Notes under the pieces: generated by a model
Told to the model about the DNA's origin: nothing
The model's input: only the letters and a program-made list of their open reading frames with translations
Databases searched by the model: none
Position numbers and translations under genes: made by a program
NCBI GenBank assembly: GCA_004000155.1
Contig: RCSS01000089.1
Coordinates: forward strand, 1 to 46,115
Length of the DNA stretch: 46,115 bases
Origin: Tubulinosema ratisbonensis
Taxonomy: Eukaryota > Microsporidia > Tubulinosematidae
Direction of reading: 5' to 3'
In this document: in pieces, positions 1 to 46,115 of the stretch
Numbering within the stretch: position 1 is the first letter of the stretch
Layout: each line of letters opens with the position of its first letter

Positions 1-422
1 AAAATCTCTATTAAAATTTTATTATGTTTTATTAAAATTTCTCTTTTTAATATTTAGGAAATTAAAAAACATTATTTTTCAAAAAGTTTTTTGATAACTT
101 TTATTTGTCTCAAAATACCTTATTTTTTTATATCTTAAACAATAAGCACAATATAAAAATATATCGGTGGGATTTACTAAATTTAAAAGAAAAAGTCTCA
201 TCTTAAAGTTCTAATATAGATTCTAAGTGTATTTAAGCATCCCAACCACTTTACTTATGAAAAGTTATATAGAGGATATAATAAAATGTTGATTAAAGAA
301 TTTTTATAAAAATTTAGTTGAAAGGTAACAATATACATTTTAAGTAGCAAATTCAGAATTTTTACAAATTCAGAGCAAAAAAAGCTTAAATTTTTTAAAG
401 AAAACAAAAAATAATTTAACTC
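1..422. other. Gene-free AT-rich window start
   Basis: I see no gene here. The sequence is AT-rich and runs up to the T-tract of the first dispersed repeat copy. A minus-strand open frame that begins inside that repeat and runs into this stretch is judged spurious. Confidence 0.5.
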
Positions 423-630
423 TTTTTTTTGTTGCCTAGAGATGGGAAATCCATACGAAGATCTTTTCGCTATACCTTCTTTATAAGAATATTCATACCT
501 AGTTGACGGAGACATACGGTAAAATATGTTTCCCATACTTAGGTATAGCTCAAGATACTGCGAGCCTTTCACCCGCTAAAACCCACCCCGTGCACTCTAT
601 CGACTGCCTAAGTTTACCTTACCTTGCAGG
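423..630 (-). repeat. Dispersed A-tailed repeat, copy 1 (long form)
   Basis: The 3' A-tail of the element reads as a T-run at 423-430, followed by the conserved terminal block GTTGCCTAGAGATGGGAAAT. Homology to the copy at 29610-29775 continues to about 592 (CCCCGTG). Beyond that, 605-630 matches the outer part of the 21768-21972 copy (ACTTAGG and TGCAAGG segments on the element strand), so this copy keeps more of the 5' part than the 29.6-kb copy. No convincing target-site duplication is visible. The element is probably a SINE or the 3' end of a LINE; no coding capacity is seen. Confidence 0.8.
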
Positions 631-2428
631 CTTTGCTCAAGTTTATTTAAATTAATCTCAGAGCTTAAAGTGAAATATAAAGTCATTAAAGAACAAATAA
701 GTAAAACCTATAAAGAAAGTTTAATTAAAAAAATTCAGATTCACTTTAAAAGATAAATCTATTGATTTTAAAAATCTTCCCTGCTAACATAATCTGTGAT
801 TTGAAAATATACAAATTTAATCTTGTTGTGTGTCCAAAAAGGATTAGTCGAATTAAAGGAGACGATTAAGATCTATAATGGTAAATTGGGAAATAAAAGC
901 CATTAAGCAATTATTTCCTCTTTAAGGAAAAAAACTTAAATTTTAAAAAAATTATGGATTCTGGTAAAAATACCATTAAAAACAAAAACAAGCTAGATAA
1001 GCCAAGTAGCACATCCAACCTAATTTCTATCTCTTGGCCGAAACTCTCTCATTTAAGGATTTACTCAGAAAATTACAGATAACAAAGGAGATCTAAAAAA
1101 TTATACACTTAAGTCTTGACTGGCTTAAGGAATGCTATAAGAAAGTGACGAAGGTAATAAAAAGTCTTCTACTAGAAGTAATTTAATTTTTTAAGTTTTA
1201 GACCAAGACCTAAAAGTATATACTAAGGTTTTGGAATCAAAGATGTTTTAAAGAAATTTTTTGCAATAAGTTATTAAAAGTTCAAAGTATTTTTATAAGG
1301 TACCTTCAAGAAGATGTTTTTCATTTAAAGAAGTCTCACAGAGACGAATCAAAGAAGGTTTTTATTTTAAATGCGATTTTATGTTTAAATTTATGCTTAC
1401 AAGGCAGGTAAAAATCTTTAGAAAATTTTTTTTTGTAAATTCTAAAAAAAAGAAATTTCAGACAAGAAAAGTAAATTTTAGAAGAAATTCCCTATTATCG
1501 CTAAATTTTAAAAATAAATTTGTTTTTAGGTGTAAACGTGACAAAGTTGTTATAAAGTGATTACAAAAATACTACATTGTATATTGTAATATTAAAATAA
1601 ATTTTTATCAGTCTTTTTAAGTGTGATTTGTTATTAAAAGAAGAACACAAACAATATTATGATAAATACACTTAAAGCAGAATGAGATTTTCTGACCATC
1701 TAAAGCTTTTAAATATTTATTTACATGATATTACCACAAGTTTTTAAAAAATTGGTTATTTTAGAAGTGAAATTTATGATGATATCAAAAAAATTTGATT
1801 ATATTTTTGACTTTTGTTATATTTTAAATGGTTTATTAACCTTACACTCTTTGTTTATATTTTTATAGATAAATGTTTTTATTAATCTATCTCATTCTAA
1901 TTTTTTATACAAATATTCTTAAAGGAAAGATAATAGTATTTCCTAAGATTAATAAATATCATCATCACCTTTTCTGTTGGGATTGTAGCTATTGACACAT
2001 TAAATCCTATGTTTTTATCCGAATAAAGGTAAAAGGCTTACTTTTTAATTCGCAATTCAATTATCATCAATTTTCTCGTAAACGAGGTACGAATTATCGT
2101 TTTTTGATTTAAATTAATTATTTTAGTTTGTAATTGCAAGATGAATCATTAGTTTTGTAAAATGATTTCAATGCTGATAGTTTATTTAATCTTGGCTTTA
2201 TGAACTTATAAAGTCTTAAGCATTTAAACTTGTTTTAAAGGAGGTTTCTATTGGGCCGATTTATTATTTAAGATTAAAATTAAACCATCATTTTTTTAAA
2301 TAAATAAGAAATTAATGAGTTTGTGCTGCGTCTTAAATGGAGTTTAGATAGTTTTTTATTTGGCTCAAAACAAAATAAATTAATTAATATTAGTTTTATT
2401 TGTAATAATATTTAGAGAATATTGGTTT
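631..2428. other. Intergenic, possible degenerate coding sequence
   Basis: There is no intact gene. The plus-strand frame beginning at 1270 stays open for 96 codons, to a TGA at 1558, which is long for such AT-rich DNA, and its translation is rich in Lys and Arg. A region around 830-920 also reads like eroded coding sequence, with many stops. I cannot assign a family. These may be remnants of a transposon, but chance open frames are not excluded. Confidence 0.3.
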
Positions 2429-2489
2429 AAAAATTCAATAATTTTTTGTTTTATTAACTGATAATGAAACAAAAAATTATTGAATTTTT
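2429..2489. repeat. Perfect 23-bp inverted repeat, 15-bp spacer
   Basis: Arms 2429-2451 and 2467-2489 are exact reverse complements of each other; the core is AAAAATTCAATAATTTTTTG on the left arm. The spacer is TATTAACTGATAATG. As RNA this would fold into a 23-bp hairpin without mismatches, and as DNA it could extrude as a cruciform. The neighbourhood has no recognisable gene until 2980. It could be a terminator-like structure, a small RNA precursor or a palindromic mobile remnant. Confidence 0.85.
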
Positions 2490-2975
2490 CCGTAAAAGAA
2501 TTCTTTTAACTCAAATTTTTAAAATTTTATAGCACTACAGGTAATCTTTAAGGTTTAATATATCAATAAACATTTATATTATTTTAGTGCATACATTAAA
2601 AAGGATCTTTTGTGTTCTTTTGACAAAATAATTCTAAAAAATACATTTTTTATCATTCCGCCAAATTAATTTTAATTTTAAAAAAATAACCAATTAAATT
2701 TTATTAAATGTGTTGGATTTTAATGATAAAATTTCTTCTTATTTTGTAATTTATCAAATTTAAAAAAAATTACTTGATAAATACAAGAAAAAACAGACAT
2801 TTTATCAAATAATTTCATAAAACCTTTTATCATTTTCTTCGTTTAAAAAATAGTAATCAAAAAATTTATTAGAAATTTAATATTTAATTGGTTTATTAAC
2901 AAATTGTAGATTTTCATCTTTATTCCCAATTGATCAATTTACATCAAAGAAATTAATTTGCCACATTAATTAATA

Positions 2976-2979
2976 CCCC
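2976..2979 (+). promoter_or_regulatory. CCCC motif abutting a start codon
   Basis: CCCC lies directly against the ATG at 2980, in otherwise AT-rich DNA. Microsporidian genes, especially highly expressed ones, often carry a CCC-like signal just upstream of the start codon, and this supports the reality and start of the short gene that follows. Confidence 0.6.
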
Positions 2980-3291
2980 ATGAAATTGGTAAAACGACTA
3001 ACAGTAACTTTACAATTCGAAGTGTTGCTCGTAATGATAGGATTAGTAATAATCATGGTTTACCATTTTAAAGGTTCAGTTAAGAAGTCAAAAAGGGAAA
3101 ACCGAATCAAAATGTTAAGACAGGACAGTGAATTGGGTCAGAACAGTGAGATGAATGATTTTTATGACGAAGTAGGTAATATTGACAACGACAATGAATT
3201 AAATAATAATGAAGGATCTGTGGGTGAGTTGACATATAATTTTGACTATCAGAATAAGTCTAACCCTAGTAAAGGAATTTTTAAGCTTTAA
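2980..3291 (+). CDS. Small single-pass membrane or secreted protein
   Basis: This 103-aa protein has one hydrophobic segment at about residues 13-30, preceded by K2, K5 and R6 and followed by a basic cluster (K31, K35, K36, K38, R39), so it could be a signal anchor. The rest is hydrophilic and Asn/Asp/Glu-rich, without a domain I recognise. The C-terminal part contains ELTYNFD, which loosely resembles a TYNFE motif in the secreted protein at 7345-8709. The start is supported by the CCCC motif touching the ATG. The gene stands alone in a gene-poor stretch. It is probably lineage-specific; it could also be the remaining piece of a longer gene. Confidence 0.55.
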   Translation: MKLVKRLTVTLQFEVLLVMIGLVIIMVYHFKGSVKKSKRENRIKMLRQDSELGQNSEMNDFYDEVGNIDNDNELNNNEGSVGELTYNFDYQNKSNPSKGIFKL

Positions 3292-5899
3292 TTAAATATT
3301 TAATTATTTAAAAAANAATAAAATATATTTTTTAAGAAATTTTCTATCAAATTTAAAGCACAATAAAAAAACAAACCAATCAAATTTCTCTTAAATGTAA
3401 TATCATTTCACCTTGTTTATAAAAAACTTCATTATGTTCAAATCTGTTAAAAAATATTGAATACCTTTTTAAAACATAATTTATTAAATTAAATTATAAA
3501 TTTACATATTTTTATGATTTTAATTTAAAAACAATTACCTTTGCAAAAATTAAAATTTGACTTCATCTTGGATAGATAAGAGGAAAATTTATTTGGTTGC
3601 TTGAAATGAAAATTAAATTTATTTGGTTGCAATTAAATTAAAAATCGGAGGAAAGGTATTTTTCCAGATAAATATTACTTCTTTTATTCATGTTGAAAAA
3701 CGTATCAACAAGTAAAACAATTCTTAGATTAAATAAGTATTTTTTATACAAAATAAATCCATTTTTCCAAAAAGCAATCTTCAAAATTCGCATTCTTTAA
3801 TATATTACTTTAAATTTTATTATTATTGTTATTATAATCATTTCGTCTCAAAAATTTCTTGAGCTTGGACCAAAATAATTTGATTATTTGAGTGTGTAAT
3901 TTTGTAATTAAATCTACAAATGTTTGGAATGGTTAACAGAATCGTGGTTGTATGGGTATTATTTTTGAAATACTTTAAAAGGAAGTAAATTCATTGGAAT
4001 GAACAGTTGAATTACTAGCATAAAATTTTCAATATATTTTTATAAAATATTTTTGGTTTTTTTTCTGAAGTCTTTTTAATGCGCACTTCATTGTTAGGGT
4101 ATCAATAGCTCCAAAAAATATTTTTACTTTCTTTTTGTCTACCTATTATATTTTCTTTGACCAATGAATCTTATCTATTTGAACTAAAAGCGTTCTCCAC
4201 TAATTGAAAATAAATATATTTTTTATCTATTTATAAATTATTATTCTAGTTCCTTTGAAAAATCTAAATATTGTGGGTAATGAAAACTCAGTAAAACATT
4301 TTCTTTGTTTATACTAAGGTTTTGATGAAATAAACTAATAATTGAATTTGTTGCTGTAAAATCAACTTAATTTTCGTTTTTGAGAAAATAACTGGGTGAA
4401 CAACTTCTGTTTGACAAAAAAAAGCATATATATTTAATATTGATTTTTTTTACCTTTGCATCTAGTCTTCTTGAACATTCTGAACAACGTATATAAGGAT
4501 AGGCTTTATATATAATAATATGATTAATCAGTACTCCTGCATTTCAATTTGTATCTTAAAAATTTTACAAAAACTTATTTTACCTGTTGATATATAAAAA
4601 GGGGGGAGTCTTTTGTGTGGGTAATATTTTCTCGCCAGGTTTTATTTTAATTGCGAACATTTAATCAATCATTATTTATTGCTAATGTAAATGCAATATA
4701 CTATCTTTTATTTAAAAAATGTAAATTATTTATAAATTTATATTTCTTTACTGTAAAAAAAGTAAAAAAATCTTTTTATTAAAAATAGAAGTGTAATTAG
4801 TTAATAATCTAAAAAAAAAACTTAATACATCTTAGTTGTAAAAATAACAAAAATTACTTTCTTATGTATATTATAAAATTCTTTTTTTGAATTAAAATAG
4901 AATTTTTAACTATCTAAAAAGTAAAAATATATCTGTTATTTACAATTATTTTGTTAGAAAAAATTGAGAATGAATAAAAAAGGATATTTAAGATACACTC
5001 TATCCATTTATTATTTATTTGATTAGATGTATTATCCAAATTTATTAATCTTATAGTTAGATATGACTTCAAAAACAGATGATGACAATCCGAAACAAGT
5101 TTTAAGAAATCAGCGGATGATTGATCTTAATAGGCTCAGAAAAACTATTTAAGAAAAAAATTTTAAATAAATATAATATCTGAGAAAATTTATCTATATT
5201 TTTGTAAAAAATCACCAGCTCCCAAGAGGAATAGCATATCCAACCCTTATTACAAACCTTACCTTTTATTGTATTTAACCTTCTAGAAAAATATCTTAAA
5301 ACCAATTTCTAACAAAAATGGCTTTTTTTGATATGAAATTCATTTTACAAAGTTATTACCTTTTGAATTTTGAATTATTCTTTATTATATTCAAAATTAT
5401 TCATTATTTTGTGATATATTTGATTTAAGAAATTATATTTACAATGTAATTTAATAAAATCTATAGAATTAATATATTAAAAATCCATTTGCAAAATTTT
5501 TTAATTAAATGAATCTATATTTAGTTAACGATTTGTCTAAATTATTTTAAATGTTTTAGTACCAACCAAAAATCGAATATCATCATCTTTAAATTTTTTA
5601 TTTCTTCTTTTAAAGCAGCTCTTAAAGGATTATTAATTAAGTGTCTAGCAAGTATAGATCTGATGAAACTAAAAAATTCCATAATTAATTTTATTATGGG
5701 ATTTTGGATAAATGACCTTTAATATTATATTATTGTTATTGGAGCCTATAAAACATTTTTTTGATGGTAAAACTTATGATAGTTTATGATTAATATATCA
5801 CAATAATATCTTATAAAGTAACTTGACAATTTGTTTAGATAGATTTAATAAAGTAATCTCCATTTAAAGAGCTTTCTTTTATTTTAAAACAAATACCTC
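3292..5899. other. Gene-free AT-rich stretch
   Basis: I see no supportable gene in these 2.6 kb. A direct repeat AAATTTATTTGGTTGC occurs twice near 3587-3630. A short frame at 5063-5152 encodes 29 residues rich in Asp, Asn and Arg that look coding-like, but it is too short to call. The opposing 67-aa frame at 5102-5305 has no recognisable features. One N lies at 3316. Confidence 0.4.
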
Positions 5900-6562
5900 T
5901 CCTCCGTTTTACTGGGTGCTAGCATACAGCTAATATTTGTTTCTTTGTTGGTTCTCACTAATCTTAACGCTTTTGAATATATCGGTCAATAACCATAATT
6001 CCTTAAGTGATGTGGATTCGAGGCATTCTCGTCAAAAAATACAAGACTTTATCATTTTTATAGCCCAATGATGAGTATAAATTTGTTTCGTTACATTTTT
6101 TTTTGTTACCTAGAGATGGGAAATCCATACGAAGATCTTTTTGTTATACCTTCTCGTTTCAACTTTAATTAAAGATTCCTTTCAATTGAAATACTAACGA
6201 ACCTTTTACAGAAAAATGCATATTTTTAGTGTTCTTGCTGCTGTACTCTGACTTTTATTTATATCTTCCTCGTTGAGGCGTCTACTAACTCTTGCTCGGT
6301 ATAATACAAATCTCCTAATATTAGTTGAGATGTCTTAACTTTTACCTTAAAACAAATGTTTTTCATGTTTTCTATTATTTTATAGGCCACTTGCCTTGTG
6401 ATGTCTACGTATTCCGATATCTCTTTGTCAATAGGTTTCTATAAAAACCTTTTCTTACTCTTTTTCTTAGTACGAATTAAATTTATTGCCTTTTTTACGT
6501 TTTTTGCGATTAAATCATCGTTAAAGACATTATCTTTTTTTTTTGTGAGGGTTGTCAAACAT
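5900..6562 (-). pseudogene. Broken helix-turn-helix coding sequence, transposase-like
   Basis: On the minus strand an ATG at 6562-6560 opens a frame that breaks in a ten-T homopolymer (6535-6544), where a one-base shift is needed. It then reads to a stop at 6259-6261 with one internal TAG (6439-6441). The encoded segment includes IDKEISEYVDITRQVAYKII, which has the spacing of a helix-turn-helix like those at the N-termini of Tc1/mariner and related transposases. A copy of the dispersed repeat (6096-6154) interrupts the region. Beyond it, about 6075-5955 again reads as coding-like on the minus strand with scattered stops. No DDE catalytic block was identified, so the transposase assignment is inference. 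Confidence 0.45.
6096..6154 (-). repeat. Dispersed A-tailed repeat, copy 2 (5'-truncated)
   Basis: This copy keeps only the terminal block: a T-run at 6096-6104, then GTTACCTAGAGATGGGAAAT and CCATACGAAGATC, ending near 6154. It lacks the rest of the element found in the long copies. It lies within the broken coding sequence on the same strand. The flanks GTTTCGTTAC and CGTTTCAAC may be a decayed target duplication, but this is weak. Confidence 0.75.
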
Positions 6563-7318
6563 GTTAAGGAAAGAAAATAAATTTTTAATATTATTTGTTT
6601 GATAAACAAATTATTGTAAAAATGAAAAACTTTGAATTTAATTTTGAATAACTGTAAATATAATAATGAATAACCTTGTAAATATAGTTTAGTTTATAAT
6701 TTTAATAAGAAATATTACTCAGCAAAATATAATATTTTAATAAAACAAATCACATTCTAAGAAATACTGCTTTCAAATATGTAAAAAGAAAAATAAATTA
6801 ATTATTTAAATTAAAAGAATATTTGTAAAATATAAATTAAACAAATAATTTATGTATAATTTTATATAAAAAACATAAAATGTTTGTAATATTATTATAA
6901 AGTGTTTTTAAAAAATTCTTAATGTCATTTTACTAATTAAAATATAAATTATAATTATAAAAATAATAAATCAATCAAATTTTAATGAAAAGAGAATATG
7001 AATCAATTATTCTAAAAATAGAAATTGGTCAAAAATTTATTAATTTTATATATTTTAACCAATTAACTATTTAATAACAAAAGAAAAATTTTTTGATTAA
7101 TTATCTAAAAAATGGAATATTGAATTTTACGTAAAATTCAATTTAAAAGTTATTTTTCGAATAAAAAAGTAAAAAAACTAATATTTTAATAGAATTTAAC
7201 AATTGAAATATTAAAACTAATAAATTCAAAACTTCATAATAAAAAATAAAAAAATTAATAATTCAAATTAGTCATCACTTTGTTTCCAAAAATAATTACG
7301 CAGATCAAAAAACAAAAG
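6563..7318. other. Very AT-rich spacer upstream of secreted protein gene
   Basis: There are no genes. The sequence is almost entirely A and T. A short palindrome ATTTGTTT-gat-AAACAAAT lies near 6595-6615. The stretch leads into the TATA-like box of the next gene. Confidence 0.5.
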
Positions 7319-7326
7319 TATAAATA
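7319..7326 (+). promoter_or_regulatory. TATA-like box TATAAATA
   Basis: TATAAATA lies 19 bp upstream of the ATG at 7345 and stands out by matching the TATA consensus exactly. In such AT-rich DNA the match alone is weak evidence, but the spacing fits the very short 5' leaders of microsporidian genes. Confidence 0.4.
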
Positions 7327-7344
7327 CCTTAGAAATTCTTAGCT

Positions 7345-8709
7345 ATGCATTTGATAAAAATACTACTAGCAGTAATCTTTTTTGTAGCAGTAACAATTAC
7401 CGGAGCAAAGATATCAGAAAGACGTCGAAATGTCTCTCTAGAATCGACTAACACTGAGAATTTGATAGTACCTCGGATTTTAATGTCTTACAAGCAAGAA
7501 AACAATTCTGACAATTCACTTTTTGACAGTTTAAATGAACATGAAAATTTAACAGAGACAGAAATAACAAACTTAAAAAATGAATTTCAACAAAGGATAA
7601 CTGAACGTGCTTCACATACAGAGAGTGATGATTTAAGTTTACAACCTAATGAAAATGGTTCATTTCTGATGTTAGGCGAGAAATTAGATGATTTCTACAA
7701 AGTTGTGAAAAGAGAAGTAGAAAATGCTGTGGAAGAGGTAAGCAATTTACCTTTGGATGAATCTTTTATTAATAGTTTTGCGATTACTGATTTAGAATTT
7801 AAAGGCTCCCCAGAATTTTACAAACATTCTCTCGCCAATCGTACAGACGAAGTTAGAAGATTAAAAAGAGATTTGACCAACGAAGACGAAGCAGAAAAAG
7901 ATACCCAAGAAAAAACTGATAACGATTTAGTAAGTGAAATTGGTTCACCAGTGACCTATAATTTTGAGTTATTTGTTGTAAAAACACAAGTTGATTTCAT
8001 AAGATCACAATACGCGAACAACCAAACAGAGTCCCAGAAATATTATTTAGACAAAATGCAAAAAGAAGAAGCAGAATATTACGAAGCAATCTATAAGTTT
8101 ATCAAATCAAACTTTAGAATGGCATCAAACGAAATAAAAATGTTAACTAATTATTACGAAAAAAACGAAGTTTACTTTTTTGAAGAAGAAATTACCTCAG
8201 AAGATGAAAAAGAATTAATTAACCAAGAAATTATTGCAAAGTTTGATTCACTTGAGAAAAGTTATAAAGAATACACTGACAGCATAAAAGATCTGTTTAA
8301 CTGTTGCGTTGATTTAGCTAATAAACTTCTTCCTATGCAAAAATTGATCTCTGGTTTTTATGATGTAATACCGGAAAATAAAAATGTCCAAAATTGGATT
8401 GGTGACACAGTTCATAAATCTTATGACAGTAAGAAGAAACTGATTAGTTTGGTGAGGTACGTTGTGAAAAAGGTGAATAATCAGTACAAAGTGTCTAGGA
8501 GAACAAAGACTAACTGTGCAGTTAAATATTCTGATAAGATTATTTCTGAAAAGGCGCATGATGAATGTAAAAATAAAACTGATTCTATGATGAAGATGAG
8601 GGAAGAGATAAGGAGAATTGGGAATGAAGTTAGGAAGAAGATTGCTGAATCTGTTAATGAGGAAAGGAAGTATTTAAAGAGTGAAGGATGGCAGATCAAA
8701 GATAATTAA
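7345..8709 (+). CDS. Secreted helical protein, lineage-specific
   Basis: This 454-aa protein begins with a clear signal peptide (hydrophobic core about residues 4-20, likely cleavage near Gly20-Ala21), so it is probably exported, to the spore coat, the parasite surface or the host. The mature part is highly charged and mostly helical, with heptad-like stretches around 215-310 and 410-445. It contains only four cysteines (C320, C321, C391, C408), all in the C-terminal third, which could form disulfides. RRLKRD at 171-176 is a candidate KEX2/furin-type processing site and would separate an acidic N-terminal part from the helical C-terminal part. I recognise no known family. It is flanked by long gene-free stretches. 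The start is the only ATG consistent with the signal peptide. Confidence 0.8.
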   Translation: MHLIKILLAVIFFVAVTITGAKISERRRNVSLESTNTENLIVPRILMSYKQENNSDNSLFDSLNEHENLTETEITNLKNEFQQRITERASHTESDDLSLQPNENGSFLMLGEKLDDFYKVVKREVENAVEEVSNLPLDESFINSFAITDLEFKGSPEFYKHSLANRTDEVRRLKRDLTNEDEAEKDTQEKTDNDLVSEIGSPVTYNFELFVVKTQVDFIRSQYANNQTESQKYYLDKMQKEEAEYYEAIYKFIKSNFRMASNEIKMLTNYYEKNEVYFFEEEITSEDEKELINQEIIAKFDSLEKSYKEYTDSIKDLFNCCVDLANKLLPMQKLISGFYDVIPENKNVQNWIGDTVHKSYDSKKKLISLVRYVVKKVNNQYKVSRRTKTNCAVKYSDKIISEKAHDECKNKTDSMMKMREEIRRIGNEVRKKIAESVNEERKYLKSEGWQIKDN

Positions 8710-11230
8710 AATAATCAACCGATTAANNNNAACAACTAAACTTATTTTTAATTTTTAATTAATTTTACAAATTAACATCTAATTTGTTTAAGAAAATTTT
8801 CTAAATTGCATTTTGAACTAAAAGAAAAGTTGAATTTTTTTAGTTTAATTTTAAATTTTTTATAAAAGAAAAAATTTTTTTTATTTTGAGAATTTTATTA
8901 AAAGTCATTCAAATTGTAATTTTAATGGAATAAATACCAAATTACTTTTTAATTCTTATGTAATTTAAATTTAAAAAAAACTTTATCAAAAAAATTCAGA
9001 AGAAAAAGAATTCTTGGCTATTTTTTAATTATTAAGTGATATTAGAAAAATTCTTAGTTGTATTTTTTAATATTAAAAAAGACTGGGTAAGTTTTAAATA
9101 AAATCTTTGATTTAAATGTGTAGATTTACACTATTTTTATAATAAGTGTACAATTAAGATATTCTATTTTAAAATAAAAGTTAATTTAATCTAAAAAATG
9201 ATTTAATTTTACACACTTTTATAATTTTTTTGATTACGTATATGAAGTTTTAAGAAATTTAATTAATTTATCACAGAAGCTCATAGGATATTTACCATAC
9301 ATTTCTTATTAAATGAGTATCTTTATATTCTATTTGATAGGCATAATGAGAAGTTTTTTTATAAATTTCCATCTTTAGCCAACAAAAGATACAACAAGAT
9401 GTTTAATCATTTTAATATGCATTTATTTGTATTATTGTTTATTTTTTAATTTTCTTAAAATGTTCTCTCAACTTCAATCATGTCTCCATTGAATATTTGA
9501 TCATATAAATTAATTTAAACAAATATTTCATCTTGGTTTTTAAAAACATTATAAAAGGGTTTTAAAATTGCATTGTAATGACACATTGCAAATAATACAT
9601 AATGTTAAAATCGATTAAAACTTAATTTTAAAAATATTTTCTTTGTATTTTTTTAATTTACAATAATATATGAATTATTTTAAGAATATCGGTAAGTTGT
9701 TTTTAATTTTTAATGATTTCTTTTATTTAAATTGGTATTATGTTTGTAATTTATTGTCTTTTGTGATGTTTTACATATTCTTTTATCTAATAAAAGTTAA
9801 ATTTTATTTACGTTAAACATATTGTAATTTCAATTATGTTTCTCGGATTATAAAAATCTTTGTATTTTTAACATCTAAATTTTAGATTTGTTGCACTTTC
9901 GTTAAAATTTTTTTATAAATCTTTTAAAATAGTTTTCGTTTATTTGTCTATTAAAAATAGCTAATATTAAATAAAAATTAAACATCAGATTTCTAAATGT
10001 TTAGTAATTATCATGTATTTAAAATACTAAAAAAATAATATTTTCGGTTAACCAATAATATTCTTTGAAGACAAAAGTTTAAGAGTTAAAAAAAGTAACA
10101 ATGAAGTTCAAACATTTTTTATCAAAATGTGAGTTTTTTAAAATAAGCTTTTCAATTAGTTCATATTTTAGCTCTTAAATGTATTTTTGGGGTTTTTTCA
10201 AAATTATTAAAAAATAATGAAAGAATTTAAAGTTGAAAGTGATAATAACCCTTTTTAGATAAAAAATAACCATATAAAAAAATCAGTTAAAAAATGTTTA
10301 ATATACTTTCACAATAAAACTTCTACAGGTACAAAAAAAGGAGCATTAAAATTTTATGGTTCATAGATTCTTACAATTTACAATCACAAATAATTCTTAT
10401 AAAAAATGAAAATAGAATTTTCTTATAAAAAATCTTCTATTTCTCAAAATTTCTTTGAATTTAAATCAGGTTTCTTTTATTTGCTTTAATTTCCTTTTCA
10501 AAAACAATGTATTTAAAATAAAATTAAAAAAATCTCTATGTATCTTACTTTAGAGTCTATATACAAATAGTAATACCATTTAACAAAATATAAAATAAAC
10601 TTTTCAGCAATATTTGAATTTTTTTGCGTTTGAAATTTAAAGCATTTGTTTTATTTATAAATCTATAAACCTAAATCTATAATAAATTAACAATTTTGTA
10701 AAGGAATCAAATAGATACTAAATAACAAAGTAAATTCTTAATAAATAAAACTTTCCGTATAAAATTGAAAACTATTAATAAAAATTACTATTGATTTATA
10801 TGTTTTTAAGGTTTTTTTATTTTTAATACACAATTTTTCTTTATAATCTATAATTTTATGAACACATAAATCTAAAAAATTTTGTTTAATGTAGATTCTA
10901 TAATAATTTTTCATACATTAGCCTTATAAGATGAAAAAATTTTGGTGCTGCTAGCTTATAAAGAATAACCTATCTATAGATTGTAAATTTAATATATTAT
11001 TTTTATTTTTTATCATTTTTACGGAACCTAGAGATTATAATAAAAAGTATACCTCTAACTTTAACAATATATAATATTATTATAAAAAATCCATTTTAGT
11101 TCTATCCAGATTATTTGGCTCTTGTTTAAATTTTTTAAAAAATATTTTTTTGAACACAATATTTCAAATATGGCATTTTTTTATGTGATGATACATAAAT
11201 GTCTATAAATTAGAAGCTTTCTTAAATATT
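8710..11230. other. Gene-free AT-rich stretch
   Basis: I found no gene in these 2.5 kb on either strand. The sequence is low-complexity AT with no long open frames. A four-N gap lies at 8727-8730, just after the preceding stop codon. Confidence 0.5.
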
Positions 11231-11404
11231 AATATTATCAAAATGTGAAAGGCTGCAGTATCTTGAACTATATATAACTATGGGAAACATATTTTACCGT
11301 ATGTTTCCGTCGACTAGGTATAAATATTCTTGTAAAGAAGGTATAGCGAAAAGTTCTCTGTGTGGATTTCCCATCCCTAGACAACAAAAAAATATTATCA
11401 AAAT
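11231..11404 (+). repeat. Dispersed A-tailed repeat, copy 3, with 14-bp target duplication
   Basis: The element occupies about 11245-11390 and ends in GACAAC plus an A-run. It is flanked by perfect 14-bp direct repeats AATATTATCAAAAT at 11231-11244 and 11391-11404. Its 5' end starts at GTGAAAGGCTGCAGTATC, inside the longer form, so it is 5'-truncated. It carries the internal hairpin arms GGAAACATA and TATGTTTCC and the 3' block GTGTGGATTTCCCATCCCTAG. It lies about 75 bp upstream of the first paralog gene, where it could influence the promoter. An A-tail, a 14-bp duplication and 5' truncation are the marks of target-primed reverse transcription. Confidence 0.9.
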
Positions 11405-11477
11405 ATTTACATTCTGATAACTAATTGATATCACATAAATATTTAAATATAATTATTTATAAAAAATAATATTTGCA

Positions 11478-13004
11478 ATGTTCAAGTTGATTATAAACAT
11501 TTTAAAATGTTATTGTTCATTAAAAAGGAAACTTGACAATCAAACTGAGGTAATAGAAAATAAAAGGTCTTTATTTGATAATCCAGAAGATGTTGAAGCA
11601 GCAAACATATTAATTAGTTTGGCTATGAGTAACAAAGAGATATGTAAGCCAGATGTATCTCATAGCGAGGTTATCGTTTCTAGTAGTTCTAATCCCAATA
11701 ATATTAACAATATTGGATCAAAAGATACTATAAGAGAAATTGTTATCCAAATTAATTCAGATATTTCACAGACTAAAAAACACACGACAATTAGAAGTAT
11801 CAAAAGCAGAATGATCACAAATATCTTGACAACTAACAAAAATACTTTAGGTGTAAATCCTTCAAAAAGAATCTCCGTTTTATATAATTTTCATATTTGG
11901 CAAAATTTGGATTTTGTAGAGCTAAAAATTGCTTTTCAGATAATTCCTTACTTCAACTTAAACTATTTTTATATCTTCTTTCAAACCAATTCCTTAAGAC
12001 TTACCGATAGTTGTTTGACCCAGAATCTTTGCATTTCTCAAGAAAAAATTGTTCATTTTGTAAGTGATAAGATTTTTAATCCCAAAATTAACTATTTATG
12101 TATCGAAGAAATAAAACAAGAACCTTTTAATTTTGATACCTTTTGTGTATCAAATAATAAAAATTATTTGAGTTTACAAATCGAGATGAGAAAAAAATTT
12201 TATATTTTAAGCAACAAATTTTCAAAAATAGAAACATTTCTGACAATTTTTGTACCTAAAGAAATTAAAAAAAGAAACTTGCCATCTAAAAACAACTATA
12301 TTTTTGAAATGATAAAGGTTCAACTTGACGAATTTCGTAAATTTAAAAATAATCCAATACTTAAATATTTATTTCCAGAAATGGATTTTATATTCAACTT
12401 AGTTGTAAGTTGTAAAAAGGTTTATTTTGGCAAAAGAGTTTTTTATAGTATCATGATAATTCATCTCAAATACTGTTTTTTTAAAAGGATTATTGGGAAA
12501 GAGATTAGAGAAGCTTTTCTCTGTAATGATAGATTGGATCTGTGTAAATGCATTTATTTATCATATTTCATAATAAGCTCTAAGTTCCTTTTACAAACTA
12601 TTATTATTAAAGTGATGTCTAATGATTTTAAAAATTCAGTGAAATATTTTTTAAGCAATTACTTATTATTCTTAGCCGTTAACGATAAGAAAAAATGGTT
12701 GAATTTTAATTCATTCTTTCTTCTAAATGTGTTTGAACTGACAGATTTAGAAATCTTGTGTTCTTTTAAAATTAATATTTTAGATGATGAATCAATATCT
12801 TATCCTAACCAGAACATAGAAATGATTTTTAAAGGTTCTTTACAAAGCCTACAATCTGCTTTTAATTCAAAAACCAATCTTAAAATTTCTATTAAAAGAT
12901 TGTTAGGAGAAGAATTTAAAACGGATAATTTTACATTAGAAAAATTAGAAGATTTTTTTGACCAAAAGACAAAAGAATTATTTTTAAAACAGTTTCCGTT
13001 ATAA
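11478..13004 (+). CDS. Paralog family member A, unknown function
   Basis: This 508-aa protein belongs with the genes at 13880 and 20083 to a family I cannot match to any known one. The N-terminus has a short hydrophobic run (about residues 2-13), then KRK at 16-18, IENKR at 26-30 and an Asp-Val-Glu-Ala-Ala helix-like motif at 38-42. After a variable Ser/Asn-rich linker, conserved blocks follow: YNFHIWQNLDF (136-146), YFNLNYFY (158-165), a LKYLFPEMDFI block (295-305) and IIHLKYCFFKRIIGKEI (327-343). The C-terminus contains FKGSLQSL and LLGEEF. Against member B the conserved blocks stay in the same residue register, so the fold tolerates substitution more than insertion. The hydrophobic N-terminus may be a signal peptide and KRK a nuclear signal; both are inference. 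No CCC motif precedes this ATG. Confidence 0.8.
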   Translation: MFKLIINILKCYCSLKRKLDNQTEVIENKRSLFDNPEDVEAANILISLAMSNKEICKPDVSHSEVIVSSSSNPNNINNIGSKDTIREIVIQINSDISQTKKHTTIRSIKSRMITNILTTNKNTLGVNPSKRISVLYNFHIWQNLDFVELKIAFQIIPYFNLNYFYIFFQTNSLRLTDSCLTQNLCISQEKIVHFVSDKIFNPKINYLCIEEIKQEPFNFDTFCVSNNKNYLSLQIEMRKKFYILSNKFSKIETFLTIFVPKEIKKRNLPSKNNYIFEMIKVQLDEFRKFKNNPILKYLFPEMDFIFNLVVSCKKVYFGKRVFYSIMIIHLKYCFFKRIIGKEIREAFLCNDRLDLCKCIYLSYFIISSKFLLQTIIIKVMSNDFKNSVKYFLSNYLLFLAVNDKKKWLNFNSFFLLNVFELTDLEILCSFKINILDDESISYPNQNIEMIFKGSLQSLQSAFNSKTNLKISIKRLLGEEFKTDNFTLEKLEDFFDQKTKELFLKQFPL

Positions 13005-13876
13005 ATTTTTCGATTTTATAAGATTTTTTTATGGGATTTATTTATAATTTGATTTCTAATGTTAAATATAGTATTCTACATAAAGTTGGAATTTTTGATC
13101 AGGGCTAAAATAATCATAAAATAAAACAGATTTTAAAAATAAGGTATTATGTTTAAACACAAATAAAAATTAAAATACTTTATTTTATGACCACGAGTCG
13201 TTATAATTCAACCTTTAAAAATAAAATTTTTAATATGATTATCATTTCGTTTATTAAAAATGTCTTATAGTAATAACATTTTTTTGCTATTTTGTTTTAA
13301 TTAAATTTTAAATATTTTTCCTTTTTAATACGTAATAATGCTCTAATCTATAATGATTTAATGGCAAGTAAATTCTCAAAACAGGCTTTATTTTGTTGCG
13401 TTATATTCATAAATCAGATTATTTTTAAACTGATGTTAGAACAGCTTGGGCCGGTTATTTATTGTAATTTTAAACTTAAAATCTTATTTTGCAAGACGTA
13501 ATATTTTAATGCCAATCAATATTTCGAATTTTTAGAAAAATTAGCTTAAAATATTTAAGTTTTGAATTTTTTTTCGCATTGCTTTTTTACAAAATGACTC
13601 TAAAATACGTTTAAAAAACTTAGCAACAAACAATTTGAATATTATTAATTTACTTGTAAATAAATCAAAAAGCAACAAATTGTTTAGAATAAAACTTAAT
13701 GAAATATAAACATTATTTAGTAAAAAAAAACTTGATTATAATTCTTTTTAAATTAAGTTTTTTAATTTCTATAACAAATTTAATCGTCAAATTTATTTAT
13801 TCATTTGATAGCAAATATTTTTATCAAAAAATAATTTATTTAAAAAATAAAAAATTTTATCGGGTTTAAAGATTAA
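13005..13876. other. Spacer between paralogs A and B
   Basis: There is no gene. The segment at 13110-13127 (ATAATCATAAAATAAAAC) matches 15451-15468 downstream of member B at 17 of 18 positions, which suggests that the duplicated unit included 3' flanking DNA. Confidence 0.5.
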
Positions 13877-13879
13877 CCC
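13877..13879 (+). promoter_or_regulatory. CCC motif abutting a start codon
   Basis: AACCC directly precedes the ATG at 13880. This matches the microsporidian CCC-type start signal and fixes the start of member B. Confidence 0.6.
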
Positions 13880-15403
13880 ATGAATTATTTTACATTGTAT
13901 ATACAGCTATATTGTAGTTCAATAAAAAGAAAAGGCAATGATTTTGCAGAGAAAATAGAAAACAAGAGGAAATATATACATGATTTTAGAGATATTGAAG
14001 CGGCAAAAACAATGATGATTTTAGCGGCAAGTCAAAATAAACCCTCATGTACAACAAAGACACTGGAAATACAAGATAAAGGTTTTAATGACAACAATGT
14101 AGAAAGACCTAAAGTTTTCTATGTAACATCAACTAATCGAACAAATAACCTCGAAGAAATTTCATCTATAGTTAATCCGGTTGAATTGATAATTTTACCT
14201 GACTCCTCTCAAAATTATGTCGCAGAAAATACAAACCAAACAATGAGTTATAAAGTCCAACACCAGGCCACAACTCCAGTGATATATAATTTTCATATCT
14301 GGGAAAATTTAGATTTTAACGAATTAGAAAAAAATTTTCAATCTAAATCATATTTTAATCTAAATTACTTTTATACATATTTTTACAAAATACAATTGCA
14401 AATTACAGAAAAATGTTTAGAAGAAAAACTTTATTTAAACATAGAACAAATTCATCAATTAATAAATGATAAAATATATAATCCAAATGTAGAATATTTC
14501 AATATTGAAAAGTTAGATTTGAATTTTACTAACTTTGAAACATTGATTTCTAAAACCGAGAAGAATTATAATTCTTTACAAATTGAAATAATGAAAGTAT
14601 TTATCGATTTGTTCGGACATGGGAGTAAAATTCGTCGTTTTTTGTTTGTTTATGTCTCACCTGATCTAAAATCAAAGTCTGTCTCCCAGAAAGATCAATA
14701 TCTAGTTAAAGCTTTAAAAGAAACATTTGAAAATTATTTCAAGTTTGAAAAAAATCCTGCATTAAAAATTTTTTTTCCTGAATTTGAAATTATAATGGAA
14801 TCTTTTTATGATAAAAGTGGGGTTTATTTTCCTAAAAGATTATTTTATTGTGTAATGGTAATTCATTTAAAATATTGCTTTTTCAAAAAGATTATTGGCA
14901 ATGAAATTAAAGATGAATTATCCAAAAACAAGACAATTAATTTACTAAATTGCAAATATCTAACGTATTTTTTATTGAGTTCTAAGTTCATGATACAAAC
15001 ATTGTTTTTAAATAATTTCATTATTCATGCCTATATCAGAAAATACATTTTTGGCAATTACTTACTCTTTTTAAAAACAAATGATAAAAACAATCTGCTT
15101 AACTTTGACAGTTTTTATATTTTAAATATTTTCCAAATAAATTTTTCAAATTTTAAATATTATTGTAATCTCATGTCTTTAAAAACTGAATTTGAAAATA
15201 TTCCTAAGAAAACTATGAGCATTACCATAAATGGATCTTTAGATGAATTGAATCAATTTTTTGATGAAGAAAACAATATAAGAATTTTGTTAGAAAGAAT
15301 ATTAGGCAATGAATTTACTCATAGTTCAGATTTAACCTTAGGACAATTGAGGGAAATTTTCAATGATAGTTTAAATAAACTACTATTGAAAGAATTTACA
15401 TAA
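13880..15403 (+). CDS. Paralog family member B, unknown function
   Basis: This 507-aa protein is a tandem paralog of the gene 0.9 kb upstream. It shares the same order of blocks: a hydrophobic N-terminus (about residues 3-13), IKRK at 15-18, IENKR at 26-30, DIEAAKTMMILAAS at 38-51, YNFHIWENLDFNELE (136-150), YFNLNYFY (158-165), KFEKNPALKIFFPEFEII (288-305) and a FPKRLFY-to-HLKYCFFKKIIGNEI block (317-343). HLKYCFFK is identical in all three members. The C-terminus repeats the INGSLDEL and ILGNEF pattern of member A. Many hydrophobic and aromatic residues in the second half suggest a compact helical core rather than membrane spans. No catalytic motif is recognisable. Members A and B are close in sequence and adjacent, which fits a local duplication. 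Confidence 0.82.
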   Translation: MNYFTLYIQLYCSSIKRKGNDFAEKIENKRKYIHDFRDIEAAKTMMILAASQNKPSCTTKTLEIQDKGFNDNNVERPKVFYVTSTNRTNNLEEISSIVNPVELIILPDSSQNYVAENTNQTMSYKVQHQATTPVIYNFHIWENLDFNELEKNFQSKSYFNLNYFYTYFYKIQLQITEKCLEEKLYLNIEQIHQLINDKIYNPNVEYFNIEKLDLNFTNFETLISKTEKNYNSLQIEIMKVFIDLFGHGSKIRRFLFVYVSPDLKSKSVSQKDQYLVKALKETFENYFKFEKNPALKIFFPEFEIIMESFYDKSGVYFPKRLFYCVMVIHLKYCFFKKIIGNEIKDELSKNKTINLLNCKYLTYFLLSSKFMIQTLFLNNFIIHAYIRKYIFGNYLLFLKTNDKNNLLNFDSFYILNIFQINFSNFKYYCNLMSLKTEFENIPKKTMSITINGSLDELNQFFDEENNIRILLERILGNEFTHSSDLTLGQLREIFNDSLNKLLLKEFT

Positions 15404-16071
15404 ATAAAAATATTTGAGCTGACTTTTTAACAAATTTTTAAAATGCATTTATAATCATAAAATGAAACTTAGACTTTTAGGGATATTAAAATACACATAA
15501 AATGATGTTTTTAAGCATAAGGGAAGAATCAAAATTTTTAACATAGAATCACTTTATAACAAATTTCTGTTAAATAATACAAAAAATCTTTAATCAGCTG
15601 AATGAAAAGCATAAAGATGGTTTTTGAACATAAAATTAGTCTTTTTACAAACGTATTACATGAAGGATGTGAAAGAGTTGTGGTAAAAAATGTAAATTTA
15701 ACGTTGCCTGTTATTTTTTTGGAACTTTCTTTAACAGAAAAATAAGCTAGTAGAGGAGGTCATAACAATTAAATATGTTTATTTTGGGCTGGTTTTAATT
15801 AATAACGATAGTGTAAAAAGGGGGTTGTAGGAATAATGACGCTTTTTCTTGTAAATTAAAAACAATCTTTTTTCTTTTAAATTTTTTAAGCTAGTTTTGC
15901 TCCATAAAAATTTAATATTGAATTATTAAAGAAACCTTTTTACTCATATAAAAGATTATATGTTTAATTTCTTTAATAATAAACTAACATTCTTTATTGT
16001 CGTTGCATAAGCAGAAATTGTATCGTTAGAATATTTAAAAAATAATTTTAAAGTAATAAATGAACTTATAC
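15404..16071. other. Spacer with nested inverted repeat
   Basis: There is no gene. Arms 15922-15934 (ATTATTAAAGAAA) and 15968-15980 (TTTCTTTAATAAT) are perfect reverse complements. Between them lies a second small hairpin, CATATAA-aaga-TTATATG. The whole could be a structured transcript or the remnant of a palindromic mobile element. Confidence 0.5.
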
Positions 16072-16142
16072 ATGATCATGTGATATAGATCTTCGTATGG
16101 ATTTCTTATCCCTAGGCAACAAAAAAAATGACCATGTGATAT
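16072..16142 (+). repeat. Dispersed A-tailed repeat, copy 4: minimal insertion with 15-bp target duplication
   Basis: Only about 41 bp of the element is present (16087-16127): AGATCTTCGTATGGATTTCT, then TATCCCTAGGCAAC and an A-run. It is flanked by 15-bp direct repeats, ATGATCATGTGATAT (16072-16086) and ATGACCATGTGATAT (16128-16142), with one mismatch. This is a severely 5'-truncated retroposed copy and defines the minimal 3' end shared by all copies. Confidence 0.88.
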
Positions 16143-16559
16143 TTCACTAGAAGCACACAGGATCGCTGCTATATTAAAAATAAGATGTAAAATAAATTCA
16201 TTAAATGGTTCTGTTTTTGGGAATGTAACTAGAATTACAACCAGGCAAGGAGATGAAGCAATGATTTAATTTTTAAAATATAAATCACTAGTATTTCGAT
16301 ACAATGTTTAAAGACAAAGAGATAATTTGAATAAACGTCAAAAATAACCCCTATACTCTTCGAACTTTAAATTTAACCCAAAAAAATTTTAAAACAAATG
16401 CAAATAATTTTAAATAGAATATTCTCATTCATGGATTAACTTAATTTAGCCAGAAAATAATCAAATTTTATACTCAAAAGACCCTAAAAACCCTCAACCC
16501 GACACTTTAATACAAGATAGTAAAGTTTTTGTAGTGTTTTTGACGGAAAGCTTTTTTTT

Positions 16560-17280
16560 AAAAAAGAACATATATGCAGTATATGTAACAAAGTTTTTAA
16601 ATTACTAAACCATATTCCATCTATAGATAAAATGCCATGAGAGGTTTGAAATCATCTTGATACTGATATAATATCAAGCATTTGCGAAAAAATTGTTTTT
16701 TGTGGTTTTAATGTTATACTGACCGTATTTAAAGAATAATAATAAAGTATTCACCAAGGCAGCATATTTTCACTATAAAATTGCACTCTGATACTTTGTA
16801 CAACTATATAAACGTTTTAAAGGGGTTAAAAACAAAATACCCATAGTTCACTTTAGTCATTCTAAATCAGTAGATTTAAAAAAGTGCAAAAAGAAGAGAT
16901 TATTCTAAATTATAAGGTCAAAGGTAAAAGAAGCTGTTTTATGATTCAGAACAGATTTCTTATTATTGTAAAAATCTAAAATAACATTAAAAGAGCATTA
17001 ACCATTACTATTGCAAATTAAAAAAGGAATATAATATCAATTATTTGCAATCAAGTAGCCATAATCATCAATATTTGGACAGATGAACATAAGTTATATG
17101 TCAATTTAGATGATTATAACTAATATTACATATCTGTCTGCCATAGATATTATTTCTTAACAAGAGAAATGGAATCAAACACAGTCAATTAAATCATTCT
17201 ATAAAAAACTTTAGTCAGAAATTATGCACATAAAAAGAACCTTTATCGAAAAGAGACAACATTTTAACAATGAATTTCGT
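16560..17280 (+). pseudogene. hAT-like transposase fossil
   Basis: No intact frame exists, but one phase shows two telling segments. At about 16575-16610 it reads CSICNKVFK, a Cys-x2-Cys start like a BED zinc finger, followed by HLDTD after two stops. At about 17064-17180 it reads IINIWTDEHKLYVNLDDYN, a stop, then YYISVCHRYYFLTREME. This resembles the hAT transposase block (D/N-x-W-T-D ... Y-x-x-I-x-x-H-Y). Several stops and probable frameshifts show it is dead. The assignment rests on motif resemblance only; the region between the two segments is too eroded to read. Confidence 0.4.
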
Positions 17281-17967
17281 AATTATTCTAATAACAGAGC
17301 AGATTGTTTAAATGCAATTATCAATATTATTAAAATTGAATTTTAAATTGTATTATTGAAATTCTATTGTCAATCCTCAATAAAATATACATTATAAACT
17401 AATTGTGATTCTGGATACAATTAAACATTATTTTTTTTTGCTGTGTTGATTAATTTATTTTAATTTTGCTTTTTTTAATTAATTTATTTAGTTTACCAAC
17501 CTTTAAATTATATTTAAAACTTAGCGATAAATTTTAATATTTTAAAAGATTTTTACAAAAAAAATGTATAATAAAATTTTCTTCTTGTTCTTTAGCATAT
17601 TACTTTAGTATTTTAGACGGCGTAATATCTGTTAGGCTTAACTTGTTCATAAATTCAAAAATCTAAACAACACAGACTAGAAAATCAATTTTCTTATTTT
17701 AAAAATTTTTATTGAAAAAAATTAATTGCCATTTTCTACTTCATTAAACATAAAACACTTTTTTCTGTAATTTACTTTCACTTTCTTTGTACCATTTTTT
17801 CTAACAACTTAACTTTTAGCAGTTCTTTTTTCTTATTTCTAAATTAAAAAATTTATTAATTTATTGTTTAAAAGGGTAAATTCGTAGTAAAAACTTAAAT
17901 ATTTTCTTATTTTCTTAAATTAAATTCTACTTAAAAAATATTTAATTGAAAAAAATTTTTAAAAACA
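17281..17967. other. Gene-free AT-rich spacer
   Basis: I see no gene or clear signal. Low-complexity AT sequence leads into the ATG at 17968. Confidence 0.4.
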
Positions 17968-18597
17968 ATGTTCCCTCTTTTTTTAACATTTTTAGTTTTT
18001 GCATGGCAATCAGAAATAGAAGAAAAAAATATTTGTTCGTCAGACAAAACAAACAATCAATTAAATGATCCTCAACAAAAAACTTATACTTACAGATGTT
18101 TTGCAAAATATAAACATAATGATACAAACCAAGAAAATTTGGTTTTTGCTTTTACTTTGAATAAATTTAACGATGAAGAAAACCAAATCTGTGACCACTT
18201 TACAAGATTTCAAAAGGAATTATTTGACTTTACAGTTATTAAATTTATTAACAATGTACAAAACTTGACTAAGAATCTTACTTTTTCTAATAAAGAACTC
18301 AATGACGTTATTATTAAAAATCTAGAAATTACGAAATCTTTTATTGAAGTAGAAAATGATTATAGAACAAATGGTAAATATGATTTATTAGTTTGTTAAA
18401 ATGGATATATTATTTTTACGGTTAAAAAAAATAATGTTCTTGAGTTTTTGGTAGAAAATATTAGCAAAGGAAAAATTAATGAAATCGACATAAATACATA
18501 CATCGAAGAACTTTATCCAGAAAATGTTTATAAAAATGTTGAAAGTTTAGGAATTGAAGATGGTTCGTTTTTTCGTATAACTGCGTCAATAAATTAA
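17968..18597 (+). pseudogene. Secreted protein gene split by an in-frame TAA
   Basis: The ATG at 17968 opens 143 codons to a TAA at 18397-18399. The same frame then stays open for 65 more codons, to a TAA at 18595-18597, with composition matching the first part (it contains NNVLEFLVENISKGKINEID and ends DGSFFRITASIN). No shift is needed, so one stop codon separates the halves. The product would be 209 positions with a signal peptide (hydrophobic residues about 2-13), three upstream cysteines and N-x-T/S sites. The start of a second, shorter protein is not evident. It may be a young pseudogene, a base error or a readthrough stop. I recognise no family; the N-terminus implies secretion. Confidence 0.6.
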
Positions 18598-20075
18598 GTA
18601 AAAGGGTTGATTTAATTTTTTATTTTAAAGATGTTTATGATATGGCTTTTTTATAAATTGTGAGGTTTTAACATTTTCTAAAAAATTATTAAATTTATTC
18701 TTAGTTTATGAATAAACTAGAACATATTAAGGTTCAAAGTCTAATTTTTATTTATAATCAATAAACGATAATAAATTATTGCCAGAAACTAAAATTAATA
18801 AAACTTTCTTTTTTTAAAATAATGTAATTAGCAGGGCCATAAGCTTTCTACTTTAGCTTTTTTTAATAAAAGAAATTTAGATTTCTTGGTTAAATAAAAG
18901 AATTAACAAAGATTCATTTTAATTCTGACTTTTATGTGTAAACCTTACAGAATCATATCTATTATGTTAATATCATTGAAAATTTATAAAATTAACTTAT
19001 TATTTAACAAAAACACAAAGTTTAATAAATACAATTTTTTGGCATTTTACAAAATCCTCTTTAGCCACAAAAAGTGTTATTTTATGTAAAAATAATTTGT
19101 AAGCTAATGACTTTTGTTATTTTTTTAGATTTTTGTGTTAATTGCTGTCTGTTTCTTTGTTTGAATAATTTATAGTCTTTTCGATACGTCTTATTTTATT
19201 CAAGCTTCGTACCTTTATACCTGCTGTAATGTATCTATGTATTAGGGAGTATTGCGTAAGGGCACTTATAATTAGATTTTTAATTTATTTATCTTTATCA
19301 TATTTTTAGAAAAATCACCATTTTAAAGAATGCGCAATTTATGCTTCTAAAAAAAAGGCTATCATTTTTCGGAATTCTTCTTTATCCTAATAGCTTGAAA
19401 TGAAAACCTGACTATTTTTGCAAAGCCTGTCCCTCATGACATCACACAGCAATCTTGCATTACAAAAAGAGATATACAGAATAGAAAATAAAATAAAAAC
19501 ATCTTTTTTTGTGTATTAAAACAACTTTGTTTAAAATAATGAGCTTGTTTAAGAATCAGGGAATTTAGAAGATTTTTGCATTTCTATATGAAAAATGTGA
19601 AATTCGGTCACAATTTTATATATTTCTTTAATAATTTGTATACTTAATGTTTGCATATCAAAATATATTAAAATTTGTTATAAAAATAAAATCTAAATAT
19701 AGAATTGAGCATCAAATTTTTTTTTCTAAACAATATGATAAACACAAATTGTACTTAAGTTTATACTTTTTTAATGCCTAAATATATCATTAAATATGCT
19801 ACCAAACTTATAAATACATGTTACGTGTAGGTCAAAGCATATTTTTTACGAAAAGATCATCAATGTTTTCTACCAAAAAATAATTGTTTAATAAGTAATT
19901 TTTTATTTTTTTGGATTCGATTTCTCTATTTCTTCAGTCTTTTATCATTTTTAAGGATAAAATATCTATTCTTATAAAATTATATTTCAGTTTTATACAC
20001 ATTAATATTCTTAAGAAAATATCTTTCTTATACAAAATCATCTATTATCTTGTTTTATCATGTATCAAAATTTAA
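18598..20075. other. Gene-free stretch with faint minus-strand coding traces
   Basis: There is no intact gene. On the minus strand, 19515-19390 is open for 42 codons with unusually GC-rich, coding-like content (it includes LLCDVMRDRLCKNSQVF). The frame then continues past a TAG to a stop at 19339. Further minus-strand segments down to about 19100 read similarly in shifting frames. They may be an eroded gene; the family is not recognised and chance is possible. Confidence 0.3.
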
Positions 20076-20078
20076 CCC
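20076..20078 (+). promoter_or_regulatory. CCC motif upstream of a start codon
   Basis: AACCC lies 4 bp before the ATG at 20083. The open frame extends further upstream through a TTG, but this motif supports 20083 as the true start. Confidence 0.55.
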
Positions 20079-20082
20079 TAAA

Positions 20083-21639
20083 ATGTTATATTTTTTTAAA
20101 CTGTTTTACTTTACAAGCAAAAGAAAAAGATATGATACTGAAGCTGATTTTAGTTCAGAAACCCTACAATTACATAATAGCAGAGAAGTTGAAACCGCAC
20201 AAACACTTTTATGTTTAAGTAAACAACAAAGTCAAAATAAAAACACAGATATTATAAGACCCGAAATACTTTTATCTGATAGTAATTTAAAATTTTTTGA
20301 AGAACTAAGAAGGTCATATGTTAATAATAAAAATAAGAATTATGTTATAAAATATAAAAGATTCAAATCTAATAAAGAGTATAACATATTCCTACTTGAA
20401 TATAATCTTTTGAATGAAAGATCAACTAAAAGATGGATCATTAAAAAGAAATTGAATGAAATAATTAAAAAAAGAAATCTTTATAGAAAACAAATAAGAG
20501 AATCTAATAACAACAAATCTAACATATTTGATTTTCATAAATGGAAGAATTTGAATTTTGATAAAATAGAAGCTAATTTCGAAAATAAGCCATATTTTTC
20601 TTTGAATTATCTTTTAAATTCAGTTTGCGATCCAGAAAGATACTTTAATCATGCTTTAATAGAACAAAAATTAGATTTTGAGCCATCAAAAATCACTAAT
20701 TTCTTGAAAGATAGAATTTATGATTTTGAATATGATTACTTTTTACGGGAAGAATATAAAAAATATTCAAAAACATTTATAAATCCTTTAAATTGTGTAA
20801 AAGAAAACTATATATTTCTACAAAATAAACTAAAAAAATCTTATATTAATTCTAATAAAGATACAAAAATTTTGTTAAAATATTTATATCCCTATTATTC
20901 TTCTAATCAATATAATTATATGACATACAGAATTTATATGTCTGAGTTTATAAAATTTTGTTTAGAAGACTATTTAAAATTTGAAAAATTTCCATTTTTA
21001 AAATTTTTATTCCCAGAATTCGACATAATTTTAAAATTTTTAAAAACTCCTAGAAAGCTAAATTTCTTAAAAAGAACATTTTACTTTTTTACAATCTTTC
21101 ATCTAAAATATTGTTTTTTTAAAGATATGATTGTGTATGAAATAGAAAACGAAATTAATAAATTCAATAAAATTAATATTATGAACTGTGAATGTCTTCT
21201 GTATTTAATACTAAGCACAAAGGTGTCTCTTCAGTTCTTGTTTTTAAATTGTTATTTTTATGATGCAACTATTCTACATAATTATATTTTTAGTACTTAC
21301 ACGCTATTTATTCAATTGAATAATCCAAATACACAATATAATTTTGACTTGTATTTCATATTAAATTTTCAACATTTTCATAAAAAAACAGCTTCTTTTT
21401 TTTATGATACAATCACTCCAAATCAGGTAACTTCAGTTATTTGCCGAAATACCATAGTAATAAAACAATATATCAGTGAAGAACAAATAAATAATATATT
21501 TAATCCGATAACAAATTATAAAAATCTGATTAAAAAATTAGATGATAACATCAACTTGGATACCATTACAAATCAATCAGAATTAGAAAAGCTATTTCAA
21601 ACAAAGCTGGTATCTGCATTTTATAAAGAATTCTATTGA
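20083..21639 (+). CDS. Paralog family member C, unknown function
   Basis: This 518-aa protein is a more distant paralog of the genes at 11478 and 13880, about 4.7 kb beyond member B. The ATG at 20083 is preferred to the upstream in-frame TTG at 20050 because a CCC motif sits just before it and because the protein then aligns with its paralogs: a short hydrophobic N-terminus (about 2-11), SKRKR (12-16), EVETAQTLLCLS (35-46), FHKWKNLNF (151-159) and YFSLNY. The second half keeps KFEKFPFLKFLFPEFDIIL and IFHLKYCFFKDMI. An extra Lys/Arg/Asn-rich region occupies about 70-145 in place of the Ser/Asn linkers of A and B. The biochemical function is unknown. Confidence 0.8.
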   Translation: MLYFFKLFYFTSKRKRYDTEADFSSETLQLHNSREVETAQTLLCLSKQQSQNKNTDIIRPEILLSDSNLKFFEELRRSYVNNKNKNYVIKYKRFKSNKEYNIFLLEYNLLNERSTKRWIIKKKLNEIIKKRNLYRKQIRESNNNKSNIFDFHKWKNLNFDKIEANFENKPYFSLNYLLNSVCDPERYFNHALIEQKLDFEPSKITNFLKDRIYDFEYDYFLREEYKKYSKTFINPLNCVKENYIFLQNKLKKSYINSNKDTKILLKYLYPYYSSNQYNYMTYRIYMSEFIKFCLEDYLKFEKFPFLKFLFPEFDIILKFLKTPRKLNFLKRTFYFFTIFHLKYCFFKDMIVYEIENEINKFNKINIMNCECLLYLILSTKVSLQFLFLNCYFYDATILHNYIFSTYTLFIQLNNPNTQYNFDLYFILNFQHFHKKTASFFYDTITPNQVTSVICRNTIVIKQYISEEQINNIFNPITNYKNLIKKLDDNINLDTITNQSELEKLFQTKLVSAFYKEFY

Positions 21640-21767
21640 TAATAATGCAATCGATAGCGAAACTATATTTTTAAAGTATTTAAATTAAAATTATAATAAA
21701 TTTTATTCGATTATATTTTAAATCAAACTAATGTTAAAGATTTTAGCATAAATTATTTAATAACCAA

Positions 21768-21972
21768 TGCTTGCAAGTCAAGGTAGACTTAGGTAACCAA
21801 AATAATGCACGAGGTGAGGTTTGGCGGTTAAAAGGCTCGCAGTATTTTGATCTATACCTAATTATGTCAAAACAAATTTTACCGTATGTTTCTTTTAACT
21901 AGATAGTATACTTTATATAAAAGATAAAACGGAAAAATCTTCGCACGTATTTTCCTAGCCAACAAAAAAAAA
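21768..21972 (+). repeat. Dispersed A-tailed repeat, copy 5 (long, diverged)
   Basis: This is a diverged long copy, running from TGCTTGCAAGTCAAGG through GGCTCGCAGTATTTTG and TTTTACCGTATGTTTC to TTTTCCTAGCCAACA and the A-run. With copy 1 it defines the outer 5' part of the element. The internal hairpin arms are partly decayed, which suggests an older insertion. No clear target duplication is seen. It lies about 130 bp downstream of paralog C. Confidence 0.75.
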
Positions 21973-22601
21973 TAAATAATTAATTAATATTTTATGATGT
22001 ATCCCAATTTATCTTTTAGTTATTGTTTATTTTGGTTTGATTTTTATTGATAAAATTATAAAAGAATTGTCAATCTTTAAATTCTTGCTTGATCATAATT
22101 TAAAAAAAGCATTTGTTAAATTTATAATAGTTTTTTAAATAACTTTCTATTTTAAATTTAAACTCAAATTTTAGCACAAAAACAAATAGTAAAATTGATA
22201 TAAATAGAATGTTATATTATAAATATTCTTGTGATAAAAACAAGCAAAACAAAGTAGCCCTAGATGCTTAATAAGGTAAATAAGCTTGTTTTAACGTTAT
22301 TTGGCTTGTAGTACCATAAATAATATCTAAAAATATTTTAAGGTTCTTTTTTATTTCATTAACTCATATAATATTATACTACAGTTTAGGTTTTACATCC
22401 TTAAATTACATAAAATTCTATTCAAAATTTATTTGATTAAATAATAATTAAAATTCATAAATACTTTTTTAAAAAAATTAAATGATATTTTATTTCAATT
22501 TTAAAAAAAAAATTGAATTAATATTTAAAACAACAGGCATTTTACTTAAAAAAAGGATATTTTTTATAATTTAAAAAAAAAATATAAATCATCCAATCAA
22601 T
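21973..22601. other. Spacer between accessory and core regions
   Basis: There is no gene. This AT-rich stretch lies between the last accessory gene and the stop codon of SMC2. Confidence 0.45.
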
Positions 22602-25571
22602 TTATTTACTAACCTGTTTAACCACAGGCCTATTCTCCTCCAAAACAACCTTAAGCATCAAATCACCTTGTTTAGCCATTTCATCCCTCAAACTAACAAC
22701 CACAAACTGTGCCTTAATTTCTTTTTTTAACATTTCACCTATCTGTGAACAATACTTCACATCCAAAGCAGCATCAATCTCATCAAATATATAAAAAATA
22801 CTAGGGTTATAGCTCAGCGCAGTGAACAAATAACACAAGGCTATCAAACTTCTTTGACCACCACTCAAAGCATTGAGTGATACCTCTGTTTTATTTTGTA
22901 ATATTTTTAAGTTGTATGAATCATTTATTGATATTTCTAAATTAGGTAAGAAATATTGAATATATTTTGTTAAATTGGTATTTAAGTGAATTAATGCTTT
23001 TTTTTCTGCTTTACTGCTTGCTTCATTTAATTTTTCTAAAGTAGAACTTATTTTTATTTTGTCAATTTCTAATAAACTAATCTTTTTTTCTAATTCTTCT
23101 AAAATTTTTTCATTTTTTTCTAATAAATCAAAGTTTTTTGGATCTATTTTATATTTTTTAATGTCTTTTACTTTTTCATATTCTTTTAACAAATCATTTA
23201 ATTTTTCTGATAAATTTTCTACGTTAGGATAATTGAAATTTTTACTCATTCTTGAAAGAAGAATTTTTGATTTTTCTGGTGGTATTTTTAATTTTTCACA
23301 AAAATCTTTTATTTCTTCATTTGATTTTTTTACTTTTTCTTCTAAATTATCAATAAATTCGTGTGCTTCTTCGTAAATCTCATTAAATTTGTAAATTAAT
23401 TGGTTAATTTCTTTCTTTAACTCAAAATTACTTTTAATAACCTCTTTTCTGCACTCTTCTTGTTTAGAAATTTCATCACAAAAATTAATTTTTTCTTCTA
23501 ATTTTTCTAATTCAATTTCTAATTCTTCTTTTTTTACTTCAGCTAATTTTATTTTTTCTTCTAATTTTACTAATTTATTTTCTAATTCATTTAATTCTTT
23601 TTTTACTCTTTCATTTTTAACATACTTTTTATGTTCCACTAAAATTTCTTCTTCTAATTCTTTTTTTAATTTTTTAAATTCATTTACATTATTTTTTAAT
23701 TTTTTTATATTTTCGTATTCTTGTAAAAGTTTTACTTCTTTTATTAAATCAATTAATTTGTTAATTAAATTAAAATTTGTTAAGTAAAAAGTATTCTTTT
23801 CTAAAAAATTAANTAATTTTTCTAATAAAAAAATTCCTTTGACTGATGAATTAATTTTGTATTTTAAAATGTTTTCTAATGATTTTAATATTTTTTCTGA
23901 GTTATCAAAATTGTATTTTTCTAAAAAAGAAATATCTTCTAAATTTAAAAAATTTTCTACAAAATTAATTTTTGATTGGTCAAAATTACCTCCTACTGTC
24001 ATTGTTCCTTTAGGGTCATACACTGTACCATCCAATAATACAGCCATACACTTATTTTTATAACAAATTTCATTGGCCATTTCTTTATTATCTGCTAAGT
24101 AAATGTTATTAAAAATGTATTTCATTGCATTACTTACTTTACTATCAAAATTAATACAATCAATCAAACAAAGATGATTGGTTAATTTATTGGGGTAGGT
24201 TACTATTTTATTTAATGGAATGACTGTGATTGGTTGATCTAAATTTAGTAAATTAGAGCCTATTTTTTCATTCTCTACAATAACAAAAGATCCTTTATTT
24301 CCTAAAATAGATTGTATTGCCACTGAATATTTTTCTTCTTTTAAGGTAAAATTCTCACTTACTTTTCCAAATACTCCTTCTAAAATAGGATAATTTAAAT
24401 TACTTTTTAATTGGAAAATTAATTCTTTAATTTCATTTTTTCTTCTATAAATTTTCTCAAAATTTTTTATAAAATTTTCTTCTTCTTTTATTTTTTTAAT
24501 TTCAATTTCTTGTAAATCAAAATTATTTTTTTCTATTTTACAAATTAATTCTTTTAATAAATTAATAAAATTTTTGTCAAAATTATTTGTATTTTTTTCA
24601 GAATAATTTTCTAAGCTTAATTTTACATTTGTAAGTAATTCAATTAAATTATCAGTCTTCTCAGAATATTTGTTCATTTCTTTAGAAAATAAAGTATTGT
24701 ACTTTTCTTGTAATTTTAAATAATTATCAGGTATCTTTGTTAATTTACTTATTTCTTCTTTATTTTTTAAAAATTCCTCTTTCATTTCTTCTAAATTTAA
24801 TTTATAAATTAATTGGTTAATTTCTTCTTTTCTTTTTAGTAAATCAAATTTATTTTCTGTCTCAATTTTCTTTTCTTCTTTTATTAATTTAATTTTTAAT
24901 TTAATTTTTTCTTTAATTTCTTTTAATTCTTTTTTATAATTTATTTTTTTTAATTCTTGTATTTTATTTTGTATTTCTTTCTTTTTTTGTAAATTTAAAT
25001 GATTTTCTCTGAATTGCTTTAATTTGTAAAAAAAAGGAGAAATTGTTTCATTAATTTTCTTTTTGTTTAATAACANAGANNTTTCTTTTTCTTCTAATTT
25101 TATCATTGCTTTACAAGCCCTTTCTTCATAAAATTTGACACCTGCCATTTGTTTTACAAAATCACATAATTGTTGCTTGGTCATAGACACTAACTTAGTA
25201 ACAGCACCTTGCTGGATAGAATAGAAAGAAGTTTCTGATAAATTGAGCTCAGCCAAGTGTTTCATGTAAGTTTGGGTTGTCACAGTTGAATCATTTATTT
25301 TAAATTTATTTACCTTGGTATTTTTATCATAAATTCTTGTTACACTTGTTTTATTGCTGAATTTAAGGGTAACTGATGCACTTTTACAAGTATTATTTAC
25401 TAATTCTGAAGGAGAGTCAGTGCCATTTAATGCAAATAATATTGCACTAATGATTGATGATTTTCCTGAACCATTACTACCTGTTATTGTTGTTAAGTGT
25501 GGGCTAAACTGGATTCTTAAAGAGGATGGGTATGCTTTGAATCCTGTGAGTGATAGTTCTTTTAAATGCAT
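22602..25571 (-). CDS. SMC2: SMC2, condensin ATPase subunit
   Basis: This 989-aa SMC protein is part of the condensin complex, which compacts chromosomes in the nucleus. The N-terminal head carries Walker A GSNGSGKSS (31-39) after GFKAYPSS. Long coiled coils flank a hinge at about 395-530 containing TVIPLNKI and VYDPKGTMTVGG. The C-terminal head has the ABC signature LSGGQRS (902-908) and Walker B IFYIFDE (925-931). The hinge phrase (IPLNKI, DPxGTxxGG) and the FVVVSLRDEM ending match SMC2 rather than SMC1, SMC3 or SMC4. It is about 180 residues shorter than yeast or human SMC2, mostly in the coiled coils. Unresolved bases at 25077, 25080-25081 and 23813 each leave one unknown residue. It is divergent from RPN1, 0.87 kb away. 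Confidence 0.95.
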   Translation of the reverse strand: MHLKELSLTGFKAYPSSLRIQFSPHLTTITGSNGSGKSSIISAILFALNGTDSPSELVNNTCKSASVTLKFSNKTSVTRIYDKNTKVNKFKINDSTVTTQTYMKHLAELNLSETSFYSIQQGAVTKLVSMTKQQLCDFVKQMAGVKFYEERACKAMIKLEEKEXSXLLNKKKINETISPFFYKLKQFRENHLNLQKKKEIQNKIQELKKINYKKELKEIKEKIKLKIKLIKEEKKIETENKFDLLKRKEEINQLIYKLNLEEMKEEFLKNKEEISKLTKIPDNYLKLQEKYNTLFSKEMNKYSEKTDNLIELLTNVKLSLENYSEKNTNNFDKNFINLLKELICKIEKNNFDLQEIEIKKIKEEENFIKNFEKIYRRKNEIKELIFQLKSNLNYPILEGVFGKVSENFTLKEEKYSVAIQSILGNKGSFVIVENEKIGSNLLNLDQPITVIPLNKIVTYPNKLTNHLCLIDCINFDSKVSNAMKYIFNNIYLADNKEMANEICYKNKCMAVLLDGTVYDPKGTMTVGGNFDQSKINFVENFLNLEDISFLEKYNFDNSEKILKSLENILKYKINSSVKGIFLLEKLXNFLEKNTFYLTNFNLINKLIDLIKEVKLLQEYENIKKLKNNVNEFKKLKKELEEEILVEHKKYVKNERVKKELNELENKLVKLEEKIKLAEVKKEELEIELEKLEEKINFCDEISKQEECRKEVIKSNFELKKEINQLIYKFNEIYEEAHEFIDNLEEKVKKSNEEIKDFCEKLKIPPEKSKILLSRMSKNFNYPNVENLSEKLNDLLKEYEKVKDIKKYKIDPKNFDLLEKNEKILEELEKKISLLEIDKIKISSTLEKLNEASSKAEKKALIHLNTNLTKYIQYFLPNLEISINDSYNLKILQNKTEVSLNALSGGQRSLIALCYLFTALSYNPSIFYIFDEIDAALDVKYCSQIGEMLKKEIKAQFVVVSLRDEMAKQGDLMLKVVLEENRPVVKQVSK

Positions 25572-26439
25572 AAATTAAGGATTTTTTTTAAATTAAATTA
25601 AAATTNTGACTGATTATAAAAGATAGACTTTTTTTACAACCTAAAACTTCTTTACATGAGCTATTAATAATTTTTTTACTCTTAAGACTTGCCGACAAAT
25701 AAACTACTACTATGCTTAATTTCATCAAAAATAAATTAACTGATTTGTTAAATTTTTACTCAAAATACCTAGAACTTAATTTAAAGTAGGTAGAAAGTAA
25801 AGATTTGTAAGTATAAAAGAAACATTCATCACAAAAAAAAGAAAATATTTTGAGAAAAAGCATATCTTGAAATTTGGATGGTTTTGAGTATTAAGAAAAT
25901 TGTTATTAAAGATAGAATACAGACGAGATGAAATCTTCTACTAATTTAAAAATAATTATATCATTCTTGCACTATGAATTACTATGCTTAAAGAAATAAA
26001 TTTATCAGAAAATTATAATTTAAGTTATGTAAATGTAAATTTATACATTGAATTATTTTTTCAAATTAGAAGAAAATAAATAAAATATTAATAAACAAGA
26101 TTAAAAATTTTTTGACAAATCAAAAAATGATCTCAAAAAAAGAGAGATAAAATTTATTTATTTAGTCATTTACCTGAATTTAATAATGAGATTTCTGGGC
26201 AAGAAATCGTTGTGTTTATTTATTAAATGTATAAAAAGCAATATTAAATAATAAATTGATATTCTTTTTATCTTTATTATTTATTTGCTTTATACTTTAA
26301 AATATAATACTTTTTATATTCTAATATTTAACTTTAATTTTACTTTTAAAACATTATTTTTTAATTTTTGAAAAATAAAAATTATTTTTTTATTTAATAT
26401 TTTTTTATTAAATTAGGTTTATTTGTTTTATTTTTTTAA
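25572..26439. promoter_or_regulatory. Divergent intergenic region SMC2/RPN1
   Basis: These 0.87 kb separate two divergently transcribed core genes and must hold both promoters. Apart from the CCCC motif at the RPN1 start I see no distinct element. No small gene is supported. One N lies at 25606. Confidence 0.4.
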
Positions 26440-26443
26440 CCCC
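26440..26443 (+). promoter_or_regulatory. CCCC motif abutting the RPN1 start
   Basis: AACCCC directly precedes the ATG at 26444. The open frame extends upstream to a TTG at 26423, but that stretch would translate the motif itself, so 26444 is the better start. Confidence 0.65.
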
Positions 26444-28888
26444 ATGGAATCGAACAAAGACATAGAATTAATTTTAGTAAGATTGACTGATGACTCAGAA
26501 GAGATTCAAAAATCAGCTCTAGAAATGTTATTAGAAATAGTAAAAGGAGTAAACACACTGAACACCACTTCTGCCAACAACTATGATTACATTGAGAATA
26601 ACAAATATAGATTAGAACAAATATATGATTCATTGAAGGGAGATAATAAAAGAATGATAGCTGATATTTTGTCAATGATTTTTGTATTTTCTAATGGAAA
26701 TCTTTCATTGCATTACAGGTTAAAAGGAAATATTCTTAGTTTAGAAACCTTTGGTCATTTATACGTTAAAAAACTTTTAGGGAATATTGTTAATTTGAAT
26801 TCTTTAGGAGAAGAGATTGTAAAGATTGTTGATGATTGTATTTCTTTTTTGTTTAATCATAATTTGGAATGCGATGCAATTGATTTCTCTTATGAATTAA
26901 ATCTAACAAATTTAATACTTAAATACACAGATTTACACAATTATGAGAGAGTATTTTTATATTTGAATGATTTAAAAAAGTATGATGAGAAAATAGAAGA
27001 TTTAATTTTAGAAATTTCTCTAAAATTGAAGGATTACCCTTCTGCTTTGATTTTCTGTTTGAGAAAAAAGCTGAACATTGAAGAATTAATAAACAAAGTA
27101 GAAAAAGTAGAAGAGAAAATACAATTAGCTTTTATGTTGGGAAGAATGAATTTACCACTCCCTTATAAACAAGAATATACTCAATTTTTAAAGAAGAATT
27201 TCTCTTTGTTTTCTATTTCTAGCAATTATCATTTAGAATCTTTTTTTGAGTATTTGATTGATGATTTACAAATTAAAAAACCAAGAAAACCTTTAGAATT
27301 TTTGAAAGGTAACCCTTTTTTGAAGGGGGACAGAGATTTTTCTCAGAAATATTTAAGTAATCTTTGCATTGCCAATGCTTTTGTTCATTTAGGCTTTGGA
27401 GAGGATGGTATTTTTTTAAACAAAGATTCAAACGAGTTTTATGCTGATTTATCAACCGTTGATGAAACTTATAAATCAGAACTTCTTTCTTTGTATTCTT
27501 CTTATGGTGCCATTAATTATTTTTCGCAGAAAAATACAATTGATCAATTGAATGAATTTATTTTCTCTGATTTTTCAGTAAAAAGAACCAGTGCTCTTTT
27601 AGGATTAGCTATTTCTAGTACAAAAGTATTTGACAATAATCATACTTGCTTAGCTTTTTTCAGAGAAAATATGGCTGTAGAGTGCCAATATCAACAAGTA
27701 GCCTCTCTTTTAGGTTTGCAAATGATTTATTCTGCTTCGCAATATGAAAAAGTTAAACCAATCTTTTTAGAAATGTGTTATTCTTCCATACCTGATGTGG
27801 CTTGTTTCTCAGCATTTTGTTTAGGAAGTGTATTTTGTGGCTCTGGTGATTTAGAAATCTCATCTGTGATGCTTCAAGTGGTATCAGATAGTAAAAATCA
27901 GTCATCTCCTTTCTTTAATTTAGTAATTTTAGGATTAGGATTGCTATTTTTTAAGAATACAAATTATTCTTCTTTCTTTGAAACTTTAAGAAATTTTGAA
28001 GAATTTTTTCCACACTGCTATATTTTAATTAAAAGCTTAGCTCATTTTGGGAGTGGTGATGTTGAATTAATAGGAGAAATTTTTGGTGAGTTTTTTGAAG
28101 AAGAGAATCCTCAACAAAGGAATGTTACTCTCAGGGTATTTTCTGTTTTTGCAGTTGCACTTCTTTCCTCGGGTGATGAATTATTTTCTAAGATGGCAAT
28201 GAGAATTTTAAGTTCTACTTCCATTTTAGATGATGATTATGTGAAAAGTACAACTGCCATTTGTATGGCAATGCTCTCTCCTTCCAATCCTCANTTAGAA
28301 TTAGTTGACTTATTAACCAAATTTTCTAGCTCTGCAGATACAAAAGTGATTATTAACAGTGTTATTGGATTAGGGATAGTTGGTGCAGGTACGAATAATA
28401 CAAGGGTTAGTGAAATTTTAGAAAGAACTTATGGGTTTAACATTAAAGGATCTAAGATAACCAATGCTATAATTTTAGCACAAGGATTACTTCATTTAGG
28501 CAAAGGAACAATGTCTCTTTCTCCATATATTTACCATAAAAATCATTTAATTCCGAAAAACTTTATTGGTTTACTCACAGCCTCATTTTTACTCCTTGAC
28601 CCTGAAAATTCCCCAATCACAAACAAATATCCTTTTTTAAATTATCTTTTTGTGCAAAGTAGTTCTTTAAAACAAGTTATCTGTGTTGATAAAGAGATTG
28701 AATATGTTAAGAGTATTTTAAGGATAGGTAATCCAATTAATTTAGTAGGAGTGGTAGGTAAACCTAAGAAAATAGCTTCTATACAGACACATCAATCACC
28801 AATCATTGTTCAAGAGAATGAGATGGTTGAGTGTGTTGATAAAGGATTTACAAGGTTTATTGAGGATGTTGTTCTTTTAGATGAATAA
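26444..28888 (+). CDS. RPN1: 26S proteasome regulatory subunit Rpn1
   Basis: This 814-aa protein is the non-ATPase base subunit Rpn1 (PSMD2), a scaffold of proteasome/cyclosome helical repeats that binds ubiquitin, shuttle factors and Ubp6 on the 19S particle. The C-terminal half is clearest: a SPSNP-to-LVDLLTKFSSSADTKV stretch, then GLGIVGAGTNNTR, AQGLLHLGKGTMSLSPY and GKPKKIASIQTHQSPI, each with close counterparts in yeast and human Rpn1. PC repeats start near residue 380. It is about 180 residues shorter than yeast Rpn1 (993 aa), and the usual acidic or charged insertions are missing. The N at 28294 leaves one unknown residue. It stands divergent from SMC2. Confidence 0.93.
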   Translation: MESNKDIELILVRLTDDSEEIQKSALEMLLEIVKGVNTLNTTSANNYDYIENNKYRLEQIYDSLKGDNKRMIADILSMIFVFSNGNLSLHYRLKGNILSLETFGHLYVKKLLGNIVNLNSLGEEIVKIVDDCISFLFNHNLECDAIDFSYELNLTNLILKYTDLHNYERVFLYLNDLKKYDEKIEDLILEISLKLKDYPSALIFCLRKKLNIEELINKVEKVEEKIQLAFMLGRMNLPLPYKQEYTQFLKKNFSLFSISSNYHLESFFEYLIDDLQIKKPRKPLEFLKGNPFLKGDRDFSQKYLSNLCIANAFVHLGFGEDGIFLNKDSNEFYADLSTVDETYKSELLSLYSSYGAINYFSQKNTIDQLNEFIFSDFSVKRTSALLGLAISSTKVFDNNHTCLAFFRENMAVECQYQQVASLLGLQMIYSASQYEKVKPIFLEMCYSSIPDVACFSAFCLGSVFCGSGDLEISSVMLQVVSDSKNQSSPFFNLVILGLGLLFFKNTNYSSFFETLRNFEEFFPHCYILIKSLAHFGSGDVELIGEIFGEFFEEENPQQRNVTLRVFSVFAVALLSSGDELFSKMAMRILSSTSILDDDYVKSTTAICMAMLSPSNPXLELVDLLTKFSSSADTKVIINSVIGLGIVGAGTNNTRVSEILERTYGFNIKGSKITNAIILAQGLLHLGKGTMSLSPYIYHKNHLIPKNFIGLLTASFLLLDPENSPITNKYPFLNYLFVQSSSLKQVICVDKEIEYVKSILRIGNPINLVGVVGKPKKIASIQTHQSPIIVQENEMVECVDKGFTRFIEDVVLLDE

Positions 28889-29595
28889 ATGAACAAAAAT
28901 ATATTTTTTTACTAACCCTGATTTTATAAAAAAAATGATATTAGGATTGTTNAAAGTAAAACAATCTTTACTATTATTACTTTAATATTGTAATTATCTA
29001 TTTAAAAATTAATTACCTTAAAAAAATAATATATTTAAAAAAATAATTTAGAAAAGAAAAAAAGATTTTAAATAAGAAAACAATATAAATTTTAATAAAT
29101 TATTAAAAGAAATTTTTATTAAATAATTTGTAAAAATTGAACAAAAACATAGTTTATTTATCAGTATAGTAAAATATTACATCTCAGTAAAAAGAAAAAT
29201 TTATAAAAAAGTAAATAATTTTTATTTATGCATTTCTGATAAATCAAATAAACTAATTTTTTAAAAGTTTAAAAAGAATAATGATTTAATTATAAAAAAA
29301 AATTTATGAGATTCATTAATAAATAAAAAAATAATTTTATTTATAAAATTATCTTTTGACATAAAAAATTAGTTAAAAAAATTTAATAAAAAAATAGAAA
29401 GATTCTTTTGATTAAATTTACAATTTTAATCTAAATAGAATATTTCATTATATTGTTTTGATATTTAATTTAAAAAGGTTTTTGGTTTAAAGAATATTTC
29501 TTGAAATAAAAGTAATTACTTTCATTAATAATAAGTTTATTAAAAAGAGGGGTTGTGGTATATTTCAAATTACACTTATTTATAAAATACAAATC
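28889..29595. other. AT-rich spacer downstream of RPN1
   Basis: I see no gene. The sequence is low-complexity AT up to the repeat copy at 29.6 kb. One N lies at 28951. Confidence 0.45.
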
Positions 29596-29789
29596 CATTA
29601 TTGATATTTTTTTTGTTGCCTAAGGATAGGAAATCCATACGAAGATCTTTTTGCTATACCTTCTTTATAAGAATATTTATACCTAGACGATGGAAACATA
29701 CGGTAAAATATGTTTCCCATACTTAGGTATAGCTCAAGATACTGCGAGCCTTTCCCCGCTAAAACCCACCCCGTGCATTATTGATATTT
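29596..29789 (-). repeat. Dispersed A-tailed repeat, copy 6, with 14-bp target duplication
   Basis: This is the best-preserved copy, about 29610-29775 (166 bp). Perfect 14-bp direct repeats CATTATTGATATTT flank it at 29596-29609 and 29776-29789. It reads from the T-run through GTTGCCTAAGGATAGGAAAT to AAAACCCACCCCGTG, and is about 95% identical by eye to the matching part of copy 1. The intact duplication and high similarity point to a recent insertion. It sits alone in the RPN1-RING spacer. Confidence 0.92.
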
Positions 29790-30404
29790 GCCTTGAACTT
29801 TAAATAAAAAGAAAGCTTTCTAAATAATATTTTTTATTCTATTATTATTATTATTTATTTTATAGTTCTCATCTTTTACGTGTACTTTTTTAATAAGTTA
29901 TTATTTTGATTATAAAACAATAAGTAAAAATAGTTATTTTGTTTATAAACTATGTTTATTTAAATTACTAAAAAATATATGTGATAATCTCATTAATACA
30001 ACAAAAATATTTATATTAAATTCTATAATCACAATTAATAAACAAAAGAATTTTTTTCTTAGTAATTTTATAAATTACTATTTATAAAATATATGTGTCA
30101 TTCATTACAAAAGAAAATAGAAAAATTTATTAATTTTATTTATCATTTTTAATTATAATATCTTATAAAATTAATAGTTAGATTTTTTTCTTTTTTTTAA
30201 AAATATAATAATTTAAAATAAAAAAGATTAATAAATTTATAAATTAAAAATTAAATATTTATAATAAATCAAGAACATTTTAAAATATTTAATAANTTTT
30301 TTAAATAAATTATTAATTTATGATATGATTTAAGTTAACCAATCAAATGAATTAATTTACCAAATTTATATAAAAAATATGATTGGTTCTTTTGACCAAA
30401 CCAA
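29790..30404. other. AT-rich spacer upstream of the RING gene
   Basis: There is no gene. The sequence is AT-rich with one N at 30296. Confidence 0.4.
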
Positions 30405-30425
30405 TCCCTTTTTAAAAATAATCCC
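30405..30425 (+). promoter_or_regulatory. Repeated TCCCTTTT motif upstream of the RING gene
   Basis: AATCCCTTTT occurs twice, with its CCC at 30405-30407 and at 30423-30425, ending about 18 bp before the ATG. It resembles the CCC-type signals seen at other starts here, but is more distant and duplicated. Confidence 0.4.
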
Positions 30426-30442
30426 TTTTATAAAAAAAAGAA

Positions 30443-31180
30443 ATGGCACAAATGGATGAAAGAGAAAGCAACGTAAATAGATTTACATCCTTTGTAGAAA
30501 GGATAACAACATTCAAATGCATGAAGATATTTGTAATAATAGGTATAGGAATAAAAACATTATTCATACTTGTTAACATTGGCATTCTTCTTTACAAAAG
30601 AAATGAGAAATGCAGAGTGCCACTTAAATTGTTTATCTCTGTTTACACTCTTCTTCTTTTCTTACAAGCAATCTTATTTTTCTTAAAACATAAAGATTTC
30701 TTCTCAATGGATAGAATGCCTGATTTTTCAGATAACAATGAGCTAAGTTTGTTTAGTAATTTAGTGGATGCTTTTACTTTATTTTGGTATTTAACAGGGT
30801 TACATTGGACACAAGAGTGTACCACTTGTAAATTAACCAATACTTTACTTTATTACACTACTATCTTTATTGTAATATTTGGGTTAGTAAAGATTGTTTT
30901 ACCTTTGATAGCATTGGTACTTTTAGTTTTGATTATTTCTTACTTGAATCCTAAAATACCTGTGGTAGAGTATGACAAGAATAAGATAAAAGAAGAGGAT
31001 GCCAGGTGTTCTATTTGTTTAGAAAAGTATGTTGACCATGTACAACTAAAGTATCTTCCCTGTGGTCATCATTTTCACTCAAATTGTATAGATGGATGGT
31101 TTAGTGTGGAAGAACTGTGTCCACTTTGCATGAAACCATTGAATTTATTTCATGAAATGATAGAACAACCACCTATTTAA
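30443..31180 (+). CDS. Membrane-anchored RING-H2 ubiquitin ligase
   Basis: This 245-aa protein has about four or five transmembrane segments (roughly residues 28-51, 60-82, 102-120, 134-167, the last long enough for two spans) and a C-terminal RING-H2 finger facing the cytosol. The zinc ligands follow the C3H2C3 pattern: C189, C192, C207, H209, H212, C215, C226, C229. The fold binds an E2 and promotes ubiquitin transfer, and a membrane-embedded N-terminus suggests a role in ER or Golgi quality control, comparable in layout to Hrd1- or RNF-type ligases. Orthology to a particular ligase is not clear. A second ATG at codon 4 is an alternative start. Confidence 0.88.
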   Translation: MAQMDERESNVNRFTSFVERITTFKCMKIFVIIGIGIKTLFILVNIGILLYKRNEKCRVPLKLFISVYTLLLFLQAILFFLKHKDFFSMDRMPDFSDNNELSLFSNLVDAFTLFWYLTGLHWTQECTTCKLTNTLLYYTTIFIVIFGLVKIVLPLIALVLLVLIISYLNPKIPVVEYDKNKIKEEDARCSICLEKYVDHVQLKYLPCGHHFHSNCIDGWFSVEELCPLCMKPLNLFHEMIEQPPI

Positions 31181-31240
31181 ATATAAAATAAATCACATTG
31201 TTTTAAAAAAATAATTTTATTTTTTATAAATAAATTATAA

Positions 31241-31320
31241 AAATAATATTGTAATTCAAAAGATCTTCGTATAAATTTTCCATCCTTAGGCAACGAAAAA
31301 AAATAATATTAGAATTAAAA
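31241..31320 (+). repeat. Dispersed A-tailed repeat, copy 7 (5'-truncated)
   Basis: The terminal block occupies about 31261-31300 (AGATCTTCGTATAAATTTTC, then CATCCTTAGGCAACG and an A-run). Flanking segments 31241-31260 and 31301-31320 agree at 17 of 20 positions (AAATAATATT shared), a decayed target duplication. It lies 80 bp downstream of the RING gene. Confidence 0.75.
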
Positions 31321-31625
31321 AATTATATTTATTTATTAAAATAAATCTTTTTTTTTATATTTTAATAATTTATAAATTTGATTATTTTAAAAAATATCTT
31401 TCTATTGAAAATAAATAATTAAATTATTTTTTGAAAATAATCAAATTTATAAATTTATTAAAATATAAAAAAATTATGAATTCTTTTATAAAAAGTTTAT
31501 ATATTTAATCAGTTATTTATGTTTTATTTGAATTAGATAGGTAAACTATTAGAAGAAAATTAAATATATAAAAAAAATAATATTTAAATTAATTTTAGTT
31601 TTATAATTATTTTACAGACAAAATT
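31321..31625. other. AT-rich spacer between convergent genes
   Basis: There is no gene or distinct motif. The stretch separates the 3' ends of the RING gene (with repeat copy 7) and NAXD. Confidence 0.4.
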
Positions 31626-32396
31626 TTATTNTTTATTAAAAGCTTCTGGTATTTTATTAATAATATCACTTGCTATCAAAGAATACCCTTTTTCATTCAT
31701 AGCTAAAGAACCTGCCTTTCTTACTAAACTACATGCCTCTTTGCATGCCTGAATTAATTTATCTTTATCATCAACGCTTATCCATGACACAAAGGTAGAA
31801 AGTATTCCTACAAGTATATCACCTTGTCCGCCACATCTTCTTGTAATTCCATTNTCTTTCACTATCTCTTTTCTTTCTTCTACCCTAATAATATCATATT
31901 TACCCTTTTCAATGAGTGCATGGTTACTTTCTAGCCATAATGCTTTCTTTCTTTCGTTGACGTTTGGTGTGAGTATTAAAATTGGATAGCTTTTAAACAC
32001 TTTATTGCTGTACAATCTAAGACCATCGCCATCTAAAATTATCGGAATGAATCTGTTTTTTAAATATTTTACTATCTCAGAAATAATTTTGAATGTCTCA
32101 CTTTCTTCTTCAATGATTCCTANACCAGGACCAATAACACATGCAGTGATTCTCTTTAAAATGAATTCTTTAAAGGATATTTCAGTGACTATTGCTTCTG
32201 GTAAAAGTGTTTTTAAAGGATAAACTGCCTCTTTTTGACAAAATATGTACGCTAGATCAGAACCGGTTCTAAGCGCAGATAAAGCAGAGAAATATGGTGC
32301 ACCGACATAATCCTTTGATCCGCCAATGATTAATACACACCCAGAGTCTCCTTTAACTGCATCGGCCTTAAATATACTTTTTAAATCGATAAACAT
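31626..32396 (-). CDS. ATP-dependent NAD(P)H-hydrate dehydratase (NAXD)
   Basis: This is a ribokinase-fold YjeF C-terminal family enzyme that uses ATP to convert damaged hydrated NADH or NADPH back to the normal cofactor. From the ATG at 32396 it has 256 aa. Visible family motifs are GCVLIIGGSKDYVGAPYFSA (19-38), ACVIGPG (85-91), ILDGDGLRLYS (120-130), ILTPNVNE (141-148) and RRCGGQGDILVGIL (186-199), with the catalytic Asp in GGQGD (D193). The interval between the TPN and GGQGD motifs is much shorter than in yeast or human NAXD, giving a compact enzyme. An upstream ATG at 32456 would overlap the preceding gene; the inner ATG leaves a 23-bp gap. Ns at 32124, 31853 and 31631 leave unknown residues. 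Confidence 0.87.
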   Translation of the reverse strand: MFIDLKSIFKADAVKGDSGCVLIIGGSKDYVGAPYFSALSALRTGSDLAYIFCQKEAVYPLKTLLPEAIVTEISFKEFILKRITACVIGPGXGIIEEESETFKIISEIVKYLKNRFIPIILDGDGLRLYSNKVFKSYPILILTPNVNERKKALWLESNHALIEKGKYDIIRVEERKEIVKXNGITRRCGGQGDILVGILSTFVSWISVDDKDKLIQACKEACSLVRKAGSLAMNEKGYSLIASDIINKIPEAFNKX

Positions 32397-32419
32397 TTTC
32401 AAACAAATAATTTTTTTAT

Positions 32420-34732
32420 TTAAATTAAAACTAAAACCAACAACAAAAATGAACAAAAAATTAAAATAAAACTAACTTCGTCAATCAGCTCAGAGAAATT
32501 ACAAATTTTTTTTATAAACGTTTCACATGTCTTAGTTTTGTATTTGTTTTCTTTTTGTAGGTCTAATTTGATTATTCGTTTAACGTTTTCGTTGACACTG
32601 TCTCTTTCATTTTTGAAAAATGAATTTACAATCACCAAATCTTTGTAAACGTCTATCACTTTGTATGTATTTGTATTCTTAAGAAAGTTTTTTATTTTTT
32701 CTAAAGATCTTGCTAGTAAATCTACGTTTGTATAAAATAATTTTTTATCAACTGAGTTTTTCATAAGTTCTTCAAAATCTCCTTCTATAAATCTTAGTTT
32801 ATCAATCAAATTTTCAAAAATGAATATTTTTACACCAAGTTTGGATCTAAAAATATTTTTAAGGTAATTTTCCAATGCTTCAATGTTTTTTTCTGTTTTC
32901 GAGGATATTTTATCAAATTCATTTTTTATTACTTCAATTTGATCCTCTTCAAAACTAGCATTTTTGTTGAGTAACATAACCAATTCGTTTACTTTATGGA
33001 TGTTTTGCTTGCATCCCTCTTTTTCTTTCATTAAACATTTTTTGTTTAACAATTCACTGATAATTAAAATGTACACTCCTATAAACACATTTAAAATTAA
33101 AATTATCAAAATCACAAACCTAAAATATTTGACGTAATCGCTAAAATCAAATATTAAAACAATTAAAAATATTAAAGAAATAATTGCCTCTAAGACAAGT
33201 ATACTTTCAATAAATGATAAATTTTGTTCAATGTTGATTGGTTCATCGTTAATTCTAATTCTATTTTTTATTTTTTCTAAAGATTCTATTATTTTTTCGT
33301 TAGGATTACTTTTTAAAAGTGTAAATTTTACTTTTTTATGACCTTCTTTGTTTTTAATTTCATCTTTTACAATTTCTAAACCAATGTCTTCTAAAGTAAA
33401 TTTGTTATTAATTTCATTCTCTAATTCTTCTAATTCATATTTCTGTATTGAAAGTGGAATGCCAATTGACAGTAAAATGTGTTCTATTTTATCAGAAACA
33501 GCTAATAAATTAAAAAAATTTGTTCTCAATTCCTTTACCATTGTAGATACTTGGCTTCTAGCAGCGTCTAAATTTTCTCTTAACAGGGTTACTTTGTTTA
33601 ATGCATCGTTTTTTAAGTTTATGTTTTGTTTAATTTTTGTCAAATAAATATCTCCTTCCGTTTTGTTAAGTTTGACTTTTGGCATTTTTTTATTTTCTTC
33701 TTCTTTTCTGTTTTCTCTTTTTTCTTCTTTTTTCTCTTCGGGTTCTTTAATATTTTTGTTCTCTTCGGGTTCTTTAATATTTTTGTTCTCTTCAGTTTCT
33801 TCTTCGTTTTTGTACTTTTCGGGTTCTTTTTCATTTTTGTTCTCTTCATCTTTTTTGTCCTTTACTTTTATTTTGAGGATTTTTATTTTTTCTTTTCTTT
33901 CAGGATTTCCTGCTATTTTCTTTAAAATTTCCTTTTCTGGTTCGTTTAATTTTTCTTCTTCCTTTTTTATTTCGCTTTTGTGATCTGTCTTTTTTAAAAT
34001 GTCTTTATTTGTAATTTTATCTGTCTTTTTAAAATTTTCAGAATCTTCAGAACTAATTGGCTGTTTTTGTATTATACTTTCTGGTTTCTTAGAATTTTCT
34101 TTCGTTACTAATATAATTGAGCCATTTTTGGTGTCAGCTTTGTCCTCTTTCTCTTTTGTAATCTTGTTATTATCTTTTTTAGGTTTATTTATATCTTTCT
34201 TAAAATCATCTTTTTCTTTCTTAGAATTGTTTTTCTCTTTCGATTCTTTTTCATCCTCTAAATTTTCAAGATATGTTTTAGATTTTTCTTCTTCTTTGTC
34301 AGATTCATCAAACCTAAAATCATTAATTCCTTTCAAATTATTCAATTCTTCTTCATTTTCATTTGTAAGTTCATTTTTTTCAGNTAATTTTGATTTAAAA
34401 CTTCTACCAACCAAAAAATCTGTAAAAAATTCTTTAAAATTGTCTTTTCTTTTTACAGTCCTGTCATCAAAATTGGTGGCTTTATAAATTCTTTTTAGTA
34501 TAAACAGTTCGTATAATAAAATAACAGCAATAACATAAACCAAAAACTCACTCGCATTCTTGTTAATGCGTATTATTCCAATGATCAAGAATAATACACA
34601 CAAACAGAATATTACAGCAAAGAAAATCATAAATCGTGCATTACCAAACAAAATTTTTACTATTTCACCAAAATTATTTCTATCTGATAAGTTAACATCA
34701 CTTAAAATATAATTTCTTAAAGAAAAGAACAT
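32420..34732 (-). CDS. Five-transmembrane protein, prominin-like layout, unknown function
   Basis: This 770-aa protein has hydrophobic segments at about 34-55, 63-82, 508-529, 537-560 and 752-770, the last ending at the C-terminus. Two large loops separate the pairs. The first (83-507) is dominated by a Lys/Glu/Asn low-complexity region with a tandem ten-residue unit (EENKNIKEPE, twice at about 314-333), then a helical segment at 365-500. The second (561-751) is helical and has C566, C574, C736 and C744. The 2+2+1 arrangement with two big loops recalls prominins and resembles fungal Prm1 more loosely, but I see no sequence identity that proves either. It lies 23 bp upstream of NAXD and 67 bp downstream of the deacetylase gene. 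An N at 34384 leaves one unknown residue. Confidence 0.8.
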   Translation of the reverse strand: MFFSLRNYILSDVNLSDRNNFGEIVKILFGNARFMIFFAVIFCLCVLFLIIGIIRINKNASEFLVYVIAVILLYELFILKRIYKATNFDDRTVKRKDNFKEFFTDFLVGRSFKSKLXEKNELTNENEEELNNLKGINDFRFDESDKEEEKSKTYLENLEDEKESKEKNNSKKEKDDFKKDINKPKKDNNKITKEKEDKADTKNGSIILVTKENSKKPESIIQKQPISSEDSENFKKTDKITNKDILKKTDHKSEIKKEEEKLNEPEKEILKKIAGNPERKEKIKILKIKVKDKKDEENKNEKEPEKYKNEEETEENKNIKEPEENKNIKEPEEKKEEKRENRKEEENKKMPKVKLNKTEGDIYLTKIKQNINLKNDALNKVTLLRENLDAARSQVSTMVKELRTNFFNLLAVSDKIEHILLSIGIPLSIQKYELEELENEINNKFTLEDIGLEIVKDEIKNKEGHKKVKFTLLKSNPNEKIIESLEKIKNRIRINDEPINIEQNLSFIESILVLEAIISLIFLIVLIFDFSDYVKYFRFVILIILILNVFIGVYILIISELLNKKCLMKEKEGCKQNIHKVNELVMLLNKNASFEEDQIEVIKNEFDKISSKTEKNIEALENYLKNIFRSKLGVKIFIFENLIDKLRFIEGDFEELMKNSVDKKLFYTNVDLLARSLEKIKNFLKNTNTYKVIDVYKDLVIVNSFFKNERDSVNENVKRIIKLDLQKENKYKTKTCETFIKKICNFSELIDEVSFILIFCSFLLLVLVLI

Positions 34733-34799
34733 TTGTTTTGTTTTTTTATTTTTGTTTTAAATTAACTTGTTTCAAAAATTTTATAANNNNTATGTAATA

Positions 34800-36038
34800 T
34801 CATTCATTTAAATCATGTTGGATTTCATCATAAGGAATGTTATTCCTTTCCGCATAATCCATCCACAACATTTCATCATCACTTTCTTCATCTACCCAAG
34901 CAGAAGGAGTTTCAATAAGTTGGACAGAAGGAACACTTGTCACATGTCTTAAGTTCTCATGAATGGTTTCTATGATAGTATCAATGTCTTTTTTTGTATT
35001 GTAATCCTTCATTTGATTGGTTGGTACATTAATTTTATAATCAGGACCATAATGAGAATGAAACTCCGTAAAAGGAAGATCGTCAGGTATCTCAACATCT
35101 AAAACCACACTCGTTTCGTACGCCCAAGCCTTTGAAACATTTTTTATTGTATAACCTCCACCACCTAAAACTAACATTGGTATATTAAATGATTTAACGT
35201 GCTTTAAACAGGCAGCATGTCCTAAATGACTTAAATTAAAGCATCCTAATCTATCACCACTTAAAGAATCAGCACCACACTGCATGACAATTACAGAAGG
35301 TTTGTACATTTCAATAACTTTGTTGATCACTGGATTAAAAATGGACTGATAATTTTTATCAGTAATACCATCTTTTAATGGAACATTAACGGCATAGTTT
35401 TTTCCTTTTAACAGGCCTGTATCACATAAACTACCTGTTCCAGGGAAATAATCTCCATATTTGTGAAAAGATACTGTCATTACTCTATCAGTAGTGTAAA
35501 AAGCTTCCTCAACACCATCGCCATGATGTACATCTATGTCAATATAAAGGACTCTTTCATTGTATTTTAGAAGTTCTAGAATCGCTAAAACAATATCATT
35601 GACATAACAGAATCCGGAAGCTTCAGATTTCTTTGCATGGTGCAATCCACCTGCCCAGTTAATAGATATATCCGCATCACCATTGTTAAGCTTAAGTGTT
35701 GCAGCTAAAGAACCGCCTGTTGTAATTTTGCAATAATCGAACAATCCATGAAAGATTGGACAATCCTCACCAACATTAAATTTAAGTAAATCTAAATCCA
35801 TTTCTTTTANATTATCCTTACAAACAGATTGTAAGAAATTAATATAATCTCTTGAATGATAATTTACTAAATTTTTGTAGCTTGCATGCTCTGGTTTAAA
35901 AACATCCATATGTCTAAATAACCCGTAATTGGTTATAAGAGCGTGTGTCATTTTTACTCTCAAGGGTCGCATAGGATGGCCAGAGGAGTAATGAAACACA
36001 CCAATTTGATTATCATAAAAGTATGCTACTCTTTTCAT
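34800..36038 (-). CDS. RPD3: Class I histone deacetylase (Rpd3 type)
   Basis: This 412-aa zinc-dependent deacetylase removes acetyl groups from histone lysines, usually within Sin3-type repressor complexes. Catalytic residues are in place: the His pair H133-H134 ([20 protein letters not shown]), zinc ligands D169, H171 and D257 ([18 protein letters not shown]) and the transition-state Tyr in GGGGYT (Y296). The spacing equals human HDAC2 minus 12. The C-terminal tail after about 380 is short and acidic ([16 protein letters not shown]). The ATG at 36038 is preceded by a CCCC motif. One N at 35810 leaves residue 77 unknown. The downstream gap to the five-TM gene is 67 bp and contains a four-N run at 34787-34790. 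Confidence 0.95.
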
Positions 36039-36042
36039 GTAA

Positions 36043-36046
36043 GGGG
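36043..36046 (-). promoter_or_regulatory. CCCC motif upstream of the deacetylase start
   Basis: On the minus strand CCCC lies 4 bases before the ATG (reading ACCCCTTACATG). It matches the CCC-type start signal of other genes in the window. Confidence 0.55.
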
Positions 36047-36212
36047 TAATTTGTATTTTTATAAAATAAAAATTATTTATCTTTAAATTTTTTTATTTGT
36101 TAATTTTAAAAAAGAAGGAAAACAAAAACAATTTAGTTTTATATTTCATTATAAAACAATACTACCCATTTTATATTTTATAACCCGTTCCTAAAGTAAT
36201 TTTAGCATACAG

Positions 36213-36256
36213 TTTTTGCCTAAAGATAGAAAATTCATACAAAGCTATGCCTCGTT
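36213..36256 (-). repeat. Dispersed A-tailed repeat, copy 8 (short, diverged)
   Basis: GTTTTTGCCTAAAGATAGAA followed by AATTCATACAAAG aligns with the terminal block of the other copies, with several substitutions and a shortened T-run. It is a 5'-truncated older copy about 175 bp upstream of the deacetylase start. Confidence 0.55.
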
Positions 36257-39200
36257 TTCATTTATTTATTTTTCAGCCTTTAAACCGCAAATAGCTTTAC
36301 TGCTTGTTTTTTCAATGCACATTTATTGAACATTCCGCTGTTATATATTTTATTATAAAACAAAGGAACTGTTTCATCTTTGACGTTGATGTATTGTGTG
36401 TGGTATTATATAGATTCAAAACATGTAAGTCTAGAAAGAAATGTATAAAAGATGTTTGTATGAATAGTTTTATTTACAGAATAATATTGATAAAACTGGA
36501 ATATGATAAATTTATAATCAAGTTTAACATATTTTACTTTTGCGTCTTGTAATAAGCTTACTGTATAGCCAACATAATCATTTATTTAAAAATAACCTGA
36601 TAAAAAAACAAAAAGAATACTCTCTTAAAGATGAGAACCACAAACGAAATGGATAAACATAATAACAGAAAATCTTATGATAAAAATTATTTAGAAAGCT
36701 TTTCGCCACCGGGAAGTAACCAGGAGTTCAAGGCAAAGTTTTAATTTAAAAATCCAGAAAAGGGTTGTACAAGATATGTACTAATATATTTATAAAATTT
36801 AAAAAAGGATTAAATAAAAAAAGAACACTAATCATGCTAACTTCTAAATTAGCTACTATTACAATAAAAAACATCATTCGTCGCCTATAAAAAAAGTACA
36901 TTTTGCATTGAATAGACTAACATAAAAATATACAAATAAATTATTTGAAGACTGCTTCTAAAAAATGAAACCAAAAAGAGAATAAATAAAAATTGTATTA
37001 TATGACTTTAATAGAAATAATTTTAAAAAAATATTCTAATTTAGATGAACAACCTGGATTTTACAGGAATTAATTTTTATTAATGCAGTTAGCAAAAGTC
37101 TCGTATGTCTTAATTTATTACAAGCGGCACGGCGTCATCTACCTAATAAATTTTTATACCAATAAATTTTTTTATATAAAATTTTTAATTATTAAAAATA
37201 AAAAGAGGGTCGAAAATCAATTTTCAACAATTATATGTGCTAAAAAAGTAAAAAAAATTATAAAAGATATGAATGTAGCAATCATAAATGTGAAGTTAAT
37301 TTAAATGTATAAAACTTACATCATTGTTATATAAAAAAATCATTAATATTCTGATTTTAAAAATAAAATACTTAATCTAGAATTATTTAGAAACTTTCTG
37401 AAAAGTCTAACCAAATTATTCAAATTAGAAAAATTCTACAAAGGAACTTATGTAGGGTATAGATGACTCATTTATTGGTAAACTGTCTAAATTTTAAAGC
37501 TTAATAGATAAAATGTTTAAGGTTAGAAATAAACCTATTAGATGTGCTATTTAAATTGCTAATAAAAGTTTCTTTAAAATCAGAAAACAGATTTACAAAA
37601 GAACAAATTTTTTTGTCCAGGCGTGATCTTTAGCATACAGATTGTAAGATTTTTTTAACCCTAAAAGTTAAGAAATTCAATGCTGCCTAAAGTTCAACAT
37701 TAAGTTTTTAGTCTGTACCTTTAAGTTTTTATCAATTGATAACAATTAATTTTTTTGCTTTAATAATTTATTTCGAGTTATTTGTACTTAAGAGATTTTA
37801 AAATAAAAAACATATAAAGAAAATTTTTATAAACCGAAATATTTTTAAAAAAAGTCTAATTATATAGTTGTAGATTTTAAAACTTGTATTTTATTTATTT
37901 ATTTTAATGTTGTTCTAGACGAATGTCTTTTTATTCTTGTCAAACTGAATCGAGTGATATCTTAAAACCAATATTTACTTAACCATATCAGAATAATCTA
38001 AACATAAATTTATATATAAGAAGTATTTTTACCTCGCATTTTGCTTCTTTTACTGAAATTTTAAAACATTTCAATTAAATATTTTGACATATGAAAATAA
38101 AAAACTATTCTTAATCGATAAATTTTTCAAAGACTCTACAAACCTTTTAGAGGATAAGCCATAAATTCAAAAATTAATTTCAAACCCCTAAATTCTAGGA
38201 AGTATACAATAAATATTTAGAGTTCATCCCTTGCATTATAAACTGTTATAATCCTAACATAATTTTTTTTATTCAGAAAATATCAAGACTCCTATTCAAA
38301 TTCGCTACATTTTAAGATGCAATAAATAATGAAAATAAAAAACAATACATAGCAATTATCAAGTTTTAAATGCCAAATATTTATCCTTAATCAAAATGCA
38401 AATAAAGATGTTAAGTTATTCTTTGTTTTGAAAAATTATAATCCTTGAATGATTGAAGTTTTATAAAAGCAATCATTGAAACGTATACAAGTAAATTTTG
38501 GTGTAAATAAAAAAATAGTTACACTTTGATTAACTAAAAATATGTAAATTCATCTAAAAATTTACTTTAGTTTCTTTATTTAAAGTTTGTATTTCAACTT
38601 AATTTATGAAAAAATGAATAATATATATATTTTGACATTTATAAAGATGCAAAATTACTACTTTTCTTTCGCCTTAGAAGGAAGGGTTATATTTAGTTTT
38701 TTTAACAAAAATTTCAAAAAATTTAGTTTTATGATTATACTACTTTTATTTTGAATTTAAAATAATAAATTCAGTTTTAAAACTAATTTACTGAATTTTT
38801 TTAATGAAATTCTTTTTTTATCAAATTATTGATTTTGTAATTGTTTTGAATTAAAAAGTGAAAATAAATTTTTACGATTAAAAATCTTATTTTAAAACTT
38901 GAATATTATATTACCGATATTATTTTCCATAAAATTTATCTTAAATACTTCTTAAATAAAATTTTAACACAACCATTTCATCAATATTTTTATTTTAAGA
39001 ATAAGAAAAATATAAGGCTATAAATGTAGAAGTAGATTTTAACCAATCAAAAATTATAAAATGTAATAAATCTAAGCTACAAGAAATAAATGTTGAATAA
39101 ATTCTATACAATAACTTATTTAAACAAGTAAAACACAAAAAAAAACTCAATATCATCTAATTTTAAAATTTTTTAAAAAATTCACTCAATTATTTTTTAA

Positions 39201-40073
39201 TACTCAAAAATTTTTATATTGTAATTTCAAATATTTAAATGAACTGACACTTGTGTTCTTTTTATTTGTATTTACTCGAATAATTGATCAATTTTATCGC
39301 GAGTGAGTGGTAATCGTATCAACCATTGTATAATTTTTTTTCTTTAATTTTCCTTAGCTAAAAACCTCTTAAAGTAGATTTAATGGTATTTTATGACGAT
39401 TATAATTAATAAAATAAAATCTAAGAAAAAGCTTATTATCAAATGAAATACATTTTAAGATTAATTGAGAAAATATACTATATAAAAGAAAAGAGATATA
39501 TGCAAGTCACACAAAATTATTAGAATAAAAATACAAATAAAAATTTTATTTTTATACAAAAGTTGTTGAGAATGTAAAAGAGAGATCTTGAATTATAATT
39601 CTTTACTTTTTTCTAATTAGCAGTTTCTATCTAAATTTATCATCAATTTACAATTTTTATTTTTAAATATTTTTATAAAATTTTTGATTTTGCAAGGAAA
39701 CCTTATTTTAAATTATATAATTTTTTATTATTTTAATAATTTTTATTCATTTTATTATGAATATTTTTTATTTTCAAGTCCAATCAACTTACATGCTTCT
39801 ATCTTCTTTTAAATTATAAAAATTACAAAATTATAAGTAATTTTTATTATTGTAATTTACAAGCAGTTTCACTGCCCTTTTTTTAAAATAATATTTTAAA
39901 TTGTTATTTAAAATGTTTTATTGCAAAATGTTTAATTTGATATTAAATTAAATATTAACTTAATTAATATTTGATAATAAATGTCATAAAAAAGAATCAA
40001 CCAATTACTTTCTAGTTTTAGTAAATTATTAATTTTAATCAATCTTATAAATAATAAACTTTAAAAACAGAAT
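36257..40073. other. Long gene-free interval with possible gag remnant
   Basis: No intact gene is supported in 3.8 kb. Open frames at 36304-36552 and 37083-37304 have unbiased, AT-driven composition and are not called. A 37-codon frame at 36631-36744 encodes YLESFSPPGSNQEFKAKF, resembling the conserved part of Ty3/gypsy-type Gag. About 38760-38810 has a 9-bp inverted repeat (AAATTCAGT/ACTGAATTT). The rest is AT-rich with nothing distinct. Confidence 0.4.
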
Positions 40074-40385
40074 TTATTTTCCTTTTTTAATAAAAAATGA
40101 TGACAAATTTCCTTGAACAGACTTTTTCTCAGATTTCTTTTTTATTGGAATTTCTTCTTTTTGTTCAATTTTTTTCTCTTTCTCTTTAAAACAATCCAAT
40201 AAATTATCCTTGTCTTCATTAGTTACTGCACATAAAATACCATTCTCATTTGTATTAGAAAGATAAATTTCAGTAAAACCTTTATTACGCCTTTCATTGA
40301 GATAAATAGGTTTTAATGAAAAGTCATTTTTTAATTCTTTTTCTAAATCAATATTCTCGTCAAGAAATGTAATTAATTTTGTCAT
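40074..40385 (-). CDS. Small protein with C-terminal PIP box (PCNA binding)
   Basis: This 103-aa protein ends in QGNLSSFF (91-98), an exact PIP-box pattern (Q-x-x-hydrophobic-x-x-aromatic-aromatic), preceded by a basic stretch (KKKSEKKS, 82-89) and followed by KKGK. Such a tail binds the sliding clamp PCNA. The N-terminal about 65 residues look like a small folded domain and the middle is charged linker. Candidates with a C-terminal PIP box include the third subunit of DNA polymerase delta (Pol32/POLD3) and RNase H2 subunit B; neither is confirmed because the N-terminal part is too short and diverged. It is divergent from the PP2A subunit gene, with starts 145 bp apart. Confidence 0.7.
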   Translation of the reverse strand: MTKLITFLDENIDLEKELKNDFSLKPIYLNERRNKGFTEIYLSNTNENGILCAVTNEDKDNLLDCFKEKEKKIEQKEEIPIKKKSEKKSVQGNLSSFFIKKGK

Positions 40386-40527
40386 TCAGTTTAAATTAAA
40401 AATAATTAAATTTTTAATGAATTTGAAAAATAAATAAAAAATATTATTTTTTAAAAAAATTTTTTTTTGCAATTTAAACCAGTCAAAAAAATCTGATCTT
40501 AATTTTTAAAATTTCACTTTAATTTCA

Positions 40528-40530
40528 CCC
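40528..40530 (+). promoter_or_regulatory. CCC motif abutting the B56 start
   Basis: CACCC directly precedes the ATG at 40531, matching the other CCC-preceded starts. Confidence 0.55.
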
Positions 40531-41814
40531 ATGACTAGAAAAAGCTTAGCAGAACAAAACGAGTNTGTCAACCCCAAAAAATTAAAAAATGAACTTGGGT
40601 CAGCTCAAACAGAAAACTCGGTTTTGAATTCTAAGCTAATTACATCCTGTGATGTTTTACTTGTAGAATGTGATAAAGAAAATGAAATTCAACTGATAGA
40701 CTATCTTAAAAACTTTTCTAGTTTACATATTCAGAAAAAGGAAGAAATAATGGAAATTATTTTTGAAAAAATAACAAGATTTGTTGACAAGCCAGTTCTT
40801 AAAGACAAATTTCGTTTAGAAGAGGAGTGTGTTTACAATTTAGAAGATGTTAATCAACATAAATTACTTGCTTTTATTTCTTTTTTTGAAAAGATTTTGG
40901 TAGAAAATTCTGACCAATTTTTAGGGGAAAAAAGACTAAAAATTTTATTTGCCTTGTTAAAATGTTTAGATCAAAAAATAAGAGAAAGTGTGAACTCATT
41001 TCTAAGAAATTTATTTAAAATTAAAGAAAAGGAGTTGAAAGAAATTTATAAAGATATTTTAAGAAATGAATATATTTCCATTTTAAATTATCAGAATGAA
41101 CCTGTAGGATTAGAATGTTTATTAGAGTTAAGTTTATATGTTTTGGTTTCTAATGGGTTTGAATCATTCTGTGAATTAGAAAATTTTTTTAAAGAGTGTA
41201 TCTTTCCAATTCTCAAGTTTCAAAATTCAACACTCTATTTTAACGAGTTAAAAAGTTTACTTAGAGCATTTTCTGTGTCTGATAACTCAGCTTTACCACT
41301 TATTCTTTCCAATTTAATTAATTTATTTTATTGCGAAAACACAGAGAAAAAGTCTATGGCTGTAAACTTGGCTAGTAACATCATAAAAACAAAAGAAATT
41401 CATTTGAGGTATTTAGAAATAGAAAATTTTTTAGTGCAAATGATAAACCTATGTTTTAAAAGCGATCACATTTTTTTGATAAATGCAGTTTATAAATTTT
41501 TAAGCGACGAATCTATTTTTTGTTTACTCAAACAGAACAAATCCTTTCTCCCTAAAATATTTGACTCGTTTTATGATTTGTCATACAAACATTGGAACGT
41601 TAAAAAATCACCAGAAATACCTCATATTTTAGATTTGCTGATGAAAATTGACCCAATGGGTTATTTTGAATGCGCGAAATTATACAAATACAACAAATAC
41701 AAAGAATGTATGGAAAAACAATGCTTGTACGACGAAGACAATGATTTTGATAAAATATTTTTTAATGAACAAATAGTTGGAATAAGAAAAAAGAGCAAAC
41801 CTTTTAAGAAGTAA
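40531..41814 (+). CDS. PP2A regulatory subunit, B56 family (Rts1-like)
   Basis: This 427-aa HEAT-like alpha-solenoid protein is the substrate-selecting B' (B56) subunit of protein phosphatase 2A; in yeast Rts1 acts in mitosis and at centromeres. The clearest block is near residues 350-390 (FDSFYDLSYKHWN followed by MKIDPMGYFE), matching the conserved B56 segment with a HWN motif followed by an MEMN-type stretch. Earlier, LKCLDQKIRESVNSFLRNLF matches the DPRERDFLK repeat region. It has the fold core but lacks the long N- and C-terminal extensions of many B56 proteins; a short basic C-terminus (KKSKPFKK) could be a nuclear signal. The N at 40565 leaves one unknown residue. The gene is convergent with NSF, 45 bp apart. 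Confidence 0.82.
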   Translation: MTRKSLAEQNEXVNPKKLKNELGSAQTENSVLNSKLITSCDVLLVECDKENEIQLIDYLKNFSSLHIQKKEEIMEIIFEKITRFVDKPVLKDKFRLEEECVYNLEDVNQHKLLAFISFFEKILVENSDQFLGEKRLKILFALLKCLDQKIRESVNSFLRNLFKIKEKELKEIYKDILRNEYISILNYQNEPVGLECLLELSLYVLVSNGFESFCELENFFKECIFPILKFQNSTLYFNELKSLLRAFSVSDNSALPLILSNLINLFYCENTEKKSMAVNLASNIIKTKEIHLRYLEIENFLVQMINLCFKSDHIFLINAVYKFLSDESIFCLLKQNKSFLPKIFDSFYDLSYKHWNVKKSPEIPHILDLLMKIDPMGYFECAKLYKYNKYKECMEKQCLYDEDNDFDKIFFNEQIVGIRKKSKPFKK

Positions 41815-41859
41815 GATTGTAAAATAAATTATTATTTAAGAAAAAAATTTTTTTAAATT

Positions 41860-43885
41860 TTATTCAAGTGAATAATCAGGGTCATCCAATTCAGCCAACA
41901 AAGATTTCATTGAAATACTTCCTGAATAATTAACATTCTCGAATCCTTTATTTTCATGACAAAGATGTTTAAAATCATCATAGCTTATCAAAGGTACTTC
42001 ATAATGCATGTAAAAACATTCGTACAGTCCAGTGTCTTTTATCACATCAATAGAACTGGTTGTACCAAAAACAAATAATTTGTTTCTGTCTTCCTGTTTT
42101 TATAAAAATTTTCAAGGCTTGTAAAATTGTATTCGAGAATCTTGGACCAATGGCTACGTATTCAATCAAATTTTCTAAATCATCTAAGATAATAATTGAT
42201 TCAGAACTTTTATAAGAATCAGAGAATGTATCTTTGATGTATCTTACCTTTTCATATTCACTTAAACCAATTATATTTTTTGGAGAGATTATTTTTACGT
42301 AGGGAAACCTTGAATTGAGTGCTATTTTCACTGCCAAGGATGTTTTACCTGTCCCATTAGGTCCATGAAAAAGAAGTGAAGAAATGTTGTACAAATTGGT
42401 GCATTTTAATTTTCTTAAAAGTTCATTTCCTAAAGAAATACCATTCTTAAAAATAGAAATCTCGTAAAACATTTTGTTAAATTGTGAGAAATCCTTTTCG
42501 TTTACACCAAAAGAAGGGTTTACTTCCTTCAATGCTTCTAAAAAATCACTCATTTGTACTTTAAATTCATCTTTTGGTACAATATTTTGACAAGTTTTTT
42601 CTAATTCTACTTTTCTGACCAATGGAAAAGAGACCGCACTTTTGACAACTGCTGCCAATTCTGCGCCAGTATAATTTCTTGTTAGTTTTGATATTTCTTC
42701 TAAATTAACATCTTGTAAAATGTTGTTAGATGCCATTTTTTTGGTGTGTACATTTAAAATTTCTAACCTACTTTTCTCGTCAGGTAAAGAAATTTCTAAA
42801 TGAATTTCAAATCTGCCTGGTCGTAAAAGAGCAGAGTCAATTAAATCAAATCTATTTGTTATTCCTATCACCAAAACATTATCAAGTGATTCTACTCCGT
42901 CCATTTTGCTCAATAACTGATTCACTACTTGATCTCCTATCCCAGAAGATGTGCTTGTACCTCTACTTTTACAAATAGCATCAATTTCATCAAATATTAT
43001 AATATGAAGCTGCGATTTCTCTTTTTTCTGTTTGTATTCTTCCTCTGCATCTTTAAAAAGATTTCTGATATTTTCTTCACTCTGTCCCACAAACTTATTT
43101 AAAATTTCTGGACCGTTAACAATCTGTGGTTTCTTTGCGCCTAATATTGTACCAATCTGACTAGCTATAAGTGTTTTTCCTGTGCCTGGTGGGCCATAAA
43201 GCATTATTCCTTTGACATGTTTGATACCTAATTTCTCAATAAAACTTGAATCAAATGCTCTTTGCACAAAAGCTCTTCTAAAAAGTAAAGAAAATTCTTT
43301 TTTTAAACCACCAATACCCAACATTTCGAAAGAAAAGTTTTTGTTCATAAATATTTTATTATCCTCCATCTCAGTAAAAAGAAGGTTAGATCCTTTAGTG
43401 GTCAAATATACATCAGTTTCATTGTCAATAATACCATTAGTTTCTTCACCCATTAACTCACAAACTGTTACTTTTAAATAATTTATATCATCCAAAATAA
43501 AATAAAAGATTTGTCCTAAATTTAATGGAAATTCATCAAACCTCTCCTTAAAATCTTTGATAAATTTTTTACCTGATATTTCCAAAGGATCCCTCCCTAA
43601 AAATTCTACAGACAAAAACAGTAAAGAAATTTGTTTAGGTTTTTTATAAGGTAGTACTTCACAAAAATCTTGTTCTGCTACTTTGTTAAGAAACTCTCTC
43701 TGTGCCTTGTTGAGTCCTAATTTGTTTTTATCAATATTTGTAGAGATACCAATCATAAATACATATTTATCATCTAATAATACGTATTTGTCTATTTTTA
43801 ATTTCTTTTTTGTGTCATTGTTTATGTAAATTTGGTTTGTGAATCCTTCTTCTAAGTCTTTGATTGAGACAACTTGTAAATCCAT
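41860..43885 (-). CDS. SEC18: NSF/Sec18 AAA ATPase, with a frameshift in D2
   Basis: This hexameric ATPase disassembles SNARE complexes after membrane fusion. It has an N domain (about 1-185), a D1 AAA domain with Walker A GPPGTGKT (231-238) and Walker B IIIFDE (295-300), and a D2 domain with GPNGTGKT (508-515) and ILDD (566-569). GPRFSNTILQALKIFIKTGR is typical of NSF D2. After Gly598-Arg599 the frame runs off into a stop at 42047. The neighbouring frame carries the expected continuation (NKLFVFGTTSSIDVI) to a stop at 41860, so the break lies near 42080-42095 and one surplus base explains it. Corrected length would be about 674 aa, versus 744-758 in human and yeast. It is either a sequencing error or a recent mutation. 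Confidence 0.88.
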
Positions 43886-44235
43886 ATTTAATTTGTTGAT
43901 TTTTTTAAATATAAAAAAATATAAAAAATATTTAATATTTTAATTAAGTACTTTTATTTAATTAATATTTTTGTTATTTAAAAAATTTAATGACATTTAA
44001 AAATTAAGGGGTCTAAACATTTTAGTTTAACAATTTTATTAAATTAATATTTAAATTATTTGAAAATATTTAATTATTATTTAATATTTTAATTTATTGC
44101 TTATTATTTTGATATTTATAATATTTTGATAAATATTTTATTTAATAAATTAATTATTTTAATTAATATTTTTATAAATATTTAATAAATATTATATTAT
44201 TATTTTATATGATATTTAATATTTTATTTATTTAA
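43886..44235. other. AT-only spacer
   Basis: There is no gene. Almost all bases are A or T, with many short TATTTAAT-like repeats, between the NSF start and the 3' end of the RhoGAP-like gene. Confidence 0.5.
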
Positions 44236-44982
44236 TTAATATGTTATTTTATGTAAAGTCCTAAAAAATGAATCTTTATAATTCAAACAATCCCAGTAAG
44301 ACTCACAATTAAGGATCTCACAAATAATATCAAAATTAGAAAATATTTCAATATTACTTTGAAAATAATTAGGAAAAAATACNTCAGAAATTGCCAAAAC
44401 AAAATCTTCAGAATATTTTTTGTAAAGATGAGGATGCATTTCTAACTGATAGAAAATGTTCAAAAGTTGTTTAAAGAATTTTCTTTTGTCATTAGTTATC
44501 GTAAAAAGAATTCCTTTAAGATTTTTCATGTAATTTTTATTAATTTTGTTTCTTATGACTGAGTCTAATACTTCGGGTGGGATAAAAAATTTTAAATCTT
44601 CTTTTATGTAAAGTTTAATTGCACTGAGAATAGAATGAATATTGAAAGAAGTTAGGTCTAATTCAATATTATTTCTGATAACCACTCTGATTAACTTAAC
44701 TTCATGTTCTATTCCTTCGTTTATAAATGCTTCTTTGACCCTATACCCTCTTTTCGCAATATAAGTTAATACTTTTAGGGTATGAGGACTGACTTTCGTT
44801 TCCATCAGACCTTTCCTTGCAAAGTTAATTCTAATTAAATCTAATGATCTGTTTAAAGGTGCTTCATTCATTAACAAACTCCTCGCATGTTTTATTATTC
44901 CTATCTGATCACATTTATCCCAAAGATCAGTCAAACATCTATGCGATTTCATTTTTTTGATTATTTTTTCTGTGATGATCAT
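44236..44982 (-). CDS. RhoGAP-fold protein lacking the arginine finger
   Basis: This 248-aa protein shows the RhoGAP helical pattern: IAKRGYRVKEAFINEG (75-90), IHSILSAIKLYIKEDLKFFI (115-134) and a downstream LAIS-x-VFFPNYF block (about 197-208), which correspond to the family's ...GIFRxSG..., ...LLKLYLRELPEPL... and ...NLAIVFGPxLL... stretches. The catalytic arginine of GIFR is replaced by Ile (I87). A normal GAP uses that Arg to speed GTP hydrolysis on Rho-type GTPases, so this one may bind a GTPase without stimulating it. It is short, with no obvious partner domain. The N at 44382 leaves one unknown residue. Orthology to Bem3, Rga1 or others cannot be told. Confidence 0.72.
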   Translation of the reverse strand: MIITEKIIKKMKSHRCLTDLWDKCDQIGIIKHARSLLMNEAPLNRSLDLIRINFARKGLMETKVSPHTLKVLTYIAKRGYRVKEAFINEGIEHEVKLIRVVIRNNIELDLTSFNIHSILSAIKLYIKEDLKFFIPPEVLDSVIRNKINKNYMKNLKGILFTITNDKRKFFKQLLNIFYQLEMHPHLYKKYSEDFVLAISXVFFPNYFQSNIEIFSNFDIICEILNCESYWDCLNYKDSFFRTLHKITY

Positions 44983-45382
44983 GTATATTTGTTATTCTTT
45001 TGTTTTTTAAGTAAAATATTTAAAACCAATTGGTTTTAATCTTTAAAAAAATAATCAATTTGTTTATTAATTTTGTTTACAATTAGTTTGTGATAAATTA
45101 ATAAAATTGATTGGGTTATTATATTTTTTTTGTTAAATTAATATGTCTTATAAAATAACTAATGAAAAGACTATTTATAATTTTTGTAAAATAAGTATCG
45201 TAAAAAATAGAAAAATTGGGTTTTAATTTTTAATGTACCAAACAAAATTTTATTATTCAAAATAATAAAAATTTGAAGTATCTTTTTGCTTGTTAAATTG
45301 ATATTAAAATTTAATTTAAAAAATTAGATGAACATATTTTAGAAATATATTTGATAAAAGTATATAATATTTTTTAACTCTT
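44983..45382. other. Intergenic spacer before repeat copy 9
   Basis: There is no gene. The AT-rich stretch probably holds the RhoGAP-like gene's promoter on its left side. Confidence 0.4.
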
Positions 45383-45430
45383 ACTTTTTTTGGTACCTGG
45401 GATGGAAAATCTATACGAAGATCTTTTCGA
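45383..45430 (-). repeat. Dispersed A-tailed repeat, copy 9 (5'-truncated)
   Basis: A T-run at 45385-45391 is followed by GGTACCTGGGATGGAAAATC and TATACGAAGATCTTTTCG, the terminal block of the element. Flanks AACTCTTACT and AATACTTACT may be a decayed target duplication. It is about 140 bp upstream of the Sld5 start. Confidence 0.7.
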
Positions 45431-45567
45431 AATACTTACTCAAGGTTAAAAAATATAAAATATTAGTGAAAATATAAAAATAATAATTAATAATTAATTA
45501 TCATTTTTTTAATTTAATTGGTTAAAAAATATTTTTAATAAATTAATAATTTAAATTGCATAAACTT

Positions 45568-46065
45568 ATGAAAAAAGCAATAGAATTATTAATCACTCAT
45601 TACCAAAATGAAAAAAATACTGAAGAAATACTTCCTTACAACCAAGAAATAATTGATTTTTATCAAAAAACAATACCAATCCTAACAAACCATATGATTT
45701 CATTAACTAATCCAATAGTAAAAAGTATAATAGAACAGGAATTAGAAAGAACAAAATACTTTTTAAAAAATTATTTGTTAACAAGGCTAAAAAAAATTTC
45801 TTTAAAAATGAAAATAAATTTAGAATTTTTGAGTGAGGCTGAGAAGATTTTTTACGAAAAAATGATTAATTTTTACAAAGAAGAAGATATTTTTGTGGAT
45901 GAAGAGAGTGTTTGTGATGAGATTGTTGGGTTTATCTCTAATGTAAGTAATAAAAGAGTGATGCTTGATGGTAAACCAGTAGAGTTAAAACAAGGAGATT
46001 TTTTTATTTGTAATGTTAAGGATGTAATAGAACTTGTTTATGAAAATGAAATAAATTTAATTTGA
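45568..46065 (+). CDS. SLD5: GINS complex subunit Sld5
   Basis: This 165-aa subunit belongs to the GINS tetramer, which joins Cdc45 and MCM2-7 in the replicative CMG helicase. The helical N-terminal domain has the Sld5 hallmark ELERTKYFLKNYLLTRLKKI (about residues 58-77), matching the ERIRYVLxxYLRxRLxKIE pattern. The short C-terminal beta domain ends PVELKQGDFFICNVKDVIELV followed by NEINLI, like the family's LEKGSxHxIRYKxIAPLVxxGxVxLI. The ATG at 45568 is preferred to a TTG four codons upstream. It is shorter than yeast (294 aa) or human (223 aa) Sld5 because the N-terminal tail and inter-domain linker are trimmed. Confidence 0.88.
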   Translation: MKKAIELLITHYQNEKNTEEILPYNQEIIDFYQKTIPILTNHMISLTNPIVKSIIEQELERTKYFLKNYLLTRLKKISLKMKINLEFLSEAEKIFYEKMINFYKEEDIFVDEESVCDEIVGFISNVSNKRVMLDGKPVELKQGDFFICNVKDVIELVYENEINLI

Positions 46066-46115
46066 TAAAANANTTTTTATAATTAATTCTATTTTTAATT
46101 TTAACTATTAATTAT

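What the first reader, a model, noticed from the sequence alone, without database searches (positions are those of the whole stretch)
11478..21639. Uncharacterised three-member paralog family in an accessory island
Three genes of 507-518 aa share an ordered set of blocks: an N-terminal KRK cluster, a helix-like Glu-Ala-Ala motif, FHxWxNLxF, YFxLNY, an LF/FFPE block and an invariant HLKYCFFK. I cannot assign the family. Members A and B keep nearly the same residue register over more than 400 positions despite many substitutions, indicating a constrained fold rather than decaying duplicates. Their clustering among transposon debris suggests a fast-evolving, possibly host-facing multigene family.
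Basis: partly seen in the sequence, partly recalled or inferred. Interest (0 to 1): 0.8.

Follow-up and report, generated by a model that had tools for sequence, protein, structure and literature searches.

The report
Parasite family of likely secreted proteins
A microsporidian parasite carries a small, strongly diverged family of related genes whose proteins probably leave the parasite to act inside its host's cells, possibly in the nucleus; the kind is familiar, but this family and the shape of its main domain matched nothing we could search.

Summary
In detail: three intact ORFs (508, 507, 518 aa) are real paralogs with the blocks described. It is incomplete: five own-genome searches return the same seven members on four contigs (20-37% identity), and the "invariant" HLKYCFFK holds only in the window's three. 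A second basic cluster makes 4 of 7 match a bipartite nuclear-localisation pattern (3 of 33 other ORFs do). A variable linker joins this to a conserved C-terminal domain, modelled confidently (pLDDT 79.7, pTM 0.79), without a convincing PDB or viral-model match. No credible Pfam, NCBIfam or PDB-sequence match, and no outside relative among the protein candidates scored. A-B dN/dS is about 0.38, dS near saturation. Best reading: a lineage-restricted family of secreted host-cell effectors, perhaps nucleus-directed; a known kind in microsporidia, though below the ten members used to define 'large gene families'. Secretion and nuclear targeting are inferred, not shown; three of seven N-termini are no more hydrophobic than some housekeeping proteins, and the KRK could instead mark a membrane anchor.

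The parts
11478..13004 (+). member A, intact single-exon ORF, 508 aa
   Evidence: homologous to B at 7.8e-87
13880..15403 (+). member B, intact ORF, 507 aa
   Evidence: query; CCC directly before ATG
20083..21639 (+). member C, intact ORF, 518 aa
11478..11522 (+). member A hydrophobic N-terminus (residues 1-15), candidate ER signal
11523..11531 (+). member A invariant KRK (residues 16-18); second basic pair KR at 29-30
13880..13924 (+). member B hydrophobic N-terminus (residues 1-15), candidate ER signal
13925..13933 (+). member B invariant KRK (residues 16-18); with KRK at 29-31 a bipartite NLS-like pattern
20083..20118 (+). member C hydrophobic N-terminus (residues 1-12), candidate ER signal
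20119..20127 (+). member C KRK (residues 13-15, followed by R); no second basic cluster
12261..13001 (+). member A conserved C-terminal domain (residues 262-508)
   Evidence: the corresponding domain of member D was modelled
14663..15400 (+). member B conserved C-terminal domain (residues 262-507)
20905..21636 (+). member C conserved C-terminal domain (residues 275-518)
13877..13879 (+). CCC immediately upstream of the member B start codon
20076..20078 (+). CCC upstream of the member C start codon

Best explanation
A lineage-restricted family of at least seven paralogous single-exon genes encoding proteins of 507-527 aa. Shown by sequence: seven intact ORFs; a hydrophobic N-terminus of 11-14 residues after Met, with one acidic residue in all seven together and little sequence identity; an invariant KRK directly after it; a variable linker; and a conserved, mostly helical C-terminal domain with a pair of strands that is modelled confidently. 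Inferred: the N-terminus sends the protein into the secretory pathway and is cleaved near the KRK; the mature protein is released into the host cell; the C-terminal domain binds a host target, and the variable linker and divergence reflect host-driven diversification. Least certain: the basic N-terminus (KRK, with a second cluster about 10 residues on in six members) acts as a nuclear-localisation signal, so that the proteins work in the host nucleus. My estimates: secreted and host-facing about 0.55-0.6; nucleus-directed about 0.28.
For: Seven members found by five separate queries, no others at E<=10. Segment before KRK: mean Kyte-Doolittle 1.31 against -0.33 in random windows of the same proteins (0 of 20000 as high), 1 D/E against 11.4 expected (5 of 20000 as low), pairwise identity 15%, while KRK is invariant and begins at residue 16 in 6 of 7. 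Second basic cluster stronger than at random positions (21 of 20000 as strong); bipartite pattern within the first 40 residues in 4 of 7 members against 3 of 33 other ORFs kept (ATG-started ORFs of 100 aa or more on the four contigs; frames open at a contig end and ORFs overlapping a longer one by over 30% were dropped). Beyond the N-terminus no clear transmembrane helix: one 19-residue window at 1.6 or more in A, none in the other six. A-B dN/dS about 0.38. C-terminal domain model pLDDT 79.7, pTM 0.79. No outside relative among the 7993 candidates scored in each of two searches of 5.8 billion proteins, a collection in which a histone deacetylase query finds many named microsporidia. Precedents seen as passages: clade-specific signal-peptide families are enriched among host-exposed proteins, and three of four nucleus-specific ones have signal peptides (PMC5423893); NbRBL28 with SP and NLS reaches the host nucleus (PMC9224602).
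Against: The N-termini are less hydrophobic than those of several other likely secreted proteins here: the best 9-residue value of B (1.18), C (1.37) and D (1.69) is no higher than that of ribosomal protein S2 (1.79) or RPN1 (1.77). No dedicated signal-peptide predictor was available. Basic residues after rather than before the hydrophobic stretch would favour a reversed membrane anchor over a cleaved signal (recalled rule, not tested). A, C and D do not meet the bipartite pattern in the first 40 residues, and C lacks the second cluster. One member of a different secreted-type family, window 7345-8709, has RRR at residues 26-28 not far after its hydrophobic stretch, so basic clusters near a signal are not unique to this family. 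No expression, proteomic or localisation data.
Confidence: 0.55

Rival explanations
1. The hydrophobic N-terminus followed by KRK is an uncleaved signal-anchor (N-terminus lumenal, body cytosolic) that holds the proteins on the parasite's ER, mitosome outer membrane or surface; they are structural or scaffold proteins of the parasite.
For: KRK sits immediately after the hydrophobic stretch, at a nearly fixed distance from Met, while residues before it carry no consistent positive charge; the positive-inside rule (recalled) would then place the body in the cytosol. By contrast the three relatives of window 7345-8709 on C95, C129 and C165 have a lysine early and no tribasic motif just after the stretch.
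Against: The stretch (11-14 residues) is short for a membrane span and contains K, R, N, Q, H or E in every member. That organelle components would form a lineage-restricted family of seven diverged paralogs seems unlikely (general knowledge, not tested).
Confidence: 0.2
2. Secreted, but KRK is a processing or export motif (for example a dibasic protease site) rather than a nuclear-localisation signal; the proteins act in host cytoplasm or in the spore or vacuole space. This overlaps the best explanation up to the secretion step.
For: KRK is invariant at an almost fixed distance from the N-terminus (residue 16 in 6 of 7, 13 in C), which a nuclear signal would not need; C has no second cluster. 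Window 7345-8709, of another secreted-type family, has RRR at residues 26-28.
Against: A second basic cluster in six of seven members (two or three K/R in five residues) is more than random positions give (21 of 20000). Three of the four members seen of the window 7345-8709 family and three small secreted-type ORFs of C38 have no tribasic cluster just after the hydrophobic stretch, so it is not a general export tag.
Confidence: 0.22
3. Parasite-internal proteins whose N-terminal hydrophobic residues are part of the fold; no secretion.
For: Hydrophobicity of B, C and D overlaps that of housekeeping ORFs.
Against: The segment keeps its hydrophobic character and lack of acidic residues at 15% identity, the pattern of a targeting segment, and is modelled with very low confidence in the full-length model.
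Confidence: 0.08

Closest known systems
Nematocida large gene families NemLGF1 and NemLGF5 (PMC5423893, PMC10393165; passages)
   Same: Clade-restricted paralogs with N-terminal signal peptides, enriched at chromosome ends, the families often adjacent to each other.
   Different: The four N. parisii families have 18 to 169 members; here seven. No relative was found among the scored protein candidates, and NemLGF sequences were not compared directly. No KRK after the signal was mentioned in the passages seen.
Nosema bombycis ricin-B-lectin-like family, NbRBL28 (PMC9224602; passages)
   Same: Microsporidian secretory multigene family; nine members combine SP and NLS, and NbRBL28 reaches the host nucleus.
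   Different: No ricin-B domain here: no Pfam match in any of the seven.
Encephalitozoon interAE, interB, interC and interD families (PMC4704409; passages)
   Same: Microsporidian multigene families; interAE, interB and interD are restricted to subtelomeres, and full interAE/interB precursors have an ER signal peptide.
   Different: They bear Pfam domains DUF1609, DUF3654, DUF1686 and DUF2463, none of which matched. Mature interAE/interB proteins have one transmembrane domain; none is clear here.

Membership tests
Microsporidian clade-specific secreted gene families (NemLGF type) | homologous paralogs within one genome | tested here: met
   seven members
[quoted passage not shown]
   seven found; the tool calls such counts lower bounds and the assembly is fragmented. 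So it is not filed as a 'large gene family' in that sense
Microsporidian clade-specific secreted gene families (NemLGF type) | N-terminal signal peptide or transmembrane domain by SignalP/TMHMM | not testable with these tools
   only hydropathy statistics were run
Microsporidian clade-specific secreted gene families (NemLGF type) | absent from other clades | tested here: inconclusive
   no outside hit, but only 7993 word-sharing candidates were scored and even member C of the window was not listed; the control used a highly conserved gene
InterAE/InterB (DUF1609, DUF3654), InterC (DUF1686), InterD (DUF2463) | match to the Pfam domain | tested here: not met
   0 of 7 members match any of these at E<=1; that these models are in this Pfam copy was assumed, not checked
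Ricin-B-lectin-like family | ricin B lectin domain | tested here: not met
   0 of 7 members; the genome itself has one match below the cut-off, on C188
Known structural fold of the C-terminal domain | significant structural match | tested here: inconclusive
Nucleus-targeted effectors | nuclear-localisation signal in the mature protein | tested here: inconclusive
   bipartite pattern in 4 of 7 within the first 40 residues; second cluster absent in C
Nucleus-targeted effectors | found in host nuclei | not testable with these tools
   no experimental data

The most novel reading that the evidence does not exclude
A previously undescribed microsporidian effector family with a new helical fold, whose members expose a basic KRK-led nuclear signal as their mature N-terminus once the signal peptide is removed, so that one junction couples export from the parasite with import into the host nucleus.
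Probability: 0.18. Interest if true: 0.7.

Novelty: new member of a known kind. Interest (0 to 1): 0.45.

Why it matters
[quoted passage not shown] This family offers seven paralogs, a sharply defined N-terminal motif that simple reporter fusions can test, and a compact domain modelled with confidence from seven sequences and without a convincing match among solved structures, hence a reasonable structural target.

Tried and rejected

Telomere link: no TTAGG x4 anywhere in the assembly, so contig ends could not be tied to telomeres. Members F (starts at 514 of C3) and G (lies at 274-1824 of C38) are by contig ends, but contigs average about 17 kb (4116903 bases in 236), so this is weak. Relation to the 213 bp repeat: rejected as family-specific. 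A general export tag: three relatives of window 7345-8709 and three small C38 ORFs lack it, but window 7345-8709 itself has RRR at 26-28, so this is not fully closed. PEXEL-like RxLxE after KRK: by eye it fits member E only; rejected.

dN/dS for pairs other than A-B and D-E is not meaningful: dS 1.2-1.8 with dN 0.75-1.0. The first full-length model was poor outside the C-terminus, so the domain was modelled alone.

Slips: alignment A2 and the queries lacked terminal residues of members D-G (first Met, last residue, or both); corrected in A3. Searches used A2. An earlier count said 34 other ORFs; the list has 33.
Full report
What was checked. The window is a whole contig (C37) of a 4.12 Mb, 236-contig assembly, with 18-30% G+C in 2 kb steps. 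The three ORFs are present at the stated coordinates and align as paralogs with the blocks listed. The contig's right half holds ordinary genes: SMC, RPN1, a RING protein, NAD(P)H-hydrate dehydratase, a PP2A B56 subunit, an AAA ATPase and a RhoGAP-like protein, and a histone deacetylase. Of the 7995 HDAC hits the best 120 were listed. At the top are unnamed proteins at 90 and 87%, a protein filed under the beetle Exocentrus adspersus at 95% over 93% of the query, and one under the bat Myotis brandtii at 63% over 68%; next come unnamed ones at 70-74%, Hamiltosporidium at 70% and Spraguea at 68%. This makes the genome microsporidian, and the beetle record probably carries sequence from a near relative.

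Family size. Own-genome searches with B, C, F, E and G each return the same seven places and no more at E<=10: A, B and C in the window; D (C48:3086-4663, +) and E (C48:5927-7507, -); F (C3:514-2097, +); G (C38:274-1824, -). All are uninterrupted ORFs of 507-527 aa with 20-37% pairwise identity. A+B and D+E are well-supported pairs (100/99 each), the rest unresolved. The tool calls such counts lower bounds. CCC lies within 18 nt of the ATG in 5 of 7 members and in 11 of 31 other kept ORFs of 140 aa or more on the four contigs, which agrees with the chosen start codons; A and F have none.

Anatomy. (1) The residues between Met and KRK are hydrophobic, with one acidic residue in all seven together against 11.4 expected (5 of 20000 draws as low); mean hydropathy exceeds all 20000 random draws; identity is 15%. 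Against this, the best 9-residue hydropathy of B, C and D (1.18, 1.37, 1.69) is below that of ribosomal protein S2 (1.79) and RPN1 (1.77), and other secreted-type ORFs here reach 2.1-3.6. (2) KRK is invariant, at residue 16 in six and 13 in C. (3) A second basic cluster follows in six of seven; a bipartite NLS pattern (two basic, 9-12 spacer, three basic of five) within the first 40 residues occurs in B, E, F and G (4 of 7) and in 3 of 33 other kept ORFs. (4) An EAA-like helix region, then a variable, gapped linker. (5) The FHxW and FxLxY blocks, of which W, F and L are invariant. (6) A C-terminal domain from about residue 262-277, with mean pairwise identity 0.26-0.41 per 25-column step over columns 351-500 and few gaps, including invariant FPE, I, K, E, C, Y, K, Q, F and N. 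Beyond the N-terminus no transmembrane helix is evident.

Constraint. For A-B, codon positions 1, 2 and 3 differ at 0.47, 0.34 and 0.55; dN 0.58, dS 1.52, ratio about 0.38; for D-E dN is 0.56 and dS 1.92. dS is near saturation, so the ratio is only a rough sign of purifying selection. With no orthologs at hand, positive selection could not be tested.

Relatives elsewhere. Two profile searches of 5.8 billion proteins returned only the window's own A and B. Limits: only the 7993 candidates sharing most words were scored in each, and member C of the window was not listed, so remote relatives could be missed. The control shows that named microsporidia are in the collection, but with a highly conserved gene. 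Pfam, NCBIfam, PHROGs and PDB sequences gave no credible match.

Interpretation. Microsporidia are known for clade-specific families with signal peptides or transmembrane domains: 59 of 68 such large families had no members outside their genus or species, two signal-peptide families of Nematocida are enriched at chromosome ends, and three of four nucleus-specific host-exposed proteins had signal peptides (PMC5423893, passages). NbRBL28 of N. bombycis carries SP and NLS and enters the host nucleus (PMC9224602, passages), and A. locustae hexokinase accumulates in host nuclei (PMC3976299, passages). The present family fits this kind, though seven members fall short of the ten that define 'large gene families' there. 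Its distinctive point is the invariant KRK at the junction of the hydrophobic segment with the body. Read as the mature N-terminus it could be a nuclear signal; read by the positive-inside rule (recalled) it could be the cytosolic flank of an anchor. In another secreted-type family the three members on C95, C129 and C165 have no such motif, but the member in the window (7345-8709) has RRR at residues 26-28. On re-checking I noticed this last point and lowered the novel case from 0.20 to 0.18 and raised the processing/export rival from 0.20 to 0.22.

Genome setting. On the four contigs no ATG-started ORF of 100 aa or more with a recognised domain lies between the family genes and the nearer contig end, which fits a chromosome-end position but does not prove it; no TTAGG x4 exists in the assembly. 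The repeat in the island is about 213 bp and dispersed: 42 matches listed from 40 scored of 290 candidate places, some between housekeeping genes.

Papers. Passages were seen by term search in PMC5423893, PMC10393165, PMC3976299, PMC9224602, PMC3749934, PMC4704409 and PMC12558613; all others were seen as search listings only, and one search found no paper. In those searches I saw no description of this family; supplements and most subscription journals were not seen.

Verdict. Real and constrained, with seven members rather than three; most likely a new, lineage-restricted secreted family of a kind already known in microsporidia, with an unmatched domain and a testable N-terminal motif.

Noticed in passing
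window 423-635, 6097-6154, 11245-11395, 16087-16128, 21765-21971, 29607-29777, 31258-31305, 45385-45435: A ~213 bp dispersed repeat, SINE-like in size; genome-wide 290 candidate places of which 40 were scored, 42 matches listed, all but two at 90% identity or more. No Rfam match in the window at gathering thresholds.
   Followed up: partly
window 7345-8709: A 454 aa protein with a strongly hydrophobic N-terminus and RRR at residues 26-28; one of a second diverged family of at least four (others on C95, C129, C165; 19-22% identity).
   Followed up: partly
window 17968-18399 and 18400-18597: Likely secreted small ORF (hydrophobic N-terminus) followed in the same frame, after a stop, by a further open stretch; possibly a broken gene or two genes. 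The pieces were not joined.
   Followed up: no
L037 (C38) 2060-2560, 4371-4877, 6221-6652: Three small tandem ORFs with short hydrophobic N-termini, the outer two weakly related to the middle one (35% and 24% identity).
   Followed up: partly
window 34800-36038: The histone deacetylase is 95% identical over 93% of its length to a protein filed under the beetle Exocentrus adspersus, which suggests microsporidian sequence in that beetle's genome record.
   Followed up: no
four contigs C3, C37, C38, C48: CCC within 18 nt upstream of the start codon in 16 of 38 kept ORFs of 140 aa or more, resembling the start-proximal CCC motif recalled for microsporidia; no shuffled control was run.
   Followed up: partly
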